Source: Helicobacteraceae bacterium
GTDB lineage: Bacteria; Campylobacterota; Campylobacteria; Campylobacterales; Sulfurimonadaceae
Direction of reading: 5' to 3'
Assembly: GCA_021163845.1 (NCBI GenBank)
Contig: JAGGTH010000080.1
Coordinates: forward strand, 1-44,810
Length of the DNA stretch: 44,810 bases
Positions within the stretch are counted from its first letter, which is position 1; every line of letters begins with the position of its first letter. The notes under the pieces are model-generated. The model searched no databases. It was given only the letters and a program-made list of their open reading frames with translations, and was not told where the DNA came from. The translations under genes were made by a program, and so were the position numbers. Positions 1-44,810 of this stretch are shown piece by piece.

Positions 1-2
1 CC

Positions 3-713
3 ACTCTGCATGAACATATTATTATCAATCAAAAGTGTGCAATTTTATCTTTTACTATCCAAGACCAAGTATTTATATTTAACACCAATATGGTTTGTGG
101 AAAATTTACACAGCCACCTAAAATAAATATCAAATTTTTAAATACACACACCAAATTAACCGTTATTCGTCTCAGCCCCTTAGGGATGTTTAAGCTTACA
201 GATATCCCTATTGCTTCTATGGTCAACTCTATTGCATGTACGTCTCAAATAGGTCTCGATATTTTAGATGAGCTTGTGGGTTCTGAGTCTCTTATATGGC
301 TTGAAAAAACTCTCGATCAAAAACAAACAAAAGAGTCTTTTGACACGATTCATCAGATCATTGAGTATGTTGATAGCCATTTTACAGAATTACCAACAAA
401 TGCGAACCAAGTGATTACAAAAAAATTTGGACTCTCTGAGAGTACCTTGCAACGCTATTTTAAAAAGTACATAGGTCTCAATCCTTCCACCTACATCCTA
501 ACCCTCAAACGCACAAAGATGATCCATTCTATAGCGCAAGACAGCTACGATGCACTTACTGTAAAACAAAACGGTTACTACGACCAATCTCATTTTATCA
601 ATGATTTTAAACGCCTTTTTGGAATTTCACTCCAAGAATATTTTTCAGATATGCAAAAGCACAAGAGATATTCCCCCGAGCTTTTTTCTATTTTTCATAC
701 TTCTAAAAAATAG
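3..713 (+). CDS. AraC-family transcriptional regulator, 5' partial
   Basis: The reading frame is open to the left edge, so the N-terminus lies outside the window and about 236 residues are visible. The last hundred residues form the double helix-turn-helix of AraC/XylS regulators: a first helix pair around LSESTLQRYFKKYIG, and a second with the family signature GYYDQSHFINDFKRLFGIS. The upstream part would be an effector or dimerisation domain, but I cannot name its ligand. The gene precedes the chemosensory island on the same strand and ends 116 bases before the first PAS gene. It is therefore a reasonable candidate, not a proven one, for the regulator acting at the shared motif found in front of four island units. 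Confidence 0.85.
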   Translation, partial: TLHEHIIINQKCAILSFTIQDQVFIFNTNMVCGKFTQPPKINIKFLNTHTKLTVIRLSPLGMFKLTDIPIASMVNSIACTSQIGLDILDELVGSESLIWLEKTLDQKQTKESFDTIHQIIEYVDSHFTELPTNANQVITKKFGLSESTLQRYFKKYIGLNPSTYILTLKRTKMIHSIAQDSYDALTVKQNGYYDQSHFINDFKRLFGISLQEYFSDMQKHKRYSPELFSIFHTSKK

Positions 714-726
714 ATTGTATTTTTTA
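704..726 (+). terminator. Weak AT-only hairpin at the end of the AraC gene
   Basis: TAAAAAATA (704-712) pairs with TATTTTTTA (718-726) around a five-base loop, overlapping the stop codon. The stem is nine pairs but entirely A-T, so it would be unstable. Its right arm supplies a short T-run. It may act as a weak terminator, or be chance in AT-rich DNA. Confidence 0.25.
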
Positions 727-736
727 AGATTCTCTA

Positions 737-785
737 GGTCATATATGAGTTATTTTTTCTTCATGCTTTATGACCATAAAGAGAC
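737..785 (+). promoter_or_regulatory. Shared island promoter motif, copy A
   Basis: GGTCATATAT (737-746) is followed by the inverted match TATGACC (769-775; 32 bases start to start) and the block AGAGAC (780-785). The first motif begins 92 bases before the GTG start at 829 and AGAGAC begins 49 before it. The same three-part layout occurs before 2472, 12725 and 12987. I infer an operator and promoter region; no exact -10 or -35 is claimed. Confidence 0.5.
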
Positions 786-828
786 CATCAATCCCTTATG
801 ATTTCAAACAAAAAAAACAGGAGAAAAC

Positions 829-1215
829 GTGAGCCGTCAATATCTACTCAAAGACAATGATTTTTTAGTATCTCAAACAGATACTCGTGGAAATATCATT
901 TTCGCTAATGATGATTTTTGTAAAGTTTCTGGTTACGGGCTCCATGAACTCATTGGCAAACCTCATAATATTGTCCGCCATGAAGATATGCCAAAAAAAG
1001 CATTTCAAGAGCTCTGGGAGTCACTCAAAAAACAAGGTACTTGGTCGGGATATGTAAAAAACAAGACCAAGGAAGGTCAATACTACTGGGTTTATGCAAT
1101 GATCTCGACAATAAAACATGCCAAAACAAATGAGACCACATACATCTCATGTCGCAGAAAACCTCATCCTGATGAGATAAGATCTGTCAGCGAACTCTAC
1201 AGAACCATGCATTAG
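829..1215 (+). CDS. Aer/CetB-like PAS-domain redox sensor protein
   Basis: This 128-residue cytoplasmic protein is essentially one PAS domain (about residues 8-120). It carries the Aer-type signature: [10 protein letters not shown], then [10 protein letters not shown], then a Trp-rich stretch ending YYWVYAM. In Aer and Campylobacter CetB this PAS class binds FAD and reports redox or energy state. FAD binding here is inferred from that resemblance. The start is GTG at 829, supported by an AGGAG ribosome site seven to ten bases upstream. It is followed after 17 bases by a membrane receptor that lacks a sensing domain of its own, so the two probably form a split energy-taxis receptor like CetB/CetA. 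Confidence 0.85.
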
Positions 1216-1232
1216 CAAAAAGGCGTCTTCTT

Positions 1233-2342
1233 ATGAATAATAAAATCAGAACTTCCATCATTCTTTTTTTTGGTGTCTATATTCTCCCTTTGTGGATCTA
1301 TGCCAACGAATCTGTTGCTTTGCCTGCCTATATCATATTCTTTATTTTACTGAGTATTGCGATGGTTCTCTTACCCTACAAGCAAGATACTACAGAGTCT
1401 GACCGCTTGGTCAGTGATTTTCAAGATCTCATTGAGAACAAAAAGACGAAAATAAATATTGATTCCTCAGATAGTAAAATAGCTCAGAGTAAAATATATC
1501 AAGTGATCCAAACTTACCAATCTGTAGTGCTCACTGATACCAAGGTAGCAGGAGAGATGGTCTTGCTCGTAGATAAAGTGAAACAAGGCTATTTTGATAC
1601 TCGTGTATCAAGTGACACCTCTACCCCACACGTGCATCTACTCAAAAAGACCATGAATACGATGCTTGATTCTATAGAGATGAATCTCGAAAACAGTATA
1701 ATGGTTTTGGACAAACTTTCTCAAGGAGAGTACCAAACACGTGCAAATATTCAAGTCAAAGGGAAGATGAAAGAGCTTTTAGAAAGTATCAATAGGCTTG
1801 GTGACACACTATGGTCAATGGAGCAAAAAAACATAGATACATCCAAAGCCTTTGAGATCAAAACACAAGAGTTCAAGGCGATCCGTGATACAAAGTTTGT
1901 AGAACTAAGCAGTATGATCGAATTAACTGTAGAGAAGATGCAATATATTGCAAATGAAGAGAATCATCTTGCCCAAAACTTACAGGTTCTTGCCGAAAAT
2001 GCACAAAATACCAAAGATGTTTTAGTGACCATTGGAGATATCGCCGAACAAACAAACCTCTTGGCCCTCAATGCCGCTATCGAAGCAGCACGCGCAGGCG
2101 AACACGGACGAGGTTTTGCTGTGGTAGCCGATGAAGTGCGCAAACTAGCTGAGAGAACTCAAAAAAGTTTGGCAGAAAGCTCTGCTACTATAAATGTCCT
2201 TATTCAAGCAATCTATGACAATAGCCATACACTCAACAAAAACATGGAGGAGATGCTCCTTCTCACTGAATTTGTTGGCAAACTAGACACACATATGCAA
2301 GAGCTGATGTCAACTATGGATACTATGCACACCCAAGAGTAG
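1233..2342 (+). CDS. CetA-like methyl-accepting chemotaxis protein with two HAMP-like units
   Basis: The 369-residue protein has two membrane helices (about 5-22 and 31-48) joined by a very short loop, so it has no periplasmic ligand domain. Two similar HAMP-like units follow, around [13 protein letters not shown] (about 110-150) and [13 protein letters not shown] (about 158-200). The MCP hairpin tip is intact (residues about 271-310: [27 protein letters not shown]). The helical bundle beyond the tip is short, because the protein ends about 55 residues later. The preceding PAS protein probably provides the sensory input and the tip would contact CheW and CheA encoded downstream. Whether it is methylated by CheR/CheB cannot be judged. 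Confidence 0.88.
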
Positions 2343-2382
2343 CGCAGTCATCAAGTTTATCTTTTTTTCAAAGTCACAAAAT

Positions 2383-2431
2383 GGTCACATATAACACATT
2401 TATATCAGACCGTTTCAATCCACACAGAGAT
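2383..2431 (+). promoter_or_regulatory. Shared island promoter motif, copy B
   Basis: GGTCACATAT (2383-2392) is followed by TCAGACC (2405-2411; 22 bases start to start) and AGAGAT (2426-2431). The first motif begins 89 bases before the ATG at 2472 and the AGAGAT block 46 before it. The layout matches copies A, C and D. The rest of the 129-base gap shows no other structure. Confidence 0.5.
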
Positions 2432-2471
2432 GTAAGATACCGAATCTAAAAAAAAGTTTTTAGGAAATGGT

Positions 2472-3884
2472 ATGGATACATTAAAAATTTTAATTGCTGA
2501 TAGTACAGAGGAGAACCGTCTCGTATTAAAGTCTATAGCAAAAAAGATGCAATGCTTTGATATTTTTGAAGCGCTCGATGGTATTGATGCGTTAGAGCTA
2601 ATTGCAATACACCAACCCCATATTATTATCATAGATGTGATGTTGCCACGTCTTGATGGATTTCATACGGCAAAACTTATCAAACTGCATTATCCGCAAA
2701 CTATTGTTATGGCAGTTACATCTATTATCGATCCAAATATGGAGAAAAATATGGCAAGTATAGGTGTCGCAGCCTATGTCCATAAGCCTATAGATAAAGA
2801 ACTTATCCATTTCAAACTCCAAAGCTTTCAGGCACTCCTTCACTCTCGAAAAAAAGAGTACAAACAAGTCTCAGTTGAAGAAGCTCTCAACCCTTTTAGC
2901 CTTGATATTCGTCATTTCAAGACAATTTTCACTATCACAAATTCCGAAGCGATGATGGACTTTGGTCTTTGGTTGCTCACACGATGTGAAGATGATATGA
3001 ATATCACCTGCCCTAAAATTGATATTACCGTAGAGTTGTTTTATGAACTTATGAGACAAAAACTCCGAAATAAAGAGTCTCTCTATATTATCGTTGAAGA
3101 GAGTTTTGTTGAAATATTTATCACATTGCAATTTGAGACAAGCATTGAGCTTCAAGCAAAAGCGAGTGCATTACAAAAAGAGCTTGATGAGCAATGTATG
3201 ATTAAAGACAATGCCGCTTGCATACGCTTGCGCTTACATCAAAAAGAAGATCTACAAGAGGAAAAGAAAATTATCCAAACAGTACAAAGTGAAACAGCTC
3301 CGACAAAGGTAGCTCCAAGTGAAACAAAAGATAAAAGTGAAACAAAAGATAAAAAAGTATTAGAAGGCAAAGACAAAGAGCTTTTACGCCAAAGTTTTGT
3401 GGAAAAGACCTCTGCGATAGATTATATCAGCGATATAGGCGGTGATGTTTTAGATGAGATCCGTGACTTAGAGAGTCTCGATGAAGAGTGGACACAAAAG
3501 CTCCATACCATTGAGCGAGAGCCCTCAACTCAGAGTCTTCACGATTTCATTGATAATGTTTTGGGGGTCTATGTCAAAGCGATTAACAATCTCTTTGAGT
3601 TTACGGCTTTAGGATATGCCCTCTTATCATTAGGATCTTTTCTCAAAGAAAATGCACAGCTCATCGTTGATGAACCCGCAAAACTAAAAACATTAGCAAT
3701 GCTTTTAGAACATCTAGGAGCAGATCTTACCTCTTGGAGAGAGCATATCTTTTCTCTCCAAGACACCGCAGATATACATTACCTCGATAGCTCTTTTTTC
3801 AGCTCATGTATGCAAATAGAGCAAATTATCGGAAATAAGGAGCTTGCAACAGACGATGACGATGACGGCATGGAATTTTTTTAA
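2472..3884 (+). CDS. Receiver-domain protein with uncharacterised output region
   Basis: Residues 1-120 form a CheY-like receiver with the phospho-acceptor at D55 (IIIIDVMLPRLDG) and the conserved Lys in VHKP. The usual acidic pair is reduced to one: D10 is followed by Ser. The rest of the 470 residues matches no output domain I recognise. There is a mixed region at 135-260, a low-complexity linker with a SETKDK repeat near 280-295, and a helical C-terminal part ending in an acidic DDDDD run and MEFF. No DNA-binding, GGDEF or HD motif is seen. The promoter motif and its place between the receptor pair and cheY suggest a signalling role in this chemosensory system. Confidence 0.75.
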   Translation: MDTLKILIADSTEENRLVLKSIAKKMQCFDIFEALDGIDALELIAIHQPHIIIIDVMLPRLDGFHTAKLIKLHYPQTIVMAVTSIIDPNMEKNMASIGVAAYVHKPIDKELIHFKLQSFQALLHSRKKEYKQVSVEEALNPFSLDIRHFKTIFTITNSEAMMDFGLWLLTRCEDDMNITCPKIDITVELFYELMRQKLRNKESLYIIVEESFVEIFITLQFETSIELQAKASALQKELDEQCMIKDNAACIRLRLHQKEDLQEEKKIIQTVQSETAPTKVAPSETKDKSETKDKKVLEGKDKELLRQSFVEKTSAIDYISDIGGDVLDEIRDLESLDEEWTQKLHTIEREPSTQSLHDFIDNVLGVYVKAINNLFEFTALGYALLSLGSFLKENAQLIVDEPAKLKTLAMLLEHLGADLTSWREHIFSLQDTADIHYLDSSFFSSCMQIEQIIGNKELATDDDDDGMEFF

Positions 3885-3898
3885 CTAAATAACTGACC

Positions 3899-4030
3899 TT
3901 ACGCACTTTCTTTATGAAAGGGTGTAAGTTGCCACTTATTCTTCCGTATTCGAGAGATACGGATAGCTTTAGGGGGTTGTAGGGACATTTGTCCCTGCCG
4001 CTTTATGGGCTTTGCTCATAAAGTGCGTAA
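3899..4030. repeat. Nested inverted-repeat element before cheY
   Basis: The outer arms are an 11-base perfect inverted pair, TTACGCACTTT (3899-3909) and AAAGTGCGTAA (4020-4030). Inside are four smaller hairpins: CTTTC/GAAAG (3906-3920), TCCGTAT/ATACGGA (3943-3963), AGGGACA/TGTCCCT (3981-3996, two-base loop) and CTTTATG/CATAAAG (4001-4023). The 132-base size, terminal inverted repeats and lack of a coding frame resemble a MITE-like non-autonomous element. A structured leader controlling cheY is the alternative. No target duplication is convincing: TAAATAA occurs on both flanks but is low complexity. Confidence 0.55.
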
Positions 4031-4054
4031 ATTAAATAAAAAAGGAGTACAACA

Positions 4055-4441
4055 ATGGCAAAAAGGGTAATCATCGTAGATGATTCAAGAGCAGTTGTCG
4101 CAACTGCAGAGTTAGCACTAGAGGGGCTTATTACGAGCGGAGTGATTGAGTTTCAAGCTTATCTCAATCCGGCAGAACTTCTAGAAGCATTGCAAAACGG
4201 ATCAGAGAATTTTGATCTGCTTATTAGTGATGTCAATATGCCCGAGATGAATGGTCTTGATCTCTCTCGATACATAAAAAATGATGAGCGTTTTAAAACA
4301 AAACCGATCATCATTTTAACGACGGAGAGTTCAGAAGCGTTAAAAATGAAAGGCAAAGAGATTGGAGTTACAGGATGGATGGTCAAGCCATTCGCTGAAG
4401 AGAAGCTTGTGAAGTCAATCAAAATGGTACTAGGAGTCTAA
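4055..4441 (+). CDS. cheY: CheY-like response regulator
   Basis: This 128-residue stand-alone receiver carries the full phosphorylation set: acidic pair D9/D10, acceptor D59 in LLISDVNMPEMNG, the Thr pair at 89-90 and K111 in MVKPF. It should be phosphorylated by the CheA encoded downstream and carry the signal to a flagellar motor or another target. The ATG follows a good AAAGGAG site. It is the first gene of a tight run (cheY, cheW, mcp, STAS, cheA, cheR) with gaps of 9 bases or less. Its own promoter would have to lie within or before the palindromic element upstream, unless it is read through from the receiver gene. Confidence 0.9.
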   Translation: MAKRVIIVDDSRAVVATAELALEGLITSGVIEFQAYLNPAELLEALQNGSENFDLLISDVNMPEMNGLDLSRYIKNDERFKTKPIIILTTESSEALKMKGKEIGVTGWMVKPFAEEKLVKSIKMVLGV

Positions 4442-4443
4442 AT

Positions 4444-4938
4444 ATGGAACAAAATACAGCCCAATCCAGAAGAGAGCGCTATTTGACTTTCTTTTTGGGG
4501 GAGGAACAATACGGCATCGCCATTGATCGCATCAAAGAGATCATAGCGCTGATGAAGGTGACATACGTCCCAAAAACACCCCATTTTGTCAAAGGTGTTA
4601 TCAATCTACGAGGCTCGATCATCCCGATCATCGATACAAGATTACGCTTTGGGATGCCAGAGTGTGAGGCAGATATGCACACAGCGATCATCATCGTGGA
4701 AGTAGAAAAGGTCAATATCGGCTTTATCGTCGATAGGGTCGAAGAGGTGGCAAGCATAGAAAGCTCAAGTCTAGGGGCGGCTCCAAAATTTGGTAGCAAC
4801 GTCGATACCGACTTTATCTGCTCTATGGCACAGATCGAAGAGAACGTTGTGATGATACTTGACCTGCTCAAACTTTTTGAAGCAGATGAACTTGTGAGTC
4901 TAGAACAAATACAACAAACACAAACAAAAGGAGAATAA
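4444..4938 (+). CDS. cheW: CheW chemotaxis coupling protein
   Basis: This 164-residue protein has the CheW fold throughout: an N-terminal strand pair around LGEEQYGIAIDRIKEI, the motif VPKTPHFVKGVINLRGSIIP that typifies the family, and a second half ending in EENVVMILDL. CheW bridges the receptor tips to the CheA P5 domain in the cytoplasmic array. It starts two bases after cheY and ends one base before the MCP start, so translational coupling is likely. Nothing is missing relative to ordinary CheW. Confidence 0.93.
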   Translation: MEQNTAQSRRERYLTFFLGEEQYGIAIDRIKEIIALMKVTYVPKTPHFVKGVINLRGSIIPIIDTRLRFGMPECEADMHTAIIIVEVEKVNIGFIVDRVEEVASIESSSLGAAPKFGSNVDTDFICSMAQIEENVVMILDLLKLFEADELVSLEQIQQTQTKGE

Positions 4939-4939
4939 A

Positions 4940-6592
4940 ATGAAGTGGTTAGAAAATATGGTACTACAAACAAAGTTGATGTTACTCACAGGAGTGATGT
5001 TAATAGCACTTTTAGCTTTAGGTATGTTAGCCTATAGCACAACCCAAAAATGGGAAGATGGAATCGAAGAGATTGGAACAATTCGTGTGCCTTCATTGGC
5101 AGGACTTATGGATATGCGTATAGGAATCAATCAAGTAATCATTCAACAAAATCGAGTGCGTGGTACAAAAGGCAGTGAAAAAAGAAAACAAATACTTACT
5201 AATGCGATAGAGGAAATCGAGGGAGGTTTTCAGCGCTACGAATTGGGCTACAAACGCTATGCTCCTTTGCCACAAACTCCGCAAGAAGCGCTTGAATGGA
5301 AAAAATATGAAGAGGCTTTTGAAAAATGGCGTAAATTAAGCGATGAATTCACACACAATGTAATTTTGCCACTCTCTCAAATAGATGACACAGAGATAGA
5401 GCAAGTAGAAAACTACTTTTTAAAAATGACCTCTTTTATTGAGCAAAGTCGTCTACCTCGTGCTGTAGCGTTAGAGAGTATGAATTTTATCGCAAAAATC
5501 AATACAGATATAGCTGATAATGAAGTTCTCAAGGCTCAAACATCTGTTGCTTCAACTATTCAAATGACCATTACTATCGTCGTGATTGCATTTTTTATCT
5601 CTATTATACTTGCGACTTTAATTATTCGTTCTATAACGCGTTCGATCACAGGAAGTGTTACTTCTATCCGTGATGGTGCGATGCAGATCACATCCGCATC
5701 TGATCAAGTAGCGGCATCCTCTTCTTCTCTTGCACAAGGGGCGAGTGAGCAGGCATCAAGTGTTGAAGAGGTAAGTGCGACGCTTGAGGAATCTACAGCT
5801 ATCAACACACAAAATGTCGATAACGCACGCCAAGCAGATATCTTGGCAAAAGATGCAAATGACTCTGCACGTGCAGGCTATGAAAAAGGGGAACAACTCT
5901 CCCACTCTATGCATGCTATTACAGAATCAGCGGCAAAAATTTCAGGTATTATCAAAACCATCGATCAGATCGCTTTTCAAACCAACCTTTTAGCACTCAA
6001 TGCAGCGGTAGAAGCAGCGCGTGCAGGAGAACATGGACTCGGCTTTGCCGTCGTAGCAGACGAGGTGCGTAACCTAGCACAACGTGCAGCAGCAGCAGCA
6101 AAAGAGACCTCAGATATCATCCAAGAGGTCGTTGGTCAGATTCAAGAAGGAAATGAGATCGCTTTAGCGACCCATACATCCTTTCAAGAGATCGTAGAAC
6201 AATCGAAAAAAGTCTCTAACCTTATCGGTGAGATCGCAACGGCAGGAAAAGAGCAATCTGAGGGGATGACACAGATCAACCAAGCGATGGGTCAAGTAGA
6301 TGAAGTAACCCAACAAGTAGCGGCAAACTCAGAAGAAGCAGCAGCAGCGGCAGAAGAGCTCAATGCACAGGCATCTTCTATGATGGAGACGGTGCGTATC
6401 TTAGCGGCGATGGTAGGGATGCAAACAGATCAAGCACCATCAGGTGCAAAGAAGATGAATCTGCATCACTTAGACCCAGTGCCAGCTCTTGGAAAAAAGC
6501 AAGCAACACAATCAGCATCTAAACCTAAGTCGATTCCATCAAAAAACCAAAATATCTTTCCTCTTTCTGAGGACGACTTAAAAGAGTTCTAA
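4940..6592 (+). CDS. Methyl-accepting chemotaxis protein with four-helix-bundle-like sensor
   Basis: The 550-residue receptor has a first membrane helix at about 14-33, a helical periplasmic domain of about 170 residues resembling the 4HB_MCP class, and a second membrane helix at about 207-232. The coiled-coil signalling domain follows almost at once, with little or no recognisable HAMP. The hairpin tip (about 342-390, [27 protein letters not shown]) is fully conserved, so it should dock on CheW and CheA. The last 45 residues are a Lys/Ser/Pro-rich flexible tail ending DDLKEF. That resembles an adaptor-docking tail, although the aromatic residue of the classical pentapeptide is a Leu. The ligand is unknown. 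Confidence 0.9.
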   Translation: MKWLENMVLQTKLMLLTGVMLIALLALGMLAYSTTQKWEDGIEEIGTIRVPSLAGLMDMRIGINQVIIQQNRVRGTKGSEKRKQILTNAIEEIEGGFQRYELGYKRYAPLPQTPQEALEWKKYEEAFEKWRKLSDEFTHNVILPLSQIDDTEIEQVENYFLKMTSFIEQSRLPRAVALESMNFIAKINTDIADNEVLKAQTSVASTIQMTITIVVIAFFISIILATLIIRSITRSITGSVTSIRDGAMQITSASDQVAASSSSLAQGASEQASSVEEVSATLEESTAINTQNVDNARQADILAKDANDSARAGYEKGEQLSHSMHAITESAAKISGIIKTIDQIAFQTNLLALNAAVEAARAGEHGLGFAVVADEVRNLAQRAAAAAKETSDIIQEVVGQIQEGNEIALATHTSFQEIVEQSKKVSNLIGEIATAGKEQSEGMTQINQAMGQVDEVTQQVAANSEEAAAAAEELNAQASSMMETVRILAAMVGMQTDQAPSGAKKMNLHHLDPVPALGKKQATQSASKPKSIPSKNQNIFPLSEDDLKEF

Positions 6593-6593
6593 G

Positions 6594-6857
6594 ATGGAAT
6601 TCGACGGTGATGTCCTCACTATCGGACTGGATATGAATATCAAAGAGATTGAAGAGTTTGGAGAGTTTATCCAAGCTCGTTTAGAGTATTTGACAACTAT
6701 AGAGATCCAAGAGGGTACTGCTCTGCAAAGCAGTGCTCTTTTGAGCTTACTAGTAAGTCTAAAGCGTTCGCACACTCACTTAAACATCCCCTTTTTAGAG
6801 CGTGGATCGATGAGTTCGCAAACGCACGGAACACTACATTGGATACATTATGACTAA
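6594..6857 (+). CDS. Small STAS-like protein in the che operon
   Basis: This 87-residue protein begins one base after the MCP stop and overlaps cheA by 8 bases. Its layout, a short strand start MEFDGDVLTIGLDM, a helix, and a middle segment ALQSSALLSLLVSLKR, fits a STAS or anti-sigma-antagonist-like fold. In those proteins a Ser or Thr just before the second helix can be phosphorylated, and S47/S48 are candidates. Some accessory chemosensory operons do encode a STAS protein between the receptor and cheA. The assignment rests on pattern and place, not on a strong motif, so a different small adaptor is possible. Confidence 0.6.
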   Translation: MEFDGDVLTIGLDMNIKEIEEFGEFIQARLEYLTTIEIQEGTALQSSALLSLLVSLKRSHTHLNIPFLERGSMSSQTHGTLHWIHYD

Positions 6858-8925
6858 ACAAGAACAAGTCAAAGCAATTTTTATCGAAGAAGCGGGTGAG
6901 ATTATCGAAAAACTCGATATCAATATTATCCGTTTTGAAGAAAACTCTACCGACTTTGATCTACTCAATGAGATCTTTCGTGGAGTCCACACCCTCAAAG
7001 GCAATGCCAACGCATTTGGCTTTACACGCTTAGGCGAATTTGTACACCATTTTGAAGATATTCTCGATCATTATCGAAGCACGCATGAAAGTATAGAGAC
7101 ACACAATCTTGAACTTATCGTCAACAGTGTTGTGGTTATTCAAGAGGTGATGCATTGTGAGCTCAATGAGATCCAAGAGCTTCCAGACTCTTATCCAGAA
7201 TGTCTTGAAGAGATAAAAGCACTTCTTGCTTCAAAAAAAGGTGCTTGTGAAAAAGAAAAAGTTTTGCCTCCGACAGAGCAGATGAATGATCTCACAGCAG
7301 AGTTTGGCTCTGATATCACTCCCTCTATGGATGAACTTCTAAACCAGAGCATCCAAAAACACAAAAAGATGCAAACAGAGGACCTTAAGCTCTATAAAAT
7401 TGATCTTACTTTAGATAGCGATTGTTATACACGTGGGTTTGACCATCTGTTATTTTTAAAAATGTTACAAGAAAAATCTTCTGCTATGGAGAGTTTTTTT
7501 GAGATGCAAAATGTTGCAAAACTAGAAGCATTTCACGTCCATGAAAACAGTATTGGACTTGTTACATCCATTGTGCTGACACCACTAAACTTTGAAGAGA
7601 TCTGTGAATATTTTGAGTACCTTTTTGCACATGAGTACAAGGTAGAGCTCCTTGCTTATGAACCACAAGTTCAAGAAAAAAAAGACGAACTAACAGAGGT
7701 CACAACAAAAACAGTCGCTAAAAATAATGCCCCAGTAATGTCGAGCACCGCAAAATCAACGATACGCATCGACACATTGAAACTCGATGAGCTTTTTGAT
7801 TCTGTAGGGGAGCTTGTGATTGCCCAAAACTTTGTATCACAAAACGAAAAGATACATGCGATAGAAGATGAATCGATCAGCCGTACAATAGAGACCCTCT
7901 CTAAGATCACAAAACGGATCCAAGACAGGGTGATGAGCTTACGAATGGTGGCGATTCGTGATACATTTGACAAGATGAAGCGTGTTGTCAGAGATACCTC
8001 CAAAAAAACAGGAAAAGAGCTTCATCTTCATGTACTTGGTGAAGATACAGAGATCGATAAGACGATGATCGATAGTCTCTCTGATCCTCTTGTACATATC
8101 ATTCGTAATGCAATCGATCATGGGCTCGAAGCAGATGCCAAAGCACGACTTGCTGCAGGCAAAAAGGTAGAGGGTGTCATCACCCTCAAAGCGTATCACA
8201 AAAGTGGCAATATTGTCATTAGTGTGAGTGATGATGGGCGCGGTATCGATAAAGAAAAAGTGATACAAAAAGCTATAGAGCGCGGAGTTATTACAGGGGA
8301 TGAAAACCTCACAGAGAGCCAAGCTTTTAGCCTTATCATGCAACCTGGATTTTCTACCGCCGATACTATCAGTGATCTCTCAGGTCGAGGAGTCGGCTTG
8401 GATGTAGTGAAGACCTCTATCGAAAAACTCCGCGGCAAGATCGAAATAGAATCAAAACAAGGGGAAGGAACGACCATCTCTATGGTACTTCCTCTCACCT
8501 TGGCGATCATCGACGGAATGCTTGTACAAGTGGCGCAAGAGATCTATATCATACCTACACTCAGTGTTGTTGAATCATTTCGACCAGAACGTGATATTGT
8601 TCATGCTGTAAAAGGGAAAGGGGAATTTGTCAGTATGCGTGGACAGCATATTCCTGTGATCCGCTTAAGTGATCTCTTTGACTTAGAGACAGAGCATTTA
8701 GACCCTTGGGATGGAATACTTGTGTGTGTTGAAACTGAGGCAGGACGCATAGCGATTATGGTTGATGAGCTCGTAGGACGTCAGCAAGTTGTTATCAAAC
8801 CACTTGGTAAGGCACTTGCAAAACAACGTGAGATCTCAGGTGGTGCCATTTTGGGCAGTGGTGATATCGCCCTTATACTTAATGTTGAGGAGCTACGTCC
8901 TCTTATCGAGTCGGTTCATGCGTGA
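6850..8925 (+). CDS. cheA: CheA chemotaxis histidine kinase without a fused receiver
   Basis: Domains in order over 691 residues: an HPt (P1) domain with phospho-acceptor H47 in GVHTLKGNANAFG; a P2-like region at about 165-275; the P3 dimerisation helix pair beginning near 300 (IRIDTLKLDELFDSVGELV); an HATPase domain with N-box RNAIDHGLEA (about 418), DDGRGID (about 461) and GRGVGLDVV (about 512); and a P5 CheW-like domain from about 550 to the end. It autophosphorylates under receptor control and passes phosphate to CheY and CheB. Unlike classical Campylobacter CheA, it has no C-terminal receiver. The ATG at 6850 lies inside the STAS gene, and the stop overlaps the cheR start. Confidence 0.95.
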   Translation: MTKQEQVKAIFIEEAGEIIEKLDINIIRFEENSTDFDLLNEIFRGVHTLKGNANAFGFTRLGEFVHHFEDILDHYRSTHESIETHNLELIVNSVVVIQEVMHCELNEIQELPDSYPECLEEIKALLASKKGACEKEKVLPPTEQMNDLTAEFGSDITPSMDELLNQSIQKHKKMQTEDLKLYKIDLTLDSDCYTRGFDHLLFLKMLQEKSSAMESFFEMQNVAKLEAFHVHENSIGLVTSIVLTPLNFEEICEYFEYLFAHEYKVELLAYEPQVQEKKDELTEVTTKTVAKNNAPVMSSTAKSTIRIDTLKLDELFDSVGELVIAQNFVSQNEKIHAIEDESISRTIETLSKITKRIQDRVMSLRMVAIRDTFDKMKRVVRDTSKKTGKELHLHVLGEDTEIDKTMIDSLSDPLVHIIRNAIDHGLEADAKARLAAGKKVEGVITLKAYHKSGNIVISVSDDGRGIDKEKVIQKAIERGVITGDENLTESQAFSLIMQPGFSTADTISDLSGRGVGLDVVKTSIEKLRGKIEIESKQGEGTTISMVLPLTLAIIDGMLVQVAQEIYIIPTLSVVESFRPERDIVHAVKGKGEFVSMRGQHIPVIRLSDLFDLETEHLDPWDGILVCVETEAGRIAIMVDELVGRQQVVIKPLGKALAKQREISGGAILGSGDIALILNVEELRPLIESVHA

Positions 8926-9745
8926 GATCCAACTCAAACCCGAAGAGTTTGAGCTTTTTCGTCGTTATGTTTACGAAAAAGTGGGTATCTCACTCTCCGC
9001 GCAAAAGACAACGCTTATCAAAGGACGACTCAACAAACGGCTCAATCAACTCAATCTCACATCATTTCGTGCCTATTATGACCACTTGGTAGAAGATAAA
9101 AGTGGTGAAGAGCTTTCACTTTTCATCAGTGCTATCTCTACAAATGTGACCTCTTTTTTTCGAGAAAGTGCACAGTGGGAGTGGCTAAAAGGCTACCTAC
9201 CAAAGCTCATCGCTTCGAAGCAAAGAGAAAAAAAACTTCGTATCTGGTCAGCAGGATGTTCTAGCGGTGAGGAACCTTATACTATCTTGATGTTTTTACA
9301 ACAGAATATCCATCAGTTTCATGATTGGGATGTAAAAATCCTTGCGACCGATATTTCACATAAAGTGCTTTCCCATGCGATCGAGGGGATCTATGAAGCC
9401 AAACATGTGGAAACACTTCCAAAAGAGATCGTTCTTCGCTCTTTTGAAAAAGTACGTGAAGAAACGACAATTCGCTATAAAATCGCACCTCATCTTCAAG
9501 AGAAAGTGATGTTTCGACTTTATAACCTTGTGACCGACCCTTTTTTCTTTAAAAATAAATTTGACATGGTCTTTTGTCGTAATGTGATGATCTATTTTGA
9601 TGATCCAACCCGCCATGATCTTATCGAACGCTTTGCAAGCGTATTACCAAAAGGTGCTCCACTTTTTTTAGGAAGCTCCGAATCACTTACGAGTCATAAA
9701 GAGACACTCAAACTCTTAGGCTCTTCTATTTATCAAAAATTATAA
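8918..9745 (+). CDS. cheR: CheR chemoreceptor methyltransferase
   Basis: This 275-residue S-adenosylmethionine-dependent enzyme methylates receptor glutamates. The N-terminal helical domain (about 1-75, with KGRLNKRLNQL) and the SAM domain (SAGCSSGEEPYT near 110, LATDIS, and FCRNVMIYFDD near 225) are complete. I take the ATG at 8918, which overlaps the cheA stop by 8 bases. The frame runs further upstream but only within cheA coding sequence, and the protein from 8918 starts where CheR proteins usually start. With CheB and CheD encoded 5 kb downstream, the island has a full adaptation set. Confidence 0.93.
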   Translation: MREIQLKPEEFELFRRYVYEKVGISLSAQKTTLIKGRLNKRLNQLNLTSFRAYYDHLVEDKSGEELSLFISAISTNVTSFFRESAQWEWLKGYLPKLIASKQREKKLRIWSAGCSSGEEPYTILMFLQQNIHQFHDWDVKILATDISHKVLSHAIEGIYEAKHVETLPKEIVLRSFEKVREETTIRYKIAPHLQEKVMFRLYNLVTDPFFFKNKFDMVFCRNVMIYFDDPTRHDLIERFASVLPKGAPLFLGSSESLTSHKETLKLLGSSIYQKL

Positions 9746-9754
9746 GGGTATTCT

Positions 9755-11224
9755 ATGAAAATACTATTTCAACCATTAAGCACTATAGTTTTGTCCTTAG
9801 GCTTGATCGCAACAGCTGTTGTTGCAAACGAAAAGCTTCCAAAACATACATTAAAAGCAAATTCTCAAATAGTTTATAATGAAACTCCAAAGCAAGTTGA
9901 TAGTTTTGGCAAAATCTTTAGTGAGGGGATGTACTACGGACGCATACGATCTAACACATTTTATCTTGACTATAAAACAAATGACTCCACACACTCAGAC
10001 CATCTAACAAGTGGACTTGGTGCTTCTTTCATCGTAAAGAGTGCAAAATATGCAGATTTTGATTTTACTACAGGACTTTATGCGTCACAAGCCACATTTT
10101 GGGATCGAAACGACAATGTAGCCGATCTCAAAAAAGGAAAAGATGTGATGAGCAGATTTGATTATGCAAATCATGGTGATAAATATATGGCTGTTTTAGG
10201 GCAAGCCTATCTACAGTACTCAGGGATCAACTCTACAAAGATCTCCATAGGACGACAATTGGTTGAGACTTTTTATACAAAGTCAAATGATACAAAAATG
10301 TTTCCAAATACATTTGACGCCTTTGTCTTAGAGACCAAAGCACTAGCAAATACAAAAATCCAAGCAGCATATCTTTATGAGCAAAAACTTCGTGATCATA
10401 CAAAACCACACGCCATTCTCATGTACGGAGATGCGAACTCTACATCCAAAGCAAAACCCCAATGGAGCGAAAATGACGACTCTGCAATGCACAAAGGTTT
10501 GACATATACGGCATTAAAGGCTGCAGGAAAACCTACTGATGCACCGCTATTAGTGATGGATATCAAAAACAGCAGTATCGAAAATCTCAAACTCGATGCC
10601 TCTTTTTACAATGTGCCAGAACTCTTATCTCAAGCTATGCTAGAAGCAAACTACGAAATCGCTATGAATGGCTTTTCTCTCTCACCGGGCATCCGTTATA
10701 TACGACAGTTTGATAACGGTGCGGGAAGTGTTGGTGGCGCATCTTTAACTGGAAATACGCACGGGTACAAAAAAGCAGATTCACTCGACTCACAGATGAT
10801 AGCAGCAAAAATCGTCACAAAAATTGATAACTACAAGATAAATCTTGCATATTCTCATATTTTTGATGAAGCAGACCTTGTCACTCCGTGGAGAGGATTT
10901 CCAACAGCAGGCTACACACGCTCTATGGCACGCTATAACTGGAGAGCCAATACAAAAAGCTACCGTCTTGAAGTTGTCAGAAACGACAATGCAAATGGGA
11001 TATATAAAGATATCTTTACACAAGCTTCTATCCTCTTTACAAATGCCGATGAAAACAAAAAAGCTAAAGATGAGATCTACTACTATGTAGGATTGATTCA
11101 AAATATACCAACTATGATTGATCTGCAATGGCGTTTACGATTGGGCTATGTTCAGTATACAGATGCTGATGAGAGTGATAATAATGAACTCGATGCACGC
11201 TTTGAACTGAACTATCTGTTTTAA
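9755..11224 (+). CDS. OprD-like outer-membrane porin
   Basis: The 489-residue protein begins with a signal peptide (about 1-24, ending VVA). It continues with alternating short amphipathic strands typical of a beta-barrel and ends in a terminal Phe (NYLF), the usual outer-membrane assembly signal. The opening GMYYGRIRSNTFYLDY and the motif SIGRQLVET are like the OprD-type porins common in Campylobacterota. The substrate cannot be read from sequence. It starts nine bases after the cheR stop, apparently in the same transcript as the chemosensory genes, which is an unusual place for a porin. A related porin is encoded at 12987. Confidence 0.82.
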   Translation: MKILFQPLSTIVLSLGLIATAVVANEKLPKHTLKANSQIVYNETPKQVDSFGKIFSEGMYYGRIRSNTFYLDYKTNDSTHSDHLTSGLGASFIVKSAKYADFDFTTGLYASQATFWDRNDNVADLKKGKDVMSRFDYANHGDKYMAVLGQAYLQYSGINSTKISIGRQLVETFYTKSNDTKMFPNTFDAFVLETKALANTKIQAAYLYEQKLRDHTKPHAILMYGDANSTSKAKPQWSENDDSAMHKGLTYTALKAAGKPTDAPLLVMDIKNSSIENLKLDASFYNVPELLSQAMLEANYEIAMNGFSLSPGIRYIRQFDNGAGSVGGASLTGNTHGYKKADSLDSQMIAAKIVTKIDNYKINLAYSHIFDEADLVTPWRGFPTAGYTRSMARYNWRANTKSYRLEVVRNDNANGIYKDIFTQASILFTNADENKKAKDEIYYYVGLIQNIPTMIDLQWRLRLGYVQYTDADESDNNELDARFELNYLF

Positions 11225-11259
11225 CAATACTCCGTATTGAATTAATATTAGGAAAGACT

Positions 11260-12621
11260 ATGAGCAAACTGATTCCTGCAACAACCCAAAAAGAAGCTAC
11301 CTTTCATGCAAATGAGCTTTTTTTCTCTATTACAGATCACAATAGCACTATCATCTCAGGTAATGATGTATTTATCCGTGTTAGTGGATATAAAAAAGAG
11401 GAGATCATCGGTCATTACCATAATATTGTACGTCATCCTGATATGCCAAAAATTGTTTTTAAACTCCTTTGGGATTTTATCCAAGCACAAAAACCTATTA
11501 TTGCCTATGTAAAAAATCGTGCAAAAACTGGGGAGTATTATTGGGTTCTAGCCGCGGTATTTCCCCTTAAAGAATCCTACGTCTCTATAAGAATAAAACC
11601 AGATACAAAACTCTTTCGTGCAGCTCAAGAGTTGTACGGCAAACTCCTTGCAATAGAATCACAAGATAATATGGCAAAAAGTGAAGAGATGCTGCCACTT
11701 CTATTACAAGATCTCGGCTACAAAAGCTATGAAGCGTTTATGAGCGATGCTTTTTTAAATGAGCTCAAAGCACATAAAAAAAGTATACCTCCCTTAGAGA
11801 TTGCTACACAAACAATACAATCAGAGTTTGTCGAGTGTCTTGAAAACATTCAAATGCATACAAACGCACTCATGCACAAATACGATGAGTGGTTTGATAA
11901 GATCGATCTCTTTTTAGAGATAAAGACAAATTTTGAACAACAAAGTTTTCTCTTGCGTCAAATAGCTTCTGAGATCATTTTTTTATCTCTCAATGCTTCT
12001 ATTGCCTCGTATCAAGTACTCAATGGGGGCGAAACATTTGCTACTTTAGCACATGATGTTCGTATAAATGCCAAGCAAAATAATGATCTTATCTCAGAGA
12101 TCGATACTATCATTCAAGCTGTCTCTCTTTCTCTGAATGAACTTATCTTTTGTGTTTGCAGTATACGTCTACAGAGTGAACTTCTCAACTATTTTATTGA
12201 CGAACTTTTGAGTGAAAATGGCGACATAGACACAAATGAGATAGAGAGTAATATATCGACCCTTCTCGCACTCATCACAGAGTATTCCAACAAAACAAAT
12301 ACTCTACAACTTGAACTACAAAAACAGATGAAAAAGGTACTTGATTTTCTTTTGCACTTAGAGCAACAGATGATGTATTTGGGATATATCCAAGTATTTG
12401 GCATCATAGAGTCAGCCGACAACTCTGATAAATCTCTTGATTTTGAAGAGATCTTCTCTCAGCTTAAAACACATATTCAAAAAACATCCGATGCCCTTTG
12501 TATCTTGCAAGAGAATGGAACAAGTTTTGATACACAAAATGGCTCACTTCTCAAACAAGCAAACCAAACCAAACAGCTTTTAACCTCTCTATATGAATGT
12601 GTGGATGCTATCAAGGTATAA
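11260..12621 (+). CDS. Soluble PAS protein fused to a degenerate MCP signalling tip
   Basis: Residues about 15-110 of 453 form an Aer-type PAS domain (GNDVFIRVSGY, HNIVRHPDMP, YYWVLAAVF), closely like the one encoded at 829. A long helical region follows. At about 236-275 it reads FLSLNASIASYQVLNGGETF and then ATLAHDVRINA. This lines up with the MCP tip [20 protein letters not shown] then [11 protein letters not shown], but has lost the charged receptor contacts. There is no membrane helix. I infer a cytoplasmic redox sensor that descends from an Aer-like receptor and may no longer bind CheW and CheA normally. The ATG at 11260 is preceded by TAGGAAAG. The 35-base gap to the porin upstream suggests cotranscription. 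Confidence 0.75.
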   Translation: MSKLIPATTQKEATFHANELFFSITDHNSTIISGNDVFIRVSGYKKEEIIGHYHNIVRHPDMPKIVFKLLWDFIQAQKPIIAYVKNRAKTGEYYWVLAAVFPLKESYVSIRIKPDTKLFRAAQELYGKLLAIESQDNMAKSEEMLPLLLQDLGYKSYEAFMSDAFLNELKAHKKSIPPLEIATQTIQSEFVECLENIQMHTNALMHKYDEWFDKIDLFLEIKTNFEQQSFLLRQIASEIIFLSLNASIASYQVLNGGETFATLAHDVRINAKQNNDLISEIDTIIQAVSLSLNELIFCVCSIRLQSELLNYFIDELLSENGDIDTNEIESNISTLLALITEYSNKTNTLQLELQKQMKKVLDFLLHLEQQMMYLGYIQVFGIIESADNSDKSLDFEEIFSQLKTHIQKTSDALCILQENGTSFDTQNGSLLKQANQTKQLLTSLYECVDAIKV

Positions 12622-12624
12622 CAA

Positions 12625-12683
12625 GGTCATATGTTGGTGATATATCGTGCTCGTTCATAAAACCATTTCACGACCACAGAGAC
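12625..12683 (+). promoter_or_regulatory. Shared island promoter motif, copy C
   Basis: GGTCATATGT (12625-12634) is followed by CACGACC (12669-12675; 44 bases start to start) and AGAGAC (12678-12683). The first motif begins 100 bases, and AGAGAC 47 bases, before the ATG at 12725. The spacing between the halves is about one helical turn more than in copy A. Confidence 0.5.
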
Positions 12684-12724
12684 GCTACTATATAAAATAA
12701 AATATAAAAACAAAGAGGTGCAAG

Positions 12725-12901
12725 ATGGCAGAGATAGATACTATTTTTACACATGATGCTATTCACAACGATATCAAAACGGCATTAGACGAACTAGAAG
12801 AGAAGATCACTTCTATTCGTGACTCAGAGTGTGACTCTTTGAGTGAAGAAGATAAAGCATTTTTAAAGATGCTCGATGAGCTTTTAGAAAATAAGTCATA
12901 A
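12725..12901 (+). CDS. 58-residue acidic protein
   Basis: An ATG preceded by AAAGAGGTG opens a 58-codon frame rich in Asp and Glu (DELEEKITSI, SLSEEDKAFLKMLDELLE). It is predicted to be all helical, with no signal peptide or membrane segment and a single Cys at position 36. It matches no family I recognise. Its reality is supported by the ribosome site, the charged non-random composition, and the shared regulatory motif 100 bases upstream and again just after its stop. A small adaptor or regulator in the chemosensory system is possible, but its function is unknown. Confidence 0.6.
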   Translation: MAEIDTIFTHDAIHNDIKTALDELEEKITSIRDSECDSLSEEDKAFLKMLDELLENKS

Positions 12902-12904
12902 GAT

Positions 12905-12951
12905 GGTCACATATCTTCTCTTTTTTATGACTGTTCTCTCCCTATAGATAC
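12905..12951 (+). promoter_or_regulatory. Shared island promoter motif, copy D
   Basis: GGTCACATAT (12905-12914) is followed by TATGACT (12926-12932; 21 bases start to start) and AGATAC (12946-12951). The first motif begins 82 bases, and the last block 41 bases, before the porin ATG at 12987. The motif begins four bases after the stop codon of the small acidic gene, so the porin-kinase-cheD-cheB run probably has its own promoter. Confidence 0.5.
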
Positions 12952-12986
12952 GCCAATATTTCGTTACTTTATTACAAGGTTTAGAA

Positions 12987-14225
12987 ATGGCATTTATAGC
13001 ATTAAAGACAATCCTACTCACAACTCTCCTAGCGATAGTAGCACTCGGTGATGAAGTTGTACTAAGGGGTGAACCTTCTCAAGTTCAGGGACTTATCCGC
13101 GCAGCATATATCGATCAAAACAATCTTCACTCTACAGATACTTATGCAAGCTCCATTGGTGGGATCTTAAAATATGAAACTGCCCCTTTGTATGATCTCC
13201 AGTTTGGATTGGGTGCCTATGTATCACAAAAAGTACATCCGCTTACAGGTTCTTTTGCACAGCAAGAAGCGAATGGAGATTTTTTTGCACAAGACACAGG
13301 ATCTTACACCTATATAGGAGAGGTCTATGCTCAGTATAAGAGCGAAGATCTCACAATACGTATCGGTCGCCAAAATATTGAGACACCACTCCTAGCTCCT
13401 GATGATATACGGATGCACCCAAACACTTTTGAAGCAGCTTTTGCAACTTACAAAGGTCTTCACGAGACAATATTGAGTGCTGGATATGTAGGACGCTGGG
13501 CGGGGTATGACTCTGGAGGAGATATCTCAAAATTTAAAAAACTTGCAGGGGGAAAAAGCAAGGGAGTAGCCCTTATAGGTATACAGAATAGTTGTGTCAA
13601 AAATCTGACTTTGCAAGGATGGTACTACAATATGGATAAATTTGCTGATGCTTTTTATTCGGACATCGTGTATGAGATACCTTTTTATGCGATCGCTAGT
13701 GTAGAACTTAACGCTCAGTTCGCTCTCTTTGATGAAAAAAAAGATGCTTTTGATAGTGCAACGGGACTTTATAACATCCCATCAAATATTAACGGAGAGA
13801 TCTATGGCTTTGCAACATCTCTTCACACCAATATCTTGACACTCCATGGCGCATATAATCAAACATTCAACGCAACAGATAAAAAGATCAGTAATGGATT
13901 TGGCGGATGGCCTTACCTTACTTCTATGGAGGAGGTCTCGATAGCAGAGTTTACAGATGCAAAAGCCTATAAACTCTCCACGCACCTTGATATAGATGTT
14001 TTTGGACAAAACCGATTGCATATCCACGCAGATTATGCAGACTTTCAAAATAAAACGAGTAAGACCCACGTCAAAGAGTTTGATAGTGTTGCCACCTATA
14101 CGCTCGGTGAGACAATGAATATGGAGCTGAGTTATGCAAATGTTGATGATATCAATAACAATACCAAGTACAATGGTAGCTATGAGCGCTTGCTTGTCCG
14201 TCTTAATTACAAGTTTACGAGATAG
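12987..14225 (+). CDS. Second OprD-like outer-membrane porin
   Basis: The 412-residue protein has a signal peptide (about 1-21, LLTTLLAIVALG) and beta-barrel-like alternating strands. It shares features with the porin at 9755, including TIRIGRQNIETP and a fragment with GGWPYLTSMEE comparable to the RGFPTAGYTRSMAR of the first. The C-terminus is NYKFTR, so the Phe is third from the end, not last. It is shorter than the first porin by 77 residues. It starts 36 bases after the AGATAC block of motif copy D and lies two bases before the kinase-like gene. Substrate unknown; a nutrient or attractant uptake role tied to taxis is inferred from context. Confidence 0.8.
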   Translation: MAFIALKTILLTTLLAIVALGDEVVLRGEPSQVQGLIRAAYIDQNNLHSTDTYASSIGGILKYETAPLYDLQFGLGAYVSQKVHPLTGSFAQQEANGDFFAQDTGSYTYIGEVYAQYKSEDLTIRIGRQNIETPLLAPDDIRMHPNTFEAAFATYKGLHETILSAGYVGRWAGYDSGGDISKFKKLAGGKSKGVALIGIQNSCVKNLTLQGWYYNMDKFADAFYSDIVYEIPFYAIASVELNAQFALFDEKKDAFDSATGLYNIPSNINGEIYGFATSLHTNILTLHGAYNQTFNATDKKISNGFGGWPYLTSMEEVSIAEFTDAKAYKLSTHLDIDVFGQNRLHIHADYADFQNKTSKTHVKEFDSVATYTLGETMNMELSYANVDDINNNTKYNGSYERLLVRLNYKFTR

Positions 14226-14227
14226 AT

Positions 14228-15028
14228 ATGAAAGAACTTGAAGAGATCGCTTTTTTAAGCCATAAGATCTTAGATCTCAACAAACAACTCATTGAGAGTG
14301 AAAAAATAAAATCTCAATTTCTTTCACTCGTAGCGAGTAAACTCAACAACCCTATGACAGCACTTTTGGGTCTTATTCCCCATCTAGACCCTCAAAGATC
14401 TTGTTCTCAAGAGGTTTTTGATCTCGTGCATCAAGAGGTATTACATTTGCATTTTCAGATTCAAAACCTTGTCATGGCAGCAGAGATAGAAGGTGGTATG
14501 TTGCAAATAGACTATGCATCTGTAACTATTCAAAGCATAATAGAAGATGTACTCAGAGATCTTCAATATCTCATTGATGCACAAGGGATTACTATTACAT
14601 TATCTAATACACTTTCATCACCTTTTATTACAGACCCTAAAAAACTCTATCTTATTCTCAAAAACATCATTGCCAATGGATGTAGCTATGGAACAAAGGG
14701 AGGTGTTATTGATATTTCTATCACCAAAAGCAAATATATCTTAACGCTAGAGATCAGTAATCAAGGGGATGGTCCTCGTGTAGAGTTTAAGCCCCAAGTT
14801 TTTCAGAGGTTCGCCCAGACTGCTGAGGGAGATCATGGTTTGGGGATAGGACTCAGCATAGCAAAAGAGTTATGTGGTTCTTTAAATGGGGTACTCGATT
14901 ATAAAGTTGCCAAGAAAACGGTTACATTTGTCGTAAGCTTGGACCTATTATCTAAAATTCCAAATTCTGATGCTTATGGCTCTGATGAATTTTTATTTGA
15001 ATCATTTGATAGTGCGATCGAGCTCTAA
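14228..15028 (+). CDS. Histidine-kinase-like protein lacking the phospho-accepting histidine
   Basis: This 266-residue soluble protein has a short coiled coil, a DHp-like helix (about 24-50, KSQFLSLVASKLNNPMTALL) and an HATPase domain. The ATPase has an N-box-like segment (LKNIIANG, about 145-152) and GLGIGLSIAKEL (about 203-214). In ordinary kinases the aligned stretch reads SHELRTP; here it is ASKLNNP, so the histidine is replaced by Ser (residue 37). The ATP-lid glycines are kept. It may bind ATP and act as a modulator or as a partner of another kinase, but not as a conventional His kinase. Its stop overlaps the cheD start by one base, tying it to receptor adaptation genes. Confidence 0.8.
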   Translation: MKELEEIAFLSHKILDLNKQLIESEKIKSQFLSLVASKLNNPMTALLGLIPHLDPQRSCSQEVFDLVHQEVLHLHFQIQNLVMAAEIEGGMLQIDYASVTIQSIIEDVLRDLQYLIDAQGITITLSNTLSSPFITDPKKLYLILKNIIANGCSYGTKGGVIDISITKSKYILTLEISNQGDGPRVEFKPQVFQRFAQTAEGDHGLGIGLSIAKELCGSLNGVLDYKVAKKTVTFVVSLDLLSKIPNSDAYGSDEFLFESFDSAIEL

Positions 15029-15504
15029 TGATACACGGAAGTTCAACATTTATCCATGTTGGTCAAGTACATGTTGACTCTGCTCCTAGAGCCATCTCAA
15101 CAGTACTCGGTTCATGTGTTGCAGTTTGCCTCTATGACCCTTATTTGGGTATTGGTGGGATGAACCATTATCTTTTACCTTTTTGGAATGGTAATGGACT
15201 GCAAACGCCAAAATATGGAAATATCGCTATTCCAAAACTCATAAACTTGATGACAAGCCAAGGATCTCAACCAAAGCACATAGAAGCAAAGATATTTGGT
15301 GGTGCTATGATGAATTGCAATGAGAATGAAGTGATGATGATAGGTCGCAAAAATATACTTGTTGCACATGATATCTTAAAAGAGTATTCCATCTCAGTGA
15401 TCGCAGAGGATACAGGAGGACGACATGGACGCAAAATTCAATTTGACTTAGCACATGGGAAAGTTCTCTTAAAATATGCCTTGCAAAAAAATATTTCAAA
15501 CTAA
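15028..15504 (+). CDS. cheD: CheD chemoreceptor glutamine deamidase
   Basis: This 158-residue protein has the CheD catalytic Cys in STVLGSCVAVCLYDP, followed by the catalytic His in GGMNHYLLPFW. Both are conserved in deamidases that convert receptor Gln to Glu and in CheD proteins that partner CheC. The C-terminal GGRHGRKIQFDLAHGKVLLK is also characteristic. The ATG overlaps the previous stop codon (TAATG) and the gene ends eight bases before cheB. No cheC is seen in this window, so CheD probably serves receptor modification here. Confidence 0.92.
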   Translation: MIHGSSTFIHVGQVHVDSAPRAISTVLGSCVAVCLYDPYLGIGGMNHYLLPFWNGNGLQTPKYGNIAIPKLINLMTSQGSQPKHIEAKIFGGAMMNCNENEVMMIGRKNILVAHDILKEYSISVIAEDTGGRHGRKIQFDLAHGKVLLKYALQKNISN

Positions 15505-15512
15505 GGAAATTT

Positions 15513-16538
15513 ATGCCTATACGTGTATTAATTGTAGATGATAGTGCTACTGCAAGAGCAGTACTCCATGATATCTTAGACTCAGATCCAGATATAGTAG
15601 TCGTTGGAACTGCCTATGATGCTTTCATCGCACGAGACAAGATTATCGAACTTCGTCCCGATGTTATTTGTTTGGATGTAGAGATGCCCCGAATGGACGG
15701 GATCACTTTTTTAAAACGCCTCATGCATTATATGCCGCTTCCTGTTGTTATGGTCTCTTCTCTTACACAATCGGGCGCAAAAACTACACTCGCAGCACTC
15801 GAGGCGGGAGCTGTCGATTTTGTGGCAAAACCACACTCTTATATCTTTGATGGCAAAGAGCAGATGCGCAATGAACTTATCACGAAGATCAAGTCTGCAT
15901 CAAAAGCAAAAGTTATTCAGCATACTTTACGAGAGTCTATACAAGTAAATACCTCTTCTCTTTTGGAAACAACGAATAAAATATTGGCAATAGGAGCTTC
16001 TACGGGAGGTACTGAGGCACTCAAAGATGTTCTTATGAGACTTCCACGTAATGCACCGGGAACAGTAATCGTACAACATATGCCCGCTGATTTTGTAACA
16101 CCATTTGCAGAAAGGCTCAATACTTTGTGTTCTATAGAAGTGAGAGAAGCATGCAATGGTGATTCTATCATCCCAGGTGTTGCACTTATTGCCCCAGGAG
16201 ATTATCACATGGTTGTGAGACGTTCGGGAGCACGCTATTATGTAGAGATAGGGAGTGGAGAAAAAATATCTGGACACCGCCCCTCAGTTGATGTGATGAT
16301 GCACTCCGTAGCTAAAATTGCAGGTGCCAATGCTGTTGGAGTGATTCTAACAGGGATGGGAAGAGATGGGGCAAAGGGTCTCCTCGCTATGCGTAATGCA
16401 GGCGCAAAAACAATTGGTCAAGATGAGATGAGTTGCGTTGTTTACGGTATGCCAAAAGTAGCTTTTGAGCTTGGTGCCGTAGAGCGACAACTCCCACTCC
16501 ATAAAATAGCCGATGGGATAGTAGAGTCTCTTTCGTGA
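15513..16538 (+). CDS. cheB: CheB methylesterase with N-terminal receiver
   Basis: The 341-residue protein has a receiver domain (acidic pair D9/D10, acceptor D55 in VICLDVEMPRMDG, KPHS after the last strand). A linker follows, then the methylesterase domain with the nucleophile S163 in GASTGGTEAL, the His in IVQHMPADF and the Asp in LTGMGRDGAKGL. It removes methyl groups from receptors when phosphorylated by CheA. Campylobacter CheB usually lacks the receiver, so this full-length form supports a distinct chemosensory system. A GGAAATTT ribosome site precedes the ATG. It is the last gene of the island. Confidence 0.95.
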   Translation: MPIRVLIVDDSATARAVLHDILDSDPDIVVVGTAYDAFIARDKIIELRPDVICLDVEMPRMDGITFLKRLMHYMPLPVVMVSSLTQSGAKTTLAALEAGAVDFVAKPHSYIFDGKEQMRNELITKIKSASKAKVIQHTLRESIQVNTSSLLETTNKILAIGASTGGTEALKDVLMRLPRNAPGTVIVQHMPADFVTPFAERLNTLCSIEVREACNGDSIIPGVALIAPGDYHMVVRRSGARYYVEIGSGEKISGHRPSVDVMMHSVAKIAGANAVGVILTGMGRDGAKGLLAMRNAGAKTIGQDEMSCVVYGMPKVAFELGAVERQLPLHKIADGIVESLS

Positions 16539-16647
16539 ATGTTTTCCCTGATGCTTCAAAAAAAGAACTGGATCACTCTCAAAGGGAAAATACACCCTAA
16601 CACGATACAAATTGCAACGCAAAATTTTAAATATATCTTTTTTGAGC

Positions 16648-16653
16648 TATAAT
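16648..16653 (+). promoter_or_regulatory. -10 element for the DUF4160/DUF2442 pair
   Basis: TATAAT lies 14 bases before the ATG at 16667 in a very AT-rich stretch. That leaves only about seven bases of leader for that ATG, but about 22 for the TTG at 16682. An upstream inverted pair, TTTTCCCT (16542-16549) and AGGGAAAA (16583-16590), lies between cheB and this promoter with no clear role. Confidence 0.5.
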
Positions 16654-16666
16654 TTAAAAAGATAAA

Positions 16667-16909
16667 ATGAAGGTTAATAGTTTGCCAACTCTTTTGAATA
16701 TTAGTGGATTTAAGTTCTTTTTTTATGCGAATGAACATGAACCTAAACACATACATGTAATTAAAGGTGAAGGATTTGCTAAAATAGAGTTAAATAGCCT
16801 GAGAGTAGTGCAGAATTATTTAAAGCCAAAAGATTTAAAAGCCGCAATGGCTTTAGTTGAAGAGCATCAAAAAGAGTTTGAAAGGGTATGGGATGAATGG
16901 TTTAATTAA
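16667..16909 (+). CDS. DUF4160 domain protein
   Basis: This 80-residue protein carries the DUF4160 signature: LPTLLNISGFKFFFYANEH followed by EPKHIHV, and ending with a helical VEEHQKEFERVWDEWF. DUF4160 genes are typically paired with DUF2442 genes, as here, and the pair is often listed as toxin-antitoxin-like, though its activity is not established to my knowledge. A second start, TTG at 16682, would give the family's usual opening (M)PT. It has AAGG eight bases upstream and suits the promoter better, so the annotated ATG may be five codons too early. Confidence 0.8.
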   Translation: MKVNSLPTLLNISGFKFFFYANEHEPKHIHVIKGEGFAKIELNSLRVVQNYLKPKDLKAAMALVEEHQKEFERVWDEWFN

Positions 16910-17138
16910 AGGCTTAGAGGTACACTTTGATGATACTTATTTACATGTAAAGCTTGAAGATGGGCGTATTATATCTACTCCATTAGATTGGTACAAACCC
17001 TTAAAAAAAGTCTCAATAGAACAGTTAAAAGCGTATCGTTTTATTTGTCAGAACACAGGTATTGAGTGGGAAGGTATCGACTACCATCTCAGTATCGAAG
17101 GGATGTTACACACCTCTTCACAAAATAGCGCAGCTTAA
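16893..17138 (+). CDS. DUF2442 domain protein
   Basis: The 81-residue protein matches DUF2442: a strand-rich core VHFDDTYLHVKLEDGR, the motif TPLDWYKPLKK, and the closing WEGIDYHLSIEGML. The ATG at 16893 lies inside the DUF4160 gene, giving a 17-base overlap and probable coupled translation. DUF2442 proteins have been suggested to be the antitoxin or DNA-binding member of such pairs; that is not shown here. The gene ends five bases before the RDD protein, which may share the transcript. Confidence 0.8.
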   Translation: MNGLIKGLEVHFDDTYLHVKLEDGRIISTPLDWYKPLKKVSIEQLKAYRFICQNTGIEWEGIDYHLSIEGMLHTSSQNSAA

Positions 17139-17143
17139 GAAAA

Positions 17144-17671
17144 ATGCAAACAACTCAAATCAATTATGCTGGCTTTTGGATCCGCTTTGTCGCTTCTTTT
17201 TTAGATACTCTTTTTTTGGCGCTGCCTTTGGGCGTTGTGATCTATTTTGTGAGTGATGGGGCGTGGTTTGACTGGGCACAATATTACCAAAATATCATGT
17301 ACGCACTCAGTGGCAACGCACAAAAAGCGCTCGCGATGCAGCCACAAACCTCTCTTACTTGGGAGATCATCTTTGAGATCTCCGTTCTCGTTGTAACTAT
17401 TTTATTTTGGAGACGATGGAGGGGTGCGACCCCTGGCAAAAAGTTTGTGGGGATCAAAATTGTTGATGCACAAACACTTGGTGATATCACCAACACACAA
17501 GCCATCACTCGTTCTTTGGGTTATATTGTCTCAGTGATGACGCTACTTATTGGCTTTTTGATGGTTGCTTTTCGCAAAGATAAACGTGGGCTTCATGATC
17601 TGCTAGGAGGCACAGTCGTTATCTACGAGCAAGATTCTCAAGAAGAACAGGCAACTCTCCCAAAGATCTAA
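17144..17671 (+). CDS. RDD family membrane protein
   Basis: This 175-residue inner-membrane protein has the RDD signature residues in order: Arg in GFWIRFVASFLDT, Asp in the same helix, and a later Asp in KRGLHDLLGGT. Membrane helices lie at about 12-33, 73-92 and 125-145. RRWRGATPGKKFVGIKIVD is also typical of the family. RDD proteins are poorly characterised, and some have been linked to ion transport. The last 53 bases overlap the end of the HAD gene on the opposite strand. Confidence 0.85.
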   Translation: MQTTQINYAGFWIRFVASFLDTLFLALPLGVVIYFVSDGAWFDWAQYYQNIMYALSGNAQKALAMQPQTSLTWEIIFEISVLVVTILFWRRWRGATPGKKFVGIKIVDAQTLGDITNTQAITRSLGYIVSVMTLLIGFLMVAFRKDKRGLHDLLGGTVVIYEQDSQEEQATLPKI

Positions 17672-18266
17672 GAAAGTGATCTGCTTTTGAGAGATCGTGT
17701 GTCTTGGTAAACTCATTGTGCACTACAGCACACTCTATCCCAGCATTCACCGCAGCACTCAGTCCCCTTTGAGAATCCTCGATCACCAAGCACTCATGCG
17801 GTTTTGCCCCAAACTTTGCCATCCCTGCTAAATAAGGATCTGGATGTGGCTTAGCTCGCGGATATTCCTCGACACAGAGGGTAAAATCCATATGCCCTAC
17901 TATCTCTCTATTATTGTGTATGAGATCAAAGTCAACACGTCTGGATGTTGTGACGATTCCCATCTTGTACTCTTGCTTCAGCTCTTTGAGCACATCTACC
18001 ACGCCCGCTATCTCGATCTCTTGGGTGTGTAAGAACTCTTGGTAGTAGCTATCTCTTTGCGCTCTTTTTTGTGCGATCTCTCTCTCAGAGTAGCCCACTT
18101 TTTTTGCAAGTTCCCACGCTGTACCACCACGTGCCATGATCTCCATATACACATCAAACTCTAGCGCGATATCCCACTCACTAAGTGCTTTTTTGTTTGC
18201 CTCGTAGTACCACATCTCGGTCTCGACCAAGACCCCATCATTATCAAATAAAAGAAATTTTTTCAT
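17619..18266 (-). CDS. HAD-superfamily phosphatase (beta-phosphoglucomutase/Gph-like)
   Basis: The 215-residue protein starts with the catalytic DxD motif (D8 and D10 in LFDNDGVLVETE). It has motif II Thr in IVTTSRR, the Lys in AKPHPDPYL and the acidic motif in CLVIEDSQRGLSAA. A helical cap sits between motif I and II, as in subfamily I HAD enzymes acting on small sugar phosphates. The substrate cannot be assigned. There is no recognisable ribosome site before the ATG, and a -10 sits six bases upstream, suggesting a leaderless message. Its 3' end overlaps the RDD gene by 53 bases. Confidence 0.87.
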   Translation of the reverse strand: MKKFLLFDNDGVLVETEMWYYEANKKALSEWDIALEFDVYMEIMARGGTAWELAKKVGYSEREIAQKRAQRDSYYQEFLHTQEIEIAGVVDVLKELKQEYKMGIVTTSRRVDFDLIHNNREIVGHMDFTLCVEEYPRAKPHPDPYLAGMAKFGAKPHECLVIEDSQRGLSAAVNAGIECAVVHNEFTKTHDLSKADHFLRSLGELPVLLENLARR

Positions 18267-18272
18267 AGTGCG

Positions 18273-18278
18273 ATTATA
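18273..18278 (-). promoter_or_regulatory. -10 element of the HAD gene, probably leaderless
   Basis: On the minus strand TATAAT is followed by only six bases before the HAD start codon, so transcription should begin at or next to the A of ATG. The region also holds the start of the divergent MgtC/DUF4010 gene, which has its own AAGGAGAAAG ribosome site. Confidence 0.5.
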
Positions 18279-18352
18279 ACAATATTTCTAAACGAGAGTG
18301 TAGATTAAGGCTATCTATGCTATTTTTTTAGCACAAGGAGAAAGTCGAGCAT

Positions 18353-19609
18353 ATGGAATTAATAATAGTCAAAGAGTTTGTTGTTGCAGCAATACTAGGT
18401 TTTATTATTGGGCTTCAAAGAGAGCTGAGTTTTTTTCATAATGACAAACCTATCTATATGGGTGCACGTACGCTCGCTATCATCTCACTCATTGGCTATC
18501 TCTCAACCAAACTCTACAAAGATTATCCTCTTATTTTAACCCTCTCTTTTTTACTTGTTGGGCTATTTTTACTCGCCTTTTATATTATCAATGCCTATAA
18601 CGACAAGCTTGAGAGAGGAAATACCACAGAATTTAGCGCACTTATCGCCTTTATTATGGGTGTACTTGTGTATGATTACTTAGAGTTTGCGATTTTTGCG
18701 ACCATTATTCTTATCGCGATTTTAGAGATCAAACCCAAACTCATTTCGCTTAAAAAAGAGATCAAAGAGAAAGACTCGCGAGCCACGATTTTATTTTTAC
18801 TTATGACCTTTGTAGTGCTCCCTATTTTGCCAAACCACACGATAGATCCTTATGATCTCTTCAACCCAAGACAGATCTGGCTGATGGTTATTCTCATCTC
18901 TGGACTCTCTTTTATCGGCTATATTGTCACACGCTTTTTTAGTGCGAGTAAGGGGCTTTTGGTGATGGGATTTTTTGGTGGACTTGCCTCTTCTACAGCG
19001 GTTACTCTCACCCTTTCAAAAAAAGCTTCAAGTAATAATGAAACGAACACCGCCCTTGTCGTGGCTATTGCCATCGCTTCGAGCACCATGTTTTTGCGTA
19101 TTATCCTTTGGACTTTTATTCTCGATCGAGAGCTTTTTGAAGCCCTTTTACTCCCTTATCTTTTGGCAACAGTTGTTGGATACACTTTTATCTACGCTAT
19201 CTACATCCAAACAAAACAAAAAGAGATCTCACAAGAGGTTGCCTTTCATAACCCCCTAGAGTTTCATACGGCACTCAAGATGGGAATCCTCTTTGGTGTG
19301 ATCTTTAGTGTGCTCTCTTTGGTCGATACCTATATGGGATCTTTGGGTGTGTATCTGGTCTCATTTCTCTCAGGTCTGAGTGATGTCGATGCGATCGTGC
19401 TTTCATTGGGGGAGCTTTTTAATGAAGCAAAACTCTCAAAAGAGGCTGTACTCTATGCCATCATTTTGGCAACAGTTGCAAATACTCTTACAAAAATCGT
19501 TATCTCCTTCATTGTGGGAAACCGCTTTATCGCACTCAAACTTTTCACCATATTTAGCCTCTCCTTGGTGGTTTTAGTCACATCTTTTTATTTTTTAGAG
19601 ATTATGTAG
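18353..19609 (+). CDS. MgtC/DUF4010 family membrane protein
   Basis: The 418-residue polytopic protein starts with an MgtC/SapB-like segment (AAILGFIIGLQRELS) and continues with the long DUF4010-type region of repeated hydrophobic helices. These include FFGGLASSTAVTLTLSKKA and FLSGLSDVDAIVLSLGEL, which hold conserved Ser, Asp and Gly residues typical of that family. I count about ten to twelve helices. A transport or magnesium-related role is often assumed for such proteins but is not established. It stands alone, divergent from the HAD gene, with AAGGAG before the ATG. Confidence 0.82.
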   Translation: MELIIVKEFVVAAILGFIIGLQRELSFFHNDKPIYMGARTLAIISLIGYLSTKLYKDYPLILTLSFLLVGLFLLAFYIINAYNDKLERGNTTEFSALIAFIMGVLVYDYLEFAIFATIILIAILEIKPKLISLKKEIKEKDSRATILFLLMTFVVLPILPNHTIDPYDLFNPRQIWLMVILISGLSFIGYIVTRFFSASKGLLVMGFFGGLASSTAVTLTLSKKASSNNETNTALVVAIAIASSTMFLRIILWTFILDRELFEALLLPYLLATVVGYTFIYAIYIQTKQKEISQEVAFHNPLEFHTALKMGILFGVIFSVLSLVDTYMGSLGVYLVSFLSGLSDVDAIVLSLGELFNEAKLSKEAVLYAIILATVANTLTKIVISFIVGNRFIALKLFTIFSLSLVVLVTSFYFLEIM

Positions 19610-19641
19610 CATAACTTTTATTTATATTCACACTTTTGTGA

Positions 19642-19647
19642 TAAAAT
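19642..19647 (+). promoter_or_regulatory. -10 element of metY
   Basis: TAAAAT within TGTGATAAAATACC lies 28 bases before the ATG at 19675, after the stop of the membrane-protein gene. The spacing is normal for a housekeeping promoter; no convincing -35 is seen, as is usual in Campylobacterota. Confidence 0.4.
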
Positions 19648-19674
19648 ACCGAAAATTTGATATATGGAATAGTT

Positions 19675-20940
19675 ATGGATTTACAAACACTCGCACTTCA
19701 CGCAGGATACGAAAAAGACTCACAAGGGACAATGGCTGTGCCGATCTATCAGACAACAGCTTATGAATTTCGTGATGTTGAACACGCGGCAAACCTTTTT
19801 TCTCTCAAAGAGCTAGGCAATATCTACACACGCCTCAACAACCCGACAACAGATGTTTTTGAAAAAAGATTTGCCGAACTTGAGGGGGGCGCTGCAGCAA
19901 TTGCCACTTCTAGTGGGATGAGTGCAATTTTCTTTGCGATTGCCAACGCTGCAGAGGCTGGGGATAATATCGTATGTGCAAAACAACTCTACGGTGGAAG
20001 CCTTACACAAACTGCTCATACGCTCAAGCGTTTTGGGATAGAAGCGCGTTTTTTTAATGTGCATAAACCCGAAGAGATCGAGGGGCTTGTGGATGGTAAA
20101 ACAAAGGTGATCTTCTTTGAATCGCTTACAAACCCAAGCATAGACGTGGCAGATATCGATGCGATCGTCGCAATAGCAAACAAGCACAATATTTTAACAG
20201 TAGTGGACAATACTGTTGCGACTCCTATACTTTGCCGTCCTCTTGCTCATGGTGTGGATGTAACGGTGCACAGTGCGAGTAAATATACAACAGGGCAAGG
20301 TCTTGCAATTGGTGGGATCTTGGTAGAGCGTAAAAATCTTACTGAAAAACTCAAAAACAATCCTCGTTATGCACACTTTAACGAGCCAGATGCTTCGTAT
20401 CATGGACTTGTTTATACAGAAGTTGGGCTTCCTCCTTTTTGCCTTCGTGCACGTCTCTCTTTACTTCGAGATCTAGGAGCGGTGAGCTCTCCTTTTAACT
20501 CTTGGCTCTTTATTCAAGGGATGGAAACTCTCTCGCTTCGTATGCGTGAACACTCAGCAAATGCACTCGCTTTAGCAGAATTTTTAGAGTCACATCCAAG
20601 GGTGAAAAAAGTAAACTACCCAGGGCTCAAAAGCAATGCAAACTATGCAAATGCACAAAAATATTTTGACAAAGGTGCATGCAGTGGGCTTTTAAGCTTT
20701 GAGGTCGCAACGCTTGAAGAAGCAACAAAGATTGTAAACGCAACCAAACTTTACTCTTTAGTGGTAAATATCGGTGACTCAAAATCGATCATCACCCACC
20801 CTGCTTCTACAACGCACCAACAATTAACGACTGAGGAGCTTGAAGCGTGTGGCGTGCCAGCTGGACTTATCCGTATCTCATGTGGTTTAGAATCGATCAA
20901 TGACCTCATCAATGATATACGTCAAGCGCTTGATGCGTAG
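19675..20940 (+). CDS. metY: O-acetylhomoserine sulfhydrylase (aminocarboxypropyltransferase)
   Basis: This 421-residue Cys/Met-metabolism PLP enzyme is predicted to make homocysteine from O-acetylhomoserine and sulfide. PLP Lys is K203 in HSASKYTTGQGLAIGG. Other family marks are YTRLNNPTTDVFEKR near the start, ATSSGMSAIFFAI and, near the end, GDSKSIITHPASTTHQ. The length of about 420 residues fits MetY better than the shorter cystathionine enzymes. I use the ATG at 19675 because the protein then starts in the usual way (MDLQTLALHAGYE); an in-frame TTG six codons earlier is less likely. A sulfide-using enzyme would suit a sulfur-oxidising organism. Confidence 0.92.
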   Translation: MDLQTLALHAGYEKDSQGTMAVPIYQTTAYEFRDVEHAANLFSLKELGNIYTRLNNPTTDVFEKRFAELEGGAAAIATSSGMSAIFFAIANAAEAGDNIVCAKQLYGGSLTQTAHTLKRFGIEARFFNVHKPEEIEGLVDGKTKVIFFESLTNPSIDVADIDAIVAIANKHNILTVVDNTVATPILCRPLAHGVDVTVHSASKYTTGQGLAIGGILVERKNLTEKLKNNPRYAHFNEPDASYHGLVYTEVGLPPFCLRARLSLLRDLGAVSSPFNSWLFIQGMETLSLRMREHSANALALAEFLESHPRVKKVNYPGLKSNANYANAQKYFDKGACSGLLSFEVATLEEATKIVNATKLYSLVVNIGDSKSIITHPASTTHQQLTTEELEACGVPAGLIRISCGLESINDLINDIRQALDA

Positions 20941-20954
20941 AGATTTAACTTTGT

Positions 20955-20960
20955 TATAAG
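20955..20960 (+). promoter_or_regulatory. -10 element of the SlyD-like gene
   Basis: TATAAG lies 46 bases before the ATG at 21006, in the short gap after metY. It is a plausible housekeeping -10, although transcription may also continue from metY. Confidence 0.4.
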
Positions 20961-21005
20961 CCTAATTTGTTAGAGTGGTGCCTTACAAAACACAAGGAGA
21001 ACAAT

Positions 21006-21425
21006 ATGGCTATTAATAACGACCAAGTAGTTACAATGAAATATGAAGTAAAAGTAGGAGACAATGTTATTGATAGTAATGTTGACAAGGAACCTTTAGA
21101 ATTTACCTTTGGTGCTGGACAGATCATCGGTGGATTAGAGTCTAGAATCGCGCATTTGAATGAAGGTGAAGAGGTATCTGTGGTGATCCCTGCTGAGGAA
21201 GCGTATGGTGAGTACAACCCAGAAGCGATGCAAAAGCTTCCAAAAGAGCAGTTTGATGGAATTGAACTCTCAGAGGGCTTACCACTTCAAGGGCAAGGTG
21301 CAGACGGACAACCAGTACAAGTGACTGTCAAAGAGATCTATGATGATGAAGTTCTAATCGACTTCAATCACCCTTTAGCAGGGCAAGACCTTAGCTTTAA
21401 TGTAAATATTCTCTCTATCAGATAA
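21006..21425 (+). CDS. slyD: SlyD-like FKBP-type peptidyl-prolyl isomerase
   Basis: This 139-residue protein has the SlyD layout: an FKBP half (VTMKYEVKVGDNVIDSN, FGAGQIIGGLE), an inserted chaperone (IF) domain around EAYGEYNPEAMQKLPKEQF, and the return strand DFNHPLAGQDLSFNV. It catalyses prolyl isomerisation and acts as a folding helper in the cytoplasm. It lacks the His-rich metal-binding tail of E. coli SlyD. The ATG at 21006 follows AAGGAGAAC; the frame extends 13 codons upstream without a ribosome site. A strong terminator follows immediately. Confidence 0.92.
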   Translation: MAINNDQVVTMKYEVKVGDNVIDSNVDKEPLEFTFGAGQIIGGLESRIAHLNEGEEVSVVIPAEEAYGEYNPEAMQKLPKEQFDGIELSEGLPLQGQGADGQPVQVTVKEIYDDEVLIDFNHPLAGQDLSFNVNILSIR

Positions 21426-21431
21426 GCTTCA

Positions 21432-21467
21432 GACAAGAGTTTTTCTCTTGTCTTTACCTCTTTTTTT
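21432..21467 (+). terminator. Rho-independent terminator after slyD
   Basis: GACAAGAG (21432-21439) and CTCTTGTC (21445-21452) form an eight-pair perfect stem with a five-T loop. TTTACC and then a seven-T run (21462-21468) follow. It separates slyD from the convergent HD-GYP gene. Confidence 0.85.
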
Positions 21468-22923
21468 AATCCTGAAAATTATCACGAATCGATAAGAACT
21501 TATCTAGATTCTCAAAGAAAAGATCAATAAGATTTGGATCAAAATGTTTTCCACTCTCTTGTTTAAAAAGATCTAATATTCTCTCCAATTCCCACGCTTT
21601 TTTATAACATCTATCGTGCCCCAAAGCATCAAATACATCTGCAATCGCCGTAATACGTCCATAGATAGGAATATCTTCTGCCCGGAGCCCTTGAGGATAT
21701 CCGCTACCATCATACTTTTCATGGTGTGTTAAAGCGACTTGTGCTGAGGCTCTAAGGATGGGACGATTCGAGTGCTTGAGCATCTCATAGCCTATCATAG
21801 CATGCGATTTCATGATCTCAAACTCTTCGCTTGTAAGCTTACCGGGCTTATTTAAAATAGAATCAGGGATCCCCACTTTACCAATATCATGCATAGGAGA
21901 TGCTTGTTTAAGCAGGCTTGCTTCGTTTTCACTAAGTCCTACAAGCTTGGCTAAGAGGTAAGAGTATTCGGCTACACGTTTTACATGTAGACCCGTTTCT
22001 TGGCTTCGTGTTTCCCCTATCGCTCCCATCGTAAGCACGACCTCTTTTTGTGTATTGATGATCTCTTCATTGAGTTCAAATATCTCTGTGACATCATGCA
22101 TGATCTGTAGATACTCTATCACCTCTCCATCACGACGTAGCATTGGATAAAAGAGTGTATTGGTGATATACTCTGAGCCATCTTTTGCAACATTTGTAAG
22201 AATATGATTTGCCGTGAATCTTTGAGAGAGGCGCTGTGCTATTTGCTCACAAAGTTTCGAGTCTCTATGTTTATGATGACGCAGATCTGAACAATTTTTT
22301 CCGATAAGTTCTTGCAGTGTATAGCCACTAAGATCACAAAACTTTTTATTTGCATACGTGATGCTATTATTTGTATCAGTTTTTATCACCGCGGTAATTG
22401 AGTTGATCGCATCTTCATATTGGGATGTATAGTAAAGATTATCCTCTAGGTTTTCACTCTTAGAGTCCAGTTCATGTCTGAGGAGATTTTTATACTCCTC
22501 GAGTTCTGTAACATCGGTACGTATCCCTATATATTCTTTAAAGCTTCCATCTAGATTATAGATAGGAGTGATCTCAGAGATCACGTAATAGGCACGCCCA
22601 TCTTTACGTTTATTCTTTACCATCCCCCTCCATATCTTGCCCGCCTTGATCGTTTTCCACATCTCTTTAAATACCTCTTTGGGCATATCTTCATGGCGAA
22701 CAAGATTATGGGGGCTTCCTAGAAGCTCTTCTCTAGTATATCCTGAGATCTCTTCAAAATTTTTATTGACCTCTGTTATGATCCCATCCGCATCAGTGAT
22801 TGAAAATATAGATGCTTCTTCGACGGTTTTTTTAAATTGTTCGAGATGGTAAATCTTCTCTTGCGCATCTCGAAGCTTTTGTGAAAGTTCTTCAAATTCT
22901 CTTTTATACTCCAGAATCTCCAT
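21466..22923 (-). CDS. PAS-PAS-HD-GYP cyclic-di-GMP phosphodiesterase
   Basis: The 485-residue cytoplasmic protein has a short coiled coil, an Aer-like first PAS domain (about 30-135, with HNLVRHEDMP and GMVKNKRKDGRAYYV), a second PAS (about 175-290) and an HD-GYP domain (about 300-470). The HD-GYP motifs are complete: HVKRVAEYS, MHDIGKVGIPD, THHEKYDGSGYPQGL and ITAIADVFDAL. It should hydrolyse c-di-GMP under redox or small-ligand control. I choose the ATG at 22923 because AAGGGAAG precedes it; an in-frame ATG eight codons earlier has no ribosome site. A paralogous HD-GYP domain is encoded at 43898. Confidence 0.92.
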   Translation of the reverse strand: MEILEYKREFEELSQKLRDAQEKIYHLEQFKKTVEEASIFSITDADGIITEVNKNFEEISGYTREELLGSPHNLVRHEDMPKEVFKEMWKTIKAGKIWRGMVKNKRKDGRAYYVISEITPIYNLDGSFKEYIGIRTDVTELEEYKNLLRHELDSKSENLEDNLYYTSQYEDAINSITAVIKTDTNNSITYANKKFCDLSGYTLQELIGKNCSDLRHHKHRDSKLCEQIAQRLSQRFTANHILTNVAKDGSEYITNTLFYPMLRRDGEVIEYLQIMHDVTEIFELNEEIINTQKEVVLTMGAIGETRSQETGLHVKRVAEYSYLLAKLVGLSENEASLLKQASPMHDIGKVGIPDSILNKPGKLTSEEFEIMKSHAMIGYEMLKHSNRPILRASAQVALTHHEKYDGSGYPQGLRAEDIPIYGRITAIADVFDALGHDRCYKKAWELERILDLFKQESGKHFDPNLIDLFFENLDKFLSIRDNFQD

Positions 22924-23054
22924 ACACTTCCCTTGAAACTTTTTCATAACTTTTTTATAATTGTATCGTTATTTTATTAGATTCACATTTTACCGACACT
23001 TCTTAAATACAGTGCATTTATAGTACCATTCGCTTAAACTTGCTAGGAGCTTGC

Positions 23055-24581
23055 ATGGATTTGAATATAGAAAAAATAGAACTACATTATCTTGAGACAA
23101 AAGACCACAAAGAGATGGCTACACTGATGGAACATGAGTATCGTCATCTCAAGGATTCTACTTGGGACGAAAAAGATATAGCAACCCTCATAACCAAATT
23201 TCCAAAAGGGCAAGTGGGTATCAAAATTGATGGAGAGTTTGCAGGATTTGCTCTGAGTATTATTGTAGATTATTCACAATTTGAAGATTCTCATAGCTAT
23301 AAAGAGATCACAGGAAACTACACCTTTAAAACACACAATCCACTAGGAAACATCCTCTATGGAATCGATGTATTTGTAAGCAAAAAATATCGTGGTCTTC
23401 GTCTTGGGCGCAGACTCTATGATTATAGAAAAGAGTTGTGTGAAGAGCTTAACCTCAAAGGGATCATCTTTGGTGGTCGCCTTCCAAACTATCACAAGTA
23501 CGCCAATGAGATCTCTCCAAAAGAATACATCCAAAGAGTAAAAGCAAAAGAGATCCATGACCCAGTGCTTAATTTTCAACTCTCCAATGATTTTTACGTC
23601 AAGCGCGTCATCAAAAACTATCTAGAGGGAGATCATGAGAGTTGTGAATATGCAGCCCTTTTAGCTTGGAATAATATCTACTATACCAAACCAAAACAAA
23701 AACCTATCACACAAAAAACAGTGATCAGACTCGGACTTATTCAGTGGCAGGTTCGTCCTTATAACAGTATCGAAGAGGTACTCGAACAAGCGGAATACTT
23801 TACAAAAGCGGTCTCAAACTACCGTAGCGATTTTGCTCTTTTTCCAGAGTTTTTCAATGCGCCCCTTATGTCAAAATATAACCATCTCAGCGAAGCCGAA
23901 GCGATTCGTAAACTCGCAGGCTATACGCAACGCTTCAAAGAGGAGTTCTCTAGCCTTGCTATCGCTTATAATATCAATATTATTACAGGGAGTATGCCAG
24001 AACTCATCGACGGACACCTCTACAATGTAGGATTTTTATGTAGAAGAGATGGTTCCGTGGAGAAATATGCAAAAAAACATGTCACACCTGATGAAGAAAA
24101 GATTTGGGGACTTCAAGGGGCAAATGAGATCAAAACATTCAACACTGACTGTGGAAAAATCGGTATTTTGATCTGTTATGATGTCGAGTTTCCTGAGCTC
24201 GGACGTCTTTTGGCAAAAGATGGGATGGAGATACTTTTTGTTCCCTTTTTGACAGATACACAAAATGGCTATTCTCGTGTGCGCATCTGTTCCCAAGCAC
24301 GTGCTATAGAAAATGAGTGCTACGTCGCGATCGCAGGGTGTGTAGGTAACCTACCAAAAGTGAGCAATATGGATATCCAATACGCTCAATCAGCGGTCTT
24401 TACCCCGTGTGACTTTGCTTTTCCATCTAACGGCATCAAGGCAGAATCCACACCCAATACAGAGATGATCCTTGTTGCGGATGTAGACCTAGATCTGCTC
24501 AAAGAGCTTCACACTTTTGGAGCTGTGACAAATCTCAAAGACAGACGCGATGACCTCTACGAGCTTACACTGAAGAAATAA
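23055..24581 (+). CDS. GNAT acetyltransferase fused to a carbon-nitrogen hydrolase
   Basis: The 508-residue protein joins two enzymes. Residues about 1-210 form a GNAT N-acetyltransferase, with the acetyl-CoA loop in KKYRGLRLGRRLYDYRKE. Residues about 220-505 form a nitrilase-superfamily amidohydrolase with catalytic Glu in LFPEFFN, Lys in YAKKHVTPDEE and Cys in GILICYDVEFPELGR. Similar fusions are known in several bacterial groups. The paired reactions suggest amide or amine modification of one metabolite, but the substrate is unknown. I use the ATG at 23055, which has TAGGAG eight bases upstream. It converges on the EAL gene with a six-base gap. Confidence 0.9.
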   Translation: MDLNIEKIELHYLETKDHKEMATLMEHEYRHLKDSTWDEKDIATLITKFPKGQVGIKIDGEFAGFALSIIVDYSQFEDSHSYKEITGNYTFKTHNPLGNILYGIDVFVSKKYRGLRLGRRLYDYRKELCEELNLKGIIFGGRLPNYHKYANEISPKEYIQRVKAKEIHDPVLNFQLSNDFYVKRVIKNYLEGDHESCEYAALLAWNNIYYTKPKQKPITQKTVIRLGLIQWQVRPYNSIEEVLEQAEYFTKAVSNYRSDFALFPEFFNAPLMSKYNHLSEAEAIRKLAGYTQRFKEEFSSLAIAYNINIITGSMPELIDGHLYNVGFLCRRDGSVEKYAKKHVTPDEEKIWGLQGANEIKTFNTDCGKIGILICYDVEFPELGRLLAKDGMEILFVPFLTDTQNGYSRVRICSQARAIENECYVAIAGCVGNLPKVSNMDIQYAQSAVFTPCDFAFPSNGIKAESTPNTEMILVADVDLDLLKELHTFGAVTNLKDRRDDLYELTLKK

Positions 24582-24587
24582 ACAATA

Positions 24588-26264
24588 CTAAAGAAGCTGA
24601 TGATCAGGCTTTCCAAAGAAAAAGCCTTGGGAATAATCAATTCCCATCGCTTTAACAGCTTCTTGAACCTCTGCACTATGAACATACTCTGCGATCACTT
24701 TGATATTACTTTTGTGTGAAATAAGTACGATCGCTTCACAAATGATCTTACTTTTTTCATCATGCATCAGGTTTTTAATAAAAGAGCCATCTATCTTTAA
24801 ATAATCGGGACTAAACTCAAGAAGTCTTGAGAAATTTGAGCTTTGTGAGCCAAAATCATCTATCGCGATCTTAAAGCCCTTTTCTCTCAGAGAAGAGAGT
24901 TGCTCGATCGTGCTTGACTCTTTCAGCGATGCGATATCTTCTAAAATCTCCAAAACTACACGTGATGGTTCTATCTCATATTTTTTTGCATTACGCAGTA
25001 AAAAAGCTTCAAGATATTCTGTGTAGAGATCTTCACTTGTGATATTAATAGAGAACTCATAATCGTTTTTTGCAAAAGCTTCAAAGCTTTGTTGAATGAT
25101 CGTTCTTGTAATATGAGGGAGCATCCCTGTCACTTTTGCAGCTTCCATAAAACGAATAGGTGGTATAAGAGTATCCAGATCATCTATCCTTGCCAGACAC
25201 TCATACTTTTCTATCTCTCCACTCACATTGTTAACAATAGGCTGATAATAGGGAAAAAGATTTCCTGTACTGATCGATTCTTTGATCTTGTGGATCCAGT
25301 AGATATTACTTTGTTGCTTTGTTAAAAACAAAGACTTCTCATCATAAAAATTGTATGTCCCACGGTTATGCTCACGCAACTCCATAATAGCTATTTTTGC
25401 ATTATGTAAAAGCTCAGAACCTCGCCCATACGATACACCTATACTAAATGAGATCCGTGTTTCGATATTATCATCTAAGCTCACTTCTGTTTCATTGAAA
25501 AAATACTCTATAGAGTTGAGTATCTGTTCAAGTTCATCTTCACTCAATTGCTCTTCAATTGTGAAAACAAACTCATCAGAATTTAATCGAAAAAGCTTTG
25601 CATTGGATGGTTTGACAATGCTTAATAGCTTCGAAACCTCCTGAAGCACGTGATCACCTACAGTAAATCCATAAGCATTATTGATATCACCAAAATGGTC
25701 TACATTTAAAAGTAAAAGATATATATCCTTCTCTTGTTGTAATAATTCACTCAATGCAAAATGGTTTTTAAGCCCTGTTAAGGTGTCATGGAAACTTTTA
25801 TAAAAAAGCTCTTGGGTCTTTTTCTCTACAAGTTCTTCCAGCTCTTCGTTGTATGCTTCTAGCTTTTGTTTCATAAAAAGCTTATGTGCTACTTTAGAGA
25901 TAACAGCTACGATATTTTTTTTCTGAAGAGGCAAAAATATATAGCCACTGATATTAAGCTTGATCGAGTTATACAAAACACGTGCATCATCGGATTTACT
26001 GATAAAAATGATCGCTTGATTTTCATTTATAGAGAGCACTTCTTTAGCCAGTACTAGACCATTTTTAAGTGCTGCGACATTGATAAGAACGATATGGTAC
26101 TTATTTTCCCTTATGCGTTCTCCGACACGTTCCGCATCTTCGCAAAAGTCTATCGTACAACGAAAAAGTTTAAAAGCACTCTCTAGTTTTTTCTTAATAT
26201 ATTCATCATCATCTATATAAAGAATATGAATACTATCAAAATTCTCTTGCAAATCTTTATGCAT
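24588..26264 (-). CDS. Pseudo-receiver/degenerate GGDEF/EAL protein
   Basis: Residues 12-130 of 558 have the receiver fold and keep the acidic pair (YIDDD). The acceptor Asp is N62 (VLINVAALKNG) and the conserved Lys is L111 (FLPL), so it cannot be phosphorylated normally. The GGDEF domain has LNSDEF (227-232) in place of GGDEF, so cyclase activity is unlikely. The EAL domain looks complete: E355 (in ECL), N407, E439, D469/D470 (IAIDDFG), K490, E526 and Q546. It is thus a likely c-di-GMP phosphodiesterase or c-di-GMP sensor. It begins ten bases after the transglutaminase-like gene and probably shares its transcript with flgH. Confidence 0.88.
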   Translation of the reverse strand: MHKDLQENFDSIHILYIDDDEYIKKKLESAFKLFRCTIDFCEDAERVGERIRENKYHIVLINVAALKNGLVLAKEVLSINENQAIIFISKSDDARVLYNSIKLNISGYIFLPLQKKNIVAVISKVAHKLFMKQKLEAYNEELEELVEKKTQELFYKSFHDTLTGLKNHFALSELLQQEKDIYLLLLNVDHFGDINNAYGFTVGDHVLQEVSKLLSIVKPSNAKLFRLNSDEFVFTIEEQLSEDELEQILNSIEYFFNETEVSLDDNIETRISFSIGVSYGRGSELLHNAKIAIMELREHNRGTYNFYDEKSLFLTKQQSNIYWIHKIKESISTGNLFPYYQPIVNNVSGEIEKYECLARIDDLDTLIPPIRFMEAAKVTGMLPHITRTIIQQSFEAFAKNDYEFSINITSEDLYTEYLEAFLLRNAKKYEIEPSRVVLEILEDIASLKESSTIEQLSSLREKGFKIAIDDFGSQSSNFSRLLEFSPDYLKIDGSFIKNLMHDEKSKIICEAIVLISHKSNIKVIAEYVHSAEVQEAVKAMGIDYSQGFFFGKPDHQLL

Positions 26265-26274
26265 CTACAACCTT

Positions 26275-27735
26275 TTATCTACCCAAAACGACCACAAAAC
26301 TCTCTGGTCGTATCGATTTATACTGTGGCATGCTTTGTCCTATGTTTGCATTGATATAAGTTGGATCAGCGACCACAAACTCTTTTTGATTAATTGTGAC
26401 CTTGTCACCTCCAAGAGGTATTTGCAATGCAGTTGCAATATGATCTTTATACTTGATCCCTACAACACCTACACCAAAAAGCTCTTTGATAAGTGAAGCA
26501 AAAAGTGTCGACCTGTCTTCACAATCTGATTTGTCATAATAAAGTGTTTCTTGTGCGAACATCACTTTTTCTCTCCCAAATTGTTCATCATCTCTTTGGT
26601 ACTCAAAAGCATTTTGTACAAAACGAAGCACAATATTCATCGCCTCACTTGCTTTTTTTCCATCTACAATTTTTTTGAGTTCTTTTGCTATAGCCTGATA
26701 ACTTTGCTCATCCATAGGTGCATTAAAAAAAGTCTCATAATCAGCTTGCGGATACGTAGACATAAAATCAATGAGATTTTTATTGTACTCATACACTATA
26801 GTGTGTGTCTGTGCATAGTTTTTAAACTCTAAGGTTTTATTTTTCATATCTGCTTCAAATGTTGGAAGAGTTGCGAGTTTTAGATCTAATGCTTTAGTCG
26901 CCCCAGGATAGTTTTGCTCATATGTATAGAGCTTTCCAACACTTCCTTTGTTGTAATGAGAAAGTACATAAAACTTTTGATTCTCTATTTTATAATTAGG
27001 AGTGGAATAGATAATTTTTTTTGAATGATGTAAAAGCACTATACTCTTCCCAGAGAGTCCTACACGAACAGCATATCCGAGTTTATTAAATAAGAACCAA
27101 TTCATTAAGCGTGCTTCATCTTGAGAAGAGTACATATTCTCCGATATTTTTTGTACTAAAAGATAAAGTCCCCAATCATTAAGATTGAGCTTTTGTGTTG
27201 TATCAGAAATTTCGGCAAGAAGCATTTTTGTATCACTTGATGCCATCACATTAAAAAAGCTTGTGATCCCCTCTTTATTTTGAGGAGCAAATCGGGCTTT
27301 TTCTATTTTGGATGGTTTAGAAAAACCAAGTTTTGTCCCAAAAAAATCAAATGTGATTTCCTTGTCTACAGGTGGAGTTATCTGCTTTGGTTTTGGCTTT
27401 GGTTTAGGTTCTACTTTAGGCTCTTCAACTTTTATATAAACCGGTGGTCCAACAACTTGAAGTTTCTCTTTTTTCGCCGGTATTATCTGTTTTGGTTTTG
27501 GTTCTTCAAAAAGAGGTGTACCTTTATAAGCATTGTACTCTTTCCATTGTTGCGCTAAATATTTATTAAATTCATTATCTTTTTCATCTTTGTGTTTAGC
27601 AAAAGAGGATTGTTGTGTTTTTTTAAAGTCTGCAAAACTCTCCGCAGTAAGTGAAGAAACACTGAGTACTAGGGCTAGGCTAAAATGGCCACACAGCTTG
27701 AATAGCTTTTGTTCCCCAAGATTGATTTGTTGCAC
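26275..27735 (-). CDS. Secreted transglutaminase-like cysteine protease-fold protein
   Basis: The 486-residue protein has an N-terminal hydrophobic export signal (about 14-32), a Pro/Lys-rich linker (PKPKPKPKQ, near 112-125) and a C-terminal transglutaminase-like domain. That domain has a visible catalytic triad: C405 (KSDCEDRST), H432 (KDHIATAL) and D457 (VADPTY). The Pro/Lys stretch could span the periplasm. The domain may cleave or crosslink proteins or act on peptidoglycan peptides; the substrate is unknown. The start is GTG at 27735, inside flgH (56-base overlap), with GGAG nine bases upstream. A cyclic-di-GMP domain protein follows after ten bases. Confidence 0.8.
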   Translation of the reverse strand: MQQINLGEQKLFKLCGHFSLALVLSVSSLTAESFADFKKTQQSSFAKHKDEKDNEFNKYLAQQWKEYNAYKGTPLFEEPKPKQIIPAKKEKLQVVGPPVYIKVEEPKVEPKPKPKPKQITPPVDKEITFDFFGTKLGFSKPSKIEKARFAPQNKEGITSFFNVMASSDTKMLLAEISDTTQKLNLNDWGLYLLVQKISENMYSSQDEARLMNWFLFNKLGYAVRVGLSGKSIVLLHHSKKIIYSTPNYKIENQKFYVLSHYNKGSVGKLYTYEQNYPGATKALDLKLATLPTFEADMKNKTLEFKNYAQTHTIVYEYNKNLIDFMSTYPQADYETFFNAPMDEQSYQAIAKELKKIVDGKKASEAMNIVLRFVQNAFEYQRDDEQFGREKVMFAQETLYYDKSDCEDRSTLFASLIKELFGVGVVGIKYKDHIATALQIPLGGDKVTINQKEFVVADPTYINANIGQSMPQYKSIRPESFVVVLGR

Positions 27736-28399
27736 GATCTACATCTCCCTGTGTCTTATAAAGAATCTTCGCGTCGCTCATCTGAGCAGAATCGATTTTA
27801 TTAAACTGATCAATATCATATGGACGGATCACTCCACTGATCTGAATTATCTGTTTTTGATCATCGACCAAAATTTCACGTCTTCCAGATATAAAGTAAT
27901 TGCCATTTTGCAAGACCTTGACTATTCTTGCAGAAACCGTCGTCGTAAAAGAAGCATCTTTACTAGCACTTCCCTGCCCCTGATACGAACTAGTTGAGTC
28001 TGTCGAAAAACCAATGTTAGCCAATCCATTAAGCTTGCTTACATATGAATTCACTGCAGTGTTTAGCCCACCTGAGGTAAAAGTACCTCCACCCAAAGCG
28101 GAGCTATCAGACTCCGTGAGCTGCTTTGCACCAGTACTTGTACTTCTTGCATTCTCAGAGATAATTACACGAACTATGTCATTGACATGCATCGCTTTAT
28201 GATCTGCAAAAAGTGGATTATCTCCTTGCCCAAAAACACTTCCTGTTGAAGTGAAATCTTGTTCCACTTCCTGAGCAGGCATCTGCTCTACATACTTGGG
28301 TGGCTCAAAATCAATTTCTGGATCTGTTAGATTTGCGGTACATCCCGTGAAAAATAGTATAGCATAGAATGATAGTAAAAAGGATAAATATTTTTTCAT
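27680..28399 (-). CDS. flgH: Flagellar basal-body L-ring protein FlgH
   Basis: This 239-residue lipoprotein has a signal peptide ending in the lipobox FFTGC (C20), and the FlgH core motifs NDIVRVIISENARST, YFISGRREILVDDQKQIIQISG and VIRPYDID. It forms the outer-membrane ring around the flagellar rod. The ATG at 28399 gives the correct lipoprotein start; an open frame further upstream is not coding. It is divergent from yqeY and leads a run with the transglutaminase-like and EAL genes, an unusual setting that is discussed in the findings. Confidence 0.95.
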   Translation of the reverse strand: MKKYLSFLLSFYAILFFTGCTANLTDPEIDFEPPKYVEQMPAQEVEQDFTSTGSVFGQGDNPLFADHKAMHVNDIVRVIISENARSTSTGAKQLTESDSSALGGGTFTSGGLNTAVNSYVSKLNGLANIGFSTDSTSSYQGQGSASKDASFTTTVSARIVKVLQNGNYFISGRREILVDDQKQIIQISGVIRPYDIDQFNKIDSAQMSDAKILYKTQGDVDRATNQSWGTKAIQAVWPF

Positions 28400-28435
28400 C
28401 GTGTCAATCTCTTTGTATAAGGTGTGTTGTTTGGT

Positions 28436-28441
28436 TATAAT
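28436..28441 (+). promoter_or_regulatory. -10 element of yqeY
   Basis: TATAAT in GGTTATAATCACAG lies 39 bases before the yqeY ATG, in the 80-base divergent region shared with flgH. An AAGGATA ribosome site follows near the start codon. Confidence 0.55.
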
Positions 28442-28479
28442 CACAGCAAGAATAGTTCCAATAAACAAGGATATACCCG

Positions 28480-28923
28480 ATGAATCTTAAAGAAACAATC
28501 AACCAAGATCTAAAAGATGCTATGAAAGCAAAAGATAACAAAAAAAGAGATGCGCTGCGCTTACTTACAAGCGCTTTTAAGCAGATAGAAGTAGATGAGC
28601 GAAAAGAGCTTAGTGATGAGGATGTGATCAAGATCATCCAAACTCAAGTCAAAAGACGTGATGATGCAGCAGCGCAGTACGAACAGGCTGGACGTGAAGA
28701 CTTGATGCAAATTGAGAAAGAAGAGATAGCATACTATATGCCTTACTTACCAAAACAACTCAGCGATGAAGAGCTCAAAGAAGCACTAGAGAAGATCATT
28801 CAAACAACAGGGGCTACAACGCTCAAAGATATGGGAAAAGTGATGGGTCTTGCTTCTAAAGAGCTTTCAGGAAAAGCAGATGGAAAAAGGATAAACGAGT
28901 GTGTGAAAGTACTCCTTGCTTAG
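28480..28923 (+). CDS. GatB/YqeY domain protein
   Basis: This 147-residue protein is a stand-alone YqeY: an N-terminal helical part ([25 protein letters not shown]) and a C-terminal domain related to the tail of GatB ([32 protein letters not shown]). A general tRNA-amidotransferase-associated role is suggested by homology but is not well defined. It stands alone on the + strand. Its last four bases overlap the end of trpC on the other strand. Confidence 0.9.
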
Positions 28924-29714
28924 AGTACTTCCCCGAATTTTAGCTTCTTTAAAGCAAGTTCTTCATCCTCTTGGCGCATCAGTGATTCTCCAACCAAGAA
29001 TGCGTCCACACCAGCTTTAGAGAGATCTTCAAGCTGTCCATGCTCATAAATGCCACTCTCAGCCACAATGATCTTGCCATTTGGAATAAGTGGAATAAGC
29101 TCATAGGAGAGGTTCATATTCATCTCAAATGTTTGTAGATTTCTATGATTGATCCCGATAATATCACTCCCGGCATAGATCGCTTTAATAAGATCTGTTT
29201 TATCATGCACCTCAACAAGTGCTTCCATTCCAAGGTGTCGTGTGTATGCTAAAAGCTCTTTAAGTTCACCTTTACTCAGAGCCGCAGCGATAAGTAGAAT
29301 AAAATCAGCCCCATACACCATTGCTTCGAGTATCTGATACTTTGAAACAATAAAATCTTTACGCAAAAGTGGAATGCTCACATAGCGACGAATCCCTGCT
29401 AAATACTCCAGATCTCCTTGAAAATAGTGTGGTTCAGTGAGCACAGAAATAGCGCTCGCACCTCCACGCTCATAGCTTTGTGCAATTGCAATGGGATCAA
29501 AATTCTCACGGATCACCCCTTTGGATGGGGATGCTTTTTTTACCTCAGATATAATGCGATAAGGATCCTCAGGCGTTGCTTTTAAAAATGGAATCACATC
29601 GCGTGGTTGTCTTGCATTAAAAGCCAAAGAACGACCGAGCCAATCCATAGAGAACTTTTTTTCCCTCTCTACAAGATCTTCTTTTGTTCTTTTGATAATT
29701 TCATCTAAAATCAT
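28920..29714 (-). CDS. trpC: Indole-3-glycerol phosphate synthase
   Basis: This 264-residue TIM-barrel enzyme closes the indole ring in tryptophan synthesis. Key motifs are [20 protein letters not shown] near the start, [13 protein letters not shown], the Glu in [21 protein letters not shown] and [11 protein letters not shown] with VGESLMR at the end. Length and motifs are normal for a single-function TrpC. The ATG overlaps the stop of the TPR lipoprotein gene (ATGA). No other trp genes are nearby, so the pathway is scattered here as is common in this group. Confidence 0.95.
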
Positions 29715-31003
29715 TTTTTCTTTTTACCCTTTTTTAAATTTTTACATTTTTTGATTTTTTCATAATGGAGTTTCACTTCAGGATCATCTCCACCCTCCAT
29801 TTGTGTCACTTTATGGATGATACCGTACGCTTTATCACACTCGCCTAATTTGTAATATCCCCATGCTAATGAGTCAAGGTAATACGCAGATGTAGGTTCT
29901 AATTCAAGAGCCTTCCGGATATATTTCATCCCCTCTTTTATATCTATCTCATGATCGATCATAATATAACCAAGATAATTAAGATTTAGAGAACTCTCTT
30001 CTATCTCTAGCGTTTCCTTGAGCTTCTCAAGGACATTTGCAAGCATAATTTTATCGTTTTTATTCTTACTTCCCTCATACTCAAAGATAGCACTTTGTGC
30101 TAAATATCCTACATCCGAACTCTCTTCATAAAGTTTTTGTGCAAGCACAGATGCTTTTGTGTAGTTTTTATACCTTGTGTATATCTGCAACAAAAGTGGG
30201 TCATCAACAGGGTATTTCTCCAAAAAACTTATTAATTCTAAATACTCTTTTTTATAAACATATATCTGAATAATTTTCTTTGCGATCGCTTCATCTTTTC
30301 CCAGGGCATAGAGTCTCAGATAGGTTGCAAGAAGTCCATCAACATTGTTTTCATTACTATAAAAGGAGATAAGCCGATTACAAATCACTTCAGAACATCC
30401 ATGGATTCGGATGTGAGTTTCAAGCTGCGCGATCGCTTCTTTTTGTCTCTGAAGATTAAAATACAGAACAATAGACATCTTGTCTAAAACTTTTTCACTA
30501 TAATTTTTTGTATAGGCGCCTTCTAGATACTTCATCGCCATACTAAACTTTTTTTGCTCCACATAGATATCACTGATAAGTATATAATCATCCTCTTCAT
30601 GAGACAAAGAGACGAGTTTGAGTGCGATCTCTTTTGCTTCTTCGATCCGTTGGAGTCCTACTAGCGCGACAATTTTAAAGCGTACGAGTTGAAAATCATC
30701 AAAGTTCTCTTTTGAAATAGAATCGACTTTTTCTAAAACATAAGCATTGTCTTTGGCTATAAGATAATTTTGTAAAGAGCGATAAAGGTACTCTTTTTTA
30801 GCAGATTTTTCATAAAGTGTTTCAAACAGCTGTGCAGCCTGTTTATTGGCTTGTACCTGTTCGGCTCGAAGTGCTAATAAAATATATTGATCTTCTTGCT
30901 CAAATGTTTTCTCATACCCCTTGATCTTTTGATCTTGCGTAAGAAATCCACTACATCCCAAGAAGAAAAAAGGTAAAAGAACAAGTAAAAAAATTTTAAT
31001 CAT
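29711..31003 (-). CDS. TPR-repeat lipoprotein
   Basis: The 430-residue protein starts with a lipoprotein signal (FFFLGC, C17) and then consists of helical repeats of about 34 residues of the tetratricopeptide type. The clearest is near 360-395 ([29 protein letters not shown]). The C-terminus is very basic (KKGKKKK). It is probably anchored in the outer membrane facing the periplasm and acts as a protein-interaction scaffold; partner unknown. It overlaps the cysteine-cluster gene by eight bases and trpC by four, so all three appear cotranscribed. Confidence 0.85.
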
Positions 31004-31364
31004 CTTTGATCCCCGGACATTCTAATTTGAGTTCTTCGACGCGCGTTTTATAATAATCCCAAAAGGGAAAGGTCTTACACTGTGTGGGTCGCGCTTCATA
31101 GATCCCACATCCGTTATTCGCTCTATCATAAAAGACACATTCATAAGAGTCATTATACTTGATCTCTTTTAGAGAGTACTTATACCCTTTTTTATAAAGA
31201 TAATCTTGCACAAAATCTGCTACATCCAGACCAAGCAAAGCCGCTATTTTTTCGACTTCTATTTTATTCACGTAAATATAACCGCTCTCACCCGTACAGC
31301 ATCGCCCTTGACATGAGGCACACGCATTTGGGTCAAACGAGTAGCTGTATCCCTCTTCTCTCAT
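30996..31364 (-). CDS. YkgJ-family cysteine-cluster protein
   Basis: This protein of about 122 residues carries two Cys groups, CASCQGRCCTGESG near the start and CVFYDRANNGCGIYEARPTQC further on, the pattern of the YkgJ/UPF0153 zinc- or iron-binding family. The function is not established. I use the ATG at 31364, which overlaps the methyltransferase stop (TAATG) and gives the family's common opening MREEGYSYSFD. An in-frame ATG four codons earlier is possible. Confidence 0.87.
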   Translation of the reverse strand: MREEGYSYSFDPNACASCQGRCCTGESGYIYVNKIEVEKIAALLGLDVADFVQDYLYKKGYKYSLKEIKYNDSYECVFYDRANNGCGIYEARPTQCKTFPFWDYYKTRVEELKLECPGIKDD

Positions 31365-32059
31365 TAAAGGCAACATTTGATACTCTGTGTGGAGGCTTTT
31401 TTGTAGATCTCTTGCACTTCTGGTGAAAACTCATCCCCCTCAAAACTAATCAGTGGTGGTAAGACTTTCATAAGTGACTTCGATCCATTGCGTACATGTA
31501 GCATCACAAGCGAGGCTCCTCTCTCTTTTTTCGGATACACAAAGCGTACATCCACAACTCTTAGCTTTACTTTATCAAGTGCAGCACAGATCAAAAAAAA
31601 CTGTGTTGCATCATAGCAAAAAATAAAGTGCGAGTTTGGTTTTAACAGCCGTGAGACCTTTTTAAAAAAACTCTCTAAAGGCAGGTTGACATTATAGCGT
31701 GCATGATAAAGCATCTCATCCTCACTTCGCGTGGCACCCTCGTGGTAAAAGGGGGGATTGGAGATGATATAGTCATACTTTTGCGTCTCATCAAGATCTA
31801 AAAAATCACTCTGATAGATCGTGTAATCTATCTTATTCACCCGTGCATTGATGGTCGCGTACTCGACAAATGCCGTTTGCTTCTCAACCGCTTCTAGATC
31901 TACCTTTGGATTATCACGTGCGACTAAAAGCCCCACAACGCCACATCCAGAGCCCACATCAAGCATCTTTCCACGTGGTTTGAATGAGCTGATAAAATCG
32001 TAAAGAAAAATAGAATCGCTATTGTAACAGTATCCAACCTGCGGTTGATAAAGAAGCAT
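31364..32059 (-). CDS. tRNA(1Val) N6-adenine methyltransferase-like protein
   Basis: The 231-residue SAM-dependent enzyme has motif I LDVGSGCGVVGLLVAR, an acidic motif II (LEAVEKQ) and the catalytic IISNPPFYHEG. The NPPF/Y motif marks enzymes that methylate the exocyclic nitrogen of adenine, and the opening QPQVGYCYNSDSIFLYDF resembles TrmN6/YfiC. Substrate assignment is by family only. It is the first gene of the minus-strand run to trpC, read from a promoter that faces that of kdsB. Confidence 0.85.
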   Translation of the reverse strand: MLLYQPQVGYCYNSDSIFLYDFISSFKPRGKMLDVGSGCGVVGLLVARDNPKVDLEAVEKQTAFVEYATINARVNKIDYTIYQSDFLDLDETQKYDYIISNPPFYHEGATRSEDEMLYHARYNVNLPLESFFKKVSRLLKPNSHFIFCYDATQFFLICAALDKVKLRVVDVRFVYPKKERGASLVMLHVRNGSKSLMKVLPPLISFEGDEFSPEVQEIYKKASTQSIKCCL

Positions 32060-32074
32060 TCAAAACCTTTTAAT

Positions 32075-32094
32075 GTATAATCGCGTAATTATAC
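32075..32094. promoter_or_regulatory. Face-to-face -10 elements of kdsB and the methyltransferase gene
   Basis: GTATAAT (32075-32081) and ATTATAC (32088-32094) form a seven-base inverted pair around six bases. Read rightward the first is a -10 for kdsB (start 32109). Read leftward the second is a -10 for the methyltransferase (start 32059). Each predicts a leader of about 21 bases, and the two promoters would compete. Confidence 0.55.
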
Positions 32095-32108
32095 CTCAAA
32101 GGAATTAA

Positions 32109-32825
32109 ATGATAATTATCCCTGCACGATTAGCATCTACAAGATTTCCCAAAAAAGTTTTAGCCGATATTGGTGGTATCCCTATGGTAGTACGTACGGC
32201 ACAGCGCATTGCACATCTAGACCGCGTAGTGGTTGCGGCTGATGATGAAGAGATATTACAAGTGTGTAAAGAGTATGGCATCGAAGCAAAGCTTACATCC
32301 ACAACCCACAAAAGCGGAACAGACAGAATCCACGAATGTGCCACACTCTTAAACCTGCCAGAAGATGAACTCATCATCAACGTTCAAGCGGATGAGCCTT
32401 TTATTGAGCCTGATGTGGTGGAGTCACTTTTGAGCAAACTCCAAGATCTGCAAAAAGCTGGAGAAGATTTTATTATGGGGAGTTGTTTTAATGCGATCAA
32501 TGCCGAAGCTGCCCTAGATCCAAACCTTGTCAAAGTGGTGCTTGATGATGCAGACAATGCGATCTACTTCTCACGTGCGTGCATCCCTTATAACCAAGGG
32601 GGTGGTGCAAAATATTTTGGGCATATAGGGATCTACGGATTTAGCAAAAAAAGCCTCAAAGAGTTTTGTAGCCTCAGCGATGCCCCACTCGAAGACATAG
32701 AAAAGCTTGAACAACTCCGTGCGATCTATCATGGTAAAAATATAGCGATGGTTCATGTTGCAAGTACAGGTTTTGGGATCGATACACCTGAAGATTTAAA
32801 AAGAGCGATTGAGATTTTTTTATAA
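32109..32825 (+). CDS. kdsB: 3-deoxy-manno-octulosonate cytidylyltransferase (CMP-Kdo synthetase)
   Basis: The 238-residue enzyme activates Kdo with CTP for lipopolysaccharide core assembly. The nucleotide-binding start IIPARLASTRFPKKVLADI and the catalytic stretch INVQADEPFIEP are complete, as is the end GFGIDTPEDLKRA. An AAAGGAATT site precedes the ATG. It confirms an LPS-bearing Gram-negative cell. It converges on rpsO. Confidence 0.96.
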   Translation: MIIIPARLASTRFPKKVLADIGGIPMVVRTAQRIAHLDRVVVAADDEEILQVCKEYGIEAKLTSTTHKSGTDRIHECATLLNLPEDELIINVQADEPFIEPDVVESLLSKLQDLQKAGEDFIMGSCFNAINAEAALDPNLVKVVLDDADNAIYFSRACIPYNQGGGAKYFGHIGIYGFSKKSLKEFCSLSDAPLEDIEKLEQLRAIYHGKNIAMVHVASTGFGIDTPEDLKRAIEIFL

Positions 32826-32834
32826 ACGAAGATA

Positions 32835-32854
32835 TATCCCCCAAAAAGGGGATA
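32835..32854. terminator. Hairpin between kdsB and rpsO
   Basis: TATCCCC (32835-32841) and GGGGATA (32848-32854) form a seven-pair stem with the loop CAAAAA in the 45-base gap between convergent genes. Neither strand has a good T-run after it, so termination in both directions is plausible but weakly supported. Confidence 0.45.
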
Positions 32855-32870
32855 CATTTAAAGAGGGGAA

Positions 32871-33146
32871 TTAGATGTTGTCGCGGATACCAAGATCTGC
32901 TACAAGTTTGTTGTACGCGTCTTTTTGAGTTCTTTTGAAGTACTTCATAAGACGACGACGTTGTCCAACTAATTTTAAAAGACCAAGTCTTGATGCGTGA
33001 TCTTTTTTGAATACTTTTAAGTGTTCAGTTAACTCTGCAATTCTGTTTGTTAAAAGTGCAATTTGAACTTCACTTGAACCTGTATCACCTTCTTTACGAG
33101 CGTATTTTGCAATAATCTCTTGTTTTTTAGCCTGATCTAAAGCCAT
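32871..33146 (-). CDS. rpsO: 30S ribosomal protein S15
   Basis: This 91-residue protein matches S15 over its length: [36 protein letters not shown] and [10 protein letters not shown], the helices that bind 16S rRNA helices 20-22. I choose the ATG at 33146 because AGGAGG lies six bases upstream; the frame continues 11 codons further without a ribosome site. Confidence 0.97.
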
Positions 33147-33209
33147 AATAGCCTCCTGATTGGTAGTATGATCTAACATTTATGAATCTGCTCATAAAGT
33201 TGAATCGCA

Positions 33210-33215
33210 ATTATA
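33210..33215 (-). promoter_or_regulatory. -10 element of rpsO
   Basis: On the minus strand TATAAT in GAGTATAATTGCG lies about 64 bases before the rpsO ATG, leaving a leader of about 57 bases. The region is AT-rich upstream as in Campylobacterota housekeeping promoters. A leader this long could allow feedback control by S15, which is inference. Confidence 0.5.
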
Positions 33216-33257
33216 CTCAAACTTTCTTTAAATTGCTTAACTTTTATCTACTTTGGT

Positions 33258-33263
33258 TATAAT
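33258..33263 (+). promoter_or_regulatory. -10 element of the Rrf2-flhA unit
   Basis: TATAAT in GGTTATAATATCTC lies 36 bases before the ATG at 33299, in the divergent region shared with rpsO. flhA starts three bases after the Rrf2 gene, so this is likely the promoter for both. Confidence 0.5.
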
Positions 33264-33298
33264 ATCTCTTTAAATATTTAAACCTAAAGATTTTTCCC

Positions 33299-33703
33299 AT
33301 GCTAATGACACGTGCTAGCGAATACGCCCTTTTATCTCTTATTGTACTTTCAAAGGCTTCATCTCCACTCGATAGCGAGACACTCTCTCGTGAGCTCTCG
33401 ATCTCGAAGAGTTTTTTAGCAAAAATTCTTCAATCTTTGGCAAAGAGTGATATCTTACAATCTTTTAAAGGTGCCAATGGAGGCTTTACCCTCAACAAGC
33501 TCCCAAGAGAGATAAGTATGCTCGATGTTATGATGAGTGTTGAGGGCAAAGCCCCTGCAGTGTTTGATTGTTCTCCCGCGATGGAGAACTGCCCCTCAGA
33601 AAAAGCAGATATCTGCTCCATCTGGCCATTTTTAAATAAACTTCAAGGGAAGATAGACACCTTTTTGGCAAATCTCACCCTCGCAGATATTTTAGAAGAG
33701 TAA
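33299..33703 (+). CDS. Rrf2-family transcriptional regulator
   Basis: This 134-residue winged-helix protein opens with the Rrf2 signature (MTRASEYALLSLIVLS) and the DNA-reading helix region SISKSFLAKILQSLAKSDIL, then GANGGFTL. Three Cys residues follow (about 91, 98 and 106, in DCSPAMENCPSEKADIC), the usual place of an iron-sulfur ligand set in IscR and NsrR types. It may therefore sense iron-sulfur status, oxygen or nitric oxide. It lies directly before flhA. I recall the same adjacency, with rpsO on the other side, in Campylobacter jejuni. Confidence 0.9.
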   Translation: MLMTRASEYALLSLIVLSKASSPLDSETLSRELSISKSFLAKILQSLAKSDILQSFKGANGGFTLNKLPREISMLDVMMSVEGKAPAVFDCSPAMENCPSEKADICSIWPFLNKLQGKIDTFLANLTLADILEE

Positions 33704-33706
33704 TAT

Positions 33707-35875
33707 TTGGCAAAGAAACTCACGACACGTCAACAGATCGGTACGGCACTCAATTTTCTCTTAGGTCAACGAGACCTCAGTGTTGTTGTATTTGTTATGG
33801 CGATCCTTGCGATCATTATCGTTCCACTTCCTTCAGGAATGCTCGATGTGATGCTCACTGTCTCTATGGCGATCGCTGTACTCATTTTGCTCATCTCTTT
33901 ATATGTACCAAAACCAACAGATCTTACAACCTTTCCAACCCTTATTTTGATCGTCACCCTCTTTAGGCTTTCACTCAATATCGCTACAACGAGGATGATT
34001 CTTAGTCATGGGCATGAGGGTCCTGAGGAAGTGAGTGATATCATTACCAGCTTTGGAAACTTTGTGGTTGGTGGAAACTATGTAATAGGGATCATTGTTT
34101 TTGCAATCTTGGTTCTTATCAACTTTATGGTTATCACCAAAGGTTCTACAAGGGTTGCAGAGGTTGCAGCTCGTTTTGTACTTGACTCTATGCCAGGAAA
34201 GCAGATGGCAGTTGATGCCGATCTCAATGCTGGGCTTATAGACGATCAAGAGGCAAAAAGAAGAAGAGCCGAGATCCTCCAAGATGCAAACTTCTACGGA
34301 GCGATGGACGGGTCGAGTAAGTTTGTCAAAGGGGATGCGGTTGCAGGTATTATTATCACCCTCATCAACATTATCGGTGGTTTTCTTATTGGTGTTTTCC
34401 AGCATGACATGACTGTAGGTGATAGTGCTTCTACTTTTACACTCCTCACCATCGGAGATGGACTTGTAGGGCAGATTCCAGCCCTTATCGTCTCCACGGC
34501 TACAGGTATTATGATCACACGTTCTTCAAGTGATGGAGACAACTTCGCAGAGGGTACGATCAACCAGATGACAGGAAATGCGAAGATCTTGATGATCGTT
34601 GGATTTATCATGACTCTTTTTGCACTTGTGCCTGGCCTACCAACAGCTTCAATGGGCTTTGTAGGTTTACTTTTTGCATCACTTGGTTGGGCTCTTTATA
34701 AATTTGAAAAAGGGGAGCTAACGATTCTTAATGTAGAAAATCTCCTCTCGCCAAAAGAGAAGGAGATCCAAGAAAAAGCAAAAGAAGCTGCCAAACCAAA
34801 GAAGACAAATGAGGAGATCCAAAAAGAGGAAGAGAATGCATTAGAGGATATTCTTAAAGTAGAGATGCTCGAACTCACGCTTGGATACCAACTCATTCGC
34901 CTTGCTGATAGTTCACAAGGGGGTGATCTCTTAGAGAGGATCCGTTCTATGCGACGCAAGATCGCAAGTGACTTTGGATTTTTGATGCCTCAAGTAAGAA
35001 TTCGGGACAATCTTCATCTCCAACCTGATGAGTATCAGATCCTCCTCAAAGGGATTCCTATCGGTGATGGGATCATTAAACCTGACAAATTTTTAGCGAT
35101 GGATAGTGGAATGGCTACAGGTGAGATCGATGGTGAGGCTACAAAAGAACCTGCTTTTGGACTCGATGCTCTTTGGATCAGAGCAGAACAAAAAGAGGAT
35201 GCAATTATAAATGGCTATACTGTTGTAGACCCAGCGACTGTTATCTCTACTCATATGAGTGAACTTGTCAAACGAAATGCTGAGGATCTTCTCACACGTC
35301 AAGAGGTTCAATCACTCATCGATAAGATCAAAACAGATTTCCCTGTTATTATCGATGATGTTCTCAAAGTTGCAAGTATTGGACTTATTCAAAGAGTACT
35401 CAAGGCGCTTCTACATGAAAAGATACCGCTCAAAGATATGCTCACCATTTTAGAGACGATCGCAGATATTGCTGAGTTTACAAAAAATGTAGAGATCATC
35501 ACAGAGCAAGTCAGAGCAAAGCTTTCACGTATCATTACACAGATGTACTCGAGTGAAGATGGTGTAATCCGTCTTTTGACCTTTGATACAAAATCAGAAC
35601 AGATCATGCTTGAGAAATCAAGCGAACATGATGGGGTGAAAAATCTTATGCTCAATGTAGGTGAGATCAATCAACTCATCCAAGCGACAAGCCAAAAAGC
35701 CGCAGAGCTTCTTCAAAAAGGTGTTTCTCCGGTGATAATCATCGTAGATCCATCCCTTAGAAGATCTATTGCCGAAATATTTGAGCGCTTCTCTTTGGAT
35801 GTAGTAACACTCTCTCATGCCGAGATAGATTCAAGCGCTACATTTGAAGTAATGGGCTCCATTTCTCTAGAATAA
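33707..35875 (+). CDS. flhA: Flagellar type III export protein FlhA
   Basis: This 722-residue protein is the central export-gate component. The N-terminal half has about eight membrane helices and the conserved cytoplasmic loop ([18 protein letters not shown], then [16 protein letters not shown]). The C-terminal half is the cytoplasmic platform that docks chaperone-substrate complexes. The start appears to be TTG at 33707, three bases after the Rrf2 stop, since no ATG in frame fits the family start. The weak start codon next to a regulator suggests coupled, limited translation. Confidence 0.96.
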
Positions 35876-35899
35876 CAATCAATCAAACGAAGGAAAAGA

Positions 35900-36979
35900 A
35901 TGAAAAACAGAACAATACACCATCTCTCACATATAGATTTGGATGGATATAGTTGTCAATTGATAATGATGTATACACCTTATACGATAGAAAATTATAA
36001 TGCAAACTATGGAGCAGAGGTCAAGCAAAAGCTTGATATGATTTTAGAAAACATTAAAGCGACTAAAGAGGCAACTCTTATCCTCATCACAGATCTCAAC
36101 CTTACAGCGGACGAATCACGATGGCTTAACAAAGAGGTTAATTCTCTTAATGAGAATGGATATGACATCAAGCTTATACTCCTAGATCATCATGGAAGCG
36201 GTGAAGAGTGTGCGAAAAAACATGAGTGGTACTATCTAGATACTCTAAGATGTGCAACCAAAATAACCTATGATTACGTCAAAGAACATTTTGAATTTGA
36301 CGAGCCAAAATGGATGCAAAAATATGTGGATGTAGTTAATGCCGTAGATCTTTGGAAACAAGAGGAGATCGAGAACTTTGAATATGGTAAAGTGTGTATG
36401 CGTCTTGTCACAGAAACGCGTGAGCTTAATCGTGTGATGTTTGCAAAAGAGGATGGTGCATATAAACTCTCACTCCTCCACGAAGCAGCAAAGTTTATCA
36501 ATGAAAAAGATGCAGCGATTCTCCTTGATGATAAGATACACTCTCTCAAAAAAGATTTTTTCAAAAAAGAGCAAAACAATACACTCGATAATTTGGCTAC
36601 AAAATATATCGTAGAACTTCTTGGACAAAGAAGAGATGAGATGACGATCTACTACAAAGGCTACAGAGGTTTCTTAAGCTATGGTGTGGGTAATACTTCT
36701 ATCATCGGAAATGGTTTTTTACTCGCATATCCTGAATATGATTTTATTGTAGATGTAAGCTATAGAGGAACTATGAGTCTTCGAGCCAACAATCAAGTAA
36801 GTGTGGCTCAGATCTCTAAAGAGTGGGCAAATGGAGGTGGACATCCAAATGCTGCAGGAGGTCGTATTATTGGCTTTAAAGAGCAGTTTCGCTACGATAA
36901 AGTAAAACAACAAATTGAAAAGATCATCAACGAAAAAGAGTCCGTTGCGGGAGATCTAGAATATAAAAAAGAGAGTTAA
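35900..36979 (+). CDS. DHH-family phosphoesterase
   Basis: The 359-residue protein has the DHH metal-binding motifs: HLSHIDLDGYS near the start, ITDLN, and ILLDHHGSG near 95. A C-terminal DHHA1 segment with GGGHPNAAGGRI follows near 310. This arrangement fits oligoribonuclease or dinucleotide phosphodiesterase relatives, including enzymes that cleave small RNA or cyclic-dinucleotide products. The exact substrate is not readable. It begins 24 bases after flhA with an AAGGAAAAG site and may be cotranscribed. It converges on amiA with a seven-base gap. Confidence 0.9.
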   Translation: MKNRTIHHLSHIDLDGYSCQLIMMYTPYTIENYNANYGAEVKQKLDMILENIKATKEATLILITDLNLTADESRWLNKEVNSLNENGYDIKLILLDHHGSGEECAKKHEWYYLDTLRCATKITYDYVKEHFEFDEPKWMQKYVDVVNAVDLWKQEEIENFEYGKVCMRLVTETRELNRVMFAKEDGAYKLSLLHEAAKFINEKDAAILLDDKIHSLKKDFFKKEQNNTLDNLATKYIVELLGQRRDEMTIYYKGYRGFLSYGVGNTSIIGNGFLLAYPEYDFIVDVSYRGTMSLRANNQVSVAQISKEWANGGGHPNAAGGRIIGFKEQFRYDKVKQQIEKIINEKESVAGDLEYKKES

Positions 36980-36986
36980 GACTTTT

Positions 36987-38393
36987 TTATCTTCTTGTGC
37001 TATTGATGAAATAGCGCTCGACTCCATCTGCTAGTCCTTGTGCAAGGCTTTGTTGATATTTTGACTGCACAAGTCTTCTTGCCTCTGTGGGATTCGTAAT
37101 AAATCCAACCTCAATAAGTACAGATGGCATCTGTGCTCCAACAAGTACCCAGAATGGTCCCTCACGTACACCCATATCTTTTACATTTTTATACTTCTTA
37201 TTTAAAGAGGAAAGCATCCCTTGTTGTAGGTCTATTGCAAGCTTATTTGATGCAACAATATTATGGCTATTGAGTGTATTTAAAAAGCTCTGCTTTCCAT
37301 AAAAGTTCATATCACTCAAATCTGCGGAGTTTTCAAGTTCTGCTACTTTTTTTGCCCGAGCTGAACGGGAAGTGGAAAGAAAATAGGTTTCAATACCATG
37401 TACTTTTTTTGCATTTTTACCACCAATAGCATTCGCATGGATCGATATAAAGATATCCGCATTTTTTGCATTGGCAAATTTTGTACGAGAACTTAGTTTG
37501 ACAAAGGTATCTTTCTCTCTTGTAAGGTATACCTTATAACCCCGCGTGCTCAATATTTTCTTGAGTTTTTCTGCGATCTGTTGTACGATGATCTTTTCTC
37601 TATAGCCTCTATACCCTACAGCCCCAGGATCTTTTCCTCCATGCCCTGCATCGATAACAATAACCTTTTCTCTGTGAACACGTTTTACAGCAGTAGGTGG
37701 AGGTGTTGATTTTGACTTTATTTTCGGATTTGTGATATTAATAAAAAGTTCACTCTCCCCTTTTTTAAATCGGACACTAATCTTATGATGATGCTCTATC
37801 ACAAGGCGTAAAGTGTTGGGATTATATTGAGCCAATTTTATTCTATCAATTCCTTCTTTTTTGAGATTTTGAGAACGTGTGAGCATTGATCCATGGATAT
37901 CAAAGACATAGCGATATTGTTGTTTATTACTGTCATGTAGTGTAAAATAATTCACTTGATTTTTCGTGAGCTTTTTATCAAACTTTAAAACAAGTCTATC
38001 CTCTTCCCACGTAACAGCTTTAAGCTTATGGGAAGACTGTACTTTTACTTTTTCATTTACTTTTTGTGCATCAATAGTTTTGGGTGTAGGAGGATTATAA
38101 GAAGATGTATAGCTAGAATCATCTATCTCTGCGAGTTCACTCGAATACTGAGAAACATCTATGTGCAAAGCTTGCCCACTTTTGACGATCCCACGAAGTG
38201 CACTTGCTTTGAGCTTCTCATCTTCATTCATAATGGCACGAAGATAGAGATTTTTAAAGTCATTATAGGCACGAAACTTATCACTCTTATTGCTACTTTG
38301 CATAAACCCTTGTGCTCGTTTTAGAACCTCTTTATCATCTGCGGCGTGCGATAAAGAGAGACAAAGACAAAGGAAAAGGAGGTAGCGAAGCAT
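36987..38393 (-). CDS. amiA: N-acetylmuramoyl-L-alanine amidase, AMIN plus Amidase_3
   Basis: The 468-residue periplasmic enzyme has a signal peptide (about 1-17), an AMIN-like targeting domain (about 110-225) and a zinc amidase domain (about 245-460). Zinc and catalytic motifs are VIVIDAGHGGKDPGAVG, the Glu in REKIIVQQIAEKL, SIHANAI and VLIEVGFITN. It cleaves the peptide stem from peptidoglycan during cell separation. The position at the end of the pyrH-rpoZ-spoT-tyrS run is as I recall in Campylobacter. Confidence 0.92.
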   Translation of the reverse strand: MLRYLLFLCLCLSLSHAADDKEVLKRAQGFMQSSNKSDKFRAYNDFKNLYLRAIMNEDEKLKASALRGIVKSGQALHIDVSQYSSELAEIDDSSYTSSYNPPTPKTIDAQKVNEKVKVQSSHKLKAVTWEEDRLVLKFDKKLTKNQVNYFTLHDSNKQQYRYVFDIHGSMLTRSQNLKKEGIDRIKLAQYNPNTLRLVIEHHHKISVRFKKGESELFINITNPKIKSKSTPPPTAVKRVHREKVIVIDAGHGGKDPGAVGYRGYREKIIVQQIAEKLKKILSTRGYKVYLTREKDTFVKLSSRTKFANAKNADIFISIHANAIGGKNAKKVHGIETYFLSTSRSARAKKVAELENSADLSDMNFYGKQSFLNTLNSHNIVASNKLAIDLQQGMLSSLNKKYKNVKDMGVREGPFWVLVGAQMPSVLIEVGFITNPTEARRLVQSKYQQSLAQGLADGVERYFINSTRR

Positions 38394-38400
38394 ACTCTAA

Positions 38401-39492
38401 CTACTCGCCTTGTGTGAGTTTCTCTAAAAGCTCTTTGACTGAGATAATTTCTGTGAGTCTATAGCCATTTGTTCCTGAAAAAAAGAGCCCTGTCTCTATA
38501 TTTCCATGATATGCGTCGCTGAGTCTATCGGCAATACAAAAACCAACCTCTTTGGCTTCGACACCACGATTACATGGAGCGACACAGTTAGAGATACATT
38601 TAATTGCTGGACCCTCTCTTTTTTCTACAAGCTCTGTAAGATGAGTACGCACACCACGTGCTGGATAGCCAACAGGAGAAGCCATTAGCTCTATATCCTG
38701 CTCTTTCGCATCAAGAAGAACTTGTTTAAAATTATCATGAGCATCACACTCATGCGTTCCGATAAAGCGCGTTCCCATTTGCACACCACGAGCTCCTAGT
38801 TCCATCATCGCATCAATATCGTTTTTATCCCAAATACCACCTGCTGCTATCACTGGGATATCACCCCAAAGTGCAGCTTCTTCCACGACAGGCTTGACAA
38901 GATTTTCAAGTTGATTTTCCTCTTGTGTGCACTGCTCATAGGTAAACCCTTGATGACCTCCACTCTTTGGACCCTCCAAAACAACAGCATCAGGAAGACG
39001 GTTGTATCTTTTTTGCCATCTTTTACAGATGATCTTGAGAGCTTTTGCTGAAGAAACAATAGGCACGAGGGCAACATCTGGATAATCTGCAGTAAACTCC
39101 GGCATATTAGTCGGAAGTCCTGCTCCTGTGATAATGATATCGATCCCTGATTCACAGGCGTCTGTTACAACACGACCATAATCATTGATAGCATAAAGGA
39201 TATTTGCAGCAAGAGGTTTGTCCCCACAGATCTTTCGTGCATTTTTGATAATGGCATCAAAGCCCTCTTTAGAGTAAAAATTTGCAGCATCAAGCGGCCT
39301 CTCTGAGACAAGTTTTTTTGCATGTGACTTATTTTCATAATACCCAGTACCCACAGCACTGATCACACCTAAGCCACCCTCTTTTGACACAGTACCAGCG
39401 AGTTTATCCCAGCTGATCCCTACGCCCATTCCACCTTGAACTATTGGTTTTTCAATCGTATATTTACCAATTTTTAAAGAGTTATAACTCAT
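38401..39492 (-). CDS. Nitronate monooxygenase family FMN enzyme
   Basis: The 363-residue TIM-barrel flavoprotein has the family opening VQGGMGVGIS, the glycine-rich ITGAGLPTNMP, VLEGPKSGGHQG and the phosphate-binding PVIAAGGIWDKNDI followed by GVQMGTRFI. Such enzymes oxidise nitronates; some relatives are enoyl reductases, so the exact reaction is uncertain. A C-terminal Cys-containing stretch, KCISNCVAPCNRG, is notable. The ATG directly follows the tyrS stop codon (TAGATG) and uses AAGGTG inside tyrS. Confidence 0.88.
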   Translation of the reverse strand: MSYNSLKIGKYTIEKPIVQGGMGVGISWDKLAGTVSKEGGLGVISAVGTGYYENKSHAKKLVSERPLDAANFYSKEGFDAIIKNARKICGDKPLAANILYAINDYGRVVTDACESGIDIIITGAGLPTNMPEFTADYPDVALVPIVSSAKALKIICKRWQKRYNRLPDAVVLEGPKSGGHQGFTYEQCTQEENQLENLVKPVVEEAALWGDIPVIAAGGIWDKNDIDAMMELGARGVQMGTRFIGTHECDAHDNFKQVLLDAKEQDIELMASPVGYPARGVRTHLTELVEKREGPAIKCISNCVAPCNRGVEAKEVGFCIADRLSDAYHGNIETGLFFSGTNGYRLTEIISVKELLEKLTQGE

Positions 39493-40692
39493 CTAATTCA
39501 CCTTTAATTTTGCAAATTTTCTTTTACCAACTTGGAGGACATACTCACCCTCTTCTAGTTGTAGTTGTTCGTCTGATACTTTTTCTTGGTCTATTTTAAC
39601 AGCACCTTGCTTAATATCTCTTCTAGCTTGGGATGTAGAGGGTGTTAATTTACATTCAACTAAGGCTTTTGCAATCCACACTTCACCCTCAAGTTCAAAT
39701 GTCTCGAGATCGGTAGGGATCTGACTCTGAGCGTGCACTTTTTCAAACTCTGCTTTTGCAGCAACTGCATCTTCGCTAGAGTGAAATCTTGCAACGATCT
39801 CTTGAGCAAGTTCCTCTTTTACTTTCTTTGGATGAAGAGACCCATCCTCCACACCTTTTTGAAGCTCCTGTATCTCTGCCAAAGATTTTGCACTGAGCAG
39901 TTCATAATAACGCCACATAAGCGCATCAGAGATACTCAGAACTTTTCCAAACATATCATTAGGCGCATCCGTCACCCCAATATAGTTGTTCAAAGATTTA
40001 CTCATCTTTTGAACCCCATCAAGCCCCTCTAGGATTGGCATCATAAGCACTGACTGCTCTTTGCCGATCTCATAAGCTCTTTGGAGATGCCTCCCCATCA
40101 AAAGGTTAAACTTCTGATCCGTTCCACCGATCTCAATATCACTTTTGAGATGCACACTATCATAACCTTGAAGAAGCGGGTAGATGAACTCACTAATAGA
40201 GATAGAAGTTCCACTTTTATAACGTTTATCAAAATCATCACGTTCAAGCATACGCGCAACATTAAAAGTGGTGGTGAGTGTCAACATCCCAGATGCTCCA
40301 AGTGGATTGATCCACTCTGAATTAAAAACAACATCTGTCTTGTCAGGATCTAAGATCTTAAATACTTGCTCTTTATAGCTTTGTGCGTTTTCGATCACCT
40401 CTGTTTGTGTGAGTGTTTTACGTGTTGCACTTTTACCTGTTGGATCACCGATTTGTGCTGTAAAGTCACCAATGAGAAACTGGATCTTTGCCCCATACTT
40501 TTGAAATGTTGCGAGTTTTTGTAAAAGAACGGTATGCCCCAAGTGTAGATCAGGTGCCGTTGGGTCAAACCCTGCTTTTACTGTATAGGCTCTTCCCTCA
40601 TTAAAGTACGCTTTGAGTAATTTTTCTATATTTTCATTGTCGATAATTTCCGCACATCCTCTTTGGATCTCTTGCAGGGCTTCTTGTAACAT
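39493..40692 (-). CDS. tyrS: Tyrosyl-tRNA synthetase
   Basis: This 399-residue class I synthetase has the HIGH-type motif HLGHTV, the KMSKS motif ([11 protein letters not shown]) and a C-terminal S4 RNA-binding domain ([16 protein letters not shown]). It is of the TyrS type in which the tyrosine pocket contains YPLLQGYDS. Length is normal. It lies 15 bases after spoT in the conserved minus-strand run. Confidence 0.96.
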
Positions 40693-40707
40693 ATATTTTC
40701 TTCCTTA

Positions 40708-42861
40708 CTAATTTTTATAAGCATCATCCGCACGTACGAGATGAATCACTTTTATTTTTTGTTCTAAATGTGTTTTTAGTTTGTGAATATCTGATTCATG
40801 CGATTCAAATTCAAGTTCACAATATTTTATATGATTGTCTTGTTCTTTTCCTAACTCGATCGAGTTGATATCAATATTGAGCTTAACTAAATAAGTTAAA
40901 AACTTAGCCAATGCACCCTTTTCATTGTGAAGAGATGCTATAAGACTGTACTTGTAAACGCTTTGCTTTTCCCAACGCACAAAGAGCATAGGCTCATGTG
41001 CCTTGAGTTTTTTGATAGCACTTTTACACATTTTGTGATGGATGTGGGCTTTACCTTTTTCTAAAAATGCCATGATCTCATCCCCATGCTTTGGATGACA
41101 GCAATAATCATACACCACTTCAGAAATATTATTGACACTAAACACTTCGATCCCGTTGACTACATTCGATTTGAGTTTAAATCTATGACGTGATAAGAAG
41201 CGTTTAAACCTATTATTTTTGCTAATATCGGTAGTATATTTATGGATCACATTGCGAAAATATTCACTATCTGAGGAGATATTAAAAGGAGTTTCACAAT
41301 GGTTCGCTTCTAACCACTCCTCGACACGTGAATGATTCAAACTCATTGCCGTTGCGATAATACTAATACTATACTTTGTATTGATCTCTTTGATTCTTGC
41401 ATTACAATTGAGTCTCATATTACTTTTTGCCCGTGAGGTCTTGACCGCATCGATCCAGCTGCAACGAGTTATGATGGCATTACTCAAAGTGATCTTGACA
41501 ATATCACCATTACCCAACTCTTGAAGAAGAGAGGATTTTGTTTTATTGATAAGGCATGAGAGTGCTTTATTTCCTACCTCACTATGCACAGCATACGCAT
41601 AATCAAGTGCGACGGCACCACGAGGAAGAGTAAATGCTTCTCCCGTTGGGGAGAAGACAACAATATCTTCACTGTAGAGATCATTTTTGATCAGAGAATA
41701 AAAATCTTCTACAGACTCCTTTTGGTAACTGAGGTTATTGAGCCAATCAAGTTTGATATTATTACCACCACTCTTATATTTCCAATGCGCAGCAACACCA
41801 AGTTCTGCTGTTTTATGCATTTCAAAAGTACGGATCTGTACTTCAAAAATTGCCGTTTCATAAAAAACAGAGGTATGAATTGTCTGGTATCCATTGTCTT
41901 TTGGAACTGCAATATAATCTTTAAAGCGTGAAGATAGAGGCTGAAAATGCAAATGGATGAGACCTAAGATATTGTAACACTTCACCGCATCTTTTGCTAA
42001 GATACGCACCGCTAAGAGATCAAGCACCTCATCGATCCCCACCCCTTTTCTTTGCATCTTAAGATAGATCGAGTAGCGGTGTTTTATCCGAGAGACGATC
42101 TCTATATCATCCTCACAAAATCCATTTTTGACAAGGAGAATTTGTATTGACCTTTTGAACTCATCTAGCTTCATCTCGATAGAATGATAATTTACATCCA
42201 AATAGTTGTCAATTATCTGCTTTTCCTCTTTAAAAAGGTAAGAAAAACTTAAATCTTCTAAGATATTTTTGAGTGAAGATATCCCTAGTCTATGTGCGAT
42301 CGGAGAGTATACAACTAAGGTTTCTTCAGCGATACGGATCTGCTTGTGCTCAGCAAGCGCATCGAGTGTAAGCATATTATGAAGTCGATCACAAAGCTTG
42401 ACGACCAAGACACGCACATCTTCAATACTGGCTAAAAGCATCTTACGAAATGAAAGTGCTGAGACAACTAGTTTATCATCAGAACTCGAAGAGACAAGCT
42501 CTGCATCACGAATATTTACGATCTTGGTCAGTCCATCGACAAGATGTGCTACATCCCCACCAAAATGCTCATGTATCTCTTCTATGCTTGCTGGAGTATC
42601 CTCTACAATATCGTGCAATAAAGCAGATATTGCCATCGATTCATCATTGGTGATCGATGCGACGATCCCCGCTACTAGGATGGGATGTACAATATAAGGC
42701 TCACCACTTTTTCGAAACTGATCTTTATGTGCTTTTTGGGAGTATGTAAGAGCATCTTGTAATGCTTTTGAAGGCGCTATCTGTGAAAACAGATAGCTTG
42801 TAGCTGAGTCAACATCGTTTATATGTTTAACTTTTTGTATCTCTACTTGACTCAGTGGCAA
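40708..42861 (-). CDS. spoT: Bifunctional (p)ppGpp synthetase/hydrolase
   Basis: The 717-residue Rel/Spo enzyme has an intact hydrolase HD domain (YIVHP with H59; LLHDIVEDT with H83/D84 and E87/D88), a synthetase domain (KDNGYQTIHTSVFY), a TGS domain (FSPTGEAFTLPRGAVALDYA) and a C-terminal ACT-like domain. Both activities look complete, as expected where a single Rsh enzyme serves the stringent response. The start is TTG at 42861, five to seven bases after the rpoZ stop, with AGGA just upstream. Confidence 0.95.
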   Translation of the reverse strand: MPLSQVEIQKVKHINDVDSATSYLFSQIAPSKALQDALTYSQKAHKDQFRKSGEPYIVHPILVAGIVASITNDESMAISALLHDIVEDTPASIEEIHEHFGGDVAHLVDGLTKIVNIRDAELVSSSSDDKLVVSALSFRKMLLASIEDVRVLVVKLCDRLHNMLTLDALAEHKQIRIAEETLVVYSPIAHRLGISSLKNILEDLSFSYLFKEEKQIIDNYLDVNYHSIEMKLDEFKRSIQILLVKNGFCEDDIEIVSRIKHRYSIYLKMQRKGVGIDEVLDLLAVRILAKDAVKCYNILGLIHLHFQPLSSRFKDYIAVPKDNGYQTIHTSVFYETAIFEVQIRTFEMHKTAELGVAAHWKYKSGGNNIKLDWLNNLSYQKESVEDFYSLIKNDLYSEDIVVFSPTGEAFTLPRGAVALDYAYAVHSEVGNKALSCLINKTKSSLLQELGNGDIVKITLSNAIITRCSWIDAVKTSRAKSNMRLNCNARIKEINTKYSISIIATAMSLNHSRVEEWLEANHCETPFNISSDSEYFRNVIHKYTTDISKNNRFKRFLSRHRFKLKSNVVNGIEVFSVNNISEVVYDYCCHPKHGDEIMAFLEKGKAHIHHKMCKSAIKKLKAHEPMLFVRWEKQSVYKYSLIASLHNEKGALAKFLTYLVKLNIDINSIELGKEQDNHIKYCELEFESHESDIHKLKTHLEQKIKVIHLVRADDAYKN

Positions 42862-42865
42862 AGTT

Positions 42866-43084
42866 TTATTCCTGGTCTATAAAGCCGTTGACTACAATGA
42901 GGCCCTCTGCTAGCTCCATCAATGCCAAATCTGCAGCTTTGATGTTTTTTGAGCTTATACTGAGCTTACTTGTAGCTCCGTTTAAAAGCTGGTCTGATCT
43001 TTTTGACACGGCAAGAGCCAACTGGTATCTATCCATATTTGGATTATTATCCAAAATCTTCGCTGTTAATTCTTCAACTTTCAT
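42866..43084 (-). CDS. rpoZ: RNA polymerase omega subunit
   Basis: The 72-residue protein has the omega pattern: MKVEELTAKIL, then DRYQLALAVSKRSDQL and IKAADLALMELAEGLI. Omega helps assemble RNA polymerase and, in some bacteria, helps bind ppGpp. The neighbouring spoT gene, four bases downstream, fits that link. An AAGGAAATAG site precedes the ATG. Confidence 0.93.
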   Translation of the reverse strand: MKVEELTAKILDNNPNMDRYQLALAVSKRSDQLLNGATSKLSISSKNIKAADLALMELAEGLIVVNGFIDQE

Positions 43085-43099
43085 TCTATTTCCTTAGTG

Positions 43100-43897
<798 letters not shown>

Positions 43898-44810
43898 TTA
43901 AAATTGATCTTGAAATTTTGTACGAATCTTTAAAAATTCATCGAGATGTTCAAAGAAAAGGTCAACTAAAGAGGGGTCAAAATGTTTTGCCCTCTCCTCT
44001 TTAAAAAGTTGGAAAATCTTCTCATCACTCCATGCCTCTTTATAACATCTATCACTCCCAAGCGCATCAAAGACATCCGCAAGTGCCGTTATCCTTCCGT
44101 ATATGTGGATCTGCTCCTCTTTCAAACCTCTTGGATATCCACTCCCATCCCATTTTTCGTGATGTTCATACGCGACGATAGAAGCTGCTTTGAGCAGCTC
44201 TCTTGTTGAACCTTTAAGCATCTCATATCCTATCTCTGCATGGCGTTTCATATACTCAAACTCCTCTTGAGTAAATTTACCAGGCTTATTTAAGATTGCA
44301 TCAGGAATAGCAACTTTTCCTATATCGTGCATTGGAGATGCTTGTTTAAGTATCTCAGCTTCTCTTGAATCGAGCCCATAATACAAAGCTAAGAGTTTTG
44401 AGTATTCTGCCACTCTTTTTACATGATTTCCTGTCTCTTTACTTCGGCTCTCACCTATTGCACCCATTGTAAAGACTACCTCTTTTTGGGTTTCTTCTAT
44501 CTCTATATTAAGATTATTGATCTTTTTAAAAGCACTATTCATACTTCTGATCATTTTATTAAAAGAGTTTGCAAGTTGCCCAATCTCATCGTTTCTTTGC
44601 ATAGAAACCTGCGTATTATAGTTATGTGTTTGTGTAATCTCTTTGGCAGTGTTAGACAATTTGGTAATTGGCTTGACAAGGTTTATTGCAAAAAGTAGGG
44701 CTGTTATAATTATGATCAATACACCAATCACTAAAATAATAAAAAACCACTCTTGATACTTATAAAAAGTTTTATATGCATATTCCTTATCCTCTTCTAA
44801 TACAATATAT
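43898..44810 (-). CDS. Membrane HAMP-HD-GYP protein, 5' partial
   Basis: The frame is open to the right edge, so the N-terminus, probably a periplasmic sensor, is missing; about 304 residues are visible. In order they hold a membrane helix (FFIILVIGVLIIIITALLF), a HAMP linker (KPITKLSNTAKEITQ to SFNKMIRSMN), a short coiled coil and an HD-GYP domain. The motifs are complete: HVKRVAEYS, MHDIGKVAIPD, EHHEKWDGSGYPRGL and ITALADVFDAL. It should degrade cyclic-di-GMP in response to an external signal. The HD-GYP part is close to that of the protein at 21466, so the two are paralogues. Confidence 0.92.
   Translation of the reverse strand, partial: YIVLEEDKEYAYKTFYKYQEWFFIILVIGVLIIIITALLFAINLVKPITKLSNTAKEITQTHNYNTQVSMQRNDEIGQLANSFNKMIRSMNSAFKKINNLNIEIEETQKEVVFTMGAIGESRSKETGNHVKRVAEYSKLLALYYGLDSREAEILKQASPMHDIGKVAIPDAILNKPGKFTQEEFEYMKRHAEIGYEMLKGSTRELLKAASIVAYEHHEKWDGSGYPRGLKEEQIHIYGRITALADVFDALGSDRCYKEAWSDEKIFQLFKEERAKHFDPSLVDLFFEHLDEFLKIRTKFQDQF

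Follow-up and report, generated by a model that had tools for sequence, protein, structure and literature searches.

Four promoters of a chemosensory island in a Helicobacteraceae bacterium share one operator resembling OmpR/PhoB-type sites

Four promoters in a contig of a Helicobacteraceae bacterium carry the same operator and are likely to form a single regulon, whose most plausible reader is a response regulator of the OmpR/PhoB family acting as an activator. Judging from sequence and gene context, we put the probability of this reading at about 60%. The shared unit has the form RGTCAyAT-N3-RGTCAyAT-N12/13-ATrTGACy-N21-TAnnnT and thus comprises, in this order, a pair of half-sites separated by one helical turn, a half-site in inverted orientation and a sigma-70-like -10 box. 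What had been a motif recognized by eye can now be treated as a regulon open to testing, in which the operator is defined, its geometry is fixed and a candidate for the regulator is at hand. Its setting is the environmental relatives of Campylobacter, in which the control of accessory chemosensory clusters has been little described.

Results

Promoters and target genes

The DNA analysed here, referred to as the window, is the whole stretch of 44,810 nucleotides. Its relevant features are the following, with the four operator-promoters numbered P1 to P4.

3..713, + strand, AraC-family regulator, truncated at the N-terminus by the end of the contig (lacking about 36 residues relative to the protein of family genome G179)
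737..802, + strand, P1, operator-promoter before the PAS-MCP pair: upstream half-site 737-746; core 748-775, AGTTATTTTT-N8-CTTTATGACC; degenerate fourth half-site GAGACC 781-786; -10 TATGAT 797-802
829..2342, + strand, target of P1: PAS protein (829-1215) and HAMP/MCP-signalling protein (1233-2342)
2372..2438, + strand, P2, operator-promoter before the receiver-protein/che operon: upstream half-site 2372-2381; core 2383-2411; -10 TAAGAT 2433-2438
2472..12621, + strand, target of P2, predicted operon: 470-aa receiver protein, CheY, CheW, MCP, 87-aa protein, CheA, CheR, OprD-like porin and PAS-MCP protein
12625..12691, + strand, P3, operator-promoter before the 58-aa protein: upstream half-site 12625-12634; core 12636-12664; fourth half-site ACGACC; -10 TACTAT 12686-12691
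12725..12901, + strand, target of P3: 58-aa protein, related to proteins of G179 and G195 (31-40% identity)
12894..12959, + strand, P4, operator-promoter before the porin-kinase-cheD-cheB run: upstream half-site 12894-12903; core 12905-12932; -10 CAATAT 12954-12959
12987..16538, + strand, target of P4: OprD-like porin, histidine kinase, CheD and CheB

The upstream half-site of P4 overlaps the stop codon of the gene for the 58-aa protein. A gap of 170 bases behind the first gene of the P2 run could hold a further promoter.

Architecture of the operator

The original prediction started from the decamer GGTCAyATrT at positions 737, 2383, 12625 and 12905, located 92, 89, 100 and 82 bases ahead of the starts at 829, 2472, 12725 and 12987. 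Both the sites and the distances were borne out. These are the only copies in the window, all of them on the + strand and each in a gap ahead of a gene, compared with an expectation of 0.23; four copies were reached in none of 100 shuffles. The decamer alone was rejected as a genome-wide signature because it is too weak. It occurs eight times in the genome, the four copies outside P1-P4 all lying within open reading frames, so that half of the matches are intragenic, and with one mismatch allowed it is no commoner than in shuffled sequence.

An inverted half had also been proposed to follow each site. ATGACC-like halves are indeed present, but the reported spacings of 32, 22, 44 and 21 bases mixed two different half-sites, because the decamer is the upstream copy at 737 and 12625 but the core copy at 2383 and 12905. 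The weaker upstream copies, AGTCACAAAAT at 2372 and AGTCATAAGAT at 12894, had been missed. When the half-sites are aligned correctly, the irregular spacings collapse into a single constant geometry. We aligned 16 sites, comprising the four of the window and 12 from other genomes. In all 16, the step from the upstream to the core half-site is 11 bp, the inverted half-site ATrTGACy closes a core of 28 or 29 bp, and exactly 21 bases separate the end of the core from the -10 box (consensus TAnnAT). From this 21-base spacing the transcription start can be predicted. The four -10 hexamers of the window lie 32-39 bases ahead of their respective start codons.

A third element of the earlier model, an AGAkAy block common to all four promoters, did not hold up. 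This sequence lies 7-8 bases ahead of the -10 box in the promoters at 2383, 12625 and 12905, but 17 bases ahead of it in the promoter at 737, where it is part of another half-site (GAGACC). Being out of register there and unconserved in the 12 foreign sites, it was discarded as a motif element.

The best-scoring slot by far for a further half-site lies 11 bp past the inverted one. The fourth half-site at this place is degenerate and weak overall, although clear in P1 (GAGACC) and P3 (ACGACC), and it falls at the -35 position. Thus, the operator consists of two 11-bp repeat pairs facing each other. A conserved -35 hexamer was not seen at this position. Column counts of the 16 sites and their inspection gave TAnnAT as the conserved proximal element and no sigma-54 (-24/-12 GG-GC) or sigma-28 promoter. 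Two traits of OmpR/PhoB-type operators are found here, namely direct-repeat half-sites at 11-bp steps and a fixed position at the -35 region of a sigma-70 promoter. The half-site of PhoB, TGTCA, resembles GGTCA.

Occurrence in the genome and the family

A motif search across the genome and its relatives, as suggested by the original prediction, returned the full pattern (up to three mismatches) exactly four times in this genome, at P1-P4, and recovered it in related genomes. The 28-bp form gave 13 matches in seven of 228 genomes of the same family (up to three mismatches) and its reversed control none in the same 228; the 29-bp form gave five matches and its control none (30 genomes). A weight matrix trained on the 12 foreign sites, with the window sites left out, ranked P1-P4 at the top of the window with 34.9, 34.9, 33.9 and 24.7 bits, a test independent in sequence but not in discovery, as the training sites had partly been found through their likeness to those of the window. 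This caveat touches neither the absence of control matches nor the gene context. The maximum in 5.4 Mb of simulated sequence was 13.3 bits. Within the window, the next two entries (10.3 and 2.8 bits) are the same operators read on the reverse strand, and the first unrelated site scored -0.1 bits. On sequence grounds, the initial observation is real once its architecture has been corrected.

In relatives, the operator stands ahead of the orthologous PAS-MCP pair (G179, G195, G199 and G202), of OprD porins (G179 and G002), of a second, non-orthologous CheY-CheA cluster (G195 and, weaker, G002), of large PAS kinases (G200 and, weaker, elsewhere), of the AraC gene (G181 and G195 and, weaker, G179) and of the response regulator's own gene. 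To judge from the gene orders compared, it travels with its transcription unit; the PAS-MCP pair adjoins the AraC gene in the window and lies at the far end of the cluster in G179, with the operator present both times. Control of the sensor pair, the operon of the receiver protein, the small protein and the porin-kinase-cheD-cheB run by a single regulator is well supported by these comparisons, because operator and -10 spacing are shared, the genome is otherwise devoid of the pattern at up to three mismatches, and similar genes follow it in relatives.

The che run itself is kept in about 16 genomes of the same genus, which lack the AraC gene, the porins and the motif; no operator sites were found at this cluster in any of them. 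About half of these genomes instead carry 11-bp TTGCATTC repeats ahead of the receiver gene. Orthologs of the AraC protein occur in nine genomes of another genus of the same family. The motif is found again in the three closest of these (G179, G181 and G195), where the gene has chemosensory or MCP-type genes as neighbours. When named genomes were scanned with the AraC protein, the only locus returned was an unrelated one.

Candidate regulator

The response regulator favoured here is composed of a Response_reg and a Trans_reg_C domain and is encoded in relatives next to a large multi-PAS histidine kinase. Its gene is divergent from the AraC gene in G179, G181 and G195 and from the PAS-MCP pair in G199 and G202. 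Sites of the 28-bp form occur in six of 12 genomes with the regulator versus one of 216 without it, and the regulator gene was found in every other site-bearing genome (G179, G181, G195, G199, G200, G202 and G002). Upstream of the regulator gene, 11-bp direct repeats of ATGACy are present for eight of the 12 orthologs, some of them from genomes that have no AraC; in several cases the repeats lie ten bases ahead of a -10 box. As a counterpoint, six of the 12 regulator genomes have no full-pattern match.

In the assembly of this genome (rated 99.89% complete), neither the regulator (best match 34%) nor the kinase (best match 35%) has an ortholog, and queries with the full-length protein, the DNA-binding domain and the kinase returned paralogs only, at about 36% identity or less. 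The contig starts inside the AraC gene. The distance from AraC to the beginning of the regulator, which lies upstream, amounts to a few hundred bases in G179, G181 and G195. Because the contig ends inside the very gene beside which relatives encode the regulator, an assembly gap at this place is the simplest, albeit unproven, reading of its absence.

Discussion

Which protein reads the operator

The original prediction named the AraC-type protein and the receiver protein as possible readers. Both have less in their favour than an OmpR-family response regulator, which fits the sites better. The 470-aa receiver protein lacks a DNA-binding domain. For the AraC-family protein (3-713), the proposal is that it binds the operator and switches all four promoters, alone in this genome and perhaps jointly with the response regulator in relatives. 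No other DNA-binding regulator adjoins the island in this assembly, and the sites are accompanied here by AraC but by no ortholog of the response regulator. The AraC gene adjoins the putatively controlled genes in the window as well as chemosensory or MCP genes in G179, G181 and G195, all of which have sites. Moreover, AraC adjoins the genes in all four genomes with most sites per island, which also speaks against an OmpR-type reader. Across the family, however, the sites do not follow AraC orthologs. Near-perfect sites occur without one in G199 and G200 (28-bp form) and in G002 (29-bp form), all of which possess the response regulator, whereas G180, G198, G204 and G212 have a full-length AraC ortholog (53-55% to the G179 protein) and neither the response regulator nor sites. 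Such co-occurrence across genomes favours the response regulator over AraC. Among the ten AraC genomes alone, sites are present in four of five with the response regulator versus one of five without it, a difference that is not significant (p 0.10). The AraC genes themselves lie behind the operator in G181 and G195 and therefore look like targets, and AraC-family proteins do not usually bind 11-bp tandem repeats of a single half-site. Control by AraC is disfavoured and seems rather unlikely to us; from the sequence comparisons, the regulator is probably of the OmpR-family two-component type.

Another OmpR-family member of this genome might read the sites in place of the ortholog found in relatives. 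A paralog at G000:C2:81853-82530, likewise made up of Response_reg and Trans_reg_C, has a recognition helix, SDSAIKNLIFRLRKK, nearly equal to that of the relatives' regulator, CDSAIKNIVLRLRKK, and is unique in this respect among 16 such proteins aligned. Its overall identity to that regulator is only about 34%, though, its gene and that of its kinase are neighbours of a TonB-type uptake operon at a great distance from the island, and the region upstream of it lacks the operator, which makes this paralog a quite improbable reader. That the likeness of the four promoters is due to chance, or is a relic of local promoter duplication without regulation, can hardly be believed at all. P3 and P4 are just 270 bases apart, as duplication might have it, but spacers and flanks are unrelated whereas half-sites, -10 boxes and distances are kept, the pattern precedes orthologous genes in other genomes with control matches at zero, and the matrix test across genomes already contradicts such an origin.

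Proposed mode of action

If an OmpR-type response regulator is the reader, its phosphorylated form would, on a presumed signal, occupy all four half-sites in the form of two tandem dimers that face each other. The promoter-proximal dimer at the -35 position would stand in for a -35 element and recruit RNA polymerase to the sigma-70-type -10 box (TAnnAT). The regulator would accordingly be an activator rather than a repressor, and its own promoter, carrying the same half-site, may be among its targets. The output would be the dose of the chemosensory array, PAS-MCP receptors, OprD porins and the small protein, raised together, with AraC and additional PAS kinases as further outputs in relatives.

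Relation to known systems

Within the same phylum, the PceP/PceS system of Sulfurospirillum has an OmpR-family regulator that binds repeat elements in the promoters of several operons of its own gene region, including the operon that encodes it; the repeats overlap the -35 box or are located farther upstream (PMC7755780). The likeness lies in an OmpR-type regulator encoded in the region that it controls and in repeats shared by several promoters. In contrast, the PceP half-site is CTATW, with 17 bp between repeats that are direct only, compared with GGTCAyAT, 11-bp steps and two facing pairs here, and the genes controlled by PceP/PceS differ from those behind P1-P4. In E. coli, operators of PhoB and ArcA have half-sites every 11 bp, often in more than two copies, and PhoB sites overlap the -35 region (PMC3348028, PMC3798270). 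The present operator shares the 11-bp steps with both and the -35 overlap with PhoB. The PhoB and ArcA repeats are unidirectional, whereas the two pairs described here are mutually inverted, with a fixed core of 28 or 29 bp and 21 bases to the -10 box. We regard the operator as a variant of the OmpR/PhoB-type site; literature searches gave no description of this particular motif.

In Sulfurimonas, Sulfuricurvum and Sulfurospirillum, accessory che clusters have been described in addition to the core F3 system (PMC9321776). The cluster of the window may be one of them; their promoters and a dedicated regulator are not treated in that work.

Reuse of the operator

The operator occurs at chemosensory clusters of two unrelated types, one shared by the window and G179, the other being the CheY-CheA cluster of G195 (more weakly G002), which suggests that one control module has been reused. 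If true, this reuse would show how a cell chooses between arrays. A bolder version, to which we give little credence, takes the head-to-head double-repeat OmpR-type operator as a portable module placed on non-orthologous chemosensory clusters, PAS receptors and porins, by which a second two-component system picks the array to be built; in the present genome, the regulator would have been lost and AraC would have taken over its sites. In G181 and G195, a single core lies between the AraC and response regulator genes, with a -10 box 21 bases from each of its ends.

Promoter of the che operon

Among genomes of the same genus, the orthologous che operon is preceded by TGCATTC-N4-TGCATTC, an 11-bp direct repeat unlike the window operator, with a TAAT-type -10 element about ten bases further on. 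This alternative repeat lies upstream of the receiver-protein gene at loci L075, L076, L077, L080, L081, L082, L083 and L084, and divergently oriented receiver and kinase genes are located beside the operon. Apparently, the regulator of the orthologous operon has switched between the window genome and the same-genus genomes.

The operon's first gene, conserved in this place in about 16 genomes, encodes a 470-aa receiver protein with a long C-terminal portion that matches no Pfam family. OprD-like porin genes are contained in or adjoin the operon in the window genome and in G179 of the same family; the same-genus che clusters are without such genes inside or beside them.

2472-3884 (window), 470-aa receiver protein, first gene of the che operon
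9755-11224 and 12987-14225 (window), OprD-like porins
5884-7290 and 15876-17060 (L102, G179), OprD-like porins

Associations of the regulator-kinase module

In three genomes of the family, the response regulator-histidine kinase module adjoins a different, non-orthologous CheY-CheA cluster (CheA identity about 35%), and thus a single control module is tied to two kinds of chemosensory cluster. In two others, the response-regulator gene is duplicated in tandem, the second copy in G149 being preceded by four successive ATGACy 11-bp repeats.

L104 5887-14342 (G195), L142 1609-9806 (G158) and L144 900-3545 (G002), module with CheY-CheA cluster
L140 1765-3306 (G149) and L141 4381-5918 (G106), tandem response-regulator copies

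A small-protein family

The 58-aa protein is a member of an undescribed small-protein family without a Pfam match; in three genomes, members of this family are encoded close to che genes or to the PAS-MCP pair.

12725-12901 (window), 58-aa protein
L102 18425-18670 and L104 2444-2707, relatives of the 58-aa protein

Follow-up and report, generated by a model that had tools for sequence, protein, structure and literature searches.

A conserved pseudo-histidine-kinase encoded next to cheD in Campylobacterota, a probable repurposed chemosensory regulator

The gene that precedes cheD in a chemosensory cluster of a Helicobacteraceae bacterium encodes a small protein of the histidine kinase type in which the phospho-accepting histidine is replaced; this protein has probably been repurposed to regulate the chemosensory pathway and is unlikely to be the product of a decayed gene. 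The reading that we favor, to which we assign a probability of roughly 40%, is that this conserved pseudo-kinase binds a receiver, most likely dephosphorylates it and works with CheD. The window (the whole stretch of DNA that was analysed, 44,810 nucleotides) contains the gene and its relevant sites at the following positions:

14228..15028, + strand: pseudo-histidine-kinase gene, 266 aa (open reading frame, Pfam, model, orthologue alignment)
14336..14338, + strand: codon of Ser37, AGT, at the place of the phospho-accepting His (orthologue alignment)
14348..14350, + strand: codon of Asn41 (His+4), the phosphatase position in HisKA proteins (alignment; role described in PMC3510030)
14837..14857, + strand: GLGIGLS ATP-lid motif, residues 204-210 (translation, alignment)
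14963..15025, + strand: C-terminal tail, residues 246-266, predicted to be disordered, with conserved F257 and E265 (model, alignment)

The open reading frame starts with ATG, and its stop codon, TAA at 15026-15028, ends on the A that opens the cheD ATG at 15028, the overlap already seen in a preliminary description of this DNA. That description also placed a serine in the histidine position of the H-box ASKLNNP (residue 37; the H-box in full is FLSLVASKLNNPMTALL) and an intact lid motif GLGIGLS downstream of it, and both are borne out by the codons and residues listed above. Pfam HATPase_c matches the protein at 1.5e-14 (54.8 bits, above the cut-off of 26.4) and HisKA at 5.1e-4 (20.5 bits, under the curated cut-off of 26.9); the HisKA hairpin is nevertheless present in the predicted structure, and among the Pfam matches up to E 1 there is no CheC-family domain. 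The AlphaFold2 model, made from a 33-row alignment with a mean pLDDT of 77.4, predicts two long helices (2-53 and 59-88) followed by a HATPase-like alpha/beta part, with residues 246-266 at low confidence. Its top fold rows are DivL (Z 22.2, rmsd 5.5 over 223 aligned residues), a BceS-containing entry (21.8) and ThkA (21.4), which lie within one Z unit of each other and count as ties. The sequence of the DivL structure 4q20 also matches the protein (E 7.3e-10).

Relatives were collected from several sources. The first searches covered 60 relatives and 298 genomes of the window's class, 27 of which, including the window's own, hold close matches at E <= 1e-22. When the alignment served as query, matches of 267 bits or more came up in 31 of 46 selected genomes; next in score are two partial relatives, at 173 and 153 bits, followed by long-frame kinases, none above 147 bits. 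A scan of a species collection, using two short peptide patterns only, returned 43 loci, of which 37 (L145-L181) show the pseudo-kinase gene followed by cheD. All but one of these 37 carry Campylobacterota or epsilonproteobacterial names, the exception being a MAG named 'Proteobacteria', while the remaining six loci are weak partial matches from other phyla. In all, 70 neighborhoods were examined, 69 of them with a complete copy (240-345 aa; genomes present in both sources are included) that together give 60 distinct sequences. Dropped before counting were kinases longer than 345 aa, the two pieces of one interrupted copy and two fragments. The interrupted copy (L045, 6223-8063) is split by transposase-like open reading frames in one genome of the Sulfurospirillum group. 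One fragment (L196, 2937-3529) is a partial relative that ends at a contig edge, follows a CheY-like gene and carries Asn in the His position, and the other (L197, 2756-3355) is a partial relative without the hairpin.

Across the 60 distinct orthologues, the register of the His site is anchored by the conserved block FLSL...(F/L)N(N/D)P, and the residue at this site is Asn in 55, Ser in four, Tyr in one and His in none, while the H-box His is present in all 47 other kinases, some of them duplicates, that were drawn from the first-search loci and the same neighborhoods as controls (one of these was misplaced by the H-box pattern, and its checked sequence reads HELRTP). Since no orthologue has the His and every control kinase does, its loss is, as read from the alignment, family-wide, Asn being the usual residue and Ser a minority one. 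The preliminary description, which spoke of a kinase with Ser for His, thus stands for the window and for the presence of a pseudo-kinase type in a che cluster, but not for the family. It had also pointed out that homologues with His at residue 37 would indicate a local mutation; none was found, and local mutation or decay is ruled out by 60 intact orthologues without the His. A displaced phospho-His is ruled out as well: no conserved one exists, the best alignment column holding His in 21 of the 60.

The remaining motif positions are not uniformly affected. The residue at His+1 is Glu in 32 orthologues, Val in 16 and another in 12, so that the kinase-competent pair of His and an acidic residue occurs in 0/60. 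At +4 there is Asn in 56, the window's protein included, and Asp in four, and Pro at +5 is present in all 60. The N-box Asn and the lid Gly are both invariant (60/60), and the G1 position is Asn in 35 and Asp in 25. Judged from the alignment, the residues that would serve kinase activity are lost or relaxed and those that would serve phosphatase activity are mostly kept. Asn and Pro at +4 and +5 are, however, common in active kinases too, and this, like the Asp at +4 in four orthologues, counts against a phosphatase reading.

The second constant feature is the neighboring gene. The genes of the window's cluster are arranged as follows:

2472..3884, + strand: receiver protein (2472 protein) whose C-terminal domain is helical and whose tail reads DDDDDGMEFF (Pfam, alignment, model)
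4055..4441, + strand: CheY-like receiver
4444..4938, + strand: cheW
4940..6592, + strand: cluster chemoreceptor ending in FPLSEDDLKEF, tail at 6557-6589 (Pfam, tail reading)
6850..8925, + strand: cheA (Pfam)
8918..9745, + strand: cheR, with the start at 8918 chosen by us (the listed open reading frame runs from 8789)
15028..15504, + strand: cheD (Pfam CheD 6.6e-28), overlapping the pseudo-kinase stop by one base
15513..16538, + strand: cheB, receiver plus methylesterase (Pfam CheB 1.1e-64)

In all 69 complete copies cheD is the next gene downstream, which confirms the conserved linkage that the preliminary description had proposed to look for: the two genes overlap in 44 copies, lie 0-15 bp apart in 23, 17 bp apart in one and 302 bp apart in another (L169), where a small open reading frame intervenes. 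The linkage extends to the two diverged second clusters (L037 and L086; genomes G056 and G246). Upstream, the neighbor is cheR in 50 copies, a degenerate PAS/MCP gene in 12, a 2472-like gene in four, a CheY-like gene in two and a kinase in one. Pfam CheD is found in all 31 carrier genomes versus one of 15 non-carriers, the latter hand-picked from the first list rather than random. Eight longer or partial cheD regions were inspected, seven in carriers and one in the exceptional non-carrier. Six of them, five in carrier genomes, are cheR-cheD-cheB clusters without an intervening gene; of the other two, L195 has no cheD-labelled open reading frame and L189 has a 509-aa open reading frame labelled CheB beside cheR. 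Given these six clusters without a pseudo-kinase, the pseudo-kinase is linked to one type of cheD cluster.

Several other genes in and around the cluster deserve mention. Between cheR and the pseudo-kinase, the window encodes a PAS protein (11260-12621) with a degenerate MCP signalling domain (22.5 bits versus a cut-off of 34.6), a possible pseudo-receptor, and a gene of this type occupies the same place in 12 of 69 relatives. Two OprD-like porin genes (9755-11224 and 12987-14225) also lie there, and no porins occur at that place in the relatives whose neighborhoods were drawn. An 87-aa open reading frame (6594-6857) that overlaps the start of cheA has no Pfam match up to E 1, and many relatives carry a recognizable counterpart of some 85-100 aa ahead of cheA. 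In many clusters of the Sulfurospirillum group (L077, L079-L083 and similar), a normal PAS histidine kinase with the H-box HELKTPLNAI is encoded beside a 2472 homologue, downstream of cheB.

A third feature of the family is its C-terminal tail, in which F257 is conserved in 55 and E265 in 58 of the 60 orthologues, the final residue being F, L, M or I in 58. By sequence, the tail appears to resemble those of the cluster chemoreceptor and of the 2472 protein throughout the family, with the window's copy a fair match. The receptor ending FPLSEDDLKEF is the sole case among the 21 MCP open reading frames of the genome, one of them seemingly truncated, and 21 of 24 distinct receptor tails from the neighborhoods end in EF. 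When scored against receptor tails, the median pseudo-kinase tail exceeds about 99% of 530 other distinct open reading frame tails, and the same is true of the median 2472-group tail; the window's pseudo-kinase tail is weaker, with 17, 5 and 7% of the others scoring as high over 5, 6 and 7 residues, respectively. Endings of the form E-[FLMI] occur in 49 of 51 pseudo-kinase tails versus six of the 530 others, one of the latter coming from a fragment of the interrupted gene. Sulfurospirillum shows the likeness best, with FMFDD..MKEF next to FPL.E.DLKEF in the receptor; it is absent from the two diverged second clusters, where the copies close with ..DSFMFD(N) and not with E-[FLMI]. In a pairwise alignment, the window's CheR is gapless against Salmonella CheR in the beta-subdomain region, which we take to be a mark of tail-binding CheRs, and CheR1 of P. 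aeruginosa is three residues shorter there. Receptor tails of a similar kind tether CheR2 and CheB2 in Pseudomonas (PMC7698151). The published receptor-type tether motif is the pentapeptide x-[HFYW]-x2-[HFYW] (PMC7184735), from which the endings of both the window's pseudo-kinase (SAIEL) and its receptor (DLKEF) depart.

Given the residue pattern, the cheD linkage and the receptor-like tail, a receiver phosphatase or sensor that works with CheD is the simplest circuit. In such a circuit, autophosphorylation on the usual His would be excluded and the HisKA hairpin would dock a receiver of the same pathway, be it CheY, CheB or the 2472 protein. The retained Asn at +4 would most likely strip the phosphoryl group from this receiver, with a bound nucleotide as cofactor, and the tail would dock at the place where the receptor tail docks. 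Acting with CheD on the adaptation branch, the pseudo-kinase would make receiver phosphorylation feed back on adaptation and would occupy the position next to CheD that belongs to CheC in Bacillus. Of the three candidate targets named in the preliminary description (CheA, CheD and the 2472 protein), CheD is the one that linkage favors; the 2472 protein is encoded in part of the neighborhoods only, but its C-terminus is similar, and nothing specific singles out CheA. A role for the +4 Asn is consistent with CrdS, in which this residue is required for phosphatase activity only, kinase activity alone depends on the acid at +1, and a His-to-Ala exchange lowers phosphatase activity without abolishing it (PMC3510030). 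In PleC, however, H610A abolished both activities (PMC3510030), which speaks against our reading, as do the Asp at +4 in four orthologues (in CrdS an acidic residue at this position leaves no significant phosphatase activity, PMC3510030), the replacement of the G1 Asp by Asn in 35 of 60 orthologues, the window tail that is only a fair match, the diverged second clusters without the E-[FLMI] ending, and the fact that linkage to cheD is no proof of contact. Other phosphatases may also exist. CheC-family matches over the cut-off occur in 16 of 46 genomes (10 of 31 carriers and six of the 15 others); there is none in the window's genome, and those in 10 of the other 30 carriers do not lie near the pseudo-kinase cluster, both of which suit a pseudo-kinase in the place of CheC. 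CheZ is over the cut-off in 0/46 genomes, and weak CheZ matches in 12 of 46, the window's genome included, say little. A further scenario, which we consider unlikely, is that the tail mimics the receptor's own and draws CheD (or CheR or CheB) off the receptor, with the pseudo-kinase in CheC's place, sensing or removing the receiver's phosphoryl group. If true, receptor, pseudo-kinase and 2472 protein would all be marked by a single C-terminal address code that serves the whole chemosensory pathway.

It is possible, though we hold this only tentatively, that the protein has no enzymatic activity and acts like DivL as a scaffold or sensor that binds the phosphorylated receiver and relays its state to CheD or CheA. 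DivL heads the structural rows of the model (tied with the BceS entry and ThkA), and the kinase residues are gone while the hairpin is retained. The precedent of Bacillus CheC points the same way: CheC competes with receptors for CheD, CheY~P improves this binding, and the CheD-binding role outweighs a secondary phosphatase activity (PMC3513319). By analogy with this precedent, CheD binding may matter more than enzymatic activity in the pseudo-kinase too. However, a pure scaffold could dispense with the nucleotide-site Asn and Gly, which are invariant here, as DivL reportedly does with its ATPase domain (PMC9491836), and it does not account for the +4 Asn in 56 of 60 orthologues.

The retained ATP-site motifs would also suit a split kinase that acts in trans, phosphorylating another protein such as the 2472 protein on the invariant His of its C-terminal domain, and we regard this as quite improbable. 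The C-terminal domain of the 2472 protein has an invariant Trp and a D-x-H-Y-x-D motif in 33 aligned rows, together with a DDxEFF-like tail, and its His is conserved in 37/37 proteins with the motif intact and invariant in the 33 rows. Its model (pLDDT 86) suggests a plain Hpt domain, with CheA P1 domains as the five best fold rows (Z 11.9-13.1, the next at 10.3), but comparing its profile with that of CheA P1 from the window lends no support (2.4%), a profile search of PDB sequences up to E 10 returned no Hpt protein, and the model places the invariant His in a loop, outside a helix. Moreover, an open reading frame with the 2472 motif is present in only about half of the neighborhoods (35 of 70, several being short contigs), and many of the 2472 homologues adjoin a normal kinase. 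Hardly any weight falls on a kinase gene degenerating without function: Ser, Tyr and a variable +1 residue do occur, and one copy is interrupted by transposase-like open reading frames, but 60 distinct intact orthologues with invariant motifs, a fixed position and a conserved tail argue against it.

To our knowledge, few pseudo-histidine-kinases have lost the His as a fixed trait of an entire lineage, and DivL of Caulobacter is the standard case. The pseudo-kinase shares with DivL a HisKA/HATPase fold without phospho-His and differs from it in the Asn or Ser at a site that is presumably Tyr in DivL (Tyr in 1/60 here), in its cheD linkage and receptor-like tail, and in the lack of a PAS region within the 266 aa of the window's protein. 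The mode proposed for DivL is receiver-state sensing (PMC4211667), and CCNA_03265 of Caulobacter is another kinase said to lack the His (PMC11481889). With the bifunctional HisKA kinases CrdS and HK853, the pseudo-kinase has the hairpin, Asn at +4, Pro at +5 and the N and G boxes in common, but the family lacks their phospho-His (0/60) and a sensor domain. In Bacillus, the gene order is that of the CheC partner followed by cheD; the pseudo-kinase shares with CheC of Bacillus and Thermotoga this place beside cheD and the proposed role of a CheD-controlling phosphatase or sensor, but the CheC fold is unrelated and the pseudo-kinase has an ATP-type domain instead.

Clusters of the F7/F8 type have the same content of cheY, cheW, receptor, cheA, cheR, cheD and cheB (PMC7184735), to which the window's cluster adds the pseudo-kinase between cheR and cheD. 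Extra chemosensory classes with one or two receptors of their own are described in Sulfurimonas and Sulfurospirillum (PMC9321776); the terms 'histidine kinase' and 'HATPase' are absent from the main text of that paper as available to us, and its figure may show the gene unnamed. In the literature as available to us, no recognizable description exists of a pseudo-kinase gene with fixed Asn, tail and cheD linkage. Like the receptor pentapeptides of the NWETF/GWEEF type, the tail of the window's receptor is an acidic-hydrophobic C-terminal peptide carried by a receptor that belongs to the pathway; at position 2 it has Leu, and the window's pseudo-kinase a non-aromatic residue, and it is unusual to find such a tail on a kinase-like protein. 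The parts are of known kinds; what would be new is their combination of fixed Asn, tail and cheD linkage. It would add a compact pseudo-histidine-kinase family with a natural genetic partner, cheD, in lineages that include culturable Sulfurospirillum species, and it offers a way to test by what means CheD is controlled where CheC does not adjoin, and whether a receptor-type C-terminal tail is an address on non-receptor proteins.
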